Shown: piece after piece, positions 1 through 64,000 of the stretch
How the letters are laid out: each line of letters opens with the position of its first letter
How positions within the stretch are numbered: position 1 is the stretch's first letter
Source: Sulfuriroseicoccus oceanibius
GTDB taxonomy: Bacteria > Verrucomicrobiota > Verrucomicrobiia > Verrucomicrobiales > SLCJ01
DNA: 64,000 bases
Reading direction: 5' to 3'
Assembly: GCF_010681825.2 (NCBI RefSeq)
Contig: NZ_CP066776.1
Span: forward strand, 620,001 to 684,000
Notes under the pieces: generated by a model
What the model was told of the DNA's origin: nothing
The model's database searches: none
Seen by the model: the letters and a program-made list of their open reading frames with translations, nothing else
Made by a program: the position numbers and the translations under genes

Positions 1-15
1 CCGTGGAGCACGATC

Positions 16-1188
16 ATGAGCAGCCCATTGCACATCCTTTTCACCAATAACGCCCTGATGTACCCGGCAGGAACCGAGATCGCCGTGCGCGAGGTCGGCC
101 GCAACCTGATCGCTCGCGGCCATCGGGTCACCGCCTATTCTCCAATGGTCGGAAGTTTTGCCGACGATCTCAGGGCACTTGGGGTCGAGGTGGTGAGTTC
201 GTTGGATGCAATGACGGACCGGCCGGATGTGATCCACGGCCACCACGAGTGGGAGACGTCGTTGGCGGCAATGCATTGGCCGGATGTGCCGGTGGTCTCG
301 TTTGTGCGTGGCGCCCGGGTTTGGCAGGAAGCTCCGTGTTTTGCTCCGAATGTCGTGCGCTATGCCGCGGTGGATCAAGGATGTGTGCAACGGGCCCTCG
401 CCTGTGGAGTGGAGGAATCCAAGCTGCAACTCGTGCTCAATGCCGTGGACATGCAGCGCTTCGCCACCGTGCGCAAGCCGCGCCGCAAGCCGAAGCGAGC
501 GCTGATCTTCAGCAACTACGCCCAGCCGGGGAACTACATGGACGCCGTGATGGAGGGCTGTAAAAAGGCCGGTGTGAAGTGCGACGTGATCGGTAATGGC
601 ATGGGTAACTGCCGCCCGGACCCCGAGGCCTTTCTGCCTGAGTACGATCTCGTTTTTGCCAAATCCAAAGCGGTGCTCGAAGCGCTGGCGTGTGGGTGTG
701 GGGTGATCGTCTGCTGTGAACCCGGGCTCGGACCGGTCGTGACGCGTGAGAACTTCGAAGCACTCCGTCGCGAAAGTTTCTTTTACGACTGCATGAGCGA
801 TGAGATCACGCCGGACGCCATCGCTGGCCGCATCCGTGAATGGGATCCGGCTCAGGCTCCGGAGCTGACGGCTCACGTGCGTGAGGTTTGTTCGTTCGAC
901 CGTCATGTGGCGGAGCTTGAAGCGCTGTACCGCGAGGCGGCGGCGACTGAGATCACGCCGGACCCTGTGGCGATCGGGCGCTTTGCCGCTGCGTTGGCAG
1001 AACCAAAGACCACGGCCTTCAAAGCCGGACGCCAGATGCTCGAATACCTGCGCGATGCCGAAAACCGCGAAGTGCCACAAGACGCCGCCACCGCCGCCAA
1101 AGAACACGACAGCCTCCTTGACCGCTATCGCAAAGGCCGCAAAGCCGTGGCGGAGCTCAAGAAACTTAAGAAGCAGTTGGGGAAGTAG
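16..1188 (+). CDS. Glycosyltransferase, family 4-like
   Basis: This 390-residue protein probably transfers a sugar from a nucleotide-sugar donor during surface polysaccharide or LPS synthesis. The N terminus (HILFTNNALMYPAGTE, residues 6-21) opens a Rossmann strand followed by the G-T-E turn and helix seen in GT-B retaining enzymes. It is followed by the LxxRGHRVT pattern that closes the first unit of GT4 N-terminal domains. The second domain (about 160-300) includes LEALACGCGVIVCCEPGLG, the usual donor-binding helix and loop. The last 35 residues are lysine-rich and probably coiled coil. The ATG at 16 follows a GGAG at 5-8, one of the few plausible Shine-Dalgarno sequences here. Donor and acceptor are unknown, and the upstream context lies outside the window. 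Confidence 0.75.
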   Translation: MSSPLHILFTNNALMYPAGTEIAVREVGRNLIARGHRVTAYSPMVGSFADDLRALGVEVVSSLDAMTDRPDVIHGHHEWETSLAAMHWPDVPVVSFVRGARVWQEAPCFAPNVVRYAAVDQGCVQRALACGVEESKLQLVLNAVDMQRFATVRKPRRKPKRALIFSNYAQPGNYMDAVMEGCKKAGVKCDVIGNGMGNCRPDPEAFLPEYDLVFAKSKAVLEALACGCGVIVCCEPGLGPVVTRENFEALRRESFFYDCMSDEITPDAIAGRIREWDPAQAPELTAHVREVCSFDRHVAELEALYREAAATEITPDPVAIGRFAAALAEPKTTAFKAGRQMLEYLRDAENREVPQDAATAAKEHDSLLDRYRKGRKAVAELKKLKKQLGK

Positions 1189-1224
1189 GAGGGGGCACTC
1201 CGACTGCCGCCGCACCCGCAACCC

Positions 1225-3375
1225 TCACCCCACATTGGCGAAGCGGCTGCCGAGTGGGTCGGCGTCGCGGGTGAGGTGGGTGCGGAGGTGGGCGTGGGCT
1301 GGATCGGCGAGCTCCGGGTCGCGGGTGAGGACGCGTTCCGCCAGCTCGCGGGCGTGGACGAGGAGCCGGGTGTCGCCAATGAATGCACGGGCGGCTGGTG
1401 AGAGATCAGGCAGCCCGGATTGGGCGGTGCCGAGTGCGTCGCCGGGGCCGCGTTGGCGCAGGTCTTCTTCGGCGATGCGGAAGCCGTCGCGGGTTTCTTC
1501 CAGAATGGCGAGCTTGGTGGCGGAGTCGGCGTCCTTTTTATCCAAGGCCAGCACACAGAATGATTGGTGCTCGCCGCGGCCGATGCGCCCGCGCAACTGA
1601 TGGAGCTGCGCCAGGCCGAAGCGGTTGGCATTGTGAATGATCATCACCGACGCATTCGGCACGTCGACTCCGACTTCAATCACCGTCGTGCTGACGAGAA
1701 CGTCGATGTGGCCGTCGCGGAAACGTTTCATCACCGCTTCCTTTTCGTCGTTCGGGGTGCGGCCGGTGAGCAGGCCGACCTCAAAGTTCGACAGCCGCTT
1801 CGCCCACTTTTCAAACTCCGCCACCGCCGACTGGGCTGTGAGCTTCTCGGATTCCTCGACCAGCGGGAACACAAGATAAGCCTGACGGCCGGCGTCGAGC
1901 TGGCCTTTGAGGAACTTGACCACGTCTGGAATCTTCGGCGCCACGCGGATGCCGGTGGTGATCGCCCCGCGGCCGGCGGGAAGCTCGTCGATCACCGACA
2001 CTTCGAGGTCGCCGTAGACGGTCATCTGCAAGGTGCGCGGGATCGGGGTGGCGGTCATCACGAGCACGTCCGGCACCGAGCCTCCGCCCGCGCCTTGCTG
2101 CAGCTTGGCTCGTTGCTCGACCCCGAACTTGTGTTGTTCGTCGATGACGACGAGCCCGAGCTTTTCGCGGTTGAGGAGTTCGTCGTTGTCGAAAAGCAGC
2201 GCATGCGTGCCAATGACGATTTGTGGGTCGCCCGCGTGAGTTTGCTCTACACCAGCACCGGTGCGCAGCGCGAGGCTGAGGTCGAGCTTGGCGGCGAGCT
2301 TTTGAAAGTTGAGATAGTGTTGCTCGGCGAGGATCTGGGTGGGGGCCATGACGGCGACTTGCCAGCCTGCTTCGATCGCGAGCATCGCGGCGGCCATGGC
2401 GACGACGGTTTTACCCGAGCCCACGTCCCCTTGCAGCAGGCGGTTCATGGCGTGGCCGGATTTCATGTCGGCGCGGATCTCGCGGATCACCTTGCGCTGG
2501 GCATTGGTGAATGGAAACGGCAGCGCCGCTGCGAAGTCGGCGAGCAACTCTCCGCGGCCGGCGCGTCGGGCGCCTTGCAGTTGGTCGTGGTTGCGCTTGC
2601 GGTCGACGACGTGGAGCTGGTGGAGGAACAACTCATCCAGCGCCAGCCCGCGCCCTGCGGTTTCGATAGCCTCCAAATCCGGCGGGAAGTGGATGTTGGC
2701 GAGCAGTTGGCTGCGTGCGGGGAGACCGGATTCGTGGTCGTTGGTCACTGTGGACGGAACAATCTGCGGGAACGCTGACGGATCCGTGTGGTCCATCGAC
2801 GTGACCAATCGGTGGACGAACTCGCGCAGCGGCCGCTGTTGCAAGCCATTGCTCAACCGATACACCGGCACGATGCGGCGCAGGTGGATGGACTTCGACT
2901 GCGGGGTGTCGGCCAGCGGGTCCGCTGTGGCGGTGATCTCGGTTTCCGGATGGTCGATGACGAGCCGCTTGCCGGAAACTTTGACTTTGCCGTAGACCAC
3001 CATCTGCTGCCCCACCGCAATGATCTTGCTCATGAACGGGAGGTTGAACCAACGGGCGACAATTTGTTGGCCCGGCATGCCGGCGGATTCGGCGGGTGCC
3101 AGTGTGGCCTCGAACATCTGTTGTCTGGCGCCGAAGCGCCGCGTGGTCACGTCGACCACTGCGGCGTGGATGGTGACGGGCTCGTCGGTCGGGTCGGCGG
3201 GAAACCGGCTGAACGAGCGACGGTCCTCGTAACGCCGGGGCAGATGGGCCAAGACATCACCCACTGTCTCCCAGCCGCACAGTTCCATCGCGCCGCGCAG
3301 CTTGGTCGGGATGCCGTCGAGCGTCGCGAGCAAGGTGTCGGCACGGACGGCGGAGGATGGAGCGAATTCGGTCAC
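1225..3375 (-). CDS. recG: ATP-dependent DNA helicase RecG
   Basis: RecG is a superfamily 2 translocase that remodels stalled forks and branched DNA. The 716-residue protein has an N-terminal OB-fold wedge domain (about 60-170). Walker A GDVGSGKT lies near residue 316, the DEQH box (VVIDEQHKFGVEQR) near 408, and motif III MTATPIPRT near 437. The C-terminal helicase lobe includes the QLRGRIGRGEHQS motif characteristic of RecG. Length is normal for the family. The start is GTG at 3375. No Shine-Dalgarno is visible: the upstream mRNA reads CCTCCACCC, which is pyrimidine-rich. It converges with the glycosyltransferase gene, 36 bp away. Confidence 0.96.
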   Translation of the reverse strand: MTEFAPSSAVRADTLLATLDGIPTKLRGAMELCGWETVGDVLAHLPRRYEDRRSFSRFPADPTDEPVTIHAAVVDVTTRRFGARQQMFEATLAPAESAGMPGQQIVARWFNLPFMSKIIAVGQQMVVYGKVKVSGKRLVIDHPETEITATADPLADTPQSKSIHLRRIVPVYRLSNGLQQRPLREFVHRLVTSMDHTDPSAFPQIVPSTVTNDHESGLPARSQLLANIHFPPDLEAIETAGRGLALDELFLHQLHVVDRKRNHDQLQGARRAGRGELLADFAAALPFPFTNAQRKVIREIRADMKSGHAMNRLLQGDVGSGKTVVAMAAAMLAIEAGWQVAVMAPTQILAEQHYLNFQKLAAKLDLSLALRTGAGVEQTHAGDPQIVIGTHALLFDNDELLNREKLGLVVIDEQHKFGVEQRAKLQQGAGGGSVPDVLVMTATPIPRTLQMTVYGDLEVSVIDELPAGRGAITTGIRVAPKIPDVVKFLKGQLDAGRQAYLVFPLVEESEKLTAQSAVAEFEKWAKRLSNFEVGLLTGRTPNDEKEAVMKRFRDGHIDVLVSTTVIEVGVDVPNASVMIIHNANRFGLAQLHQLRGRIGRGEHQSFCVLALDKKDADSATKLAILEETRDGFRIAEEDLRQRGPGDALGTAQSGLPDLSPAARAFIGDTRLLVHARELAERVLTRDPELADPAHAHLRTHLTRDADPLGSRFANVG

Positions 3376-3690
3376 GGGTGGAGGACGAGTGGCAGTGCGG
3401 CGGGATTAGATGGGAGTGGCTAGGATGAACACGATTTGGCTCACGGGCGAATGGAAATTGCACGTGTATGGCTCAAGAGCCTATCGCCGATCAGATGGCC
3501 ACAAAAAGCACGAGAATGCACGAAAAGGAAGAGGCTCACGCAAAGACCCAAAGATCCCGAAGTTCGTTTGGCTCTGGCGTAGGGGACAGGCTCACCGATC
3601 GACGAAGGTTACGCTTGTACTCCTGCCGTAGATCGCATGACTCCGTCACTTCCTCTGGATCACCTATTCATCAACCGTTGCCGCACATTA

Positions 3691-3714
3691 TGGAGTGACG
3701 GTGTCCCCACCGTC
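3691..3714 (+). repeat. Short dispersed hairpin repeat (GACGGTG..CACCGTC)
   Basis: This 24-bp unit contains the inverted repeat GACGGTG/CACCGTC around a 4-nt loop. The same unit recurs at 48812-48835, 60046-60070 and 60320-60344, and degenerately at 60195-60219, always outside genes. Confidence 0.65.
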
Positions 3715-3866
3715 GAGTAAAGCGCTCCGTCCTGTTGATGGCCGGGGGCGATCCGGCGGTCCGTGTGGGCTGCTGAGTATTTCGGGCAGGTTCCTTTCCT
3801 TTGCGTCTTAGCGACAGCGTGGTCACCGCGTGAGTCATGGCTCGGGACGCTCCGGCCGGTCATGCG

Positions 3867-3894
3867 AAAGGCGAGGGCCTGCGCCCTCGCCTTT
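3867..3894 (-). terminator. Rho-independent terminator after leuA
   Basis: A perfect 12-bp stem (AAAGGCGAGGGC/GCCCTCGCCTTT) with a 4-nt loop lies 52 bp beyond the leuA stop codon. It is flanked by short T-rich tracts on both strands, so it could work in either direction. Confidence 0.7.
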
Positions 3895-3946
3895 CTTTAT
3901 CCGTGAATATGATGTCGTCTCAGGGTGAAACGATTGCCGGGGAGGC

Positions 3947-5653
3947 TTACTCGCCCTTGGCGGCGAGTAGGTTCCAGGCGCAAACGAGCGCTTTGAGGCC
4001 GGCCATCTCAATCGATGGGTCCACGCCCGCACCCCAGATGATGGTCTCATCGTTGTGGCGGAGTTGGACGTAGGCTGCGGAGTCGGCGTCCGATCCACCG
4101 CGTACGGCGTGCGAGCGGTAGTCGGTGAGGTTGAACTGCTTGAGCCCCGCGTTGTCGAGCGCTTGGACGAAGGCGTTGATCGGGCCGTTGCCGAGGCCTT
4201 CGATGTTCTGCTTTTCCCCGTTGAGGGTAATGGTGGCGCGGCAGCGGACCTCGCCACGCTCGCCGACGCTGTGGTCGAGCTCGTAGTCGACGACGGACAT
4301 CGGCTCGCTGACGTTGGCGAAGTACTCGAAGAACGCATCACGGATCTCGTCCGGGGTGAGTTCGCGTCCAAGTTCGTCGGCCAGGTTGTAGATCTTCAAG
4401 CCGACCTGCGGGTGCATGGTCTTTGGCAGGTCAAACCCATGCTCTCGGTCGAGAATGTAGGCGATGCCGCCTTTGCCCGACTGCGAGTTGATGCGGATGA
4501 TCGCTTCGTAGGAACGGCCGATGTCGCGTGGGTCGATGGTGAGGTAAGGTACACCCCACGGCACGATTTCGCCCGCTGCTTCGCGTTCGTCCTCGAGTCG
4601 GCGGTCGAAGCCTTTCTTAATAGCGTCCTGGTGCGATCCGGAGAATGCGGTGAACACGAGCTCGCCGCCGTATGGGGAGCGGTCCGGCACGGTCATGCGC
4701 GTGGTGCGCTCGTAGACTTCACGCACGGTTGGCAGGTCGCTGAAATCGAGCCCGGTTTCGAGGCCGTGGCTGTTCATGTTGAGCGACACGGTGACGATGT
4801 CGAGGTTGCCGGTGCGCTCGCCGTTGCCGAAGAGGGTGCCCTCCACGCGGTCGGCGCCCGCCATCAGGCCGAGCTCGGTGGCAGCGACTCCGGTGCCGCG
4901 GTCGTTGTGTGTGTGGAGCGAGATGATGACGCTGTCACGGTTCTTGAGCTGGCGTCCGAACCACTCGATCTGGTCGGCGTGGACGTTTGGTGTCGACCAT
5001 TCCACGGTGGCCGGCAGGTTGAGGATGATCTTGCGTTCCGGAGTTGGCTGCCAGATTTCCATCACGGATTCGCAGATCTCAAGCGCGTAATCGAGCTCGG
5101 TGTCGGAGAACGACTCCGGCGAATACTGCATCGTGATCTTGCTGCCTTTGGCTTCCGCTTCGGCGGCGAGTTCGGTCACCAGCGTGGTGCCCTTTTTCGC
5201 GATGTCGATGATCGACTCCTTGCTGGCGTTGCCGAAGGTGATGCGGCGCTGCAGCGGCGAGGTCGAGTTGTAAAGGTGCACGATCGCGCTCTTCGCGCCG
5301 TCGAGTGCTTCGAAGGTGCGGCGGATCAGGTGCTCGCGAGCCTGGACGAGAACCTGCACGGTCACGTCTTCCGGGATGCGGTCTTCCTCGATCAATCGAC
5401 GCAGGAAATTGAACTCCGTCTCGGATGCGGACGGGAACCCTACCTCAATCTGCTTGAAACCGACTCCCACCAATAGGTCGAACATCTCCAGCTTCTCTGC
5501 GATGCTCATTGGCACTGGCAGTGCCTGATTGCCGTCCCGTAGGTCGACCGAGCACCAGATTGGGGCGCTTTCGATCGCGCGGTCAGGCCACTGCCGGTCT
5601 GGCAGGCTCACCGCAGGGAAGGGACGGTATTTACGTATCGATTCCGGTTTCAT
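3947..5653 (-). CDS. leuA: 2-isopropylmalate synthase (LeuA2/yeast-type)
   Basis: The enzyme condenses acetyl-CoA with 2-oxoisovalerate, the first committed step of leucine synthesis. From the chosen start it has 568 residues, MKPESIRKYRPF onward, the length of the long actinobacterial/yeast-type enzymes. The catalytic HMGL-like barrel has the metal and catalytic signature SVDLRDGNQAL, the metal-binding HTHNDRG and the NGERTGNLD signature. The C-terminal third is the leucine-sensing regulatory domain. An in-frame ATG at 5722 would add 23 residues (MLHIRGWHRGG...). That stretch is unlike LeuA N termini and has no ribosome site, so I chose 5653. The gene stands alone on the minus strand with its own terminator. 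Confidence 0.93.
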   Translation of the reverse strand: MKPESIRKYRPFPAVSLPDRQWPDRAIESAPIWCSVDLRDGNQALPVPMSIAEKLEMFDLLVGVGFKQIEVGFPSASETEFNFLRRLIEEDRIPEDVTVQVLVQAREHLIRRTFEALDGAKSAIVHLYNSTSPLQRRITFGNASKESIIDIAKKGTTLVTELAAEAEAKGSKITMQYSPESFSDTELDYALEICESVMEIWQPTPERKIILNLPATVEWSTPNVHADQIEWFGRQLKNRDSVIISLHTHNDRGTGVAATELGLMAGADRVEGTLFGNGERTGNLDIVTVSLNMNSHGLETGLDFSDLPTVREVYERTTRMTVPDRSPYGGELVFTAFSGSHQDAIKKGFDRRLEDEREAAGEIVPWGVPYLTIDPRDIGRSYEAIIRINSQSGKGGIAYILDREHGFDLPKTMHPQVGLKIYNLADELGRELTPDEIRDAFFEYFANVSEPMSVVDYELDHSVGERGEVRCRATITLNGEKQNIEGLGNGPINAFVQALDNAGLKQFNLTDYRSHAVRGGSDADSAAYVQLRHNDETIIWGAGVDPSIEMAGLKALVCAWNLLAAKGE

Positions 5654-5918
5654 GGTGTCTCTAGTATAGGGACGCACAGCGTAACCGATTCCGCCGCGAT
5701 GCCAACCGCGGATATGGAGCATGTCGGGAGATGCAGGAGAAAGTGGGCGGAGCGCTGGGTTTAGCTGAACGTATTGCCAATTTGCCCACAGGGTGAGCCT
5801 CGATTCGTTGAAGATTTCACGAAGATTCCGTGGTTTTCGTTCTTGGATTTGCGCTATGGTGCATTTTCGCGTGCAGTCGCCAACGGATTGTGTTGGTTAG
5901 CGTGGCCATCTTTCATCT

Positions 5919-8384
5919 ATGTCCTGTTCTCCTCCTATTTGCCGAAAAATTGCCACGGTGGTTTTGTTGTTGTTGGGGGTGGTGTTGGTGTTCGCCAGCA
6001 TGGGTGTTGGGCGGATCCGATTGGACGGTGATGGCCAGACTGTGCTGCCCGGGGGCTTGCCGGAGGTGGAAGGTCTGAAGTTGTTGCGCAGCGCTTTCGG
6101 TAAGCGCGAAGAGATTTTGCTCACCTTGCACAGTGCGAGCGAGGAGACCACCCGAGAGGCCGCTCTTGATCTGACCGCCGAACTCAAAGCGCACGATGGA
6201 CTCGTCGGTGCGGTAAACGATACGGAGCAATTGCTCACCGAGTTGGAGGGCGGCAATGCGCTCGACCTACCACAGGCACAGCAAGAGGCGGGTGCCGCGT
6301 TGCTCGCCTATACGTGGCTCAATAGTAGCGACGAAAGCATGGATGTGCTGGTTCAGCGGTTTCAGCCGGAGGCACTCTCGAAGCATCTTGCGGGGCTCGA
6401 AGAAGAACTGCAGTACGGCGAAGTGGAAGATGCCATGCGCATTCAGGCGGACCCACTCGGCTTTCTCGATGTGCGTGAACTCGAGCCGGCGAGTTCGACG
6501 TCGGGCACGGTCAACGTTTCCTCCGACGGGCGCTACCGCTTGCTCTCGGTGCGGGCCACCAAGCAAACGATCACCGCGGATGAAGCGGTGGAGTGGGTCG
6601 ATCGCGTGAAAGTGGTGACAGATGCCTGGGTGTCGCAGCGCGCCGCGAACGATCTGCCGCAAGTAACCCTTAGTATCACCGGCGAGCCGGCGTATTTGCG
6701 TGACACGCTTTTCGGGATGCGCCGTGATTTGGGGCGCTCTGTGGTTTCCACGACCGTGTTGATCATGGTGTTGTTTGCGCTTTTTCATCGGCGCTTCATC
6801 GCGTTGCTCTGGCTTCTTGCTGCGTTGGCGGTGGTGTTTTTGGTGACGTTGGGTTTGGCGGGCTGGCTGATGCCCAACATGAGTATCCTGAGTATTGGCT
6901 TTGCCGCGATCCTGCTCGGGTTGGCGGTGGACTACGGGGTGGTCATCTTTAGCGAGAGTCTGACGGAAAAGCGCACGGCCGGGGTGAAGGATCTGTGGCG
7001 AGGGGTGGGGCCGAGTGTGATTTGGGCGGCTGCCACGACCGGCGCGGTGTTCTTCGCGTTGAACTTCAGCAGTGTGCCGGGGATCTCGCAGTTGGGTAGT
7101 TTGGTCGCCATTGGAATCGCGGTGGGAGCGATCGTGATGTTGGGCGGCTTTGCCTGGATTTGTTCGCGGTTGAAGCCGGGGCGTCTGCCGTCGGTCAGTC
7201 CGTGGAAGCACGTCCGTACCGGTGGTCATAAAAGGTTGTGGGCGTCGCCTCTGATTTTCTTCTCGTGTGCTGTGGTGTTGCTGCTTGGCGGGATGCCGAA
7301 GATCGATCGTGATTTCATGGTGCTGCGCGCCAAGTCCAGCGATGCCTTGGACGCTTACCACGAAATGGTGCGTCAGCTTCGCCCTGATAATAAGCCCACA
7401 GTCGGCTACGTGATCAGTGCCGATACTCCTGATGCATTGTGGGATGTGCGCCGCGATGCGGTCGAAGATATCGAGCAGGCCCAGGCCGAAGAAAAGGTCG
7501 CAAGCTATCGGATTGCGGGGCGCCAAGTTGATGCGGTCAGGCAATTGCTCGGTGAACGTGAGCGCATTCTCGCGAGTCTGCGTGGGACTGGTTTGTTCGA
7601 CGAGGCCCCGATCCGATTGGCTTCCGCTGTGTTCGATGCGTGGGATGCCATGATCCATATTCGCCCCGAGGCCTTGGAGGCAGGGGCGGTTCTCAACCGG
7701 AGCGGCCTGGATCGTGTGTTTGCCCGGCACAATGGCGACAAGGTGGCGTTGCTGGGCTCGGTTGAGGCGATGAATGCGTCGCAGGTGCGGGTTTTCGACT
7801 ACTCGTGGGCCGATGGGATCCAGAATGACAATCAGTATCTCGCCGGATGGGAGCCGATCGGGCCGGCGGTTTTGACCGTGGTGGGCAAGGACTTCACCAG
7901 GGTTTTCTTGCCACTAGGGGTCGTGCTGTTGGTGATGTTGGCGATTGTCTTCCGCGATTGGAAGGACATCGCGCTCGCGCTGGCCGTGATGTTGGGGAGT
8001 GGGCTCGCTCTGTTGGCAGTGATGCAGCTGCTCGACCTGCATTGGAATTTCATCAACCTCTGTGGGATTCCGCTTCTCTTCGGTGCGGGGCTCGACTTTA
8101 CCATCCACATGGTTTTCTCGCTTCGTCGTACCAATGGTCACATGCCGACGGTGCGCCGCGGGATGCGCAAGGCTCTTCTGTTCTGTGCGCTCTCCACGGC
8201 ATCGGGATTCGGATCGCTCGCGTTGGCCGGCAACATGGGAGTTGCTAGTCTCGGGCGAGTTTGCGCCATCGGGATCCTCTTGATCATGGTCTTTGCGGTC
8301 TACTTCCTCCCTGCCTGGTGGCTCGTGATGCACCGTGAACGACTCAAGGGAATGGGTGGCCAGCCGGCCGGTGAAGCAGGCTAG
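5919..8384 (+). CDS. RND-superfamily (MMPL-type) exporter
   Basis: This 821-residue inner-membrane protein has the two-fold architecture of MMPL/HpnN-like RND transporters, which move lipids or hydrophobic molecules by proton antiport. One TM segment (about 11-29) precedes a large periplasmic domain (about 30-265). A five-helix cluster follows (about 270-415), including GFAAILLGLAVDYGVVIFSE, where the D-Y-G-V motif matches the RND helix carrying the proton-relay Asp. A second periplasmic domain (about 455-660) leads to a second helix cluster with LLFGAGLDFTIHMVFS. The cargo cannot be told from sequence, and no membrane-fusion or outer-membrane partner is adjacent. The start at 5919 has no clear Shine-Dalgarno. 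A terminator follows 48 bp after the stop. Confidence 0.85.
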   Translation: MSCSPPICRKIATVVLLLLGVVLVFASMGVGRIRLDGDGQTVLPGGLPEVEGLKLLRSAFGKREEILLTLHSASEETTREAALDLTAELKAHDGLVGAVNDTEQLLTELEGGNALDLPQAQQEAGAALLAYTWLNSSDESMDVLVQRFQPEALSKHLAGLEEELQYGEVEDAMRIQADPLGFLDVRELEPASSTSGTVNVSSDGRYRLLSVRATKQTITADEAVEWVDRVKVVTDAWVSQRAANDLPQVTLSITGEPAYLRDTLFGMRRDLGRSVVSTTVLIMVLFALFHRRFIALLWLLAALAVVFLVTLGLAGWLMPNMSILSIGFAAILLGLAVDYGVVIFSESLTEKRTAGVKDLWRGVGPSVIWAAATTGAVFFALNFSSVPGISQLGSLVAIGIAVGAIVMLGGFAWICSRLKPGRLPSVSPWKHVRTGGHKRLWASPLIFFSCAVVLLLGGMPKIDRDFMVLRAKSSDALDAYHEMVRQLRPDNKPTVGYVISADTPDALWDVRRDAVEDIEQAQAEEKVASYRIAGRQVDAVRQLLGERERILASLRGTGLFDEAPIRLASAVFDAWDAMIHIRPEALEAGAVLNRSGLDRVFARHNGDKVALLGSVEAMNASQVRVFDYSWADGIQNDNQYLAGWEPIGPAVLTVVGKDFTRVFLPLGVVLLVMLAIVFRDWKDIALALAVMLGSGLALLAVMQLLDLHWNFINLCGIPLLFGAGLDFTIHMVFSLRRTNGHMPTVRRGMRKALLFCALSTASGFGSLALAGNMGVASLGRVCAIGILLIMVFAVYFLPAWWLVMHRERLKGMGGQPAGEAG

Positions 8385-8432
8385 AGCAGACGACTCAGAT
8401 TGGGATGGGTGTCGCACCCTTGTCTCTGACCG

Positions 8433-8460
8433 AAAGGCCGCCCTCGGGGCGGCCTTTGTT
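8433..8460 (+). terminator. Rho-independent terminator after the RND exporter gene
   Basis: Stem AAAGGCCGCCC/GGGCGGCCTTT with a 3-nt loop, followed by TGTTGT. Confidence 0.8.
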
Positions 8461-8930
8461 GTGCCCCGATGACGGACGCATGGGGAGTGAAGCGTGGTCC
8501 TACTGCCGTGAACGGGAATTTCTCAGTGCGCTTTGATCGTGTGTACGCTCTTGTGGTTCAGTGCGTTGTGTGGATCATTTGCTGTGAATATGCGAATGAA
8601 CCTCGCATTTCACCTCAAAATGAGTTGCGGACGGTTTTCGTATGAGTATACTTCCAGCCCGGCCGGAACGAGCCGGACGCGAACGACGCGAAGTCGATCG
8701 CCTGCTGCTTCAACGAGAGTTGAGCGAAGGTGATCGTTTTTTATGTCCGAGCGTGTGAGATCTTTTGAAAAGTTGGATTCGTGCTGACCGGAGAGTGTCA
8801 GTATGAATTGGAGAAGAAAAGGCTAAAATGTGTACTGTGCGGTGACAAGTTTATCGCACGGGTCTGGCAAGTGGCTGTGGAGCTGCTTGATCGGACTGAA
8901 AACTTTTTGGCAATACGCCAATACCAATTT
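8461..8930 (+). other. rRNA operon promoter and leader region
   Basis: These 470 bp upstream of 16S hold no credible gene. They contain a candidate promoter (8625-8652) and a boxA-like TCTTTTGAAAA at about 8761-8771, about 165 nt ahead of the mature 16S 5' end. The remainder is presumed transcribed leader. Confidence 0.5.
8625..8652 (+). promoter_or_regulatory. Candidate rrn promoter
   Basis: TTGCGG at 8625-8630 and TATACT at 8647-8652 are separated by 16 bp, close to the sigma-70 consensus. It lies about 280 bp before mature 16S, and AT-rich sequence just upstream could act as an UP element. No start site has been mapped. Confidence 0.45.
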
Positions 8931-10486
<1,556 letters not shown>

Positions 10487-10684
10487 TAATTTGACCGGTC
10501 CGTCTCACGGAATCATCCGGCAAATAGGTCGACGCCTAAGTGCTGCTTGCAGCATAAGTTTGGAAACAAGCTGGCGCAGTCAGGGAAGAAATGAACTGAC
10601 AACTCACAACCTTGAGTGCGATTTGGAATCGCGCAGTGCACATTTTAGTCTTTACTTCTCCTTCCACAAAAACCGTTTTCCAAC

Positions 10685-10760
10685 GGGGGTATAGCTCAGT
10701 TGGTAGAGCGCCAGCTTTGCAAGCTGGATGTCTGGGGTTCGAATCCCCATGCCTCCACCA
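10685..10760 (+). tRNA. tRNA-Ala (TGC)
   Basis: This 76-nt cloverleaf has a GGGGGTA acceptor pairing with TGCCTCC (two G-U pairs) and an encoded ACCA end. The anticodon stem CCAGC/GCTGG encloses the loop TTTGCAA, and the T arm is TGGGG-TTCGAAT-CCCCA. It lies in the 16S-23S spacer. Confidence 0.97.
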
Positions 10761-10838
10761 ACGTCTTCAAGTAGCGAGTAGGAAGTAGAGAGTAGGAAGG
10801 GAAACCTTGCTACTAGCTGCCAGCTACTAGCTACGCCA
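10761..10838. repeat. Dispersed-type GTAG/CTAC repeat between the spacer tRNAs
   Basis: The spacer between the two tRNA genes contains repeated AGTAG motifs (AGTAGCGAGTAGGAAGTAG) followed by the complementary run TACTAGC..GCTACTAGCTAC. Together they can fold into an imperfect hairpin. Such TACTAGCTAC repeats occur in intergenic DNA of this phylum, as far as I recall. It is unusual to find one inside an rRNA operon. Confidence 0.5.
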
Positions 10839-10844
10839 AATGAA

Positions 10845-10921
10845 GGGCCTGTAGCTCAGTTGGTTAGAGCGCGCGCTTGATAAGCGTGAGGTCACAGGTT
10901 CAAGTCCTGTCTGGCCCACCA
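10845..10921 (+). tRNA. tRNA-Ile (GAT)
   Basis: This 77-nt cloverleaf has anticodon loop TTGATAA, T arm ACAGG-TTCAAGT-CCTGT and an encoded ACCA. Acceptor strands GGGCCTG and CTGGCCC pair except for a U-U mismatch at position 6-67. The order Ala then Ile is the reverse of the common bacterial spacer order. Confidence 0.96.
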
Positions 10922-10972
10922 TTTATTGAGACGTTGTTGGTTTGAGTGGAACGATGGTGATCCAAAAGAGAT

Positions 10973-10983
10973 GGTTCTTTGAT
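10973..10983 (+). promoter_or_regulatory. boxA-like antitermination signal in the spacer
   Basis: GGTTCTTTGAT resembles the boxA element (core GTTCTTTGA) usually found shortly upstream of 23S. It overlaps the start of the 23S processing stem. Confidence 0.4.
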
Positions 10984-10995
10984 ATCTGTATGCAG
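10980..10995 (+). other. 5' half of the pre-23S processing stem
   Basis: TGATATCTGTATGCAG is perfectly complementary over 16 nt to 14057-14072, beyond the 3' end of 23S. This would bring the two 23S ends together in the precursor, the usual site for RNase III cleavage. Confidence 0.8.
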
Positions 10996-11008
10996 GATAA
11001 AAAGTAAT

Positions 11009-11046
11009 ATAGAAATACAATTTCATTGTGTGACAATGATTTCTAT
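11009..11046 (+). other. Hairpin in the 23S leader
   Basis: ATAGAAAT pairs with ATTTCTAT, with an inner CATTG/CAATG stem, forming a local stem-loop within the leader RNA ahead of 23S. Confidence 0.5.
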
Positions 11047-11134
11047 CCTGACGTCTAGTAGAAATACTAACAACGGCAAATTTTGTAATGATCCTCCCTT
11101 GAGGAGGTGAGTTACTTACTGATCTAAATCAAGA

Positions 11135-13969
<2,835 letters not shown>

Positions 13970-14056
13970 CTTGTTTAGATTGGTTTTATTTCTCTAAACA
14001 TGCGTCAGGAATGACGGGAATCGAAAGACACAAGATTGTGTTTCTTATTACCTCTT

Positions 14057-14072
14057 CTGCATACAGATATCA
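14057..14072 (+). other. 3' half of the pre-23S processing stem
   Basis: CTGCATACAGATATCA is the exact complement of 10980-10995. Confidence 0.8.
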
Positions 14073-14180
14073 GTGAATCACCCCAAGGAGGTTCACTCAC
14101 ACGTCAGCTCAGACTGAGTTGTTCGCGTTGATCTTTTTTCATCAAGTTCTGAAACCAGGCAACTGGTCATCAGATTACCA

Positions 14181-14210
14181 GCCACGAAACGATTGAATTG
14201 GAATCGTGGC
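14181..14210 (+). other. Hairpin before 5S rRNA
   Basis: GCCACGA/TCGTGGC forms a 7-bp stem just ahead of the 5S gene and is a possible maturation signal. Confidence 0.5.
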
Positions 14211-14215
14211 TGCCA

Positions 14216-14331
14216 TCTGGTGGCTATAGCACGTTGGTCCCACCCGGTCCCATCCCGAACCCGGAAGTGAAACGACGTTGCGCCGATGGTAGTGTGGCGA
14301 TAGGCCATGCGAGAGTAGGTCGCCGCCAGAA
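14216..14331 (+). rRNA. rrf: 5S ribosomal RNA
   Basis: About 116 nt. Helix I pairs CTGGTGGC (from 14217) with GCCGCCAG (14322-14329). The conserved CCCATCCCGAACCCGGAAGT and GCGCCGATGGTAGT segments are present. Confidence 0.95.
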
Positions 14332-14340
14332 CTTGATGGT

Positions 14341-14374
14341 CCCCATCTCCGAATAGGAGATGGGGATTTTTTTT
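14341..14374 (+). terminator. rRNA operon terminator
   Basis: A perfect 10-bp stem CCCCATCTCC/GGAGATGGGG (14341-14350 and 14356-14365) is followed by ATTTTTTTT. Confidence 0.93.
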
Positions 14375-14554
14375 GCCCTGAACTCGGGAGGTGAGGGCGG
14401 AGGAATGCGCTGGGCGGGGCCGTGTGTGACGGAGGTGGAGAAACAGGTCTGATAGTGGTTATAGGAGTTATGGGGAAGTCACGGGTGGAGAAGTGCGCAA
14501 AGGGACGCGCTGTAGCCTTGATTGCTGGCTGGTGAGGGTTAGGTTGGCGGCGTT

Positions 14555-15256
14555 ATGCATGCGAATCATGTTTCATTGGGGAAAGCCACGGTATTGGTTT
14601 TGTTGGTGCTTTCTCTTTTCTGCGGTCCGGTCGCCGCGAATCAGGCCGACGCCCGTGAGGTGATGACCGAGTGGATTGCCGCCCAGCAGGAGACCGAAGC
14701 TGTGGAGGTAAGCTTTGTGCAGGACCGACGGTTGCGTGGATTGCGTAAACCGATGCGCAGTACCGGCACATTTTGGTTGGTGAAGTCCGGCAATATGCGC
14801 TGGCAGATCGGGGATCCGCCAAAGACCATTGCGATCTATACTGACGAAACGGTGACCGTGATCCGTCCCTCCAAAGGTGAGTACAAGCAGCGTCAGCTTG
14901 TGGCGACTGAGGAAGGCAGTGAAACCGAGCGGATGTTTTTGCAAACCGGCTTGCCGACCTCTCTTGAGCAGTTCGAGAAGTTCGCTTCGGTTGAAGGGCT
15001 CACCGAGGTTGCTGTGAATCCGGCCCTGACGGGTGTGGTGCTGAAGCTCAAGGATCGCAAGGCGGCGTCTGCGGTGGATCGTTTGGTGCTCTACATTGAC
15101 CAAAAGCGTCAGATGCTTGCGGGCTATGAGATTGCCTTCCGCGATAAGTCGGAAGTGATCACTCAGTTTTCCAAGATCGCGAAGAAGGCATCGATCCCGG
15201 CGGATACGTTCACAGAGGATGTGTCGGGCCTGAAGCAGGTCGAGTGGAAGAAGTAG
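14555..15256 (+). CDS. Outer-membrane lipoprotein carrier protein, LolA-like
   Basis: This 233-residue periplasmic protein probably ferries lipoproteins or other lipids across the periplasm. Residues 1-28 form a signal peptide (hydrophobic VLVLLVLSLFCGPVAA). The mature part has the LolA/LolB half-barrel hallmarks: an early helix, then the VSFVQDRRLRGLRKPMRSTG strand pair (about 51-70). FWLVKSGNMRWQIGDPP follows, matching the LolA GxFxxxxPxxxRW region. A hairpin terminator follows, separating it from the kinase gene. Cargo is inferred only from the family; an LPS-related role is possible given the heptose-kinase-like neighbour. Confidence 0.75.
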   Translation: MHANHVSLGKATVLVLLVLSLFCGPVAANQADAREVMTEWIAAQQETEAVEVSFVQDRRLRGLRKPMRSTGTFWLVKSGNMRWQIGDPPKTIAIYTDETVTVIRPSKGEYKQRQLVATEEGSETERMFLQTGLPTSLEQFEKFASVEGLTEVAVNPALTGVVLKLKDRKAASAVDRLVLYIDQKRQMLAGYEIAFRDKSEVITQFSKIAKKASIPADTFTEDVSGLKQVEWKK

Positions 15257-15276
15257 CCTGCTTATCTTTTTTGTGA

Positions 15277-15318
15277 GAGCCGCTCACTGATCGAGGTGAG
15301 TGAGGGGCTCAGATTTTT
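15277..15318 (+). terminator. Hairpin terminator after the lolA-like gene
   Basis: An imperfect GAGCCGCTCACT/AGTGAGGGGCTC stem is followed by AGATTTTTTG. Confidence 0.6.
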
Positions 15319-15346
15319 TGATTCCGCCTGGCGGTAGATTTTCACC

Positions 15347-16363
15347 ATGTCACCTGTATTTTCCAACGACGTTCTCGTCGATGCCGTATCCAAGCTTTCG
15401 TCCCTGCGCATTTTGGTGGTGGGCGATGTGATGCTGGATGTGTTTGATTTCTGCAACTCGGCGGAGAGCCGGCCGATTGATTCCGAGAAGCCGGGCAAGC
15501 GGGCCTACACTGCGCACGAATCGGTGATGACATTCGGCGGAGCGGGGAATGTGGCGACCAACCTTGCGACCTTGGGAACGAACGCTTCCTTGATTGGGTT
15601 GGCTGGCAACGACGGTCATTGGCACACATTGCGCGCGATGGCGGATGAGTTGGCGATCGACCATTGTTTGATCCGTGATTCGTCGCGACCGACGACGACC
15701 AAGACGCGTCTGTATATCGACGACGAGTACATTTTGCGTAAGGACCACGAGGCATCACATCCGATTGGGCGTGAGGTCGCGTTGACGTTGGGCAGTGAGG
15801 TGGCTGAGCGTTTGGGTGAACTCGATGCAGTGATCCTGAGTGACTATGCCAAGGGGGTGTTTACTCCCGAGCTGGCGTCGAAGATCATCGGACGCTGCCG
15901 TGAGGCGGGAGTACCGGTGGTGGTTGATTTCAAGCCGAAGAACCGCGAGCTTTTCAGTGAGGCGGATGTGCTGGCTCCGAACGAGGTCGAGGCCGAGGCA
16001 TTGCTGCCTGGGTTCAAGGGGACTGATCAGTTGCCCGAAATGGCGCGCAAGCTGCGTGATCAGATCGGCGCCAAGAACCTAGTGGTGACGCTGGGGGCGA
16101 ATGGAATCTGTGGTGTGGACGCTGAGGGCGAGTTCTTTGCGTTGGCCGGTCACAAGGTGGAGGCGGTGGACGCTGTGGGCTGTGGTGATACCGTGCGGGC
16201 GTCACTGGCGATCGGAATGGCGCTTGGCTTGGATTTGATGCATTGCGCCGCACTGGCGAACGCAGCGGCCGCCGTGATCGTGCAGAAGGCGGCAACGGCT
16301 ACACTGACTGCAGGTGAGTTGCTCGATTTCCTTAAAGCACGCCCGACCGAGAGAGTGGGGTAG
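15347..16363 (+). CDS. PfkB-family kinase, HldE N-domain type
   Basis: This 338-residue sugar kinase resembles the N-terminal domain of HldE/RfaE, which phosphorylates D-glycero-D-manno-heptose 7-phosphate for LPS core synthesis. Visible family features are VVGDVMLD near the N terminus (about 25-32), the substrate-binding FGGAGNVATNLATLG (about 63-77), and PTTTKTRLY. LSDYAKGV and the ATP/anion-hole motif AVGCGDTVRASLA near residue 280 follow, the latter carrying the catalytic Asp. The family form is usually GAGDT; here Gly-Cys-Gly-Asp-Thr. There is no fused cytidylyltransferase domain, so the two HldE activities would be split. Confidence 0.82.
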   Translation: MSPVFSNDVLVDAVSKLSSLRILVVGDVMLDVFDFCNSAESRPIDSEKPGKRAYTAHESVMTFGGAGNVATNLATLGTNASLIGLAGNDGHWHTLRAMADELAIDHCLIRDSSRPTTTKTRLYIDDEYILRKDHEASHPIGREVALTLGSEVAERLGELDAVILSDYAKGVFTPELASKIIGRCREAGVPVVVDFKPKNRELFSEADVLAPNEVEAEALLPGFKGTDQLPEMARKLRDQIGAKNLVVTLGANGICGVDAEGEFFALAGHKVEAVDAVGCGDTVRASLAIGMALGLDLMHCAALANAAAAVIVQKAATATLTAGELLDFLKARPTERVG

Positions 16364-16424
16364 ATTCTACCGCTGCTGAGATTTCAGAGTTCACAAAGGC
16401 GATTGGCCCTAGCATCGTGGCGAC

Positions 16425-16940
16425 ATGGGTTCCTCCGATGTGCTAGAGCGGCTGGTGATTGACCCGAGAGCGTATCGGCGTGACTCGGGTTATGATGGCT
16501 TCATGGTTATCTGGACGGCGGGTCTTGTTGGCCTTGTGTGGGCGGGGGTGCGCTTGTGGATGACGAACGGCGATCCGACTCTGTGGATCTTTATCGGTTT
16601 TACGGGGCTGATTCTTCTGGTCGGGCTCGTGGCGTTTGGTATCGGGCGCAAGCCGATCGTGTTGTCGGTTACGGAGACTCATGTTCAGATTGGGAAGGTT
16701 GGCAGCGGAGCTCCGTATCAGATTCCGAAGTGTGCGACGATAGCGCTGACCTTGGAGTGCTATGACGAGGAGTCTGTCTACACGTTGAACTTACTTGAGG
16801 AACATGAGGGGTATCGATGCAGCCTCGCGCATGGTGCAAGTAATGAGGAAAAGCAGAGGTTACTCTTTGATGTGGGGGCGTTCTTGGAACGACATGGCGT
16901 CAACGTGAGTAAGGTCGACCGCTGGAGGAAGGGGAAATGA
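16425..16940 (+). CDS. Small two-TM membrane protein, function unknown
   Basis: This 171-residue protein has two predicted TM helices (about 27-46 and 53-72). A cytoplasmic or periplasmic beta-rich tail (73-171) follows, beginning RKPIVLSVTETHVQIG. The topology resembles bacterial PH-like/YdbT-type membrane proteins, but I see no diagnostic motif. Its TGA stop directly abuts a possible GTG start of the downstream methyltransferase gene, so the two may be co-transcribed. Confidence 0.6.
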   Translation: MGSSDVLERLVIDPRAYRRDSGYDGFMVIWTAGLVGLVWAGVRLWMTNGDPTLWIFIGFTGLILLVGLVAFGIGRKPIVLSVTETHVQIGKVGSGAPYQIPKCATIALTLECYDEESVYTLNLLEEHEGYRCSLAHGASNEEKQRLLFDVGAFLERHGVNVSKVDRWRKGK

Positions 16941-17006
16941 GTGCGAGCCGCCGGTTGCGCTTGCATCACCGATTGCGGGGGGCTGGCGGTGGGCGTATTG
17001 TCGGGC

Positions 17007-17579
17007 ATGGCCAAACAGCAACGACGTCGATTTGAGCGTGGATCCACTCACGCGGATTTTTCCACCCACCTTCCTCAGATGAGCGAGGCGGAGTTGGTGC
17101 GGGCGGTGGAGAAGAATGAATCGGCGTTGGTGTTGGTGCTGGATTGCGTGCAGGACCCTCACAATCTGGGCGCGTGTATGCGCTCGGCGAATGCGGCTGG
17201 GGCGATTGCGGTGGTGATCCCGAAGGACAAGTCGGCAGGGCTGACAGATGTCGCGCGTCATGTGGCGAGCGGAGCGGCAGAGCACACGCCGTTGGTCGCG
17301 GTGACCAATTTGTCCCGCACGATGGACAAACTAAAGGATGCCGGGATGTGGTTTGTTGGGACCTCGGATCGTGGTGAATCCTCGATTTACGAGATCGACA
17401 TGCGCGGGCGCACTGGGATTGTGATGGGGATGGAAGGCACGGGCATGCGCCGCTTGGTTTCCGAATCCTGCGATTACCTGGCAGTGATTCCGATGGTTGG
17501 CCAGGTCGACTGTTTGAATGTGTCGGTGGCTACCGGTGTGTGTTTGTTTGAAGCGGTGCGTCAGCGGGGAGCTAACTAA
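17007..17579 (+). CDS. SpoU/TrmH-family 2'-O-ribose rRNA methyltransferase, RlmB-like
   Basis: The SPOUT (trefoil-knot) domain closely resembles RlmB, which methylates G2251 of 23S rRNA. It shows DPHNLGACMRSANAAGA (motif 1), VMGMEGTGMRRL (motif 2) and IPMVGQVDCLNVSVATGVCL (motif 3). RlmB normally carries an N-terminal L30e-like RNA-binding domain of about 75 residues; here only a basic stretch (MAKQQRRRFERG) precedes the catalytic domain. A GTG at 16941 would add 22 residues of cysteine-rich, non-family sequence, so ATG 17007 is preferred (190 residues). The stop codon overlaps that of the convergent hydrolase gene. Confidence 0.82.
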   Translation: MAKQQRRRFERGSTHADFSTHLPQMSEAELVRAVEKNESALVLVLDCVQDPHNLGACMRSANAAGAIAVVIPKDKSAGLTDVARHVASGAAEHTPLVAVTNLSRTMDKLKDAGMWFVGTSDRGESSIYEIDMRGRTGIVMGMEGTGMRRLVSESCDYLAVIPMVGQVDCLNVSVATGVCLFEAVRQRGAN

Positions 17580-18616
17580 TCGTTTTGGCTCGCTGCGGGG
17601 CTGGATGATTCTAGAAGTTCAAGCTGGGCGTCGAGCCAATGACAAGTGTCGTCGATGACGCTCTGGCTGACGTTGTCGTAAAGCAGCAGGTGGTGGCCTT
17701 CCGGGTAGTCGACGTGGGTGGTGAGCTGGTCTGGCAAGGCGTCGACAAAGCGCTGAATGTCGTCTGGATTCATGACTACGTCCTTGTGGCCTGAGAGAAC
17801 CAATGTGGGGGAGGTGATGCGTGGCGCGCGTGGGATCATGCCATTGACCATGCGGCCGACGGTGGCGATGAAACGGAGGGAAAACTCCGATACGAGCCAC
17901 GGGGTTTGTTCGCTGCTGGTGTGTAACGAGGCGTCACTGGTGACCATCATCTCCTCTGGGGACTGGCCGCTTAGGTCGGTGAATGGGAGTTGGTAGCGGG
18001 GCAGCATCAGCGCGCCGATCTGCAGCGCCAGCTGCTTTGGCAGGCTGATCTTTCCTTTGAGGGTGACCACAGGGGAGGCCAGCATTAGACCGGCGATGCG
18101 TTTGTCCGGCTCGGGCAGAGAGGTGAGCGAATGGACAGCGATCAGAGCGCCAAGACTCTCGCCGAAAAGGAAGACGGGGGTGTCAGGGTGTGATTGGCGG
18201 GCAAGGGCGACGAAGGTGTGGAGATCGCGCTTCCAATCGCTGGTGCGGCGGATATCCCCGATCCTTCTTGGTTCGGGGTCGTTGCCTTGGCCGCGCATTT
18301 CATAGGCCAGTGTGGTGACCCCTTGTGTGGCGAACTTCTTGGCCAATGTGTCGAAGTCGCGTGTCGAGCCGTTCAGTCCGTGGACGGCGACTACCAGAGC
18401 CCGTGTAGCGCTGCGCTCAGCCTTCCAATATCGGAAGGGAAAGGTCGCACCGTCGAAGCTGGTCCATTCGAGTTGGTCGAAGTTCATCATCGGACGGTGC
18501 TGGTGGGACTCGGTGGTTGTCGGGGATGGGCTTACGGACGCGGCCGTGGTGCATCCGGTGGCCGCCGTCAGAAGGACGGTGGCCGTTGTGAGCAAACGGA
18601 TGACACGAAGCAACAT
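17576..18616 (-). CDS. Alpha/beta hydrolase, monoacylglycerol-lipase-like lipoprotein
   Basis: This 346-residue serine hydrolase is probably exported. A hydrophobic N terminus is followed by a lipobox-like TAATGC (Cys near residue 22), suggesting lipid attachment. The fold shows VAVHGLNGSTRDF (oxyanion region), nucleophile elbow GESLG, a late HKDVVMNPDD acid and EGHHLLLYD as the catalytic His. These resemble serine aminopeptidase/monoacylglycerol lipase (Hydrolase_4). The UPF0173 gene ends 29 bp upstream on the same strand, so they likely form an operon. The substrate is not predictable. Confidence 0.78.
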   Translation of the reverse strand: MLLRVIRLLTTATVLLTAATGCTTAASVSPSPTTTESHQHRPMMNFDQLEWTSFDGATFPFRYWKAERSATRALVVAVHGLNGSTRDFDTLAKKFATQGVTTLAYEMRGQGNDPEPRRIGDIRRTSDWKRDLHTFVALARQSHPDTPVFLFGESLGALIAVHSLTSLPEPDKRIAGLMLASPVVTLKGKISLPKQLALQIGALMLPRYQLPFTDLSGQSPEEMMVTSDASLHTSSEQTPWLVSEFSLRFIATVGRMVNGMIPRAPRITSPTLVLSGHKDVVMNPDDIQRFVDALPDQLTTHVDYPEGHHLLLYDNVSQSVIDDTCHWLDAQLELLESSSPAASQND

Positions 18617-18645
18617 AAGGGGACGAGGGATTTCGGGGGCGCTGG

Positions 18646-19326
18646 TTAGAGCTCGATCGTCTCACCGATACTCGGTAGGCGGAGTCTGATGCCAGCGTTG
18701 TGGAACATGCCCACCGCATTTTCGTGGTCGAGCATGATCGGTGGGAAGGTATCGTAATGCGTACCGATCACATAGTCGACCCCTACCATCGATGCGGCGC
18801 GGACAGCATCGCCCACGCCCATGGTGAATGTGTCGCCGATGCAGAGGGCTGCCCACGTGAGTTTGGTGGATTCGGCGATCAACTTCATGTCGAGCGTGAG
18901 TGCGGTGTCGCCCGAGACGTAGAAATTGCCGTCGTTGGTTTCGATCACGAACCCGCCGGGATTGCCGCCGTAGGTGCCGTCGGGGAGTACGCTGCTGTGG
19001 ATGGCGTTGACGAACTTAACCTTGCCGAACTCGGTGGTGCAACTGCCTCCGTGGTTGAGCGGTTGGGCGTTCTCGATGCCTTTGGCTCCGTACCAAGTCA
19101 CGATTTCGAAGTTGGCGATGAGCTTGGCTCCGGTGCGCTTGAGGATGGCCTCGGCGTCCGCCACATGGTCCTCATGACCGTGGGTGATGAGCACATAGTC
19201 GGCTTCAATGGAGTCGACGTCGATGTCTGCTGCGAGCGGGTTTGGAGAAATGAATGGATCGAACAAAACCCGGCAACCGTCGATTTCTACCAGGAAACAG
19301 GAATGACCGAAATAAGTGAACTTCAT
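18646..19326 (-). CDS. UPF0173-type metal-dependent hydrolase (MBL fold)
   Basis: This 226-residue metallo-beta-lactamase-fold protein starts MKFTYFGHSCFLVEI, a standard UPF0173 opening. The metal site is visible as THGHEDHVAD (HxHxDH), followed by NHGGSC, SGDTALT and GTHYDTFP ligands. Family members are cytosolic hydrolases of uncertain substrate. An in-frame ATG at 19365 would add 13 non-conserved residues; the chosen ATG follows GGCGGG. It is upstream of the lipase-like lipoprotein gene and probably co-transcribed with it. Confidence 0.88.
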   Translation of the reverse strand: MKFTYFGHSCFLVEIDGCRVLFDPFISPNPLAADIDVDSIEADYVLITHGHEDHVADAEAILKRTGAKLIANFEIVTWYGAKGIENAQPLNHGGSCTTEFGKVKFVNAIHSSVLPDGTYGGNPGGFVIETNDGNFYVSGDTALTLDMKLIAESTKLTWAALCIGDTFTMGVGDAVRAASMVGVDYVIGTHYDTFPPIMLDHENAVGMFHNAGIRLRLPSIGETIEL

Positions 19327-19504
19327 AGTCCCGCCATGGTGACTCGATTTGGCCGCCCGCGGCAAGACTGGATCGCTGGGATTCCGATCGAGTCCGTGAG
19401 GGCTGGCGGGCGTAGAAGTCCGCTGTCGATATTATGGAAATTATAACCGTTAGGTGTCGTGTTTTTAGCTTTTCGAGGGTCTTGTTGGCCCGTAGCGTGC
19501 CAGC

Positions 19505-19981
19505 ATGAAAAAGCTCGCATATTTTCTGACTGTTGTGGCTAGCATGATGATGCTGCCTGTTTCCGCGCAAGCGGCTGGTGAGGCGGAGTACGTGGCGATT
19601 GCCGAGAAGGCGGCGGTTGTGTTTGGCAAGGTGGTGGATCAGCTGGTGACCGTGAAGGATGATGCATCCGCGGATGCTGCGGTGGCGGCGATTGAGAAGA
19701 TCACCAAAGACGATGTGGCGGCGATTGCCAAAGAGGCCAAGGGGATGAAGAAGCCATCACCTGAGATCAACGAGGCGGTGGAGAAGGCGATGGAAGGGAA
19801 GATGCAGGCCCACTTCATGCGGATGATGCCAGTGATGATGGAGTTGCAGCAGAAGCCAGAGTTGATGGAGAAGCTGGACGGAGCGATGCAGGGGTTCAGC
19901 GATGCGATGGAGAATGCCTTTGGTGGCTGGGATGACGGCGCGGAAGATGCTCCGGCTGAAGAAGCGAAGGAGGCTGCGTAA
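19505..19981 (+). CDS. Small secreted helical protein, tandem paralogue 1
   Basis: This 158-residue protein of unknown function has a clear Sec signal peptide (MKKLAYFLTVVASMMMLPVSAQA, cut after about residue 23). The mature part is predicted almost entirely helical, with DAAVAAIEKITKDDVAAI and a Met/Gln-rich segment (about 100-130). The tail is acidic and Ala-rich (APAEEAKEAA). The next gene (20126) encodes a homologue of nearly equal length with the same layout, so this is a tandem duplication. Its own terminator follows, so the copies are probably expressed separately. Confidence 0.8.
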   Translation: MKKLAYFLTVVASMMMLPVSAQAAGEAEYVAIAEKAAVVFGKVVDQLVTVKDDASADAAVAAIEKITKDDVAAIAKEAKGMKKPSPEINEAVEKAMEGKMQAHFMRMMPVMMELQQKPELMEKLDGAMQGFSDAMENAFGGWDDGAEDAPAEEAKEAA

Positions 19982-20008
19982 GTTCAGCTGCAACGATAGA
20001 TTTTCAGA

Positions 20009-20052
20009 ACTCCTGCAGGTGATGTGATGCCTGTGGGAGTTTTTCTTTTTCG
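20009..20052 (+). terminator. Terminator between the tandem paralogues
   Basis: An ACTCCTGCAGG/CCTGTGGGAGT stem is followed by TTTTTCTTTTTC. Confidence 0.75.
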
Positions 20053-20125
20053 AGAGGAGAGAAATAATGGGATCGGGGTGCACAATTTGCTTCCCGTAGC
20101 ATGCGGAGGCTCCTACTTTGCGGGC

Positions 20126-20605
20126 ATGAAAAAACTCGCATACCTCCTTACCGTGGTGGCTGGCGTGATCGCGCTGCCACTTTCCGCTCACGCTGCTGAC
20201 CAAGCGGATTACGAGAAATTGGGGGACAAGATGGTCGCGTTGATTGGTAAGATGGTCGACCAGGTGGAGTCGGTGACGGACGAAGCGACTGCGGACACCG
20301 CAGTGGCTGCGATTCAGAAGTTGGCTAAGGAGGAAGTGCCTAAGATTTCCGAGGAAATGAAGAAGCTTGGCAAGCCGTCGGCTGAGATCGAAGAGGCGAT
20401 GAACAAGAAGCTTCAGACTCAGATGGAAGGTCACATGACCCGCATGATGACTGCCATGATGAGCTTGGCACAAAAGGATCCAGCTGCGATGCAGAAGCTG
20501 CAGGGCGGCATGGAGAGCTTCTTCAATGCGATGCAGGAGAGTGATCCTTGGGAAGGCAAAGAAGCCGATGAGGCTCCAGCTGAAGAAGAGAAGGAAGCTG
20601 CGTAA
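20126..20605 (+). CDS. Small secreted helical protein, tandem paralogue 2
   Basis: This 159-residue protein is homologous to the one at 19505. It has the signal peptide MKKLAYLLTVVAGVIALPLSAHA, then a helical mature domain with TADTAVAAIQKLAKEEV. A Met-rich middle segment (HMTRMMTAMMSLAQ) and the tail APAEEEKEAA follow. An upstream ATG (20024) would bury the signal peptide behind 34 unrelated residues, so 20126 is the start. The N-terminal signals and C-terminal tails are the most similar parts; the cores have diverged. A terminator follows. Confidence 0.8.
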   Translation: MKKLAYLLTVVAGVIALPLSAHAADQADYEKLGDKMVALIGKMVDQVESVTDEATADTAVAAIQKLAKEEVPKISEEMKKLGKPSAEIEEAMNKKLQTQMEGHMTRMMTAMMSLAQKDPAAMQKLQGGMESFFNAMQESDPWEGKEADEAPAEEEKEAA

Positions 20606-20635
20606 CGCGCCTCTCCAACGATTTACATCAACGTA

Positions 20636-20672
20636 TCCCGCAGGTGTTCCGGTGCCTGCGGGATTTTTTGTG
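20636..20672 (+). terminator. Terminator after tandem paralogue 2
   Basis: A TCCCGCAGG/CCTGCGGGA stem is followed by TTTTTTG. Confidence 0.85.
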
Positions 20673-20722
20673 TTTCACTCCGTTCGTCTGAGGCTCGAGG
20701 AGAGGCCTCAGGCGCTATTCTC

Positions 20723-21409
20723 TCAGGCTTTTTGATCGATGCTGCGCATTTGGATGTCGCCGATTTCTACGTGGGCTGGGGCATCGATCATTTGGATAAT
20801 GGCGTGGGCGACGTCCTCCGGGCTGAGCATTTTGATGGAGGCCCGTTGGTCGGCGAGCTGGGCTTCGCGACCGTGGAAGTAGTCGTTGAGCAGCGGGGTG
20901 TCGACAAAGCCCGGTGAGATGCTGCCGACGCGTACTGGGGATCCGGTGGCGCGGAGTTCGCCTCGCAGCGCTTCGGTGATGGCACGGACGGCGAACTTGG
21001 TTGGCGAGTAAAACCCACCACTTGGCGGCACGCGCCAGCCGCTCATGCTCGAGACGTTGATGATGGTGCCGGATGCGCGTCCCTCTTGTTTGAGGAATGC
21101 CTGACAACAGGTAGCCAGTGAGCGCACGTTGATTTTCCACATCTCGTCCCATTGGTTGGGATCCCCGGAGGAGATGGGGGAGAGCCAGGCTTTGCCCGCG
21201 CAGTTGACCAGCACATCGATTGGCGGAGCCTTGGCGAAGATCTTATCGGCAGCGTTGTCTCGGGTGAGGTCGGCGCGGATGCCGGTGACGCCCTTGGGCA
21301 GGCGTGAGGTGTCGCGCGAGACACCAAGGACGGTTTCTCCGCGGTCGACGAGCGCGAGGGCCAGGGCGCGACCGATGCCGCTGGATGCGCCGGTGATGAG
21401 GATGGTCAT
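20723..21409 (-). CDS. Short-chain dehydrogenase/reductase
   Basis: This 228-residue NAD(P)-dependent oxidoreductase belongs to the classical SDR family. MTILITGASSGIGRALALAL contains the TGxxxGIG cofactor loop, NCAGKAW the NAG-type motif, NVSSMSG the catalytic Ser region, and FYSPTKFAV the catalytic YxxxK. The longer in-frame start at 21520 encodes a low-complexity 37-residue leader with no SDR counterpart and was rejected. The substrate is unknown. It lies downstream of alaS on the same strand, separated by a perfect palindrome. Confidence 0.88.
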   Translation of the reverse strand: MTILITGASSGIGRALALALVDRGETVLGVSRDTSRLPKGVTGIRADLTRDNAADKIFAKAPPIDVLVNCAGKAWLSPISSGDPNQWDEMWKINVRSLATCCQAFLKQEGRASGTIINVSSMSGWRVPPSGGFYSPTKFAVRAITEALRGELRATGSPVRVGSISPGFVDTPLLNDYFHGREAQLADQRASIKMLSPEDVAHAIIQMIDAPAHVEIGDIQMRSIDQKA

Positions 21410-21480
21410 AGAAGTTTGCTGGTGTTCAGTTTTCAGTGACCTCGAATCGTTGGCGTGCTGGTGAGCTGTGAGGTTGGCAG

Positions 21481-21508
21481 CCCTATAGGATTTATTGGTC
21501 CTATAGGG
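21481..21508. repeat. CCCTATAGGA palindrome between alaS and the SDR gene
   Basis: A perfect 10-bp inverted repeat (CCCTATAGGA/TCCTATAGGG) has an 8-nt loop. It resembles the CCTATAGG-type intergenic repeats that I recall from Verrucomicrobiota genomes. It could also act as a weak terminator for alaS, though no T-tract follows. Confidence 0.55.
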
Positions 21509-21526
21509 CCTATTGCTCAAACTCCA

Positions 21527-24346
21527 CTACGCCAGCGCCTCTTTTGCGGCGGCGGTGAGCTCGTCGAGCTTCTCGCGCTGAGGAGCGGCGCCGCGGGCCT
21601 GGTCTGGCTTGCCTCCGCCCTTGCCGCCTGCGGTGGCGGCCAGGTTGCGGATCAGGTCACCGGCTTTGTGGCCAGCCGCGAGGGCTTGGTCACCGCAGAA
21701 TGCGCCGAGATGGAGTTTGTCTCCGTCGTCGACGATGAGGAATCCGGCACCGCCGAACTGACGCTTCTTAAGGCCGTTGAGCAGCTCTTGGAGGAGTTGC
21801 GGTGTGCCCTCGGTGGCGAGCACGATATTGCCGCCCTTTTCGACAAGTTCGCTGATGGTGGCGTCTGCTTGTTTCGCAGCGGCGCCGACCTGGGCCTTCT
21901 TAAGCGCTTTCTCTGCTTCGATAGCGGTGTGGCGGAGTTTGTCGAGGTGCTCGAGGCTTGCGTTGAATGCTGCGTTGATGTTGTCGAAGCCGCTTTCCAC
22001 GAGCAGTCCGCCCATGATGTGCGGGAAGTCTTTCACAGCGAAGGTGTCTTGCTCCAGCGCGGTGAGTTGCTCGTTGATGGCTTCCACCTTGTCGCGCAGG
22101 ACGCGTTCTTCCTTTGTGTTTTCGTCCAACTGGCCCTGGATCCACGACCAGGCGGCATCGCCGCAGAGTGCTTCGATACGGCGCACACCAGCGGAGATAG
22201 CGCCTTCGCTCTTGATCTTGAAGAGTCCGATGTCCTTGGTATTGGTGACGTGGGTTCCTCCGCAAAGTTCCATCGAGTAGCCGTTGAGTGCTTGGGCTTC
22301 GCCTCCGATCTGGACGACACGCACGACGTCGCCGTACTTGTCGCCGAAGAACTGCATGATGTCGTCGCGCTTCTGGACTTCGGTGTGTGGTACTTCTTTC
22401 CACGAAACCGAGTGACCGCTTTCGATGGCACCGTTGACCAGCTTTTCGATCTCGGTGATCTGCTCAGGCGTGAGGGCGCTGGAGTTGAAGTCGAAACGCA
22501 AGCGGTTGCGGGTGACCAACGACCCTTGCTGTGTGGCGTCGGACGAGACGGCTTTGTGGAGTGCCCAGTGGAGCAAGTGGGTTGCGCTGTGGTGGGCTTC
22601 GATCGGGCGGCGGCGCGCTGGATCGATGGCGAGTGTTACTTCATCTCCCACGGCCAAGTCGGCGTCGGCGGCCACCGCGTGGGCGCGGGCCTGACCGAGC
22701 TGCTGGACGAAGTCGACGGCAATCTCGGTGCCGTTCTTGGTCAGGGTTCCCTGGTCGCCGTGCTGACCACCCATCTCGACGAAGAACGGCGTCTTGTCGG
22801 TGATGACGAAGCAGTGGTCGTCCTGCTGGTGGATCTCGGTGACGGTGGCGGTGGTTGTGTCCTGGTCGAAGCCGACGAACTCAGTCACGGCGTCGGTGGC
22901 GATTTCCGCGGCGCGGACCAGTTCGCTGGAGCGGGCGGCGCGGCCGAGGTCGCGCTGGTGTTCCATCAGCTGGTTGAAGGTGTCCATGTCGACCTTGAGG
23001 CCGCGCTCGGCGGAGAGCAGCTGGGTGAGGTCGATCGGGAAGCCGAACGTATCGTAGAGTTTGAACGCGACATCGCCCGGGAAGGTGGAATCGGTCTCGG
23101 TGGCGGCTTTTTCGAACATGGCGAGCCCGCGGTCGAGAGTTTCGTTGAAGCTGGTTTCCTCGCGGTCGAGGGTTTCGATCACCGCCTTGCTGCGGGTTTC
23201 GATCTCTGGGAAAACAGACTTCATCTCTGCCACGAGAACTGGGACCAGCTCGGAGAGGAATGGCTTGTCGCCGGTGAATCCGAGTGTGCGGCCGTAGCGG
23301 ACGGCGCGGCGCAGGATGCGGCGCAGCACGTAGTTGCGCCCGTTGTTGCCTGGCAGGATCCCATCGGCGATCGAGAACGAGAGCGTACGGATGTGGTCGG
23401 CCACCACGCGGAAGGCGATGGCTTTCTTGAGCGCATCGTCGTGCGAGTCTGGGTTCGATCCCGGAGCCGGGTAGATGTCTTCGTATTTGTTGCCGCTGAG
23501 TTCTTCGAGCTTGGCGAAGATCGGGGCGAAGACGTCGGTGGCGTAGTTGGAGACGCGCTGCGAGAAGTCGGTGAAGTTTTTGGTGCGCTGGATCATCGAG
23601 ACCACGCGCTCAAAGCCCATGCCGGTGTCGACGTGGCGGGCTGGCAGTTCGCGGAATGATCCATCGGCTTCGGCGTTGAACTGAATGAAGACGAGGTTCC
23701 AGATCTCGATGCACTGGTCCGAGTCCTGGTTGACGAGTGCGCCTTTGGTGTCGCCATTCGGGGTGAGGTCGAAGTGGAGCTCCGAGCACGGTCCGCATGG
23801 CCCGGTTTCCCCCATCATCCAGAAGTTGTCCTTCACGTTGCCATCGACGACATGGACTTTTGGATCGAGACCTTTGCTTTCAAAGAGCTTGGCCCAGATG
23901 TCATAGGCCTCTTGGTCGAACTCGCCCGGATCGTTGGCGTCTTTGTTCGGGCGGTAGACGGTGGCGTAGAGGCGCTCGGCAGGGAAGCCCCAGCGCTCGA
24001 CGATCAATTCCCATGCCCAGGCGATGGCTTCGGCTTTGAAGTAGTCGCCGAACGACCAGTTGCCGAGCATCTCGAAGAATGTGTGGTGGTAGGTGTCGTA
24101 ACCGACATCGTCCAGGTCGTTGTGCTTGCCACCTGCGCGGATGCACTTCTGGGTGTCGGTGGCGCGTCCCGGTGAGAAGTCGGGTTTGTCGGTGCCGAGG
24201 AAGTACGGCACGAACTGGTTCATCCCGGCGTTGGTGAAAAGCAGGCCTGGGCTCTGTGGCATCAGGGATGCGGACGGCACAATGGTGTGCTGCTTTTCTT
24301 TGAAGAAGTCGAGGAAGCTTTGCCGGATCTGTGACGAGGTGCTCAT
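21527..24346 (-). CDS. alaS: Alanyl-tRNA synthetase
   Basis: This 939-residue class II synthetase charges tRNA-Ala. The aminoacylation domain starts with FLDFFKEKQHTIVPSASLMP and FTNAGMNQFVPYFLG. The editing domain has the HxxxH zinc motif in HSATHLLHWAL and the distal CGGTH. The C-terminal C-Ala domain (about 790-939) contains the Gly-rich loop AGGKGGGKPDQARG. Length is slightly above the usual 870-900. A 10-bp palindrome sits only 4 nt upstream of the ATG and may control expression. Confidence 0.97.
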   Translation of the reverse strand: MSTSSQIRQSFLDFFKEKQHTIVPSASLMPQSPGLLFTNAGMNQFVPYFLGTDKPDFSPGRATDTQKCIRAGGKHNDLDDVGYDTYHHTFFEMLGNWSFGDYFKAEAIAWAWELIVERWGFPAERLYATVYRPNKDANDPGEFDQEAYDIWAKLFESKGLDPKVHVVDGNVKDNFWMMGETGPCGPCSELHFDLTPNGDTKGALVNQDSDQCIEIWNLVFIQFNAEADGSFRELPARHVDTGMGFERVVSMIQRTKNFTDFSQRVSNYATDVFAPIFAKLEELSGNKYEDIYPAPGSNPDSHDDALKKAIAFRVVADHIRTLSFSIADGILPGNNGRNYVLRRILRRAVRYGRTLGFTGDKPFLSELVPVLVAEMKSVFPEIETRSKAVIETLDREETSFNETLDRGLAMFEKAATETDSTFPGDVAFKLYDTFGFPIDLTQLLSAERGLKVDMDTFNQLMEHQRDLGRAARSSELVRAAEIATDAVTEFVGFDQDTTTATVTEIHQQDDHCFVITDKTPFFVEMGGQHGDQGTLTKNGTEIAVDFVQQLGQARAHAVAADADLAVGDEVTLAIDPARRRPIEAHHSATHLLHWALHKAVSSDATQQGSLVTRNRLRFDFNSSALTPEQITEIEKLVNGAIESGHSVSWKEVPHTEVQKRDDIMQFFGDKYGDVVRVVQIGGEAQALNGYSMELCGGTHVTNTKDIGLFKIKSEGAISAGVRRIEALCGDAAWSWIQGQLDENTKEERVLRDKVEAINEQLTALEQDTFAVKDFPHIMGGLLVESGFDNINAAFNASLEHLDKLRHTAIEAEKALKKAQVGAAAKQADATISELVEKGGNIVLATEGTPQLLQELLNGLKKRQFGGAGFLIVDDGDKLHLGAFCGDQALAAGHKAGDLIRNLAATAGGKGGGKPDQARGAAPQREKLDELTAAAKEALA

Positions 24347-24350
24347 GGGA

Positions 24351-24378
24351 CGGATAATGATTGGTCTGTCATTATCCG
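24351..24378 (-). promoter_or_regulatory. Palindrome abutting the alaS start codon
   Basis: A perfect 10-bp inverted repeat (CGGATAATGA/TCATTATCCG) with an 8-nt loop ends 4 nt before the alaS ATG. In RNA it would occupy the ribosome-binding region; in DNA it could be an operator. E. coli AlaRS is known to repress its own gene by binding a palindrome near its promoter. Confidence 0.6.
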
Positions 24379-24514
24379 CGGGGATTGGGCGAGGTCAACG
24401 GGTGTCCGAGGCGAAGTGTGACCGCGCTCCAAGTTTAAGTTGAAGCGGTTAGTCGGCGGTGGCGCGGGGCTGCGCGGTAGATTTGCGGCCCTGTAGTGCC
24501 GAGGCGCATGCCGG

Positions 24515-24985
24515 TTAGGCTAAGGCTGGATCCTCTTCCGGGCAGTCGGGGCAGATGCCGTAGAAGACGAGTTCGTGGGTGAGGTTGCGGTAGCCGGACT
24601 CCGACTTGAGGTGGTTTTCCAAGTGCTCGACAGGACAGGCTGCGGGGATTTTGGTGATTTTCCCGCAGGTGGTGCAAAGGAGGTAGTCGCCGTGGTGGCC
24701 GGGTCGCAGTAGTTCGAAGTACATGGCGCGCTCGTGCATGCCGAGCTTGCGAACGACTCCGGCGCGCTCGAGCTTTTCGAGCATGCGGTAGATGGTGGCC
24801 GGGTCGCAGCGGGAGTCGCTGGCGATGCGTTCGCTGATTTCGGCGATGGTGACAGGGAGGTCGGACGAGGCCAGGGCGTCGAGGACCTGGGTCAGAGCGG
24901 TGGTTTTCCGCATGCCAAGTTTGCGCAGCTTGGTGATGATGGCGCTGGTGTCGGGAGCAGGGGAAGATGTCTGGTGGTCGTGCAT
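24515..24985 (-). CDS. Fur-family metalloregulator
   Basis: This 156-residue transcriptional repressor has a winged-helix DNA-binding half: LGMRKTTALTQVLDAL, then the recognition-helix region SRCDPATIYRMLEKLERAGVV. The dimerisation/metal half has FELLRPGHHGDYLLC with the HH metal ligands, and two structural zinc pairs CTTC and CPDC. The recognition helix reads DPATIYRML where Fur typically has ATVYRTL. Which metal (Fe, Zn or Mn) or peroxide it senses cannot be decided. It is divergent from ppdK across a 312-bp gap. Confidence 0.88.
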   Translation of the reverse strand: MHDHQTSSPAPDTSAIITKLRKLGMRKTTALTQVLDALASSDLPVTIAEISERIASDSRCDPATIYRMLEKLERAGVVRKLGMHERAMYFELLRPGHHGDYLLCTTCGKITKIPAACPVEHLENHLKSESGYRNLTHELVFYGICPDCPEEDPALA

Positions 24986-25297
24986 GGTTCCGGGGCGGGC
25001 CGCTGTGACTTTTTTGATCGATTGGTCGCGGTAAAAGTACGTGAGGGATGGCCGAAAATAAAGGCTGAAGGGCGTGCGGCGTCAATGAGGCAAATGGGCG
25101 CGCGAGGTCCGCTGATTGGCGGGTTTGAGCACTTATTTTCCGATTTGGTGAAAACTTCCAGCTGGCGGTTTATTCTCAAACCATTGGAGAATTGACTCAA
25201 AAATCTGGGCAATTAGTGTTCGATCGGATTTGATGTGTTACCCCAGCCAAAGACGGCTTGGGTAACTCAAATCGGCTAACGAAAAACTACCAATACT
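24986..25297. other. Divergent fur-like/ppdK intergenic region
   Basis: This 312-bp region separates the Fur-family gene and ppdK. It contains the structured ppdK leader at 25227-25273. The sequence between 25120 and 25210 is relatively AT-rich and probably holds the ppdK promoter. No further gene was recognised. Confidence 0.5.
25227..25273 (+). promoter_or_regulatory. Structured 5' leader of ppdK
   Basis: A two-part stem: GATTTGA (25227-25233) pairs with TCAAATC (25267-25273). After a 3-nt bulge, GTTACCCCAGCC (25237-25248) pairs with GGCTTGGGTAAC (25255-25266) with one mismatch, closed by a 6-nt loop. It ends 24 nt before the ATG and has no T-tract, so it is not a simple terminator. The 24 nt between hairpin and ATG are A-rich and contain no Shine-Dalgarno. 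Confidence 0.6.
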
Positions 25298-28051
25298 ATG
25301 GCAGAATCGAATAACAATTCGCCCGCAACAGAGGCCGCCCGCGTGATCGAGGGCAAGAACGTTTATTTCTTTGGCGGAGGACAGGCTGACGGCGACGGCA
25401 CCTTCCGTGAACTCCTTGGTGGCAAAGGCGCCAACCTTGCAGAGATGAGCCGCATTGGCCTTCCAGTGCCTGCCGGTTTCACCATCAGCACCGAGGTCTG
25501 CACCTACTACTACGATAACGGACGCACGCTCCCAGCGACTCTCGACGACGAGGTGAAGGAGAACCTCGGCAAGATCGAGGAGACCATGGGCAAAAAGTTC
25601 GGCGACGTGAACAACCCACTGCTCCTCTCGGTGCGCTCGGGTGCCCGTGACTCGATGCCAGGCATGATGGACACCATCCTCAACCTGGGTATCAACGACG
25701 AAGTCGTGGCTGGCCTCGCCGCCAAGACCGGTAACGAGCGTTTCGCTTACGACAGCTACCGTCGCTTCCTCCAGATGTACGGTGAAGTGGTGATGGGCGT
25801 CGAGCAGTACGAAGACGAGCATCACGATCCATTCGAAGCCATCATCGACGCTGCTTGCGAAAAGCGTGGCGTGGCTGTCGACACCGGCCTCACCGGCGAA
25901 GACCTCAAGGGCATCGTGGAAGCGTTCAAGGCACTGATCAAAGAGCGCACCGGCAACGATTTCCCACAGGACCCAATGACCCAGCTCTGGGGCGCAGTGA
26001 AGGCTGTGTTCACCTCTTGGAACAACGACCGTGCGAAGGTTTACCGTCGTAAGTACGGCATCCCAGCCGAGTGGGGTACCGCAGTGAACGTCCAGGCAAT
26101 GGTGTTCGGTAACAGCGGTCAGACCTCCGGTACCGGTGTGGCATTCACCCGTGACCCGGCTTCCGGTGAGAACGTGTTCTACGGTGAGTACCTCGTCGAC
26201 GCCCAGGGTGAAGACGTGGTGGCAGGTGTGCGTACGCCGAAGCCAGTCGCGGAAATGGTCAACGACCTTCCAAAATCGTACGAGGAGCTCCTCGAAGTGC
26301 GCCAGAAGTTGGAGAACCACTTCAAGGACGTGCAGGACCTTGAGTTCACCGTTGAAGACGGCAAGCTCTACATCCTTCAGACCCGTAACGGTAAGCGTAC
26401 CGGTCTCGCAGCCGTGCACATCGCCATCGACATGGTGAACGAAGGCCTCATCCAGAAGGAAGACGCCATCCGCCGTATCCCGGCAGAAGACCTTGAGCAC
26501 ATGCTTGCTCCTATCTTCGACGCCAAGGCTGAGCGCGAAGCCAACAAGATCGGTAAAGGTCTGCCTGCAGGTCCTGGTGCCGCTTGTGGCCGCATTTACT
26601 TCCACGCTCCAGACGCAGTGGCAGCAGCCGCTCGTGGCGAGAAAGTGGTTCTCACCCGTGTTGAGACCTCCCCGGAAGACCTTCGCGGCATGATTGCTGC
26701 TGAGGGTATTCTTACCAGCCGTGGTGGTGTTTCCTCGCACGCCGCACTCGTTGCCCGTCAGATGGGTAAGATCTGCGTCTGTGGTGCTGCTGAAGTGGAG
26801 ATCGACTACGCAAACGCGACCGTCAAAGCTGGCGGCGTGACCATCAAGGAAGGTGAGTACATCTCGATCAACGGAACCACCGGTGACATCTACGCTGGTG
26901 AGATCAAGACCGCTCCAAGCCGCGTGGTGCAGGGCCTCATCCAAGGTGATGCAGAAGCCATGAGTCACGACGACTACAAGAAGTTTGCACAGCTCATCAG
27001 CTGGGCGGACGAACTGCGTAAGCTCAACGTGCGCACCAACTCCGACTCGCCTGAGCAGGTGAAGAACGCAATCGCGTTCGGTGCTGAAGGTATCGGTCTT
27101 ACCCGTACCGAGCACATGTTCTTCGAAGGCGACCGTATCGACGCTGTGCGTGAGATGATCCTTGCCGACAGCGAGAACGCACGCCGCGAGGCAGTGGCCA
27201 AGCTTCTTCCATACCAGAAGGAAGACTTCGTCGGTATCTTCACCGCACTTGAAGGCCGCCCAGGTACCATCCGTTTGCTCGATCCACCACTTCACGAGTT
27301 CCTTCCTCACACCAAGGAGCAGCAGCTCGACCTGGCCAACAAGATGGGCATCCAGGTGGAAGAGATCATGCGCCGTGTGGCTGAACTCCACGAGTTCAAC
27401 CCAATGCTTGGTCACCGTGGTTGCCGTCTCGGAATCGTCTTCCCTGAGATCACCGAGATGCAGGCACGTGCGATCCTCGAGGCCGCTGCTGAAGTCGACG
27501 GCGCCAAGCCTGAGATCATGGTGCCACTCGTTGGCTTCAAGAAGGAGCTCGACCTCCAGAAGGAAGTGATCGACACCGTGGCTGGCGAAGTGCGCGAGAA
27601 GTACGGTCTCACCGAAGACCAGCTCGCATACACCGTCGGAACCATGATCGAGGTGCCACGTGCAGCTCTGACCGCTAACGAGATCGCTGAGACCGCCGAG
27701 TTCTTCTCGTTCGGAACCAACGACCTCACCCAGACCTGCCTCGGCATGAGCCGCGACGACGCTGGTGGATTCCTCAACGAATACCAGGAGCAAGAGATCG
27801 TGACCACCAACCCATTCGCTAGCCTCGACCAGACCGGTGTCGGTCAGCTCGTGGAAATGGGTGTGGAGAAGGGCCGCTCGACCCGCCCAGGCCTCAAAGT
27901 GGGTATCTGCGGTGAGCACGGTGGTGACCCGAACTCGGTCAAGTTCTGCCACAAGGCAGGTCTCGACTACGTGTCCTGCTCGCCATTCCGTATCCCAATC
28001 GCCAAGCTCGCCGCCGCTCAGGCAGCGCTTGCGGAGAAGGAAGGCAAGTAA
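25298..28051 (+). CDS. ppdK: Pyruvate, phosphate dikinase
   Basis: This 917-residue enzyme interconverts pyruvate, ATP and phosphate with PEP, AMP and pyrophosphate. The N-terminal ATP-grasp half begins [20 protein letters not shown] and includes [11 protein letters not shown]. The swivelling domain has [19 protein letters not shown] with catalytic His481. The C-terminal TIM barrel includes [19 protein letters not shown] and [10 protein letters not shown] (catalytic Cys871). Length is as expected for bacterial PPDK. Codon choice is markedly more biased than in neighbouring genes, which implies high expression. One consequence is a 904-codon open frame on the opposite strand that is not a gene. 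A strong terminator follows. Confidence 0.98.
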
Positions 28052-28106
28052 TTCAATCCAGTCGCGCGGGGCGATCTGTTCGCCCCGTGCCGACGGTTGA
28101 TTTTCA

Positions 28107-28156
28107 GCACCTCCCGTTGCAGACGTCTGGCGTCCGCGGCGGGAGGTGTTTTTTTA
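28107..28156 (+). terminator. ppdK terminator
   Basis: CACCTCCCG pairs with CGGGAGGTG around a GC-rich inner hairpin, followed by TTTTTTTAA. Confidence 0.88.
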
Positions 28157-28262
28157 AGGTTTTAGGTGGTTAGGTTTTTAGAGTTTTACGAGGGGCGTGG
28201 GGGCTGGGCTGCATCGCTCACGGGCCTCATCGAGTTCTTTGTCGCTATCGGAGATCCCTCGG

Positions 28263-28449
28263 TTGAGCGCCGTAGGTGCGTTCCATCGTAGCCCACGGCA
28301 CCGCCGTGGGGAAAACGGGGGGGATGCGATCAGCCCCGAAGGGGCGGTCTAATGTGGCGAGCAGTTGTGCCGCCCTTGCAGGGCTCGATCTTGTGGGTTT
28401 TGTCATCCCATGGCGTTGCCATGGGCTTCGTTGGGTTATGTACGTCAAG
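28263..28449. repeat. Cluster of dispersed palindromes, left of the IS element
   Basis: Three short palindromes follow one another: CCCACGG-caccg-CCGTGGG (28292-28310), GCCCCGAAGGGGC (28333-28345) and CCCATGGC-gtt-GCCATGGG (28407-28425). Similar sequence (GGCGCGCCTTTGGCGC) resumes right of the IS at about 29783. Such arrays are common intergenic repeats in this phylum. No gene is present between ppdK and the IS. Confidence 0.6.
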
Positions 28450-28463
28450 TTCTGCAAAAAGGG
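28450..28463 (+). repeat. IS256-type terminal inverted repeat, transposase 3' side
   Basis: TTCTGCAAAAAGGG, exact complement of 29741-29754. Confidence 0.85.
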
Positions 28464-28478
28464 TTTGATGGATGATGA

Positions 28479-29687
28479 TCAGGCTGCGGACGTTTGATTT
28501 GAAGTAAGGCTGAGCTTTTGGGCTTCTTTGAGGTGATCCATGTTCAGGTAGCGGTGTTGATCGATCCACTGCTCATGGACTTGATGCGTGACAGCCCGGA
28601 TTAAACGTTGGGCTGCAGCCTGGTTGGGGAAGGTTCGGATAATGTGCGTACGACGCTTAATCTCCTCATTGAGTCGCTCGAGCATATTCGTGCTTTTGAG
28701 ATGCTTGTGATGCTCTCTGGGAAGTCGATAAAAGGTGAGCGTTTCTTCGATCTCACTTTCGACCCAGTCACAGAGCTTGTGGTATTTGCCTCCCCACTTC
28801 GCCAACCATGCCCGCAGATCCTGACGCGCTTCATTGATGTCTCGACGGTCATAGATCCAGCGCAGCTCGGTGCAGCAGTCGTCGTCATGCTTGCGAGGTA
28901 GATGATCAAGAGCGTTGCGAAGGAAGTGGACGTAGCAGCGTTGCCACAGCGCCTCGGGAAGCACTTCGCTGATAGCTCGTCGCAGGCCGGCATGGTTATC
29001 AGTCACGCAGAACTCAACACCCGTCAGTCCGCGTTGCTTGAGTTGAAGTAGGAAGTTCTTCCAGCTGCTTCCGCTTTCCCTTTGATCGAGCTCGGTCGCA
29101 AGGACCTCCCGTCGGCCATCCCAACTGATGCCAATGGCGATCAACACAGCCTGGCTGCGCACCACGCCGTTCTCTCGAACCTTTTCGTAGCGGGCATCCA
29201 GGATGAGGTAAGGATAAGCGTGGTTGAGCTTGCGTCGGGCAAAGTTCTCAAGCTCTTCGTCCAACGTTTTGTTCAGCCTGCTTACCACACTGGCGCTAAC
29301 TCGGTGACCACAGAGCTCTTCGGTGATCTGCGCGACTTTACGTGTCGAGACGCCCTGCACGTACATTTCGATCAGGGTGCTTACCAAAGCCTTCTCGCTG
29401 CGTTGATAGCGATCGAAGATCTCGGTGCTGAAGAGTCCGTCGCGATCTTGAGGGACGCGCAGCTCGATCCTTCCTACCCGTGTCAGGAGACTGCGTTGAT
29501 AACTGCCGCTGCGATAACCTCGGCGTCTGTCGCTGCGTTCTGACTTTACCGCCTGGAGTGTCTCGTTCATTTCTTCTTCGAGCATCTCCTGCATCAATTT
29601 CTGAACCAAGGGCCTCAGAAAATCTTCCTGCTCGGCAAGAATACTTTTCAACTGCGGCGTTGTGGTCTTATCTGGTCGTGGGGTCAT
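28479..29687 (-). CDS. IS256-family transposase
   Basis: This 402-residue DDE transposase appears intact. The N-terminal part has the MLEEEMNETLQAVKSER..RRGYRSGSY region that defines the Transposase_mut family. Catalytic residues are visible as the Asp of LILDARYEKVREN, the Asp of VTDNHAGLRRAI, and the Glu of STNMLERLNEEIKRRT. The CYVHFLRNALDHLPRK motif lies between the second and third. Full length and unbroken, so possibly active. Confidence 0.95.
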   Translation of the reverse strand: MTPRPDKTTTPQLKSILAEQEDFLRPLVQKLMQEMLEEEMNETLQAVKSERSDRRRGYRSGSYQRSLLTRVGRIELRVPQDRDGLFSTEIFDRYQRSEKALVSTLIEMYVQGVSTRKVAQITEELCGHRVSASVVSRLNKTLDEELENFARRKLNHAYPYLILDARYEKVRENGVVRSQAVLIAIGISWDGRREVLATELDQRESGSSWKNFLLQLKQRGLTGVEFCVTDNHAGLRRAISEVLPEALWQRCYVHFLRNALDHLPRKHDDDCCTELRWIYDRRDINEARQDLRAWLAKWGGKYHKLCDWVESEIEETLTFYRLPREHHKHLKSTNMLERLNEEIKRRTHIIRTFPNQAAAQRLIRAVTHQVHEQWIDQHRYLNMDHLKEAQKLSLTSNQTSAA

Positions 29688-29740
29688 GGTGTGACGATTA
29701 GGGGTTCTTGTTTTGTTAAAAACCTAATCAATCATCATGA

Positions 29741-29754
29741 CCCTTTTTGCAGAA
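29741..29754 (-). repeat. IS256-type terminal inverted repeat, transposase 5' side
   Basis: CCCTTTTTGCAGAA, exact complement of 28450-28463. It lies about 55 bp upstream of the transposase ATG. Confidence 0.85.
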
Positions 29755-29874
29755 TCTTTGGCACACTACCCTTCGTTGGGGCGCGCCTTTGGCGCTGGGA
29801 GCATGGGCGTGGATTCTGGTTTCCCTGAGCTGGGCGATGGGGGGGGATAGGACGGACAGCAGGGGCGTTGCCAC

Positions 29875-29910
29875 AAAAAAACCACCCGCTGGCGATGGCC
29901 GGCGGGTGGT
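29875..29910 (-). terminator. Terminator of the minus-strand lipoprotein gene
   Basis: Read on the minus strand, ACCACCCGC pairs with GCGGGTGGT and is followed by a T7 run. Confidence 0.88.
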
Positions 29911-29938
29911 CGGTATGACTTAATTCAGTGAGCGGCGC

Positions 29939-30724
29939 TTACTTGAACTCGACGGTGATGGTGTCGTCGGCTTCGATTTTGAGGCCGTCGATCTTCTTCG
30001 AGAGTTCGCGCAGGGTGTCGACGTCGTCCATGGCTTCCGGCGAGTCGAGCATTTCAAGGGCTTCCTCGTTGGCGAAGACCTTGCCCACGTCCACCGACAT
30101 GATGGTGATCTTGTTGCCGTCGACGTGATCTGCGTCGGTCTTGACGATTTCGCCATCGACTTCAAGAGCCATGGTGATCTTCATTCCCTGGACCATGCCG
30201 GCCATCATCTGCATCTGCTGCTTCTGAGCGGCCTTCATTTCGTCGGTCATCTCGGGAGTCTCTTCTTTTTCGCCCTTCTCGGCGGCTGGCTCTTTCGGGA
30301 GCTTGATGGTGAGTTTGTTGGTGTCGCCTTTTTCGAACTCGAAGCTCATGGAGTCTGCGTTTTCGTCATCGCTCATTACGCCCTTGAGTTTCGAGATGTC
30401 CTCGAACTTGTAGCTGGCAACGATCTTCATGCCGCCGTCCGCGGTGTCTTCGGTGGTGAGGCCGACGTATTCGACGCCTTCGCCCATGCGTGCGACCTTT
30501 TCCTTATACTTGGCTTCGTTGGTGAGGTCGTTTTCGCCTTCACCCATTTGGCCTTTCATCATGCCGGCCATTTGGGCACCGATGACGGTGGTTTCGGTGA
30601 TGGTGCCGCTGCCGTCCTTGCTGAGCTTGGTGTTATTTTCCTGCTCGAAGCAGCTGGTCATGGCGAAGGCGGTGGCGATGCCTGCGGTCAGTGCGGCGAG
30701 GCGTTTGAGGATATTCAATTTCAT
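29939..30724 (-). CDS. Putative lipoprotein, function unknown
   Basis: This 261-residue exported protein starts MKLNILKRLAALTAGIATAFAMTSC. The AMTSC lipobox puts the lipidated Cys at about residue 25. The mature part opens with TKLSKDGSGTITETTVIG, a pattern seen in Gram-negative lipoproteins of unknown role. It contains a Met/Gln-rich helix (AAQKQQMQMMAGMVQGMKI, about 170) and ends in a beta-rich, acidic segment. An upstream in-frame ATG (30883) is rejected because it would bury the signal sequence. It is divergent from metX, 180 bp away, and has its own terminator. Confidence 0.72.
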   Translation of the reverse strand: MKLNILKRLAALTAGIATAFAMTSCFEQENNTKLSKDGSGTITETTVIGAQMAGMMKGQMGEGENDLTNEAKYKEKVARMGEGVEYVGLTTEDTADGGMKIVASYKFEDISKLKGVMSDDENADSMSFEFEKGDTNKLTIKLPKEPAAEKGEKEETPEMTDEMKAAQKQQMQMMAGMVQGMKITMALEVDGEIVKTDADHVDGNKITIMSVDVGKVFANEEALEMLDSPEAMDDVDTLRELSKKIDGLKIEADDTITVEFK

Positions 30725-30904
30725 GGGTTCACGAGGTTGATCTCCGCGGATTCGGAGGCGGTGGTATGTTGGGATAGGAGGGGGAGTCCCGGCAAGTGTT
30801 TGTTTGGCGCGATTCTGGTAGGATTGACGAGGGAATTTGCGGAGAGAAATTTGCGCGGCTCCAAGGTTGCCTGCCGTGTTCAATGCCCGATAGTGGAGCT
30901 CGCT

Positions 30905-32131
30905 ATGTCAGATTCGGAGACCAAGAGCCAAGCCACAGAGGCGGCAATCGAGTCCGTCAATGGAGTGGTGGAGACCCGCTTTTTCCGCCACACCGGACCG
31001 GAGGGGAAGGGTGTGCAGTTTGCTGATGGCAAGGTGTTGCCAGAGGTGACCTTGGCGTACGAAATGTACGGTGAGCCGAATGCTGACAAATCGAATGTGA
31101 TTTTGCTTTTCCACGCGTTGTCTGGCGCGCATCACGCGGCTGGGATCAACGAGTCACTGAGCGCGGAGCACGATCCCGTGTTGGAGCGGCGCTGGACGTC
31201 CGAGCTGCATCTCGGCTGGTGGGATCAGTTCATCGGACCTGGCCGCGCGCTGGATACGGAAAAATACTGCATCGTCTGCGCCAACTACCTCGGCCATTGC
31301 TATGGTTCGACAGGACCTGCCTCGACCAACCCGGAAACCGGGAAACCCTATGGCTCCGCGTTCCCCGAGCTGACCATCGCCGACGTCGTGCGATCGCAGG
31401 CTGCATTGCTCGACCACCTCGGTGTGGACGTGCTGCATGCCGTGGTCGGCCCTTCGGTGGGCGGGCTGATGGCACAGAACTTCGCCTGGATCTACCCGGA
31501 GCGGGTGAAGATCGTGATGCCGATCGCGACCGGCTGGAAGACCACGGTCTACAACCGACTCATATTGTTCGAGCAGATCCTGGCGATCGAGAACGACCCG
31601 CACTTCAACAGCGGCGACTACTACGACGGCACCCGCCCCGAGTACGGACTCGCTCTGGCGCGGATGATCTCCCACAAAACCTTCGTCCACCTGGATGCGA
31701 TCGAGCGCCGGGCCCGCCGGACCATCGTCCAGCCGGAAGGCCAACTCGCCTGGTACGAGGTGCGCGACCCCTTCCAGTCGTACATGCTCTATCAGGGGAA
31801 AAAGTTCGTTGAGCGCTTCGACGCCAATACGTACCTCCGCATCATCGACATGTGGGCGCGCTTCGATCCGGTGCGCGATTCCGGCTTCGAGACCGTGTCC
31901 GAGTTGTTTGCCGGCGCGCGTGAGCACAATCACCGCTACCTCGTGTTTTCGATTGATTCGGATTTCTGCTTCTATCCGGAGGAGCAGCAGGAAATCGTGC
32001 GCCACCTTGAGGCCAACGACGTCCGTTGCATGCACATCACCGTGCATTCCGATAAAGGGCACGACTCATTCCTGCTCGAGCCTGAGCTTTTCACCCCGCA
32101 CATTGCCGCTGTCCTGAACGGGCAGGTTTAG
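30905..32131 (+). CDS. metX: Homoserine O-acetyltransferase, MetX-like
   Basis: This alpha/beta-hydrolase-fold acyltransferase (408 residues) activates L-homoserine for methionine synthesis. Family features are LLFHALSGAHHAAG (oxyanion region), the DLD-like DTEKYCIVCANYLGHCYGS segment, and nucleophile elbow VVGPSVGGLMAQ. The acid in FSIDSDFCFYPEEQ and the catalytic His in DKGHDSFL complete the triad. Typical MetX proteins have G-G-S-x-G-G at the elbow; here G-P-S-V-G-G. ATG 30905 is chosen because translation upstream in this frame has no homology. A related serine acyltransferase is the main alternative. Confidence 0.82.
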   Translation: MSDSETKSQATEAAIESVNGVVETRFFRHTGPEGKGVQFADGKVLPEVTLAYEMYGEPNADKSNVILLFHALSGAHHAAGINESLSAEHDPVLERRWTSELHLGWWDQFIGPGRALDTEKYCIVCANYLGHCYGSTGPASTNPETGKPYGSAFPELTIADVVRSQAALLDHLGVDVLHAVVGPSVGGLMAQNFAWIYPERVKIVMPIATGWKTTVYNRLILFEQILAIENDPHFNSGDYYDGTRPEYGLALARMISHKTFVHLDAIERRARRTIVQPEGQLAWYEVRDPFQSYMLYQGKKFVERFDANTYLRIIDMWARFDPVRDSGFETVSELFAGAREHNHRYLVFSIDSDFCFYPEEQQEIVRHLEANDVRCMHITVHSDKGHDSFLLEPELFTPHIAAVLNGQV

Positions 32132-32151
32132 GTGAGGTTGAATTGGCGGAC

Positions 32152-32180
32152 TCCGGAGCGGCTCGCACTCCGGATTTGTT
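32152..32180 (+). terminator. Weak hairpin terminator after metX
   Basis: TCCGGAG pairs with CTCCGGA (7 bp, 9-nt loop), followed by TTTGTT. Confidence 0.4.
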
Positions 32181-32296
32181 CGCCCTTTCTCTGGCACATC
32201 AGGTCAATCGGCATATAGTCATCGGGCGCGCGTGCCGGGCGGACGAAGGTCGGCTACGGTGCCCCTTTTCGATCGAACCCAACTTTCCTCAGTACC

Positions 32297-33754
32297 GTGA
32301 ACTACCTCGTTACCATCGGCCTCGAAGTCCACTGCCAGGTCAAGACACAGACCAAGATGTTCTGTTCCTGCCCAACGAGTTTCGGCGATGAACCCAACAG
32401 CAACACCTGCCCGGTGTGCATGGGCCTGCCTGGCGCACTGCCGGTGCTGAACAAGCGAGCGATCGAGAAGACCATCGTTGCTGGCATGATGCTGGGCTGC
32501 ACCACGCCGACGATCAGCAAGTGGGACCGGAAGAACTACTTCTATCCGGACATGCCGAAGAACTACCAGATTTCGCAGCTGCATGCGCCGCTGTGCGATG
32601 CGGGCTCGGTCACACTCGACGTGCTGCATTACCCTAAGGACGTGCAGAAGCAGATCAAAGGCGAGCCTCGCGTGATCCGTCTCGACCACATCCACCTTGA
32701 GGAGGACGTGGCGAAAAGCACCCATGCCGAGAAGCGCAGCCTGATCGATTTCAACCGAGCTGGTACGCCGCTGATGGAGATCGTGTCGATGCCGGATATG
32801 GAGACCCCGGAGGAAGCTGTGGCTTACCTCAACGCGCTGCGTCAGATCCTTGTCTACGGCAACATTTCCGACGCCGACATGGAAAAGGGCCAGATGCGCT
32901 GCGACGTCAACGTGTCACTGCGTCCGAAAGGCCAGCAGGAACTCGGTGCCAAGATCGAGCTCAAGAACCTCAACTCGATTTCCGCGGTGCGCCGTTCGTT
33001 GTACTACGAGATCGAGCGTCAGGCCGAAGAGTTGGACATGGGCATCGAGCAGGTGCAGAGCACCCGCCGCTGGGACGACGACTTGGGCGAGACACAGTTG
33101 ATGCGTACCAAGGAAGACGCGCATGACTACCGTTACTTCCCGGATCCGGATCTCCCACCGGTGGAGACCACCGCGTTGGTGGAGTCGGTGAAGCACGAGG
33201 TGCCGGAACTTCCGGCAGCGAAGCGCGAGCGCTTTGTCGAGCAGTTCGGTATGACGGACTACGATGCCGCGGTACTGACCGCCGAGCGTCCGTTGGCGGA
33301 TTACTTTGAGGCTGCGGCCAAGGGCTGCAAATCGGGTAAGAAGCTCGCCAACTGGGTGATCAATGAATTGCTCGGCCGCATCAACGCGGAAGATCTGACG
33401 ATTGACCAGTGCCCTGTGACTCCGGAGAAGTTCGCCGCATTGGTGGCAATGATCGATGAAGGCAAGGTCTCGAACAACCAGGGTAAGGAGGTTTTCACCG
33501 TGTTGTGGGATGCTCCGGGTCAGGAACCGGCCGCCATTGCCAAAGAAAAGGGCTTCGAGCAAGTCTCCGACACCGGAGCCATCGAAGCGCTGGTCGACGA
33601 AGCAATCAATGCCAACCCGGACAAGGTCGCAGAGATCCAGGGCGGTAACGAAAAGCTCGTCAACTGGATCACCGGCCAGGTGATGAAGGCGTCGAAGGGC
33701 AAAGCCAATCCGCAGGTCGTCACTGGTATGATCCGCGAGAAGTTGCTCGGATAA
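32297..33754 (+). CDS. gatB: Asp/Glu-tRNA amidotransferase subunit B
   Basis: GatB (485 residues) binds misacylated Glu-tRNA-Gln or Asp-tRNA-Asn and phosphorylates the acyl group for amidation in the GatCAB complex. The N terminus (IGLEVHCQVKTQTKMFC) and zinc-ligand cysteines (CSCP, CPVCMGLPG) are present. KNYFYPDMPKNYQISQ, RLDHIHLEEDVAKSTH and DFNRAGTPLMEIVS are GatB signatures. The C-terminal part is the helical and YqeY-like tail domain. The start is GTG, in family register, with no Shine-Dalgarno. gatA and gatC are not in the window. Confidence 0.97.
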   Translation: MNYLVTIGLEVHCQVKTQTKMFCSCPTSFGDEPNSNTCPVCMGLPGALPVLNKRAIEKTIVAGMMLGCTTPTISKWDRKNYFYPDMPKNYQISQLHAPLCDAGSVTLDVLHYPKDVQKQIKGEPRVIRLDHIHLEEDVAKSTHAEKRSLIDFNRAGTPLMEIVSMPDMETPEEAVAYLNALRQILVYGNISDADMEKGQMRCDVNVSLRPKGQQELGAKIELKNLNSISAVRRSLYYEIERQAEELDMGIEQVQSTRRWDDDLGETQLMRTKEDAHDYRYFPDPDLPPVETTALVESVKHEVPELPAAKRERFVEQFGMTDYDAAVLTAERPLADYFEAAAKGCKSGKKLANWVINELLGRINAEDLTIDQCPVTPEKFAALVAMIDEGKVSNNQGKEVFTVLWDAPGQEPAAIAKEKGFEQVSDTGAIEALVDEAINANPDKVAEIQGGNEKLVNWITGQVMKASKGKANPQVVTGMIREKLLG

Positions 33755-33785
33755 TCCGGGGCGGCCGTGCCTGATGAAAGCCTCC

Positions 33786-33811
33786 GACCTACGCTCAGGG
33801 CGACGTAGGCC
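33786..33811. other. Hairpin between convergent gatB and the SHD1 hydrolase
   Basis: CCTACG/CGTAGG with a 10-nt loop is set in sequence reading GCCTCCGACCTACG. No T-tract is present. It may be a dispersed repeat rather than a terminator. Confidence 0.4.
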
Positions 33812-33829
33812 GGTCGGGCATTGGCATCG

Positions 33830-34852
33830 TTACATGCCGACCCATTCCAGCGCTTTGCGGAAGTTCTCAACGGAGGGGTAACTGTGCCCCATTCCTTTGA
33901 TGTCCATGAATTGGTACTGCATGCGGTTGCGGTGCCAGTCCTTCGATGTGTTGAGGATGTGCTGGTAGTTATAATCCTTGTCCCCCGAGACTACCATCCA
34001 CTTGATCTCCTTGCGTTTTCCGCGAGTGAAGTCCTTTTCGGTGAGGCCGGAAAAGTGAGAGCTCATCCGCAAGTGATTGCCGGGAAGGTAGCTTTGCGCC
34101 GCGTAACTCAGGGCTCCAACAAATTTGTCCGGAAACATGGCGGCTGTGAAGAAGGCCATGTGCCCACCTCCTGAACCTCCGCCAACAACGCGTCTCTCAG
34201 GATCGATTTTATAATCTCGTTCGATCATGGTGTACGCATCGATCGAGAGGCAAATGCGGCGGAGCATTGCTTGATTATTGCCTGCTCCGTTAACCGAAAC
34301 CGCGATGACCTTCATTTCGTCGAAGATCGGATGCCATGCGCGGTCAATATAAGCGTTGTCACCCGAGTGGATGTTCAAGTAGAGGCCGTATGGTTCGCTG
34401 CCGTCATAAGATGGAGGTACGTAGATTGAGCAGGTGTCTTTTTCCAAGTCACGAGCCATCCATTGTTCCGGACTACTCTTTTTAATATCGTCCCAAGCGC
34501 CATTTTCGAACGCCGTCAAAACATCTCTGCGATCGGATGTTTTGTAGTATTCCTTCCATTCAGGGAAAAGCCGGGTGTCGATCGGCTTGTGGTCCATTCT
34601 TCCGACCATCCCCTTGAGCTTTTCCGTCTGGGCTTGTTTGTATTCCGCTACCCACTGCTGGTCCGCCTCGGAGAATTTGGCAAGTGGTACCGTGTAGTCC
34701 TTGCCTCGCATGTTAATGACAATCTGGTCGTCACCTTCCAAGCGGACGAATTCGGCGTTGATGGACTTTCCATCCGCGTTGGTCCAGGTGCGGGCATGGA
34801 GTGGAGCTGCGGTGATGGCCGCAACTGCTGTGAGTAGAAGCAGGCGTTTCAT
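33830..34852 (-). CDS. Secreted SHD1-domain alpha/beta hydrolase
   Basis: This 340-residue exported protein has a signal peptide (MKRLLLLTAVAAITAAPLHA, 1-20). An SHD1-type beta domain (about 21-68) follows: RTWTNADGKSINAEFVRLEG..VINMRGKDYTVPLAKFSEAD. A C-terminal alpha/beta-hydrolase domain comes next (about 135-340). The hydrolase has YVPPSYDGSEPYGLYLNIHS, nucleophile elbow GGGSGGG, and a late GMGHSYP His. Its shape resembles secreted esterases/PHB-depolymerase-like enzymes. SHD1 domains fused to exported enzymes are typical of Planctomycetota and Verrucomicrobiota. The substrate is unknown. Confidence 0.75.
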   Translation of the reverse strand: MKRLLLLTAVAAITAAPLHARTWTNADGKSINAEFVRLEGDDQIVINMRGKDYTVPLAKFSEADQQWVAEYKQAQTEKLKGMVGRMDHKPIDTRLFPEWKEYYKTSDRRDVLTAFENGAWDDIKKSSPEQWMARDLEKDTCSIYVPPSYDGSEPYGLYLNIHSGDNAYIDRAWHPIFDEMKVIAVSVNGAGNNQAMLRRICLSIDAYTMIERDYKIDPERRVVGGGSGGGHMAFFTAAMFPDKFVGALSYAAQSYLPGNHLRMSSHFSGLTEKDFTRGKRKEIKWMVVSGDKDYNYQHILNTSKDWHRNRMQYQFMDIKGMGHSYPSVENFRKALEWVGM

Positions 34853-34951
34853 GGGGTGGGTTGAGTTGCCTGCTTGTTATCAAGTGTTTCTATAATGTTA
34901 ACCAGAGAAATCTAGGTGTGGGCCCCTGTAGTGACCCTAATGTGCAGTTTT

Positions 34952-36013
34952 CTAACCTGTGAGGTTGCTAGATGGGGTTCGGACCTCCTTCATCAGAGCG
35001 TTGACCGCTTTGCGGAAGGGGGCAGCCATCGGCAGGTCGGCGAGATTTTCCCAAGCGATCCAGCGGTCGCCCTCTGCCTGGGCGATCTCCGCCGCACTCA
35101 TCTCATACACCGCCAATTGCACCCGGTGGTGGGTGATAGCATAACGGGCTTCGTAGCAAGGCGATGCACTGCCGAAATCTTCAACCGGGCGTAGAGGCAG
35201 TTTCCACAGCCCCTTGCGACGACTGCCTTGCTCGTGGTGGAGCAGGATGGCCTCGTGTTGCCGGTCGATGGCGAAAACCGCGTGTTCGGCAAGCTCGACC
35301 GTGGCGCGGCGGGGCTTTTTGTGGGGCAGTGGTTCCGGATCGTGGCCGAATTGATAGGTGGCACACCATTCTCCAACCGGGCAATCTTTGCAGGCGGGGG
35401 ATTTCGGGGTGCAGATGCGCTGGCCGAGCTCCATCAGAGCGGAATTAAATGCTCTCGGGCGGTCGGTGTCTACCAGTCTGCCAGCGGTGCTCCAGATGAA
35501 ATTCTGGCCGGCCGCGTTGTCGCTTAGTCCCTCGAAATGGGTGAGCCTGGTAATGACACGGATGCCGTTGGCGTCGACCACCGGGGCTGGGCGGTCGTAA
35601 GCGAACGAGTAGACGGCGCCGGCTGTGTATCGGCCGATTCCGGGAAGATCGAGTATGGTGTCGAGCGCCTCGGGGAACTGCCCTCCGTGATCGTGGACGA
35701 TCGCTTGAGCCGCCTTTTGCAGGTTGCGTGCGCGGTTGTAATAGCCGAGTCCCTCCCAAAGCGAGAGAACCGTCGATTCGTCTGCCGCAGCGAGCTCGTG
35801 GACTGTTGGGAAGCGTTCGAGCCAGCGCGTGTAGTAGCCACGGTCGAGAACCGTCGCTACCTGGGTCTGTTGGAGCATCATCTCCGAGACCAGGATCGCG
35901 TAGGGATCGGTCGTGCGGCGCCATGGGTAGTCCTTGGCATTGAGATGAAACCAATCGACCAGGGCGTCACGGAACGCTGAACGGTTCCGAAGAGCGAGGG
36001 TTGTGTTGCTCAT
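34952..36013 (-). CDS. mutY: A/G-specific adenine glycosylase MutY
   Basis: MutY (353 residues) removes adenine mispaired with 8-oxoguanine. The HhH-GPD domain has DYPWRRTTDPYAILVSEMML and QQTQVATV. The helix-hairpin-helix LPGIGRYTAGAVYSFA and the catalytic Asp in VVDANGIRVITRL follow. The [4Fe-4S] cysteines are seen in CTPKSPACKDCPVGEWC. The C-terminal NUDIX-like 8-oxoG recognition domain starts near residue 230. The upstream GNAT gene overlaps its start by 4 bp (ATGA), so the two are translationally coupled. Confidence 0.95.
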   Translation of the reverse strand: MSNTTLALRNRSAFRDALVDWFHLNAKDYPWRRTTDPYAILVSEMMLQQTQVATVLDRGYYTRWLERFPTVHELAAADESTVLSLWEGLGYYNRARNLQKAAQAIVHDHGGQFPEALDTILDLPGIGRYTAGAVYSFAYDRPAPVVDANGIRVITRLTHFEGLSDNAAGQNFIWSTAGRLVDTDRPRAFNSALMELGQRICTPKSPACKDCPVGEWCATYQFGHDPEPLPHKKPRRATVELAEHAVFAIDRQHEAILLHHEQGSRRKGLWKLPLRPVEDFGSASPCYEARYAITHHRVQLAVYEMSAAEIAQAEGDRWIAWENLADLPMAAPFRKAVNALMKEVRTPSSNLTG

Positions 36014-36636
36014 GTGTTTGGGAAGAGTAGCGGCTCAAGTTGCTTCATGCGCTGGCCAACGGCGCGCTGTGTGGCCGAACGGGATGCGAGCAGGCGCTGT
36101 GCCGGGATCAGCGGCCACTCTACAATGATCTCACCGGCCTCCGCTTTGCTGGTGCCTCCCATGGCACCGAGCCAATGGAGTGCGGGTTTGTTCTCCGGGC
36201 GTATGTGGGCTACGAATTCCCGGATGTCCCGATGCCGGGCGATGGTCCAGAGTAGAGCCAGGAGCAAGGTGCCGAGGCCTTGGTTTTGATAATGATCTCC
36301 TATGGTGATTGAAAACTCAGCGCAATGAGCGGGCTGGTTGCTGCTCCAGAAAGAGGCTCCGCCGAGGCCGGGGATCCACGGGCGGTTGGGGTCGATCGCA
36401 GCCCAAACGACGTCGTGGATTTGGTCCGCAGTGATCAGGCGGGTTACAACTTTATCGCTGAGGTGTTGTGAGCGGGTCCAGAACCGGCTCATCCTTGCCT
36501 CGGGGGAGAGTCGATCGAATGCATTGTGGCAACGCTGCCGGTCATCCTTGGTTGGAGTGAGAGGGCGCAACAAGAGCTCGCCACCCGAATGGAACGGAAT
36601 GACAAGGGGAGATTTCGGCTGCAGCGGCGTGGACAT
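36010..36636 (-). CDS. GNAT-family N-acetyltransferase
   Basis: This protein of 208 residues from the preferred start MSTPLQPKSP is an acyl-CoA-dependent acetyltransferase. LRPLTPTKDDRQRCHNAFDRLSPEA resembles the GNAT domains of the Pat/AcuA-like protein acetyltransferase group. DHYQNQGLGTLLLALLWTIA is motif A (Q/RxxGxG), the acetyl-CoA pyrophosphate loop. IRPENKPALHWLGAMGG matches motif B. A second ATG 15 bp upstream is possible. Its stop overlaps the mutY start. The substrate is unknown. Confidence 0.82.
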   Translation of the reverse strand: MSTPLQPKSPLVIPFHSGGELLLRPLTPTKDDRQRCHNAFDRLSPEARMSRFWTRSQHLSDKVVTRLITADQIHDVVWAAIDPNRPWIPGLGGASFWSSNQPAHCAEFSITIGDHYQNQGLGTLLLALLWTIARHRDIREFVAHIRPENKPALHWLGAMGGTSKAEAGEIIVEWPLIPAQRLLASRSATQRAVGQRMKQLEPLLFPNT

Positions 36637-36728
36637 GAATCGATGGAGCAATACACAACCAGCGTCGACCGATCAATGCTGAGCGTTGACTCATTCGCCG
36701 AAAGTGGGGAGATCTGCCTCAGAGCCGA

Positions 36729-36767
36729 CAAAAAAGCCGCCCTCCGGAGAGTACTCCGGGGGCGGCT
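36729..36767 (-). terminator. Terminator of the three-gene secreted-protein operon
   Basis: On the minus strand a GCCGCCCCCGGAG/CTCCGGAGGGCGGC stem is followed by a T6 run, 20 bp beyond the stop codon at 36786. Confidence 0.88.
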
Positions 36768-36785
36768 ATGAGATGGATTGGTGGC

Positions 36786-37826
36786 TTATTCAGCGGTCCC
36801 GACCTGACCGTTCACCGTGATGCGGCGATCGTAGGAGAAGGAGACACTGAGGTGTTCCACAGGCACCGGATCGAGGCCTTCCGCTTGTTGGGTGACCCGG
36901 AGGACGTAGTCGCCCGAGCCGGGGAGGTAATCCGCAAGGTTGGCGATCTGGATCTGACGGAACTGGGGCTTGTCGCCAATCACCGTGCCACTGAGGATTT
37001 CAGTGGTGGTGCTGGTGGCATCCACGATCTCCACACTCCAATCATCTTTGGCGTAGAGGTTGTTCATGTTGATCTTAATCGGCTTGAAATTGCGGTAGAT
37101 CTTGCCTGGTTCGATGGTTGCGTCGGGGTCCAGAGCAATGGTCGCGACCGGCCAGATTTGGACGGAGCAGGTGTCCGCCACGATTGCCGGTCCGCCGTCT
37201 GCTGCGGGTTCCCAGATGCTGAAGGTTTCCGTTCCTCCGACGACAGTCCAGTCATCAACTACAAAGCCAGAGCTGTAGGAGACCGAATTGCTCATCATGG
37301 TGGCCAGTGTGGACGAGACGTCTGTGGCCGATGCGTAATCGGTGGTGTAAGCCGGTGGGTGCTGGAAAGACTCTGGCTCGTAGGGCTCCAGATTGTAGAG
37401 CATCACAAGGAGGTTGGCTGCCGCGTCGTGATAGGCGGGGCTGATGCCGTCGATCTGCACCGAGTACCCTACGTCGACCCGTGTCCGTGGCTTGGTCGGG
37501 GTGTCGTTGGGATCCGGTGTGACCAGAGTGATCTGCGGACTGTAAATCCCGTTGACGATGGTGGTGTCGAGTAGCTTTTGCTCGCCGGTGGTCTTGTTGA
37601 GGGACCACAGCTCGAAAAGTGAATCACCATAGAGGATAGGGAGTGGAGCCACGTCGGTGCCCTGCTTGGCCAGATTGGTCAACGAAGCACGGACCTCTTC
37701 CCCAAACTCGTTGGTCTGGATTTGAATGATGATATTCTCGTAGTTATCATCAGTGCTAAGGGGATTCGCCGTCAGGGGGATGGCGCTTAAGGCGAGAGCC
37801 CCAAGAATAAGGGGATTATTTTTCAT
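36786..37826 (-). CDS. Secreted protein of unknown function, operon gene 3
   Basis: This 346-residue exported protein has a signal peptide (MKNNPLILGALALSAIPLTA, about 1-20). The mature protein is beta-rich with few cysteines and no recognised catalytic motif. Asp/Thr/Ser-rich segments and a long C-terminal beta region (KIYRNFKPIKINMNNLYAKD, then GDYVLRVTQQAEG) suggest an Ig-like or jelly-roll fold. It overlaps the upstream gene by 11 bp and ends in a strong terminator, so it is the last gene of a three-gene operon. No function is assigned. Confidence 0.75.
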   Translation of the reverse strand: MKNNPLILGALALSAIPLTANPLSTDDNYENIIIQIQTNEFGEEVRASLTNLAKQGTDVAPLPILYGDSLFELWSLNKTTGEQKLLDTTIVNGIYSPQITLVTPDPNDTPTKPRTRVDVGYSVQIDGISPAYHDAAANLLVMLYNLEPYEPESFQHPPAYTTDYASATDVSSTLATMMSNSVSYSSGFVVDDWTVVGGTETFSIWEPAADGGPAIVADTCSVQIWPVATIALDPDATIEPGKIYRNFKPIKINMNNLYAKDDWSVEIVDATSTTTEILSGTVIGDKPQFRQIQIANLADYLPGSGDYVLRVTQQAEGLDPVPVEHLSVSFSYDRRITVNGQVGTAE

Positions 37827-38331
37827 CGGATTCTTTGGCTCGAGGTGGAAGGACGGAGACTGGGTTGTTGTTGTAGGTCGCGATGGCGACCAGTTGGGCC
37901 TTCGCGAGGTGGTCTCGCTGCGGTCCGGTCAGAGGAGTGGTGCCTTTGATGGTGTTGACTGAGACCGGGTAGTTTCTCAGCCAGGCTCGGTTGTGGCGCA
38001 GGAATTCAGGCCACGAGACGTAGGTGCCGGTGGCCTTTTCCGGGATCCGGTAGGCGTGGGTTTCTGGAAGTGCCAGAATCGACAGCGCGGGAACCAGGGT
38101 CCATCGTTGGCCGTCGGAGAGCACCTTCATGCCCTTGAACATAGAGCGGCCCTTGTTGGGGAGGTTGAACTCGGGGCCGTCGCGACCCGGGCCGGAACGA
38201 TCGAGCTGCTTCGCTCTGGCGACGATGGTCTGCTTTTGCAGCTGCGCCTTGGATTTGCTTCTGGCCTGAGCTTCAGGCAGTCCGGTGAAGGACACTGCCA
38301 GCACAAAGGCGATGAGATGAACTTGCTTCAT
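37816..38331 (-). CDS. Secreted protein of unknown function, operon gene 2
   Basis: This 171-residue exported protein has a signal peptide (MKQVHLIAFVLAVSFTGLPEAQA, cut near residue 23). A basic segment (RSKSKAQLQKQTIVARAKQLD) and a compact domain with YVSWPEFLRHNRAWLRNYPV follow. I do not recognise the family. Its leader carries a C6 tract 10 nt before the ATG (mRNA CCCTCCCTCCCCCC) where a Shine-Dalgarno would normally be. It overlaps the next gene by 11 bp. Confidence 0.72.
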   Translation of the reverse strand: MKQVHLIAFVLAVSFTGLPEAQARSKSKAQLQKQTIVARAKQLDRSGPGRDGPEFNLPNKGRSMFKGMKVLSDGQRWTLVPALSILALPETHAYRIPEKATGTYVSWPEFLRHNRAWLRNYPVSVNTIKGTTPLTGPQRDHLAKAQLVAIATYNNNPVSVLPPRAKESDEK

Positions 38332-38355
38332 GGTTTCCGATGGGGGGAGGGAGGG

Positions 38356-39093
38356 TTATTGGGGCAGTTCGGAGAAGGTGACCAGGACGCAAAGGTCCTG
38401 CAGATCCCATCCGCTGGATCCGTAGTTGTTAAAGTCCCACAGGTAGATCACATCGTGAGGACCAAGTGTGATCAGGCCGGTCTCGCTGCTGATGTAGGGA
38501 GAGAGGTAGTCTTTCACAGACGCTTGGATCTCGTAGGCTGGATCGAGCTGTGGGGCTGAGTCTCCATCCCGTAAGACAACGACATTTGGGGTGACGTCCC
38601 AAGTGCGGTACCAGTCCGACCAGCTGGTACAGTCGGCCCCCCAGTTCATGCCTCCTTGGCCGGCTGCATCGATCACGGTGCCCTCGGCAACATTTTTCTG
38701 ATACACCACCGCTGATGGGTCGACGTCATAATTGTTGCCGAAGAAGATCTCCTCCCAACCCGTGCCGGTGTAGAGCGAGCCTTTGACGTGATAGAACTTG
38801 GTCTTGGTGCCCCAGCCTGAGCCGATGACACGGACTTCGGCGCGGATGTTGCGCTTGGACTGCAGCGACTTGCCCTCGAAATTGATCATGTCGTCCAGGG
38901 TCAGCGGGTACTGCACCTGCCAGGAGATGTCAGGGACGTCTCCCACACTCACCGTTTGGGCAGGGGTGGAGATTTGCCCAACCCAGTTGTTGGTGTTGGT
39001 GCTCTCCGACGATCCCAAGGCGCTGGGCAATAGGCTCAGCGTGGTCGCTGTTGCGGCGATCCAAAGGGGGGAGAATGAAAGTTTGTTGCTCAT
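38356..39093 (-). CDS. Secreted protein of unknown function, operon gene 1
   Basis: This 245-residue exported protein has a signal peptide (about 1-27, hydrophobic LWIAATATTLSLLPSALG). The mature part is beta-rich and aromatic, with WQVQYPLTLDDMINFEGKS, WGADCTSWSDWYRTWD and the C-terminal YLWDFNNYGSSGWDLQDLCV. It looks like a carbohydrate-binding or structural beta-sandwich, but no family is recognised. The last part reads HDVIYLWDFN. The leader has CCCCCC 7 nt before the ATG. It heads an operon with the two genes below and is divergent from the 2954-residue giant gene. Confidence 0.74.
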   Translation of the reverse strand: MSNKLSFSPLWIAATATTLSLLPSALGSSESTNTNNWVGQISTPAQTVSVGDVPDISWQVQYPLTLDDMINFEGKSLQSKRNIRAEVRVIGSGWGTKTKFYHVKGSLYTGTGWEEIFFGNNYDVDPSAVVYQKNVAEGTVIDAAGQGGMNWGADCTSWSDWYRTWDVTPNVVVLRDGDSAPQLDPAYEIQASVKDYLSPYISSETGLITLGPHDVIYLWDFNNYGSSGWDLQDLCVLVTFSELPQ

Positions 39094-39401
39094 GGCTTTT
39101 GGGGGGAGAGGGATTCACAGAATCCCGAGCGAAAACCGGGGTTGTTTTATGGTTTTTAGAGTGGCTCGGGGGTGGGTTGGCTTCGGTCGGTATGTCGATT
39201 GTGTAGTTTTTTCGAGGGCAGGCGCTTTGTGGTTCGTTGATTTCACTGGCCTGAGCCTCGGGTGCTAAATTTCAATAGGCTATTCCTAGGAGTTGAAGAT
39301 GAGTGGGTGGTGTGCGACTAGGGGGGCGCTCACAAAAAGAGTATTTCATCAACCGTCTACGAACTAAATTATCTAGACGGATTCACCCGTTCAAGGTTCT
39401 G

Positions 39402-39431
39402 CCATAAAATAAACGGGGTTTATTTTTATGG
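39402..39431. promoter_or_regulatory. Long AT-rich inverted repeat upstream of the giant gene
   Basis: CCATAAAATAAAC pairs with GTTTATTTTTATGG (one bulged base) around a short G loop. It could be an operator or an RNA hairpin. There is no gene ending here, so a terminator role is unlikely. Confidence 0.5.
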
Positions 39432-39448
39432 TTTTTATGGCGATTGTT

Positions 39449-39481
39449 GTAACTATTGTTTTATCTCTTAATTATAGTTAC
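39449..39481. promoter_or_regulatory. Spaced GTAACTAT/ATAGTTAC inverted repeat
   Basis: Perfect 8-bp half-sites are separated by 17 bp in AT-rich DNA between divergent operons. The geometry suits a dimeric regulator, but it may be chance in AT-rich sequence. Confidence 0.35.
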
Positions 39482-39782
39482 ATTTCGCATTTCTTTAGAA
39501 ATTTGATGACGCGTTTTTTAAAATCCGAATCTCTCGACGTGGTGTTGATGCACGTTGGGTGACGTGTGGGCTAACGAATGTGGGGGCTAGAACCGCACGG
39601 ATTTGAGAGGCTGGGGCGTCTTTCAAAAAAGCTGCTGGTCTGGCAATAAAACCGGCACGCATTGTTCACGGATTTTGATCGAGTCGGGGTATGACCATTA
39701 GCGCTCTTAAAGCTTGGTGTGACGATCGCGTCACTTTCGGGCTGATTGGAGCACGTCTCTAACCCCTTCCCCCCACACAACA

Positions 39783-42700
39783 ATGACCCGATTCGCCTCT
39801 TCCTGCAGTGATGTAGTGTGCTCGACAATCCGGACGTTTTCCGCGTCTGTGGTTGGATTCGCCGTGTGCCTGGTGGCACCGGCAATGGCGCAATTACCAG
39901 AAACCTTCCAAGTCACCGTGGATAAAGGTGGTGGCGAAATGGTCGAGCTGAACCTGCACAAGCACACCATTCGCTCGACGGACTGCCGTATTCTGTCGTG
40001 GGATTCGACCAATGGGTATGTGGTGGAGCACTCGCCGACCAACCCCGGGCTTCCAGCGCGAACCTATCGCGGGCATTTGACTGAGAACCCGAACCACGTG
40101 GTTTTCGCGGTGATCAATGAGGACAACACGCTGCAAGCGGAGGTTCATGACGGTAGTGGACGTCTTTGGACGATTTCCGGCGATGATGTCACGGCCGAGT
40201 TGGGCAATGGCGGGTCGGTTGCTCCGGCACCGGCCGCTCTGGCAGCTGGCGGGGGGACGCCAGTGGCAGCCGGCCTTCCGGGGCAGTACTTGCCTCCGGT
40301 GGAGTTGTACCGGGCGCATGGTGTGGAGGATGTGCCGAGTCAGTTTTTCGATCGGAACGGCCAGAGTGTGGTCCAGACCATGGTGTGGCTCGAGCACCAG
40401 TGGAATATTTTCGATTACTTCAACGCTCGTGATGCCAAGCTCAGCATGGAGCTCACCGAGGTGATCATCCGCAAAGAGCAGTTTTACTTCCCGACAGCGG
40501 GGAATGCAGGTCAGTTCAACTCGATGTTGAAGACCGAATGGGATGCTCAGGGGCAGAATGCGCGTGGTTTCATTCACTCGTGGTTCCCATACAACTTCAC
40601 CTATGCCGGTGGTTACGCCAGTGGCAACGAGTTCTACGGACCGAACCTGTCGGTGTCTGTAAACGCGTTGTACCATGAGGTGGGGCATAACTGGCGCTGC
40701 CAGCACTACTTTTACGGTCGTGAGACCATGACCGGTAGTCATCCGTCCCACGGGGAGATGAATACGCAGCGTGTTCTGTATACGCGTCAGATTCAGATCG
40801 ACCAGAATGATGGGATTGAATTGCTGACCAACTACCGCACCAATGTGCACCCTCGGGCTTACACCGATGTGGCGACGACGATGGTGGACACGGCGGTGGT
40901 GCTTTTGCCATTGGCCAACGATTACGATGCCAATGGCGATGCGCTCTCGATCCGGTCGCACACCACGACGACAGCCCAGGGCGGTACGGTTACCGCTGAC
41001 GGCGATATGCTGACCTACACGCCGGCTGCAGGTTACGTCGGCAAAGACGTGATCGTTTATGAAGTCGAGGATGCACCGGGACTTTACACCCGTGGGGTGA
41101 TCCACGTGGAAGTGATCAACCAGGGATTGGCTGCTCACTGGAACATGGAGGACACCAGTGGCACTTCCGCCAGTGATGCCTCTGGCAATGGTCACTCGGG
41201 GGCGGTTGTCGGGACGGATTTTGTCTCGGGATCGGTTCAGGGGCCAGTGGGCTCCGCGCTGGCCTTGGGCAGCGGCGATTATGTGATTGGCAACAACTCC
41301 AATCTGATCGAGGGCTACACCACGGACTACCCGCTGGATGCGCCGGCGAGCAACTTCTTCGATCCGATGGACCAGAGCTTCACTGCGGCGACGTGGGTGA
41401 AGCTGGATGCGGCGTCGACCAGTGCGACGGTGCTTTCCAAGATCAATGCAGCGAACCTGGGCTACAAGATCACAGCGAATGCGGGCTCGGGCTTCACCGC
41501 GACCGTACGGGTGTGGGATGGTTTGCAGGGGCAGTATTCGGTTTCCTCTGGGACGCCATTGGCGACCGATGCCTGGTATCACGTGGCGATGGTGATCGAC
41601 CGCAGTGATGACACCCTGCGTCTTTATGTGAACGGCGAGGAAGTTGGCAGTGCGGCATCGTTGCCGAGCGGGTTCTTTGTGTTCAACGGGCGTGAGGACT
41701 TCAAGATCGGTGGTGGCGGTGCCATGGCTGTGGATGAGACCAGTCTTTACAGCAAAGCACTGACTCCTGCGGAAGTGCAGGCCTTGCACGGAGTGGGTGA
41801 GGTTCCGGCGGCTCCGATCCAGCCGGCACCAAACGCACTGGGCCAGTCTTTGGCGACCACGCTGGAGTGGTTGTCAGGGCAGAGCAGCTATCAGCACGAC
41901 GTCTATTTCGGTACCGATGCGGCGGCTGTGGAGGCTGCGACGACTGCGTCGCCCGAGTACATGGGTCGTCAGTCGGCGACGACATTTGATCCGGGGGCGT
42001 TGAGCCCATCGACCAACTATTTCTGGCGCATTGATGAAGTCGACGGTGGGACATTGATCCCAGGAACCGTTTGGAGTTTCAGCACGGCTGCCAATGGTCT
42101 GGTCAACGGACTGGTCCTGCATTTGACCATGGACGATGCTGATGTCCAGGTTGCCAATGGAGTGACGCATACCTTTGACGACATTGCACTGCCAGCATCG
42201 GACTTCGAGTCGGTGGATGCGGTGGCTGGAGCTCCCGGTGCCATTGGGCAAGCGGTGGATCTCAGCAGCTCGGCGGACGCGTTGCGTTCGTATGCCACGA
42301 ACCCAGTGTCGCGTCCGGTCAACGGCGGGCTCACGGTTTCGTTCTGGATCAACACGACATCGACCCAGAATGGAGGCGAAAAAGTCTTCGATATGGGAGG
42401 TGCGGTCTTCGTGCGCTTCTACAACGGAGATTTGCAGCCGGTATTCGACGGCAGCTCTGGCGGGGCTCAGATCTTCGACGCGAATATCAATGACGGGCAG
42501 TGGCACCATGTAGTGGCGCATAATGATGGTGCCGGAACCACCACTATGTGGGTGGATGGCGTGGCCATTGGTACCCAGAGCGAGACGATTTACGACATCG
42601 CGAGCCTGGGGCGTGAGGTGTCGATCGGTGCGACCTATAACAGCACCGGTGAAAACCTTGAGGCTCTGTTCGATGACTTTGCGGTCTGGCAGCGCGCGCT

Positions 42701-45700
42701 CTCGACTGCTGAGATTGATCACATCTACAGCGAAGGTGTGGCTGGACGAGGCTTCAATGCCGAGCCGGTTCTGATCGACACCAGCTTCGAGGAAGGCGAC
42801 GGCTTCACTGGCTTCACCGCCGGTGGGACATCTGCATTGGGAACGCTTGTAGACAACGCAGGAGTGACTTGGACCGAGGTGGCGGATGTGGACATTTGGA
42901 ACCGCACCGACATTCCACCTGCAGGTGTGCAGGCCTTGACCTTCGGGCTTTCGGCCAACCTCTCCCAGGTGGATGTGGAGATTCCTGGCACCGACCACGG
43001 TGTGGGCACGGTTAGTTTTGACTACGCTTCGTTCTCCAGCAGCAGCAACGCAACGCTGCGCGTGTTGTACAACGACAACACCGGCGCTGGATGGGTGGAA
43101 GCCTGGGCGGGAGAGATTGTGGGGCTTAACCCATCGTTTTCCGACAAGCCGTGGCGCTCGGCCGAGGTGGCGGTGAACGTGCCAGGCAATGTCGACCTCC
43201 GCTTTGAGATGGACGGCGACAAGGGTGGCATGATCGACAACCTGCGTGTGACTGGAGTCGCCATCAATGCGGTCCCAAGCTTCACCAACGATCCGATTGC
43301 CGGCACTGGTGGTCAGAGTGGTGTTGAGTACACCGGGACGCTTGCTGGATCCGCAACGGATGCGGACCCGCTCGATGTGCTGACCTTTAGCAAAGTTACA
43401 GGTCCGGCTTGGTTGGTCGTTTCTGCTGACGGATCGCTCAGTGGCACGCCTGGTCTTGCCGATGTTGGTGACAATGCGTTCACCGTACAGGTCGAGGACG
43501 GCAATGGTGGCTCGGACACCGCGACACTCAATATCTCCGTGGAGTCTGGCCCTGTCACATTGTGGGGTGAGGACTTCGAGGGAGCTGCGGGTTCGACGCT
43601 CGGTGGCAACTGGGTTGAAGTGGTGAATGATTCGCGGATCTTCAACACCGGTAATGGAGCCACGCAGATGTTGATCTCGGTGAGTGCCGGGCAGCCAATC
43701 GGTGTGGTCAATCAGTTGGCCGACACATTTGTCGAGGGTGACCGCTATGAGCTCAAGTGGAACGCATCTCGTGCGGCATCGGCAAACGGTACGTTGCTTT
43801 ACGAAGTGGCGCTGGGAACATGGGATGGCACCACGTTCACACCGCTTGCAGGTGATTCGGGCACGATCGCGGAATTGAACCTGTTTGGGAAAGTGGCCGG
43901 GCCATCGGTTTACTTCACAGCCTCAGCTGCGGAGGCAGGGCAACAGATTGCCGTGCGCCTCGACGTCTTGGCTGGAAGTTCTGACTGGGTCGGATTTGAT
44001 GACATCGAAGTCGTCGGGCTGGGAGCAAACAGTGCTCCATCGTTCTCCGTGGATCCTATTGCCAAAGCGGATGCCACCCAGGATGAGGCCTACACTGCAT
44101 CGATCGGCGCCGATGCCGCTGATGTGGATGCCGGCGACAGCATTGCCTTCTCGAAGGTCAGTGGTCCTGCCTGGCTCAGTGTGGCCGCCGACGGATCGGT
44201 GAGCGGCACCCCAACCAATGGCGATGTAGGGGCGAATGCCTTTACCGTTCGCGCCACCGACGAGGGAGGCCTTACGGCGGATGCGACATTGAACGTAACT
44301 GTGTTGAACGTGAACGACGCGCCGATTGCGAACGACAGCAGCGGGTCGGTTGCGGAAGATGCAGCGGTTGGCACCGTGGTTGCGAGTGTGGCTGCGGCGG
44401 ATATCGACTCAAGTGACACATTGGGCTACGCCATCACGGCGGGCAATGAGTCGGGCGCCTTTGCGATCGACTCGAACGGCAATATCACGACAGCAGCAGC
44501 TCTCGATTTCGAGACCACCGCAAGCTACGCACTGACCGTTACGGTGAGCGACAATGGAACACCTGTTCTGAACGACACTGCGACAGTGACAGTCAACGTG
44601 ACCAATGTGAACGAAGCCCCTGCAGCGAGCGATGGCTCGGGCAGCCTGGCAGAAGACGCGACAGTGGGAACCGCAGTGGCAACCGTTGCGGTGAGCGATC
44701 CAGATGCCGGCGACAGCGCAAGCTTTGCGATCACCAGTGGTAACATCGGCGGTGCATTCGCTATCGATGCAGCTGGTAACATCACCACGGCGACAGCTCT
44801 CGATCACGAAACCGCCAGCAGCTATGCGTTGGTCGTGACTGTCACCGACAATGGTGGCCTGACCGATATCGCAGCGGTGAACGTGAACGTCACCAACGTC
44901 AACGAAGCCCCAGTGGCCAGCGATGGATCGGGAAGCGTAGCGGAAGACGCGGCAGTGGGAACTGTAGTGGCAACCGTCGCTGTGAGTGATCCGGATGCCG
45001 GCGATAGCGCAAGCTTCGCCATCACCAGTGGCAACACCGGTGGTGCGTTCGCAATCGATGCAGCGGGTAATATCACCACCGCAACTGCGCTCGATTACGA
45101 AACCACCAGCAGCTATGCATTGGTCGTGACCGTCACTGATGGCGGTGGCCTGACCGATACCGCGGCGGTGAACGTGAACGTGACCAACGTGAACGAAGCA
45201 CCGGTTGCGAGCGATGGCTCTGGCAGTCTGGCGGAAGATGCAACCGTGGGAACCGCGGTGGCAACCGTTGCGGTGAGCGATCCGGACGCCAGCGACAGCG
45301 CAAGCTTCGCGATCACCGATGGCAACACCGGCGGTGCATTTGCAATTGATGCGGCGGGTAACATTACCACCGCGACCGCGCTCGATTATGAAACCAGCAG
45401 CAGCTATGCGTTGGTCGTGACCGTCACCGACGGCGGCGGCTTGACCGATACGGCGGCTGTGAACGTGAGCGTGACCAACGTCAACGAAGCACCTGTGGCC
45501 AGTGATGGTTCGGGCAGTGTGGCTGAGGATGCGACTGTGGGAACCGCAGTGGCAACCGTCGCTGTGAGCGATCCGGATGCCGGCGACAGCGCGAGCTTCG
45601 CCATCACCAGCGGTAACACCGGCGGTGCATTCGCAATCGATTCAGCAACTGGTGCGATCACCACGGCTGCGGCATTGGACTACGAGACGACCAGCAGCTA

Positions 45701-48647
45701 CACGCTCGGCGTGAGCGTCACCGATGGCGGTGGCCTCAGCGATGCGGCAACTGTTACGATCGCCGTGACCAATGTGAATGAGTCGCCGGTCTTCGCCAGC
45801 GATCCAATCGTAGCTGCCGACGGTTCGACCTTGGCCGCTTACACTGGAACATTGGCGGGCAGCGCGAGCGATCCGGATGCCGGCGATACGCTGAGCTTCA
45901 GCAAGGTCTCGGGACCAGCCTGGCTCTCGGTTGCTACCGACGGTGCGCTCTCGGGAACCCCTGGCGTTAGCGATGCGGGGCTCAATTCGTTCACCGTCGA
46001 GGTGAGCGACGGTAACGGCGGCACGGCTCAGGCAACTCTTGAGATCAACGTGGCAGCTACCAGCGTGGTGCTCTTCGATGACTTCGAAAGCTACGACGTG
46101 GAGAACCCATCTGACTTCTCGGTTGGCGGCACGCCGACAGGAAACTGGACGGCTAGCGACACGGCGTCGAATGCGACCCGTATCTTCGACACCACGAACT
46201 ACGGCGGCACCCGTTTGTGGATCAGTAACGTGGATGGCAGCAGCATCACCAGCTCTGGTGCGACGGTCGCGGAAAACACACATTACACCTTGTCTGCGGT
46301 GATGGTGACTGAGACGGGAACCGCAGGGCGCACGCTGAATGCAACCTACGACGTGCTTGTCGGTCAGGACGCGGCATCGGCCACTAGTATCATTGGTGGG
46401 CCGCAGGCTGTGGTGACCAATGGCGACGCTTGGCAGATTGATGATTCCAAAGAGGATCATGTGTTCAGCCAGAGCTTCCAGACCGGAGCTCTTAACCCAG
46501 GCGATCAGTTGTTCGTGCGCTTCACTCGTGTGGGCGTCGAATCGACCGGTGGTTGGTTCGGTGTGGACGACGTGATGGTCGACACCGTGGGCGCCAACAG
46601 CGCACCAGTAGCAAATGACGCCATCTTCGCTGTGGCTGAAAACGAGGCTGCTGGTACGGCTGTGGGAACCGTGACCGCAGCTGATGCGGATGCGGCCGAT
46701 ACGCTCAGCTACGCAATCACCGCAGGTAACGAAGGTGGTGAGTTTGCCATCGACAGCGCGACCGGTGCGATCACCACGACCGCTGCGTTCGACTACGAAA
46801 CCGCTGCCAGTTATGCGCTGACCGTGACGGTCACCGATGGCAGTGCCGCAACCGACACCGCGGCTGTGACCGTCAACGTGACCGACGTCAACGAGGCGCC
46901 GGTGGCTGAAGACAACAGCGGCAGCCTGGCGGAAGACGCGACAGTAGGTGCTGCGGTGGCAACCGTGGCGGCCAGCGACGTCGATGCCGGATCCGTGCTC
47001 AGCTACGCGATCACCGCGGGTAACGAGTCGGGGGCATTTGCAATCGATGCCGGAACTGGTGCGATCACCACGGCTGCGGCTCTCGACTTTGAGACCACGC
47101 CAAGCTACGCGTTGACCGTCACCGTGACGGATGACGGCACACCAGCACTCAGCGACACCGCTGCGGTGGCTGTGACCGTGACCAACGTCAACGAGGCGCC
47201 GGTTGCCAACGATGGCAGCGGCAGCGTCGATGAAAACGTCAGCGTCGGTACCGTGGTGGCAACCGCAACCGCATCGGATGTCGATGCCGGTGACACGCTC
47301 AGCTATGCAATTACCGCAGGTAATACCGGTGGTGCGTTCGCAATCGATAGCAACAGCGGTGTGATCACCACAGCCGGAGCGATCGACTACGAAGCGGTGA
47401 GCAGTTATGCGCTGACCGTGACGGTGACCGATGCCGGTGGCCTGAGCGACACCGCTTTGGTGAGCGTGAGCGTGAACGACATCATCGAAGTAACCGCGCC
47501 AGTGGTTGCGACCGGGGTTGCCAGCGCGGTGACCCAGACATCGGCCGATGTGGCCTACACCATCAGTGATGATGGTGGTGACGCACCGGCAGTGACTGTT
47601 TACTACGGTGAGGCCGACGGTGGCCAAGTGGCTGGCAATTGGAGCAACAGCATCGCCCAGGGCAACCAGGCGGCAGGAAGCTACAACGCCGCGCTTACTG
47701 GGTTGACCGCAGGAACCACCTACTACTTCACCGTGCAGGCCAGCAACAGTGCCGGCACCGTGTGGGGCAGCAGTGGATCGTTCACCACCGTGGCGGATAC
47801 GTCGCCGAAGTTAGTGCGCACCACCGTCAGTGCGGTCAGCAGCAGCACTTGGACGACCGTGGATCTCGGTCAGAGCTACAACTCGGCAGTGATCGTGGCG
47901 ACTCCGATCTATCCAAACACAAGCACACCACCAGTGGTGACCCGCATCCGCAATGTCAGCGGCAGCAGCTTCGATCTCAAGATCGACCGCGCCGACGGAC
48001 TGACCGGTGAGGTAACCATCGACGTGTCGGTGATCGCTGTGGAGGAAGGGGTCTACACCCAGGCCACCGACGGAGTGACCATGGAAGCGGTGAAGTACAC
48101 CTCGACGGTGACTGCCGAGAATAACAGCTGGGTGGCGGAAGCCTGCGCGTACCAGAACAGCTACACCAATCCGGTGGTCGTTGGTCAGGTGATGAGCGCG
48201 AACGACGCCAGCTGGTCGGTGTTCTGGAGCATGGGTGACTCGCGTCAGAACCCAGTGGATGCCTCGAACTTGAACGTAGGCAAGCACGTGGGTGAAGATC
48301 CGAATGCGACCCGCGCTGATGAGACCATTGGTTACATCGTGATCGAGTCCGGCAACGGAACGATCAACGGAGTGGCCTACGAGGCCGGGCTGGGTGCGGA
48401 TAACGTGCGCGGATTCGATAATAGCTCGACACCATACACCTATGACTTGAGTGGCACACTGGGCAGCGCGAGTGCAGCGGCCCTGAGCATCTCGGGTATG
48501 GACGGTGGTGACGGAGCGTGGGCGGTGCTCTCGGGTTCCAATCCGATCACGCCGACCACCCTGGGCTTGCACGCGTTGGAAGACCAGATGGGAGACAGCG
48601 AGTTGAGGCACACCACCACGCAAGTGGGGTACCTTGTGTTCGAGTAA
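39783..48647 (+). CDS. Giant secreted metzincin-like/cadherin-repeat protein (2954 aa)
   Basis: The signal peptide is residues 1-36 (cut after AMA). A pro-like region and a metalloprotease domain (about 200-370) follow, with HEVGHNWRCQH at 298-308. This matches HExxHxxxxxH of metzincins, but the usual Gly is Arg; a Met-turn candidate (HGEMNTQ) follows. Next come LamG-like domains (about 450-660 and 775-985) separated by an FN3-like segment. Then alternate dystroglycan-type cadherin (CADG) and jelly-roll-like domains (about 990-1510). Eight cadherin-like repeats carry LDYE, DxDAGD and DVNEAP calcium motifs; four are nearly identical tandem copies. A 271-residue CADG plus jelly-roll module interrupts them at about 2001-2271. 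An FN3-like domain (about 2573-2671) and a 282-residue C-terminal domain end the protein. It is probably a cell-surface or released protease/adhesin. There is no LPXTG or PEP-CTERM tail. Confidence 0.85.
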   Translation: MTRFASSCSDVVCSTIRTFSASVVGFAVCLVAPAMAQLPETFQVTVDKGGGEMVELNLHKHTIRSTDCRILSWDSTNGYVVEHSPTNPGLPARTYRGHLTENPNHVVFAVINEDNTLQAEVHDGSGRLWTISGDDVTAELGNGGSVAPAPAALAAGGGTPVAAGLPGQYLPPVELYRAHGVEDVPSQFFDRNGQSVVQTMVWLEHQWNIFDYFNARDAKLSMELTEVIIRKEQFYFPTAGNAGQFNSMLKTEWDAQGQNARGFIHSWFPYNFTYAGGYASGNEFYGPNLSVSVNALYHEVGHNWRCQHYFYGRETMTGSHPSHGEMNTQRVLYTRQIQIDQNDGIELLTNYRTNVHPRAYTDVATTMVDTAVVLLPLANDYDANGDALSIRSHTTTTAQGGTVTADGDMLTYTPAAGYVGKDVIVYEVEDAPGLYTRGVIHVEVINQGLAAHWNMEDTSGTSASDASGNGHSGAVVGTDFVSGSVQGPVGSALALGSGDYVIGNNSNLIEGYTTDYPLDAPASNFFDPMDQSFTAATWVKLDAASTSATVLSKINAANLGYKITANAGSGFTATVRVWDGLQGQYSVSSGTPLATDAWYHVAMVIDRSDDTLRLYVNGEEVGSAASLPSGFFVFNGREDFKIGGGGAMAVDETSLYSKALTPAEVQALHGVGEVPAAPIQPAPNALGQSLATTLEWLSGQSSYQHDVYFGTDAAAVEAATTASPEYMGRQSATTFDPGALSPSTNYFWRIDEVDGGTLIPGTVWSFSTAANGLVNGLVLHLTMDDADVQVANGVTHTFDDIALPASDFESVDAVAGAPGAIGQAVDLSSSADALRSYATNPVSRPVNGGLTVSFWINTTSTQNGGEKVFDMGGAVFVRFYNGDLQPVFDGSSGGAQIFDANINDGQWHHVVAHNDGAGTTTMWVDGVAIGTQSETIYDIASLGREVSIGATYNSTGENLEALFDDFAVWQRALSTAEIDHIYSEGVAGRGFNAEPVLIDTSFEEGDGFTGFTAGGTSALGTLVDNAGVTWTEVADVDIWNRTDIPPAGVQALTFGLSANLSQVDVEIPGTDHGVGTVSFDYASFSSSSNATLRVLYNDNTGAGWVEAWAGEIVGLNPSFSDKPWRSAEVAVNVPGNVDLRFEMDGDKGGMIDNLRVTGVAINAVPSFTNDPIAGTGGQSGVEYTGTLAGSATDADPLDVLTFSKVTGPAWLVVSADGSLSGTPGLADVGDNAFTVQVEDGNGGSDTATLNISVESGPVTLWGEDFEGAAGSTLGGNWVEVVNDSRIFNTGNGATQMLISVSAGQPIGVVNQLADTFVEGDRYELKWNASRAASANGTLLYEVALGTWDGTTFTPLAGDSGTIAELNLFGKVAGPSVYFTASAAEAGQQIAVRLDVLAGSSDWVGFDDIEVVGLGANSAPSFSVDPIAKADATQDEAYTASIGADAADVDAGDSIAFSKVSGPAWLSVAADGSVSGTPTNGDVGANAFTVRATDEGGLTADATLNVTVLNVNDAPIANDSSGSVAEDAAVGTVVASVAAADIDSSDTLGYAITAGNESGAFAIDSNGNITTAAALDFETTASYALTVTVSDNGTPVLNDTATVTVNVTNVNEAPAASDGSGSLAEDATVGTAVATVAVSDPDAGDSASFAITSGNIGGAFAIDAAGNITTATALDHETASSYALVVTVTDNGGLTDIAAVNVNVTNVNEAPVASDGSGSVAEDAAVGTVVATVAVSDPDAGDSASFAITSGNTGGAFAIDAAGNITTATALDYETTSSYALVVTVTDGGGLTDTAAVNVNVTNVNEAPVASDGSGSLAEDATVGTAVATVAVSDPDASDSASFAITDGNTGGAFAIDAAGNITTATALDYETSSSYALVVTVTDGGGLTDTAAVNVSVTNVNEAPVASDGSGSVAEDATVGTAVATVAVSDPDAGDSASFAITSGNTGGAFAIDSATGAITTAAALDYETTSSYTLGVSVTDGGGLSDAATVTIAVTNVNESPVFASDPIVAADGSTLAAYTGTLAGSASDPDAGDTLSFSKVSGPAWLSVATDGALSGTPGVSDAGLNSFTVEVSDGNGGTAQATLEINVAATSVVLFDDFESYDVENPSDFSVGGTPTGNWTASDTASNATRIFDTTNYGGTRLWISNVDGSSITSSGATVAENTHYTLSAVMVTETGTAGRTLNATYDVLVGQDAASATSIIGGPQAVVTNGDAWQIDDSKEDHVFSQSFQTGALNPGDQLFVRFTRVGVESTGGWFGVDDVMVDTVGANSAPVANDAIFAVAENEAAGTAVGTVTAADADAADTLSYAITAGNEGGEFAIDSATGAITTTAAFDYETAASYALTVTVTDGSAATDTAAVTVNVTDVNEAPVAEDNSGSLAEDATVGAAVATVAASDVDAGSVLSYAITAGNESGAFAIDAGTGAITTAAALDFETTPSYALTVTVTDDGTPALSDTAAVAVTVTNVNEAPVANDGSGSVDENVSVGTVVATATASDVDAGDTLSYAITAGNTGGAFAIDSNSGVITTAGAIDYEAVSSYALTVTVTDAGGLSDTALVSVSVNDIIEVTAPVVATGVASAVTQTSADVAYTISDDGGDAPAVTVYYGEADGGQVAGNWSNSIAQGNQAAGSYNAALTGLTAGTTYYFTVQASNSAGTVWGSSGSFTTVADTSPKLVRTTVSAVSSSTWTTVDLGQSYNSAVIVATPIYPNTSTPPVVTRIRNVSGSSFDLKIDRADGLTGEVTIDVSVIAVEEGVYTQATDGVTMEAVKYTSTVTAENNSWVAEACAYQNSYTNPVVVGQVMSANDASWSVFWSMGDSRQNPVDASNLNVGKHVGEDPNATRADETIGYIVIESGNGTINGVAYEAGLGADNVRGFDNSSTPYTYDLSGTLGSASAAALSISGMDGGDGAWAVLSGSNPITPTTLGLHALEDQMGDSELRHTTTQVGYLVFE
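44616..45782 (+). repeat. Four tandem near-identical cadherin repeats (about 291 bp each)
   Basis: Units begin at 44616, 44907, 45198 and 45489, each about 97 codons. They share runs such as DPDAGDSASFAIT and GGAFAIDAAGNITTATALD. DNA similarity is high enough to suggest recent duplication and possible copy-number change by recombination. Confidence 0.85.
45783..46595 (+). repeat. 813-bp CADG/jelly-roll module, copy 1 (first giant)
   Basis: The 271 codons encode a CADG domain (DPIVAADGSTLAAYTGTLAG...) followed by a jelly-roll-like domain opening with LFDDFESYDVENPSDFSV. The same module, exactly 813 bp, recurs at 54416-55228 and 56405-57217 in the second giant gene. Confidence 0.88.
47799..48644 (+). 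repeat. Shared C-terminal 282-residue domain, copy 1
   Basis: Residues 2673-2954 run from SPKLVRTTVSAVSSSTWTTV to the terminal GYLVFE. The same domain, of identical length, ends the 3531-residue protein at 59009-59854. Internal landmarks are YNSAVIVATPIY, VTRIRN, VEEGVYTQ, NPVVVGQVMSAND, SVGKHVGED-like and TIGYIVIE. It is beta-rich. I cannot name the family, though similar tails occur in other marine bacterial surface proteins as far as I recall. Confidence 0.85.
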
Positions 48648-48684
48648 AACTTCTTAATCCCCCGGTAATCCCCCTGCCTAATTC

Positions 48685-48724
48685 ACCCGCCACTGGAGCA
48701 ATCCGGTGGCGGGTGATTTTTTTG
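48685..48724 (+). terminator. Terminator of the first giant gene
   Basis: CACCCGCCACTGG pairs with CCGGTGGCGGGTG around a 6-nt loop, followed by ATTTTTTTT. It is closely related to the terminator at 59884. Confidence 0.9.
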
Positions 48725-48749
48725 GAGCGGTGCAACTGGTGGTGGCTTT

Positions 48750-48995
48750 TGGAACCGCAGATGCCGCTGATTTGCGCGGATAAGGGGACGTCGCAATGGC
48801 GCGTTTTTGGCTGGAGTGACGGTGTCCTCACCGTCTTGGGTGGACGTTGGAGCTTGTCGTTCTTCGGGAGCTTTGGGTCTTTGCGTGAGCCTTCTCTGGT
48901 TGAGCTACCACGGAGAGCACGAAATACACGAAGAAGGGGGAGGCGGGGCTGGGGGCAACGACATGAGTGTCGTTGGTCCATCGGGAAATTGGTAG
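48750..48995 (+). repeat. Composite intergenic repeat, copy A
   Basis: Ordered blocks: TTTGGAACCGCAGATGCCGC, the GACGGTGTCCTCACCGTC hairpin (48812-48835), CTTTGGGTCTTTGCGTGAG (48871), ACCACGGAGAGCACGAA, and the hairpin CAACGACATGAGTGTCGTTG followed by GTCCATCGGGAA (48957-48994). The same order recurs at 59938-60192 and largely at 60249-60494. Confidence 0.75.
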
Positions 48996-49261
48996 GTGGG
49001 CGTGTTGCGATGGGGCGATCCCCGAGCTCTTCGCAAACGCCGAGATCCTCAAGCCTGCGGTTTCCTAGGAGTGGGTGATGAGGGGTGGGGCTAGCGGGAG
49101 TATTGTGTTGGTAGAAGAGTGGCAAATATTTCAAATTTGCAGGTGCAAAATAATGAAATGCTGCAACCTTCCACGCGATTGTCCCTGAGGTGTTATCTAA
49201 CGTGTTTAGATGGCATCTTTTGCCCCCGCAACAAACCAACTCCAACAAATAGCAACAACCT

Positions 49262-52200
49262 ATGAAGGGCTCCAAAGTTCTTTCATCGATCGCTCGTGTC
49301 GCGATCGGATCATTCGCACTAGCCACGATGGCGCCGCTGCAGGCGAGTAATGACAACGACTGGTGGTCGATGGGCCCCGTTGGTGGATCGTTCCAGGTTC
49401 AGTCGGGCAAGTCATACATTGCAGTGCGTGAAGTTGAGGCGGGAAGTCCTGCCGAGCAGGCTGGAATCCAGGTGGGTGATTTCATCATGGGTGCGTTTGG
49501 CGAGCGATTTGCCGCTACCGGGCCATCGACCAGTGGCTACAAGGGGGCGCCGCAGGGGTTTGCCGAGGCGATCGAGCGGGCGGAGTCGGGTGACGGGTTG
49601 ATGCCGTTGCAGTTGTTGCGTCCCGGGGTTGGGATGGTGGAAGTTACAGTGAGTTTGCCGGCAGCGGGGGCGTTTGGTCCGGCTTATCCACTTGGGAGTG
49701 AGAAGTTTGATGCGCTTTACGAGCGTGCTGCGGGCAAGATTCATGAGAACATCGCAGGATCGGCGAATGGGGATGTGGGCTACATGACTGGCTTTTATGG
49801 CATGATCCTGCTGGCGGATCCGAATTGGAACGAGACCAGCGGGGACAAGCCGTACCGTGTGTCGATCAACAAGATGCGCGACCGTGCGGTAACAGTTCTG
49901 GAAGGCGCGATTTTGAACCCAGTGGAGGCGACCAACCTGGATGGCACGCCGAACGATGGATCGGAGGAAGATAGCAACCCGGATGACCAGAGCCATGTGG
50001 GGTCGGGATTGGAGAACTGGGGGCTTTCCACGTGGGCGATGTTCCTTGCGGAGTACCGCGCGAAGACGGGCGACACGTCGGTGGATGAAACGGTGCAGCG
50101 TGCGGCGGATTTGCTGGCGGCTCGGATCCAGACGTGGCAACAGCCTCCGTATGGAGGGTCCAATGGTCCTACCAAGGTTGGCCTTATGGGGCACGGCGGT
50201 GTGGGCGGTGACTACCCGCACATCGGCTATTCAGGGATTAACATTATCAACGCGCATGCAATGACCGCGTTGGCGATGCTAAAGCAGGCGGGTGCTACCA
50301 TTGATGATGCCAAGATGATGGCCAGCTGGAACTGGGTGAAGAGCACGACCACGCTCAATGGCGGTGCTGAAGATGGTAACATCGGCTACGCGTGGCGCCA
50401 GGGAGGCTATGACTCCGGCGGACGTACCGCAGGGGTGGCGTATGCGATGTCGGTTTACGGTGGGCTTAATGCCGCAGACGAGGACGTGCTGACGCGGATG
50501 AAGGACTATTTGTCGCGCCAGTGGCAGCGGATGCAGCACACGCACGCCTACACTGTGGGGGGGACTCAGTTTTATCAGTTTGTGTTGCCGTATCTTCCGG
50601 ACCGCGACCAGCGCTTCATCATGGAGAACCAGCGTATGTTCTACCATTTCCATCGTACGACAGGTGACGCGCTGCGTTACTTCGGTGGGCGTGAGAACAA
50701 CGGAGGCGATGGCTATGTGAACACAGGGCGCGTGGCGTATGCCGGTGTGGCCATGGCCAAGGCCGTTGCGAGCGGAAATCTGGCAACGGTTGCCAGCATT
50801 GACACCTCCCGTATTCACGCGGACTTCCAAAGCCCGTATCTGACGTGGCCGACGCTCGACGCGCGTCGCGTTGAGATCGATACGACCTCACAGGCATTCA
50901 CTGTCGATATCACCGATTATCAGGGGACGTCGCTTCAGCCGGCGGATTACACGGCGAACTGGACGCATGTTGCCGGCTCGGCAAGTGTGAGCTTTTCCTC
51001 GACCAACACGGCGAGCACTACGGTGAGCTTCCCGCAGGACGGGACGTACCGGATTCAGCTCGAAGTCGTCAAAGGCGCCTACACGCTGACCGAGCCGATT
51101 GATGTGGTGGTCGACACCTCCGAGGATCCTGACGGTTATATTTTGGGTAAAGCTCGCCAGCGCATCTACACCGATATCTCCGGAGCAAGTGTGAGCGACC
51201 TGACCGGCAACGCGAAGTATCCGAATGCGCCGGACACCACAGCGACCGTGACTGCGCTCGACACCGGTAGTTTGGGTAACAGCTACGGTCAGCGTATCAG
51301 CGGCTACTTGATCCCGCCAACGACGGGCGCATACACATTCTATGTGGCTGGTGATGACTCGGTGGAGTTCCGGCTGAACAGTGGAGGAACCGATCCTGCG
51401 GGAGCGACGGCGATTTGTTCGTTGAACGGATGGACCAGCCGATACAACTGGACGGCCTATGCGTCGCAGACCAGTGCGGCGGTGACATTGACCGCAGGCG
51501 AGATGTACTACTACGAGTTGCTGCACAAAGAAGGCGGCGGCGGCGACCACGCGGCGGTGGCTTGGAGTGGTCCTGGCATTTCCGAGCCGACTGTGATTTC
51601 CGGTGACGTGTTGGCTGTGGCGGATACGGCGGAAATTGTGGCGCAACCGGAGGAGCAGAGCACGACTTTGGGCGGCTCTGTGACGTTTGATATTGCAGTC
51701 GAGGGCGATGGGCCGTTCGTGTATGAGTGGATCTCCGGGGAGACTTCGTTTGGAGTGAGTTCGTCCTCGAGTCTGAGCTTTGAGAATGTGGGGGCTGGCC
51801 ATGCAGGTGATTACTATTGCGTGGTGACATCGCCTGATGGTGCGCTCACGTCGGTTACCACAACACTTACGATTTCCGACGCTGGAGTGCTTACCAGTGG
51901 CGGATTGTGGCGTGATCAGTTTGATAGCATCGGTGGTGGTTCGATTGCCACTCTGACCGGTAATAGCAACTATCCTCGTTTCCCAAGCTCGGGTGGAGTG
52001 ATCGCCAACGCCGAGAGCGAAAGTGGGATTGGTGATTCGTACGGTGCCCGTTGGTCAGGTTGGGTGCGTCCGGATGTGACGGGGGCGTACTATTTCTACA
52101 TCACATCGGATGATGCGTCCGAGCTGTGGTTGTCCACCGACGATCAGCCAGCCAATAAGGTGCAGGTTGCGAGCGTTGGTGGCTTTACCGGAGCGCGAGC

Positions 52201-55200
52201 ATGGGCGTCGGGAGGCAAGTCGGGGGCAATTAACCTGGTGGCGGGTGAGCGTTACTATATTGAAGTGCTGCACAAGGAAGGTGGCGGAGGTGACCACTGT
52301 GCGGTGGCATGGCGCAAGCCAGGTGATGCGGCACCCGATAATGGAGATGCTCCAATCGGAGGCGAGTATCTTGAGTATTTCACTGGTGGTGTGCAGGGGG
52401 CGTCGGTGGTGATGCCTCCGGCTTTCGATCGCGCGATTTATTCCATGAGCGTGGCGGAAAACGCGGGCAGTGGTGTGTCGGTTGGTGTGGTCAATGCCAA
52501 CGACACCGGAGGGAATACGCCGGTGGCATACGCAATCACTGGAGGCAATGGCGACGGTTTGTTTGCCCTTGATGCAACCAGTGGCGAGATCACGACGCTC
52601 GGTGATTTGGACTACGAGTTGCAGGATGCCTACTCGCTGACCGTAAGCGCAACTAACAGTCTGGGGCTTATCAGTCAGAGCGTGGTCGAGATCGAAGTGC
52701 TCAACCGTTTGGATGGTATCAGCAGCTGGGAAGTCGGCGTGGACGATGGCACGACGGCTGTGATCAAGGATACCACTGGCTTGGCGGGCAATACCACGAC
52801 AACGGTGGATCTGTCGTCAATCAGCGGCGATGCGACTTACGAGTTCTTGATCGATGCGGAGGACAATGGTCAATCTGCGTTGAGTGTGTTGGCTGCGAAT
52901 GGCTGGAGCTTGCGATTCGAGCAGTGGAGTAACACAGGACGCCTCGGGATCACGCAGTCCGGTGTGGCGGATTGGCGATTCGCGGCCGAGAGCGGGCAGT
53001 CGGTAGCGTCACCGTACGGGAGCCTCGTGCACTTGGTTTTCGTAGTCGATACCGTGGCCGGAGAGACCCGTGTGTATGTGGATTCTGTGTTGGTGGGCCG
53101 TCTGAACCGAACGCCAAATCTAGCTCATGCCGCGGCGACTCTCGGGAATTCCGCGCTGCGCACCGACGCGGAACCTGGGATTCATGGATTTGCGGCATAT
53201 AACAGTGCGCTCGATGCCGAAGAAATCGTTACTCACTATGAGTACTGGCGTGGGGATGTTCCGAACTATGCCCCGGTTGCCAACGATGCAACGTTCGAGG
53301 TCGATGAAAAGCAGCCTGCGGGTATCGTGCTGGGTGCTGTTACCGCCAGCGACAGCAATGTTGGTGACGTGTTCACCTTCGCGATTACTGCTGGTGATCC
53401 GGCTGGCGGGTTTGCGATTGACCCGGGGACGGGAGAGATCAGCACTGCTGCAGAATTGAACTACGACGTGGCAAACCAGTACGTGCTGGGTGTGACGGTC
53501 ACCGATCTGGGTGGTCTGACCGGCGTTGCAAACATTACCGTTAATATTAACAACCAGCCGGGTGGTATTTCGGATTGGGCTGATGCCGTGGATACCGGAT
53601 CGGACGTGTTGATCCGACGCACGGCAGCGCTGGGTGGCGACTCGACGACGACCGTGGATCTGTCGGCAATTTCGGGTGATGCCACTTATGAGTTTGTGGT
53701 GGATTCCGTGAACTTCGGGCAGACATGGGGCAACCTCTTGGCTGCTAATGGTTGGCAGTTGCGCCTCGAGCAGTGGCACAATACCAACGAGCTCGGTGCG
53801 ACCTTGAGGGGACGTGCTGACTGGAGGCTGACTGCTGAGAGCGGTCAATCGGTGGCAAGTCCGTATGGGCGAGTGGCACACATCACCTATGTGGTAGACA
53901 CTGCGGCAGATGAGTTGCGCGCTTACGTTGACGGTGTGTTGGTAGGACGTTTGAACCAAGTACCAAACCTCACTCATCCGGAGGCGGTACTGGGATCCTC
54001 AGGCATTCGCAATGACAGCGAGCCGGGTATTCTGCTCTTTGCTGCCTACAATAATGCGTTGAGTGAAGCAGAGATTGCTGCGCATAAGGATGCTTGGTTG
54101 GGCACTGAATCTGCGAACCTGGAGCCATCGGTGAGTGCCGCAGCCTTCACGGTTGCTGAGAATCTGGCAGCAGGTGCGGTCGTTGGATCAGTGGAAGCGT
54201 CCGATCCGAATGCCGGTGACGTGTTGAGTTACGCGATCTCCGCGGGCAATGAGTCCGGTGCATTTACAATCGACCCTGCGACTGGTGCGATCAGCACAAC
54301 AGCGGGGCTGGATCACGAAGCAGCGGGGGCATACGTCCTGACTGTGACTGTCAGCGACAATGGTGGGCTCAGCGACTCGGCAAGCGTGGCGGTTTCAGTG
54401 ACAGACTCCAACGATGCGCCGGTTTTTGCCAACGATCCGATCGTGGCGGCCGACGGGATGACGCTCGAAGTGTACAGCGACACCCTGGCGGGAAGTGCTT
54501 CTGATCCGGATGCGGGCGATGCATTGAGCTTCAGCAAGGTCAGCGGCCCTGAGTGGCTCGTTGTGGCTGCCGATGGCGTCCTTTCAGGAACTCCAGCCAT
54601 CCGTGATGCCGGGCTGAACACATTCACCGTTGAGGTTGCCGACGGCAATGGCGGTGTGGCCCAGGCTGCCGTGCAGATCAATGTGGTTCAGGGTAGCGTC
54701 ATTTTGTTCGAGGACTTCGAAGCCTACGATGTGGAGAGCGCGTCCGACTTCTCGGTGGCTGGAACTTCGACCGGTAACTGGACCTCTAGCAACACGGGAT
54801 GGAACGCGACGCGGATCTATAACACGTCGAACTACGGTGGATCGCGTCTGTGGATCAGCAATGTCGATGGCACGAGCATCACCAGCGCAGGAGCGAATGT
54901 TGCTGAGAACACGCATTACACGTTCTCGGCGGTGATGGTGACGGAAACCTACGCTGGTGGCCGCACGTTGAACGCGACCTACGATGTGCTCGTCGGTCAG
55001 GATGCGGAGTCGGCAGTGAGTATCATTGGCGGACCGCAGGCAGTGGTTACCCATGGCGACGACTGGCAGACACCGGATTCGAAGGAAGATCATGTGTTCG
55101 GTCAGAGCTTCCAGACCGGATCGCTCAACCCAGGCGACAAGTTGTTTGTGCGTGTCACCCGTGTGGGGACGGCGTCGGGCGGCGGGTGGTTCGGATTGGA

Positions 55201-58200
55201 CGACGTCCTGGTCGATACCGTTGGGCCAAACAGCGCACCGCAAGTGGACGACGTGACCTTGGCTGTGGCGGAGAACGCAGAGGCCGGCGCCGTGGTGGGA
55301 ACCGTGGCAGCAACCGACGCCGACGCTGGCGACGTGGTCAGTTATGCAATTACCGCCGGCGACGAAACCGGTGCGTTTGTCATCGACAGCTCTACCGGTG
55401 AGATCACGACAACGGCTGCATTGGATTACGAAGCGACTGCAAGTTATGCGCTGACCGTGACGGCGACCGACCGCAGCGGCGAGTCCGGTGCGGCAGTGGT
55501 GACGGTGAATGTGACCAACGAGAACGAAGCTCCGGTGGTGGTCGCTGGCAGTGCCTCGGTGAACGAAGACGCGAGCATTGGTTCGGTGGTGACAACCGTG
55601 GTGGCATCGGATGTTGATGCGGATGACGTGCTTGGCTACGCCATCGTTGATGGCAATGCCGGTGGTGCGTTCGCGATCGATGCGGCAAGCGGTGAGATCA
55701 CCGTGGCCGGCGCGCTCGATTTCGAGACACTCGAAAGTTACACCCTGACCGTGCGTGCAACGGATGCCGGCGGACTCAGCGACAGCGCGGCAATTGCCCT
55801 GGCGGTCGTCGATGTGAACGAAGCTCCGGTGGCCCAGGACCAGAGCGGCTCGGTTGCTGAAAATGCAGCCGTTGGCACAGCGGTTGCTGCAGTAGTAGCA
55901 AGCGATGTCGATGCCAACAGCGAGTTGAGTTATGAGATCACCGGCGGCAACACCGGCGGTGCGTTCGCGATCGATGCTGCGGGTCAGATCACCACGGCTT
56001 CGGCGCTCGATTTCGAATCGACATCAAGTTATGCGCTGACCGTGACCGTGACCGATGACGGCGGGTTGACCGATACTGCGGCGGTGGCCGTGGCGGTGAC
56101 CGATGTCAATGAGGCGCCGGTTGCGGTGAATGGCTTCGGCAGTGTGGCGGAAAGCGCCGAGGTCGGGTCCGCTGTGGCGACCGTGGAGGTGAACGATCCG
56201 GATGCAGGCGATGCCTTGAGCTTTGCGCTCATCAGCGGCAACACAGGCGGCGCGTTTGTGATCGACGCCGACGGTGTGATCCGCACGGCAACTGCTCTCG
56301 ATTTCGAAACCACATCGAGCTACACGCTCGGCGTGAGCGTGACCGATGCCGCGGGCCTGAGCGATACGGCCAGCGTGGCGGTAACGGTGACCGATAGCAA
56401 TGACGCGCCTGTGTTTGCCAACGACGTGATCGTCGGTGCCGAGGGGATGACCCTTGAGGCCTACAGCGACACCTTGGCAGGAAGTGCGGCCGACCCGGAT
56501 GCCGGCGCGGTGCTGAGCTTCAGCAAGGTTTCCGGTCCGGCGTGGCTGGATGTGGCTACCGATGGTACGCTTTCGGGAACCCCTGCCATCCGTGACGCGG
56601 GCATCAATACGTTCACCGTCGAGGTGAGCGATGGTAACGGCGGCACGGACCAAGCTACGTTGGAAATCAACGTGGTGGCCGGTAGCGTTATTTTGTTCGA
56701 AGATTTCGAATCCTACGACGTGGAGAATCCATCCGACTTCTCGGTTGCTGGTATTCCAACCGGAAACTGGACCGCGAGTAACACAGGCGCGAACGCAACG
56801 CGGATCTACGACACCTGGAATTACGGGCGCAGCCGCTTGTGGATCAGTTATGTCGATGGCACCAGCATCACCAGCGCGGGTGCGAAGATCACCGACAACA
56901 CGCACTATGAGTTGTCGTTGGTGTTGTTGACCGAGACCTACGCTGCGGGACGCACGCTCAATGCGACTTACGATGTGTTGGTCGGTCAGGATGCGGCGTC
57001 GGCTGTGAGTTTGATTGGCGGACCGCAGGCGGTCGTTACCAATGGTGATGACTGGCAGACGCCGGATTCGAAAGAGGATCATGTGTTCACCCAGCGATTC
57101 CAGACCGGTGAGCTGAACCCAGGCGATCAGTTGTTCGTGCGCATCTCGCGTGTGGGCACGGCATCCGGTGGTGGTTGGTTCGGCGTCGACGACGTGGTCG
57201 TGGACACGATTGGGCCGAACACGGCACCGCAGGTGGACGACGCGGTCTTCGCTGTGGCGGAAAATAGCGAAGGCGAGACGCTCGTCGGTACCGTTAATGC
57301 AGCTGACTCGGACGAAGGGGATGCGCTTGGTTATGCGATCACCGCTGGCAATGAGACTGGTGTGTTTGTGATCGACAACGTGACCGGTGCTATCACCGCA
57401 ACGTCGGCATTCGACTACGAGTCTGCGACGACCTATCCGCTCGAGGTGAGGGTGACCGATGAAAGCGGAGCGACCGCGACCGCTGTGGTGACCGTCAACG
57501 TGACCGATGTGAACGAAGCACCAGTGGCAACCGCTGCTGAAGGCTCCGTCGCGGAAGATGCGGCCGTGGGTGCCGCGGTGGCTGCCGTTGAGGCGGCGGA
57601 CGTCGATGCCAATACGACGCTCAGTTACGCGATCACGGCGGGTAATGAGTCGGGTGCGTTTGTAATCGACGCGGCGGGTCGCATTACCACCGCAGCGGCA
57701 CTCGACTTCGAAACCACGCCAGCTTACGCGCTGACCGTGACGGTGAGCGATAATGGTACACCTGCACTCAGCGACACGGCTGATGTGTTGGTGGCGGTGA
57801 CCGACATCAATGAGGCTCCAGTGGCCGAAGATGCGAGCGGTAGCGTGGCTGAAAACGTGGCTCCGGGCACCGTGGTGGCAACGGTTGCTGCCAGCGATGT
57901 CGATGCCGATGACGCTCTGAGCTATGCGATCACCGGAGGGAATACCGGCGGCGCGTTTGCGATCGACAGTGCCAGCGGTGCGATCACCACGGCGGCAGCG
58001 ATCAACTACGAAGCGGTTGCTGGTTATGTGCTGGATATCACGGCGACCGATGCTGGTGGTCTTGCGGATACTGCGGCGGTTACCGTTGCCGTGGTAGACG
58101 TGAACGAAGCGCCAGTGGCAGTCGACGCGGTGGGATCCATCGCGGAAGATGCGGCGATCGGAAGCTCGGTGGCTACTGTTGAAGCAGCGGACGTCGATGC

Positions 58201-59857
58201 TGGAACCAGCCTCAGCTATGCGATCACGGCGGGTAATGAGTCGGGTGCATTTGCAATCGATGCGGCGGGTCACATCACCACCGCAGTAGCACTCGACTTC
58301 GAAACCACTCCAGCGTACGCGCTGACCGTGGCGGTGACCGACAACGGCACACCAGCACTCAGCGACACGGCTGAGGTGTTGGTTGCGGTGACCAACATCA
58401 ACGAAGCTCCAGTGGCCGTGAATGGCAGCGCTCGCGTGGATGAAAATGTCGAGCCGGGCACTGTGGTGGCAACCGTTGCCGCCAGCGATGTCGACGCCGA
58501 TGACACCCTGAGCTTCGCAATCACAGGTGGTAACACCGGCGGCGCATTCGCAATCGACAGTGCAAGCGGCGTGATCACCTCGCTCGGCGCGATCGACTAC
58601 GAGGCGCTGAATGCCTATGCATTGACGGTTCAAGTGACTGATGCCGGCGGCCTCAGCGATTCGGCAATCATTGCCGTGAACGTGAACGACATCCTCGAAG
58701 TCACCGAACCAGAGGTGGCCACCGGTGCGGCCAGCGCGATCACAATGACCACCGCCGAGGTGGCGTACAGCGTGACTGATGATGGCTTGGAGGCACCTGC
58801 GATCACGCTCTTCTACGGTGAGACCGACGGTGGCCAGGTTGCTGCTGATTGGGAAGCCAGCGTGAGCCTGGGCAACCAGGAGATCGGTGAGTACAGCTCG
58901 TCGTTGACCGGCTTGATCGAGGGCTCCGCGTATTACTTCACCATTCGCGCCAGCAACAGTGCCGGCACCGTTTGGGGTAGCGTGGGAACCTTCAACACCG
59001 TGGCGGATCTGTCGCCAAAACTGATCCGCACCAGCGTCAGTGCGGTGAGTAGTTCGGCCTGGACCACGGTGGAGCTCGGCAAGCGCTACAACTCGGCGGT
59101 GATCGTGGCGACTCCGATTTACTCGGGTGAGCATCAGGTGCCGGTGGTGACCCGCATCCGCAACGTCGAGCGCAGCAGCTTCGAGCTGAAGGTGGATCGA
59201 GTCGACGGTCTGACCGACGAGGTCAATGTGGATGTCTCGGTGATCGTGGTCGAGGAGGGTGTCTACACCCAGGAGACCGACGGTGTGACACTTGAGGCGG
59301 TGAAGTTCACTTCCACGGTGACCGCTCACGACAAGAGCTGGGTGGCCGAGGCACGCGAGTACCAGAACCGCTACACCAATCCGGTGGTGGTTGGTCAGGT
59401 GATGAGCGCCAATGATTCGGAGTGGTCGGTGTTCTGGAGCATGGGCACACACCGCATGAAGCCGGCGGATGCCGCCAACCTGAGCGTTGGCAAGCACGTG
59501 GGTGAAGACGCGAACACGGAGCGTGCCGACGAGACCATCGGTTACATTGTGATCGAAGCGGGCAATGGCACGATCAATGGCGTGGCCTACGAGGCAGCGC
59601 TCGGTGCCGACACCGTGCGTGGCTTCGGTAACGATGACATGCCATTCAGCTATGATCTGAGCGGATCACTCGGCAGCGCGAGCACCGCCGCGTTGAGCAT
59701 CTCGGGAATGGACCATACCGACGGAGCGTGGGCGGTGCTTTCGGGAGCGTCGCCAATCACTCCGACCGCGCTGGGCCTGCATCTGGTCGAAGATCAGATG
59801 GAGGACGATGAGATGCGACACTCGAAGGCGCAGGTTGGTTACCTTGTGTTCGAGTAA
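49262..59857 (+). CDS. Giant secreted PDZ/alpha-alpha-barrel/cadherin-repeat protein (3531 aa)
   Basis: The signal peptide is 1-28 (cut after LQA). A PDZ domain (about 40-135) contains VREVEAGSPAEQAGIQVGDF. A helical region (about 150-510) looks like an alpha/alpha barrel, as in DUF6288-type proteins: SGLENWGLSTWAMFLAEY, GYSGINIINAHAMTALAML, GYAWRQGGYDSGGRTAG. Two PA14-like domains follow (about 627-775 and 878-1020, both with HKEGGGGDH), split by an Ig-like domain. Then come twelve cadherin-like repeats, two concanavalin/LamG-like domains (after repeats 1 and 2), and two copies of the 271-residue CADG/jelly-roll module. An FN3-like domain and the shared 282-residue C-terminal domain (3250-3531) end the protein. 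PA14 and LamG domains suggest glycan binding. Enzyme activity of the barrel is unproven. It has its own terminator. Confidence 0.85.
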   Translation: MKGSKVLSSIARVAIGSFALATMAPLQASNDNDWWSMGPVGGSFQVQSGKSYIAVREVEAGSPAEQAGIQVGDFIMGAFGERFAATGPSTSGYKGAPQGFAEAIERAESGDGLMPLQLLRPGVGMVEVTVSLPAAGAFGPAYPLGSEKFDALYERAAGKIHENIAGSANGDVGYMTGFYGMILLADPNWNETSGDKPYRVSINKMRDRAVTVLEGAILNPVEATNLDGTPNDGSEEDSNPDDQSHVGSGLENWGLSTWAMFLAEYRAKTGDTSVDETVQRAADLLAARIQTWQQPPYGGSNGPTKVGLMGHGGVGGDYPHIGYSGINIINAHAMTALAMLKQAGATIDDAKMMASWNWVKSTTTLNGGAEDGNIGYAWRQGGYDSGGRTAGVAYAMSVYGGLNAADEDVLTRMKDYLSRQWQRMQHTHAYTVGGTQFYQFVLPYLPDRDQRFIMENQRMFYHFHRTTGDALRYFGGRENNGGDGYVNTGRVAYAGVAMAKAVASGNLATVASIDTSRIHADFQSPYLTWPTLDARRVEIDTTSQAFTVDITDYQGTSLQPADYTANWTHVAGSASVSFSSTNTASTTVSFPQDGTYRIQLEVVKGAYTLTEPIDVVVDTSEDPDGYILGKARQRIYTDISGASVSDLTGNAKYPNAPDTTATVTALDTGSLGNSYGQRISGYLIPPTTGAYTFYVAGDDSVEFRLNSGGTDPAGATAICSLNGWTSRYNWTAYASQTSAAVTLTAGEMYYYELLHKEGGGGDHAAVAWSGPGISEPTVISGDVLAVADTAEIVAQPEEQSTTLGGSVTFDIAVEGDGPFVYEWISGETSFGVSSSSSLSFENVGAGHAGDYYCVVTSPDGALTSVTTTLTISDAGVLTSGGLWRDQFDSIGGGSIATLTGNSNYPRFPSSGGVIANAESESGIGDSYGARWSGWVRPDVTGAYYFYITSDDASELWLSTDDQPANKVQVASVGGFTGARAWASGGKSGAINLVAGERYYIEVLHKEGGGGDHCAVAWRKPGDAAPDNGDAPIGGEYLEYFTGGVQGASVVMPPAFDRAIYSMSVAENAGSGVSVGVVNANDTGGNTPVAYAITGGNGDGLFALDATSGEITTLGDLDYELQDAYSLTVSATNSLGLISQSVVEIEVLNRLDGISSWEVGVDDGTTAVIKDTTGLAGNTTTTVDLSSISGDATYEFLIDAEDNGQSALSVLAANGWSLRFEQWSNTGRLGITQSGVADWRFAAESGQSVASPYGSLVHLVFVVDTVAGETRVYVDSVLVGRLNRTPNLAHAAATLGNSALRTDAEPGIHGFAAYNSALDAEEIVTHYEYWRGDVPNYAPVANDATFEVDEKQPAGIVLGAVTASDSNVGDVFTFAITAGDPAGGFAIDPGTGEISTAAELNYDVANQYVLGVTVTDLGGLTGVANITVNINNQPGGISDWADAVDTGSDVLIRRTAALGGDSTTTVDLSAISGDATYEFVVDSVNFGQTWGNLLAANGWQLRLEQWHNTNELGATLRGRADWRLTAESGQSVASPYGRVAHITYVVDTAADELRAYVDGVLVGRLNQVPNLTHPEAVLGSSGIRNDSEPGILLFAAYNNALSEAEIAAHKDAWLGTESANLEPSVSAAAFTVAENLAAGAVVGSVEASDPNAGDVLSYAISAGNESGAFTIDPATGAISTTAGLDHEAAGAYVLTVTVSDNGGLSDSASVAVSVTDSNDAPVFANDPIVAADGMTLEVYSDTLAGSASDPDAGDALSFSKVSGPEWLVVAADGVLSGTPAIRDAGLNTFTVEVADGNGGVAQAAVQINVVQGSVILFEDFEAYDVESASDFSVAGTSTGNWTSSNTGWNATRIYNTSNYGGSRLWISNVDGTSITSAGANVAENTHYTFSAVMVTETYAGGRTLNATYDVLVGQDAESAVSIIGGPQAVVTHGDDWQTPDSKEDHVFGQSFQTGSLNPGDKLFVRVTRVGTASGGGWFGLDDVLVDTVGPNSAPQVDDVTLAVAENAEAGAVVGTVAATDADAGDVVSYAITAGDETGAFVIDSSTGEITTTAALDYEATASYALTVTATDRSGESGAAVVTVNVTNENEAPVVVAGSASVNEDASIGSVVTTVVASDVDADDVLGYAIVDGNAGGAFAIDAASGEITVAGALDFETLESYTLTVRATDAGGLSDSAAIALAVVDVNEAPVAQDQSGSVAENAAVGTAVAAVVASDVDANSELSYEITGGNTGGAFAIDAAGQITTASALDFESTSSYALTVTVTDDGGLTDTAAVAVAVTDVNEAPVAVNGFGSVAESAEVGSAVATVEVNDPDAGDALSFALISGNTGGAFVIDADGVIRTATALDFETTSSYTLGVSVTDAAGLSDTASVAVTVTDSNDAPVFANDVIVGAEGMTLEAYSDTLAGSAADPDAGAVLSFSKVSGPAWLDVATDGTLSGTPAIRDAGINTFTVEVSDGNGGTDQATLEINVVAGSVILFEDFESYDVENPSDFSVAGIPTGNWTASNTGANATRIYDTWNYGRSRLWISYVDGTSITSAGAKITDNTHYELSLVLLTETYAAGRTLNATYDVLVGQDAASAVSLIGGPQAVVTNGDDWQTPDSKEDHVFTQRFQTGELNPGDQLFVRISRVGTASGGGWFGVDDVVVDTIGPNTAPQVDDAVFAVAENSEGETLVGTVNAADSDEGDALGYAITAGNETGVFVIDNVTGAITATSAFDYESATTYPLEVRVTDESGATATAVVTVNVTDVNEAPVATAAEGSVAEDAAVGAAVAAVEAADVDANTTLSYAITAGNESGAFVIDAAGRITTAAALDFETTPAYALTVTVSDNGTPALSDTADVLVAVTDINEAPVAEDASGSVAENVAPGTVVATVAASDVDADDALSYAITGGNTGGAFAIDSASGAITTAAAINYEAVAGYVLDITATDAGGLADTAAVTVAVVDVNEAPVAVDAVGSIAEDAAIGSSVATVEAADVDAGTSLSYAITAGNESGAFAIDAAGHITTAVALDFETTPAYALTVAVTDNGTPALSDTAEVLVAVTNINEAPVAVNGSARVDENVEPGTVVATVAASDVDADDTLSFAITGGNTGGAFAIDSASGVITSLGAIDYEALNAYALTVQVTDAGGLSDSAIIAVNVNDILEVTEPEVATGAASAITMTTAEVAYSVTDDGLEAPAITLFYGETDGGQVAADWEASVSLGNQEIGEYSSSLTGLIEGSAYYFTIRASNSAGTVWGSVGTFNTVADLSPKLIRTSVSAVSSSAWTTVELGKRYNSAVIVATPIYSGEHQVPVVTRIRNVERSSFELKVDRVDGLTDEVNVDVSVIVVEEGVYTQETDGVTLEAVKFTSTVTAHDKSWVAEAREYQNRYTNPVVVGQVMSANDSEWSVFWSMGTHRMKPADAANLSVGKHVGEDANTERADETIGYIVIEAGNGTINGVAYEAALGADTVRGFGNDDMPFSYDLSGSLGSASTAALSISGMDHTDGAWAVLSGASPITPTALGLHLVEDQMEDDEMRHSKAQVGYLVFE
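54416..55228 (+). repeat. 813-bp CADG/jelly-roll module, copy 2 (second giant)
   Basis: The 271 codons open with APVFANDPIVAADGMTLEVY and end with DDVLVDTVG. Same length and layout as 45783-46595 and 56405-57217. Confidence 0.88.
56405..57217 (+). repeat. 813-bp CADG/jelly-roll module, copy 3 (second giant)
   Basis: The 271 codons open with APVFANDVIVGAEGMTLEAY and end with DDVVVDTIG. It lies 1989 bp downstream of copy 2 in the same gene, in the same frame. Confidence 0.88.
59009..59854 (+). repeat. Shared C-terminal 282-residue domain, copy 2
   Basis: Residues 3250-3531 run from LSPKLIRTSVSAVSSSAWTT to the terminal GYLVFE. It aligns without length change to residues 2673-2954 of the first giant. 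Confidence 0.85.
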
Positions 59858-59883
59858 CCCGTCCGGTCGGGATTCCCCCAATC

Positions 59884-59924
59884 ACCCGTCACTGGAGTAA
59901 TCCGGTGGCGGGTCTTTTTTTTTT
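59884..59924 (+). terminator. Terminator of the second giant gene
   Basis: ACCCGTCACTGG pairs with CCGGTGGCGGGT, followed by C and a T10 run. It is nearly the same sequence as the terminator at 48685. Confidence 0.92.
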
Positions 59925-59937
59925 GGAGCTGGGGGTA

Positions 59938-60192
59938 TGTTTGGAACCGCAGATGCCGCCGATTTGCGAGGATTAGGAGAGGTCGCTGCGCTCCGGACGC
60001 GGAGTCGACGGGGACGTCGAGCCTCCGGAAATGTGGCGTTCCTGGCTGGAGTGACGGTGTCCTCACCGTCGTGGGGGGCGGGGGGCTGCGTGAGCTTTCT
60101 TTGGTTGAGTAACCACGAAGTTCACGAAGAAGATGGAGACGGGGGGTGAGGGCAACGACAGGAGTGTCGTTTGTCCATCGGGGAATGGTGGT
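59938..60192 (+). repeat. Composite intergenic repeat, copy B
   Basis: It starts TTTGGAACCGCAGATGCCGC, then GAGAGGTCGCTGCGCTCCGG, GACGTCGAGCCTCC and the GACGGTG/CACCGTC hairpin (60046-60070). GTGAGCTTTCTTTGGTTGAG, CACGAAGTTCACGAAGAAG and the CAACGACAGGAGTGTCGTT hairpin (60153) follow. Confidence 0.75.
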
Positions 60193-60248
60193 GGCTGGAG
60201 TGCCGGTGTCCTGGCCGTCGGGTGAAGTGCGCGGTTGGCGATGTAGAG

Positions 60249-60494
60249 GAGAGAGGTCGCTGCGCTCCGGACTGGGTGTCGACGTGGACGTCGAGCCTCC
60301 TGAAATGTAGCGGTTTTGGCTGGAGTGACGGTGTCCTCACCGTCGTGGGGGAGGTGCCGGAGCAGTTGGCTCTTTGGGGCTTTGCGTGAGCTTTCTTTGG
60401 TTGAGTGACCACGGAGACCACGAAGTTCACGAAGAGGAGGGTGACCGGGCTGAGGGGCAACGACAGGAGTGTCGTTGGTCCATCGGGGAATGGT
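60249..60494 (+). repeat. Composite intergenic repeat, copy C
   Basis: Same block order as copy B from GAGAGGTCGCTGCGCTCCGG onward, including the hairpin at 60320-60344 and CAACGACAGGAGTGTCGTTG at 60458. The first block is missing. Confidence 0.75.
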
Positions 60495-60978
60495 AGGCGT
60501 GCTGCGGTCCCCCCCCATTCCTCAATCCAAACAATCCTGTAATCTGTGGAAAAAAAACGCGACTGGCGGTGACCGACGCCCCTTTCCCCACCGTCGGAGC
60601 TGGACGCTCTTCGGGATCTTTGGGGCTTTGCGTGAGTTTTCATTGAGTGTCCCCAGGCCGGCGATCATGGCGGGTGGTTTGTCGATAAGACCGGTTCGTG
60701 GGGGCAGCGAATGATTGGTCGAGGGGGCGCAGTCTCTATGATTCCTTGGCCGCAACTCGGGGTGGTCGGTTGGTCGACGTCGCGAGTAGCTAACGGGTGG
60801 TGAGCTTCGTAGAGTGTCCGAAAAGAGCGATCTTCGGGCGGTAGCGAGGTTCTGGCGACGTGGCCTTTCAGAGATTGCGTGTTAACGATTTCTGTACGGC
60901 GGCAATATGAGTATGTACAATGCATTTACATCGCGTTCGGCCTGCTGAGGTGGGCGCGGTTCAAAAAATTTCAATCTT

Positions 60979-63900
60979 ATGAAGACTCAAAGACTACAGG
61001 TGAATCGTCGGCGCGGCTTGGCACTGGTGACGGTGTTGGCCCTGATGTCGTTGTTGATTGTGTTGTTGGTAGCGTTGCTTCAGCTGACGACGACGGACCA
61101 GGCGGCGTCCTCGCAGAGTCGCAATCAGTTGGAAGCGCAGGCGAATGCGAAGTTGGCATTGGCGCGCGCGTTGGGCGAATTGCAGGAACAGATGGGGCCG
61201 GACCAGCGGGTGAGCAGCTTTGCGACGGTGTTGGACGCGAACGAAGAGACTCCTGAGATCGACGGTGTTGGGCGTCAGCGATTGCTGGGGGTTTGGGATT
61301 CTTGGGGCGATTGGTTGAATGCGGATTATCGTGATGTGGACGGTGCTGATCTGGGGATCGAGGATACCTACGATCGAGGTCGCAGCCGGATGTTCCGCCG
61401 CTGGTTGGTTTCGGCGCCCCTGGAAGATGCCGAGGCGTTGGCGAGTGTCGATTACGCGAAGAACGCCGCGCCAAGTGATGACAATTACCAGACATTGCTC
61501 GGCCAAGGCAGTGTGGTCCGTCCCGAGGATGAGGTGCGGGCTTACCTCGAGGATACTGGAGCGGGCGGCCGGGTTGCGTGGTGGATCGGTGGTCGCAACC
61601 AAGCGGTGGATGTGCAGAGCTTTGGCGAAAAGCCGAAGCGCGCGGCTGCTGGTGATGTCGAGTTGGCCAGCGGTGATCGCGGCGTGCTGGCGGTGAACAC
61701 AGTGCCGGGCTTCGAGAACTTGCCCGAGGATGAGTCAATCTTGGAGAAACTGATCGACCAGCGCCAGATCGAGCTGGCCTCTGTCGACCGCGAAGCGATG
61801 CGCGAGAAGTATTTCGACGTAGCGGAAGGCACTACCGGTGTGCTGGCGGACGTGCGCTGGGGCGGCTTGAAAAAGGATCTCAACTTGTTGTTTGAGGCAT
61901 CGAGCATGCCGAGGGAGTTCACTCGAAGTGGTAAAACAGCAGCGCCAGGTCCGCGTCCTTTGTCATCGGATCTGCGAGGCTACGGGCCGAAGCTTGCAAA
62001 TCGTGCATTCAGCAGCTTTGAGCAGATGCGTGAGTTCTACCGATCCTACAAGAAAAGCGGGCAAACACCGCTGGAGTGGGAGGGTGACGCGCCTGAGACT
62101 CCTCTTTATCTTGGGCACAACGGAACCTACGGCCATGCGGCGGATCAGGGGTATCGGCGCACGCCGGTGGTGGCGAAGCACTACTCGGTTTACTCCTTGT
62201 TTACTACCCGCAGTTCGGCAGACAACAGCCCGAACCAAGGAGACCGCGCGAATCTCTTCCAGAACGATATTGTTTTCTCCAGCGTCGTGGTGCTGTGGAA
62301 CCCGTACAACGTGCCCTTGGAATTGCCGAGCGGCTACATGTTGACTTACACCTTGCCGTACAAGATCCTGCCAAGCTCTTACGTGGGTTATCGTGACGGG
62401 CGTCAGTTGAATGCGAATTGGATCCGATTGGCGCAGGGGGCGAACTACAACCAGATGGGACGTGACTTCGCGGCTCCGATCCGCTCCAACGACGGGCAAC
62501 CAATCCGCTTCGAGCCCGGGCAGTTCCGCATTTTCTCGAAGAAGGGACTCAGCGGATATGGGGGTAACGTGCTCAATGAGGCGCTGACGCCGGGCTACGA
62601 CCCGACAGGGGCGTTCGGTCAGCGCATGCGTGTGTACTCCAACAAGCCAGCGGGCGACAGCAACCGCTGGGGCGTGGCTGTGCGGTTGGATCCATGGTGG
62701 AACACCGACGGTACCGCCTACTATTGGGGCGGAAACCCAGGGGCTTTTGGTAACTTGCTGTGGCACCCGAACAGACGCGAGAACTACACCATGGGGACGA
62801 TGTACGATTGGACCGGGCCGGACAACGATTACGTCGAGATTTCGGGAACTGCCAACAACGCGGCGGAAGTCGCCAACTACGACTTCAACGTGCGCGATAG
62901 GGTGCAGCCATTCTGTGTGATCGGTATCACGCTGAAATCGGCTTACGAGAGCGATTACGGTGCGGTGGGGCAGAGAGTGAAGGATTACCGCTCGAAGAAC
63001 TGGTTGCAGTCGTTGAACGCTACATCGATGCAGAAGATGAACGTGAACTATCGTTCGGCGGATGTGCGCGAGATGCAGCGCCTCGACAGTGGCTATCGTC
63101 TGCACTTCACTGAAGTGAATTCGGTGAACGACGTGTCCAAGTTGTTCAACGTGGATGGAGCGACGCAGGAACTGAGCAGCCTCGATGTGGACCAGTTGGT
63201 CTACTCCGTGCCGACTTTGGAAGTGCCGACGGTGCCAATTACCTCGATTGCCGGATTTGCCGGGATGCGCCTGACTCCAGGTTGGTATCGGATTCCAAAC
63301 GGAGGAGGGCCGATGAATGCGATGTCGCGCTTCAATGATAACACGGAGGCGTACAACTCCGGCGTGCCGGGCATCGGAGTGGGCAACAGCTTCGCCCAGC
63401 CAACGATCCGCGGAAGCCGCGTCTATCAGTACCATGATGTATCGAAGCTCTATCCATCCTCCGACTCAGGTGGGCGCGGCGGTCAGGCATCGACCGACAG
63501 CAATGCCTTCTCCGATTACTGGGATCACGCCTTGCTGGTGAATGACGGGTTGTGGGATTCCTGGTTTGCTTCGTCGTTTGTTGACGCAACCCGCCCGACT
63601 GGAGGCAATGACCGTGAGCTCCGGGCATGGGCAACCAGGTTCTTCGAGGATGGCGAGCCTCTGCCATACACCGGCTACGAGCCATCGCCAGCCGCTGAGG
63701 CGACTCCCCAGCAGGCGATCACCGACGTGCTCGGCAACGAGGGTTACGAAGTGGTTGCTCGGTACCTGTTGAACCAGGGGGCGTTCAATGTGAACTCGAC
63801 CTCGGAGGATGCGTGGTTTGCGTTGTTCTCCGGATTGAACAAGCGCGATGTGGCGTTCCGCGATGGCTCAGGAAGTCTCGCGATCAGAGAAACCGACAAT

Positions 63901-64000
63901 GATGGATCGGTGGTTGTGTCGCGATTCGCCACACCGGTGGGAGGTGTGGAGGTCGATGACCCTCGTCAGGGCGTGCAAGTTGAGGGCGTCGGTCGAATGT
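60979..64000 (+). CDS. Verru_Chthon cassette protein A-like, partial (runs off the window)
   Basis: The frame is open from ATG 60979 to the window end (at least 1007 residues) and has no stop inside the window. The N terminus, NRRRGLALVTVLALMSLLIV (from residue 9), is a short basic segment followed by one TM helix, resembling pseudopilin or PilX-like starts. The next region (LEAQANAKLALARALGELQ) is helical. The body is soluble and extracytoplasmic, with SSVVVLWNPYNVPLELP, RFEPGQFRIFSKKG and VNDGLWDSWFASSF. These match what I recall of Verru_Chthon cassette protein A, the first gene of a four-gene cassette (A-D) whose other members have prepilin-type N termini. B-D would lie beyond the window. 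No Shine-Dalgarno is seen. Confidence 0.75.
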   Translation, partial: MKTQRLQVNRRRGLALVTVLALMSLLIVLLVALLQLTTTDQAASSQSRNQLEAQANAKLALARALGELQEQMGPDQRVSSFATVLDANEETPEIDGVGRQRLLGVWDSWGDWLNADYRDVDGADLGIEDTYDRGRSRMFRRWLVSAPLEDAEALASVDYAKNAAPSDDNYQTLLGQGSVVRPEDEVRAYLEDTGAGGRVAWWIGGRNQAVDVQSFGEKPKRAAAGDVELASGDRGVLAVNTVPGFENLPEDESILEKLIDQRQIELASVDREAMREKYFDVAEGTTGVLADVRWGGLKKDLNLLFEASSMPREFTRSGKTAAPGPRPLSSDLRGYGPKLANRAFSSFEQMREFYRSYKKSGQTPLEWEGDAPETPLYLGHNGTYGHAADQGYRRTPVVAKHYSVYSLFTTRSSADNSPNQGDRANLFQNDIVFSSVVVLWNPYNVPLELPSGYMLTYTLPYKILPSSYVGYRDGRQLNANWIRLAQGANYNQMGRDFAAPIRSNDGQPIRFEPGQFRIFSKKGLSGYGGNVLNEALTPGYDPTGAFGQRMRVYSNKPAGDSNRWGVAVRLDPWWNTDGTAYYWGGNPGAFGNLLWHPNRRENYTMGTMYDWTGPDNDYVEISGTANNAAEVANYDFNVRDRVQPFCVIGITLKSAYESDYGAVGQRVKDYRSKNWLQSLNATSMQKMNVNYRSADVREMQRLDSGYRLHFTEVNSVNDVSKLFNVDGATQELSSLDVDQLVYSVPTLEVPTVPITSIAGFAGMRLTPGWYRIPNGGGPMNAMSRFNDNTEAYNSGVPGIGVGNSFAQPTIRGSRVYQYHDVSKLYPSSDSGGRGGQASTDSNAFSDYWDHALLVNDGLWDSWFASSFVDATRPTGGNDRELRAWATRFFEDGEPLPYTGYEPSPAAEATPQQAITDVLGNEGYEVVARYLLNQGAFNVNSTSEDAWFALFSGLNKRDVAFRDGSGSLAIRETDNDGSVVVSRFATPVGGVEVDDPRQGVQVEGVGRM

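Follow-up and report, generated by a model that had tools for sequence, protein, structure and literature searches.

The H-type lectin fold binds glycans in discoidin and in Helix pomatia agglutinin (HPA), and LPS-recognising fibres of pyocins and phages also carry it (PMC6363177, PMC6116203), with little common residue pattern among the sugar sites across the fold in a published comparison (PMC6363177). Known lectins of this fold and tail-fibre tips are trimers of separate chains, and the phage and tailocin tips are homotrimers to which each chain contributes one such domain, carried on fibres or tailspikes. Among the few literature titles and abstracts naming both, we found no description of H-type lectin domains in proteins of Verrucomicrobiota or Planctomycetota.

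Here we evaluate a C-terminal tail shared by two giant proteins in a 64,000-nucleotide stretch of the Sulfuriroseicoccus oceanibius genome (hereafter the window). By Foldseek, the modelled tail has the same sandwich fold as HPA, Helix aspersa agglutinin, the discoidin lectin domain and SLL-2, as well as the AP22 gp53 C-terminus, the R1/R2 pyocin foot and the LKA1 gp49 C-terminal domain, and it has the motifs W..V.F...P.V and RV.NVT..GF in common with the H-type lectins (PF09458). Unlike HPA-type lectins, however, it holds three repeats fused in one chain and is attached to giant secreted enzymes, and unlike the phage and tailocin tips, the three domains sit within a single chain on signal-peptide-bearing cellular proteins.

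Two giant genes with a common 3' end

Genes A and B (Table 1) encode proteins with different layouts ahead of their tails. Gene A runs from a signal-like N-terminus through a metalloprotease-like motif, 2 LamG domains, cadherin/Big_9 repeats and an FN3-like domain to a triple H-lectin-like tail, while gene B comprises PDZ, DUF6288 and PA14 domains and cadherin repeats before a tail of the same kind. A first-pass annotation, made from the sequence alone, had called the N-terminal parts unrelated, which agrees with the HExGHN....H metalloprotease-like motif in A versus PDZ-DUF6288 in B. A Pfam peptidase match at E<=0.01 was looked for in the gene A protein and none was found; two carriers of the tail family elsewhere (L080 and L093) have Reprolysin matches.

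Table 1. Features of genes A and B and their 3' ends, in window coordinates.
Feature	Position	Strand	Basis
Gene A, 2954-aa giant secreted protein	39783..48647	+	ORF, translation, Pfam, signal heuristic
Zn-metalloprotease-like motif HEVGHNWRCQH, gene A residues 298-308	40674..40706	+	sequence motif
Gene A 3' block, ~3.7 kb + terminator, starting inside cadherin repeats	44967..48716	+	BLASTN, sliding identity, flank comparison
FN3-like domain of gene A, directly upstream of tail	47520..47762	+	Pfam fn3 residues 2580-2660, Pur_ac_phosph_N 2584-2669
Triple H-type-lectin-like domain of gene A, 282 aa	47799..48644	+	translation, alignment, AlphaFold, Foldseek, repeat comparison
Gene A repeat 1, tail residues 3-92	47805..48074	+	hhalign between repeats, column-shuffled control
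Gene A repeat 2, tail residues 93-190, closed by GYIVIE	48075..48368	+	hhalign between repeats
Gene A repeat 3, tail residues 191-282, end GYLVFE the counterpart of GYIVIE	48369..48644	+	hhalign between repeats
Terminator-like stem-loop 3' of gene A	48683..48716	+	flank comparison
Gene B, 3531-aa giant secreted protein	49262..59857	+	ORF, translation, Pfam
DUF6288 region of gene B, PDZ-like start, residues 53-482	49418..50707	+	Pfam
Triple H-type-lectin-like domain of gene B, 282 aa	59009..59854	+	translation, alignment, repeat comparison
Gene B repeats 1 / 2 / 3	59015-59284 / 59285-59578 / 59579-59854	+	hhalign between repeats
Terminator-like stem-loop 3' of gene B, homologue of the gene A stem-loop	59883..59913	+	flank comparison

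Both tails translate free of stops over 282 residues, finish in GYLVFE and, as the annotation had stated, align without a gap, at 76% identity; with the gene A tail as tblastn query, the gene B tail was recovered at E 1.1e-139, and chance is therefore excluded. Two further copies lie elsewhere in the genome, at C1:2021982 (97%) and C1:3051662 (68%). While the gapless match stood, 282 residues as the extent of the shared unit did not, as the homology is longer and the boundary is just where the FN3-like domain ahead of the tail ends.

Upstream, genes A and B also share the FN3 and cadherin repeats, their 3' parts being ~75% identical in DNA across 2 kb; downstream, their homology does not end at the stop codon but takes in the terminator and flank, which are near-identical. 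Against the PDZ-type paralogue at 2.02 Mb, the gene A 3' block reached ~92% DNA identity. The stem-loop sequence after gene A also follows gene B and gene C, making 3 genomic places, and the 3' block with its terminator is common to three genes. Because this homology carries on into the terminator, we attribute the common C-terminus to descent, with the shared tail probably resulting from copying of a long gene end, transcription stop signal included, between related genes. A block of cadherin repeats, FN3, tail and terminator would thereby have been duplicated and recombined between paralogues via the repetitive cadherin region, and the same C-terminal placement of the tail in this genome would have been inherited with that block.

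Repeats, fold and family of the tail

The tail consists of three homologous repeats of ~90 residues each, which matched pairwise at hhalign probabilities of 96.7-98.2% on the family alignment, with column-shuffled controls at <=0.3%. Its AlphaFold (AF2) model had a pLDDT of 93.7 and a pTM of 0.92, the latter being high enough to suggest a fixed packing of the three repeats. Foldseek matched the window model to SLL-2 (prob 0.97, 92 columns, E 0.11), AP22 gp53 (prob 0.80), R-pyocin fibres (0.44-0.85) and LKA1 gp49 (0.72), the weak E-values, as for SLL-2, probably arising because a one-domain target covers one third of the query; the model also resembled BFVD model UPI001E6AE1CA (TM 0.80). For the relative L024, the modelled tail matched HPA, SLL-2, discoidin II, gp53 and R2 pyocin at prob 0.98-1.00. 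The top Foldseek matches of the whole window model, APCbeta and arabinofuranosidase, were rejected for low TM, large rmsd and spurious long alignments. Fold prediction, which the first-pass annotation had proposed, hence gave a confident model with matches to the H-type lectin fold, and on these models an H-lectin beta-sandwich is well supported, more clearly for L024 than for the window copy.

At the sequence level, the window clade differs from PF09458 lectins in that it has diverged below the curated cut-off of 24 bits (no match for either window copy in the Pfam scan), has insertions in repeats 2 and 3 and has not kept the W83-H84 loop pair of HPA. Relatives joined to the window copies by one alignment scored 31-64 bits on PF09458, which matched 14 of the 24 family members, while PF21882 (AP22 gp53 C-terminus) matched 10 of the 24 (best E 2.1e-7). 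A single-repeat profile searched against PDB sequences found the Helix agglutinins as best matches (E 0.02); with one tail as the query, PDB sequences yielded no match. Family assignment of the window copies is thus reached through relatives and predicted fold, not through their own Pfam score. Searching the tails directly against Pfam, NCBIfam and PHROG gave nothing useful, and matches to Glu_synthase and AglA, which lay below cut-off at E 0.01-0.03, were set aside as chance matches. PF09458 had no match in the S. oceanibius genome, in a search whose controls gave none either; two viral-contig scans found no tail relative, and tblastn against phages no match.

With no counterpart of W83-H84 in the window clade, the tail might be read as a protein-protein or structural capping domain, an H-lectin fold without sugar binding. 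However, the missing HPA residues say little, because the sugar sites of this fold share little residue pattern (PMC6363177), and several partner domains of the module act on glycans or glycoproteins; we regard such a capping role as quite unlikely. Differences between the A and B paralogues favour loops (odds 2.5, p 0.002), as would be expected of a variable-loop binder, though loops vary faster in most proteins.

Position and partners of the module

Beyond this genome, units of three repeats occur singly or in tandem, mostly in proteins with signal-peptide-like N-termini by our signal heuristic, and alongside sulfatase, M60, S8, M12-like, G8/CEMIP, WbsX+CBM96 and GINT1_N domains. Haloarchaeal plasmid proteins of Halocatena and Haladaptatus, annotated as S8 peptidases and as 'H-type lectin domain-containing protein', also possess this three-repeat unit. 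It spans most of the 282 residues and closes with a similar strand (GYLVLE or GYFVID), but identity to the window tails is ~25-29% and the placement differs, with the module N-terminal beside a GINT1_N-like domain (Halocatena) or C-terminal with a subtilase.

These positions bear on the first-pass reading of the tail as a sorting domain or outer-membrane anchor, comparable to the C-terminal domain of type IX substrates. Such a signal would be recognised by a machinery dedicated to export or attachment. Like such domains, the window tails are C-terminal and beta-rich; all four genome copies (in host proteins of 1319-3531 aa) end in GYLVFE exactly at the stop codon, several copies in close relatives (L067, L068, L069, L092, L093) likewise reach the stop codon, and the signal-like N-termini of most carriers would also suit exported proteins. 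However, asking whether the module is always C-terminal gave a negative answer: among the 40 carriers with a complete unit, 27 have it in an internal, tandem or N-terminal position, often in tandem, and haloarchaea bear it at either end. The type IX tail model TIGR04183 (Por_Secre_tail) had 0 matches in this genome, with positive controls, and one borderline match in 18 carrier genomes; a search for SprA found none, as was also the case in control genomes. The genome does possess 40 ORFs with PEP-CTERM tags, from which both giants are absent, as the annotation had held, and their GYLVFE ends lack a transmembrane segment or basic tail. Given also that descent explains the common C-terminus, we consider a sorting signal very improbable; the annotation's own alternative, a terminal lectin-like binding domain, gains support from the family match to a characterised lectin fold.

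Proposed role of the tail

We therefore interpret the tail, with good though not full confidence, as a self-contained glycan-binding-type module of three H-type-lectin-fold (discoidin-lectin-fold) repeats that would tether secreted enzymes. The repeats, fused in one chain, would most likely form an intrachain pseudo-trimer and probably bind glycans through strand-connecting loops, keeping enzymes of several domains in place on surfaces or on polysaccharide or glycoprotein substrates; these enzymes would be metallopeptidases, M60 and S8 peptidases, a sulfatase and DUF6288 proteins. The cadherin/FN3 array would serve as a stalk, and export may proceed via an ordinary N-terminal signal peptide.

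A lectin fold might instead retain the enzymes on the producing cell by binding LPS, capsule or another glycan of that cell's envelope, as the glycan binding of discoidin, HPA and LPS-recognising pyocin and phage fibres would allow (PMC6363177, PMC6116203). Long cadherin stalks fit surface display, and no other anchor was seen in the giants' sequences. Against this, substrate targeting is at least as good an explanation of the tandem copies on one protein and of the fusions to sulfatase, M60, S8 and hyaluronan-type domains, and some carriers are archaea, which lack LPS; we judge retention by the producer unlikely.

On this reading, a putative secretion signal is replaced by a testable glycan-binding module, and the H-type lectin fold extends to Verrucomicrobiota and Planctomycetota and their large secreted enzymes, including a window clade that current Pfam and NCBIfam models miss. 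More tentatively, the covalently fused, obligate pseudo-trimer may represent a widespread glycan-targeting module, as yet unnamed, in Verrucomicrobiota, Planctomycetota and haloarchaea, with three non-equivalent sites for a composite glycan, spread between giant enzymes by cadherin-repeat recombination. A triple H-lectin in one chain would be trivalent as made and would serve as a marker in searches for peptidases and sulfatases targeted to glycans. The shared 3' block shows how catalytic heads can be exchanged among giant repeat proteins that have their stalk and binding tip in common.

The tails and the shared 3' block in the genome

Genes A and B do share a C-terminal tail ending in GYLVFE, as the first-pass annotation described, with 282 residues in each that translate cleanly and align without a gap at 76% identity. 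Searching the whole genome (3.50 Mb, one contig) revealed two further tail copies, at 97% and 68% identity to the gene A tail, which form the C-terminal tips of gene C (L005; a PDZ-type giant of 2979 aa) and gene D (a metalloprotease-like protein of 1319 aa), respectively, such that GYLVFE is the terminus of all four.

The region common to the giants extends beyond this tail. Genes A and B also have upstream FN3 and cadherin repeats in common (~75% DNA identity), and genes A and C, whose heads are unrelated, are nonetheless 92% identical at the DNA level over their final 3.7 kb, beginning within the cadherin repeats, yet genes B and C are alike in head type but only ~75% identical in their matching stretches. 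From this pattern, we infer that the 3' block was exchanged or duplicated between genes differing in head type, and comparison of the gene A/gene C block with gene B points to head/stalk recombination inside the cadherin repeats. Because homology of genes A, B and C runs on past the stop codon into a terminator-like stem, the same in each and found genome-wide at these three sites only, descent accounts for the common C-terminus and no positional constraint is required. The ORF that follows downstream starts with a pilin-like N-terminus, and its resemblance to Verru_Chthon cassette protein A and GspK is weak and below threshold.

Coordinates of the tail-bearing genes and associated features (G000, the S. 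oceanibius genome; C1, its contig)
Feature	Window position	Position on G000 C1	Description
Gene A	39783..48647 (+)		2954 aa, metalloprotease-like head
Gene A tail	47799-48644		282 residues
Gene B	49262..59857 (+)		3531 aa, PDZ-DUF6288 head
Gene B tail	59009-59854		282 residues
Gene A-gene C 3' block, terminator included	44967-48716	~2.019-2.023 Mb (L005)	92% DNA identity
Gene C		2.02 Mb	97% tail copy
Gene D		3.05 Mb	68% tail copy
Downstream ORF	60979-63999		pilin-like N-terminus

Repeats and fold of the tail

The tail comprises three repeats of ~90 residues each, ending in VSVIAVEE, GYIVIE and GYLVFE. Across 24 family members, hhalign probabilities were 98.2% (repeats 1-2), 96.7% (1-3) and 97.3% (2-3), against at most 0.3% for column-shuffled controls; the window clade by itself aligns only repeats 2-3, and moderately (69%), so the three-fold nature shows mainly via relatives.

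Direct library searches with the tails gave no match. Relatives were gathered with a profile of the tails, and Pfam H_lectin matched 14 of the 24 members. Scores rise to 57 bits (L024) and 64 bits (L074) against a cut-off of 24 bits. An AlphaFold model of the window tail (pLDDT 93.7, pTM 0.92) has credible PDB matches, each spanning one repeat, to SLL-2, AP22 gp53, the R-pyocin fibre feet and LKA1 gp49, and that of a relative (pLDDT 89.6, pTM 0.90) matches R2 pyocin, discoidin II, gp53, Helix pomatia agglutinin and SLL-2 (probability 0.98-1.00). Published studies place these structures in one lectin-like fold, with several of them trimeric and polysaccharide bound by a network of variable loops (PMC6363177, PMC6116203). 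These results support the tail family as a variant of the known H-type lectin fold family. A model of a viral 784-aa protein (BFVD UPI001E6AE1CA_1) matches the entire triple unit (TM 0.80 across 295 columns), and BFVD entry A4ZRC7 (Syn5 tail fibre) was noted beside it.

Position, partner domains and sorting signals

Among 40 ORFs bearing one complete unit or more, the unit is C-terminal (ending <=10 residues from the protein end) in 13, namely both window genes, L005, L006, L067, L068, L069, L078, L080, L081, L088, L092 and L093, and is not in the other 27. Two tandem triple units directly follow the signal peptide of L074, which has its DUF1800 domain at its end, L007 carries three units in tandem, the unit is internal in the subtilase L008, and in L071 it lies behind a sulfatase, 141 residues short of the C-terminus. 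L072, L073, L075, L095-L099 and L103, all verrucomicrobial, have an L074-like architecture and similar C-terminal ends (DUF1800 domain verified in L074). The partner domains are M60, S8 and M12-like peptidases, sulfatase, G8/CEMIP, WbsX with CBM96, GINT1_N and DUF6288. Judged by a simple heuristic rather than a trained predictor, a signal-peptide-like start is present in almost every carrier whose 5' end is intact.

Haloarchaeal plasmids encode S8 peptidases with a C-terminal unit and one Halocatena protein with an N-terminal unit, already named an H-type lectin domain protein in the public record; these suggest transfer between bacteria and haloarchaea, or else an old origin. L109, L110 and L111 (Haladaptatus and Halocatena plasmids) place the triple unit on S8 peptidases and a GINT1_N-like protein.

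A T9SS tail profile gave no matches in the S. oceanibius genome, although it detected its controls, and one borderline match across 18 carrier genomes; SprA searches found no match, though control genomes were equally silent. Forty ORFs of the genome do carry a C-terminal sorting tag, PEP-CTERM, which makes it probable that the genome has a sorting system of the exosortase type, separate from the two window giants, which lack the tag. Position, phylogenetic spread and fold match contradict the initial reading of the tail as a type-IX-like sorting domain or outer-membrane anchor; the alternative then offered, a terminal lectin-like binding domain, is supported.

A putative glycan-binding tip

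Known H-type lectins are homotrimers, whereas the tail fuses three repeats in one chain as a putative replacement. The repeats occur in sets of three, single or tandem, and this points to the trio as the functional unit, which would be expected of a stand-in for the homotrimer. Substitutions between the gene A and gene B tails favour loops (45/141) over strands (22/141; p 0.002), which is compatible with variable binding loops without being specific to them. Most likely, the tail is a glycan-binding tip atop a cadherin/FN3 stalk that would hold the secreted enzyme at its substrate or at a surface. What is new here is the three fused repeats, a clade missed by current models, and their attachment to giant enzymes.
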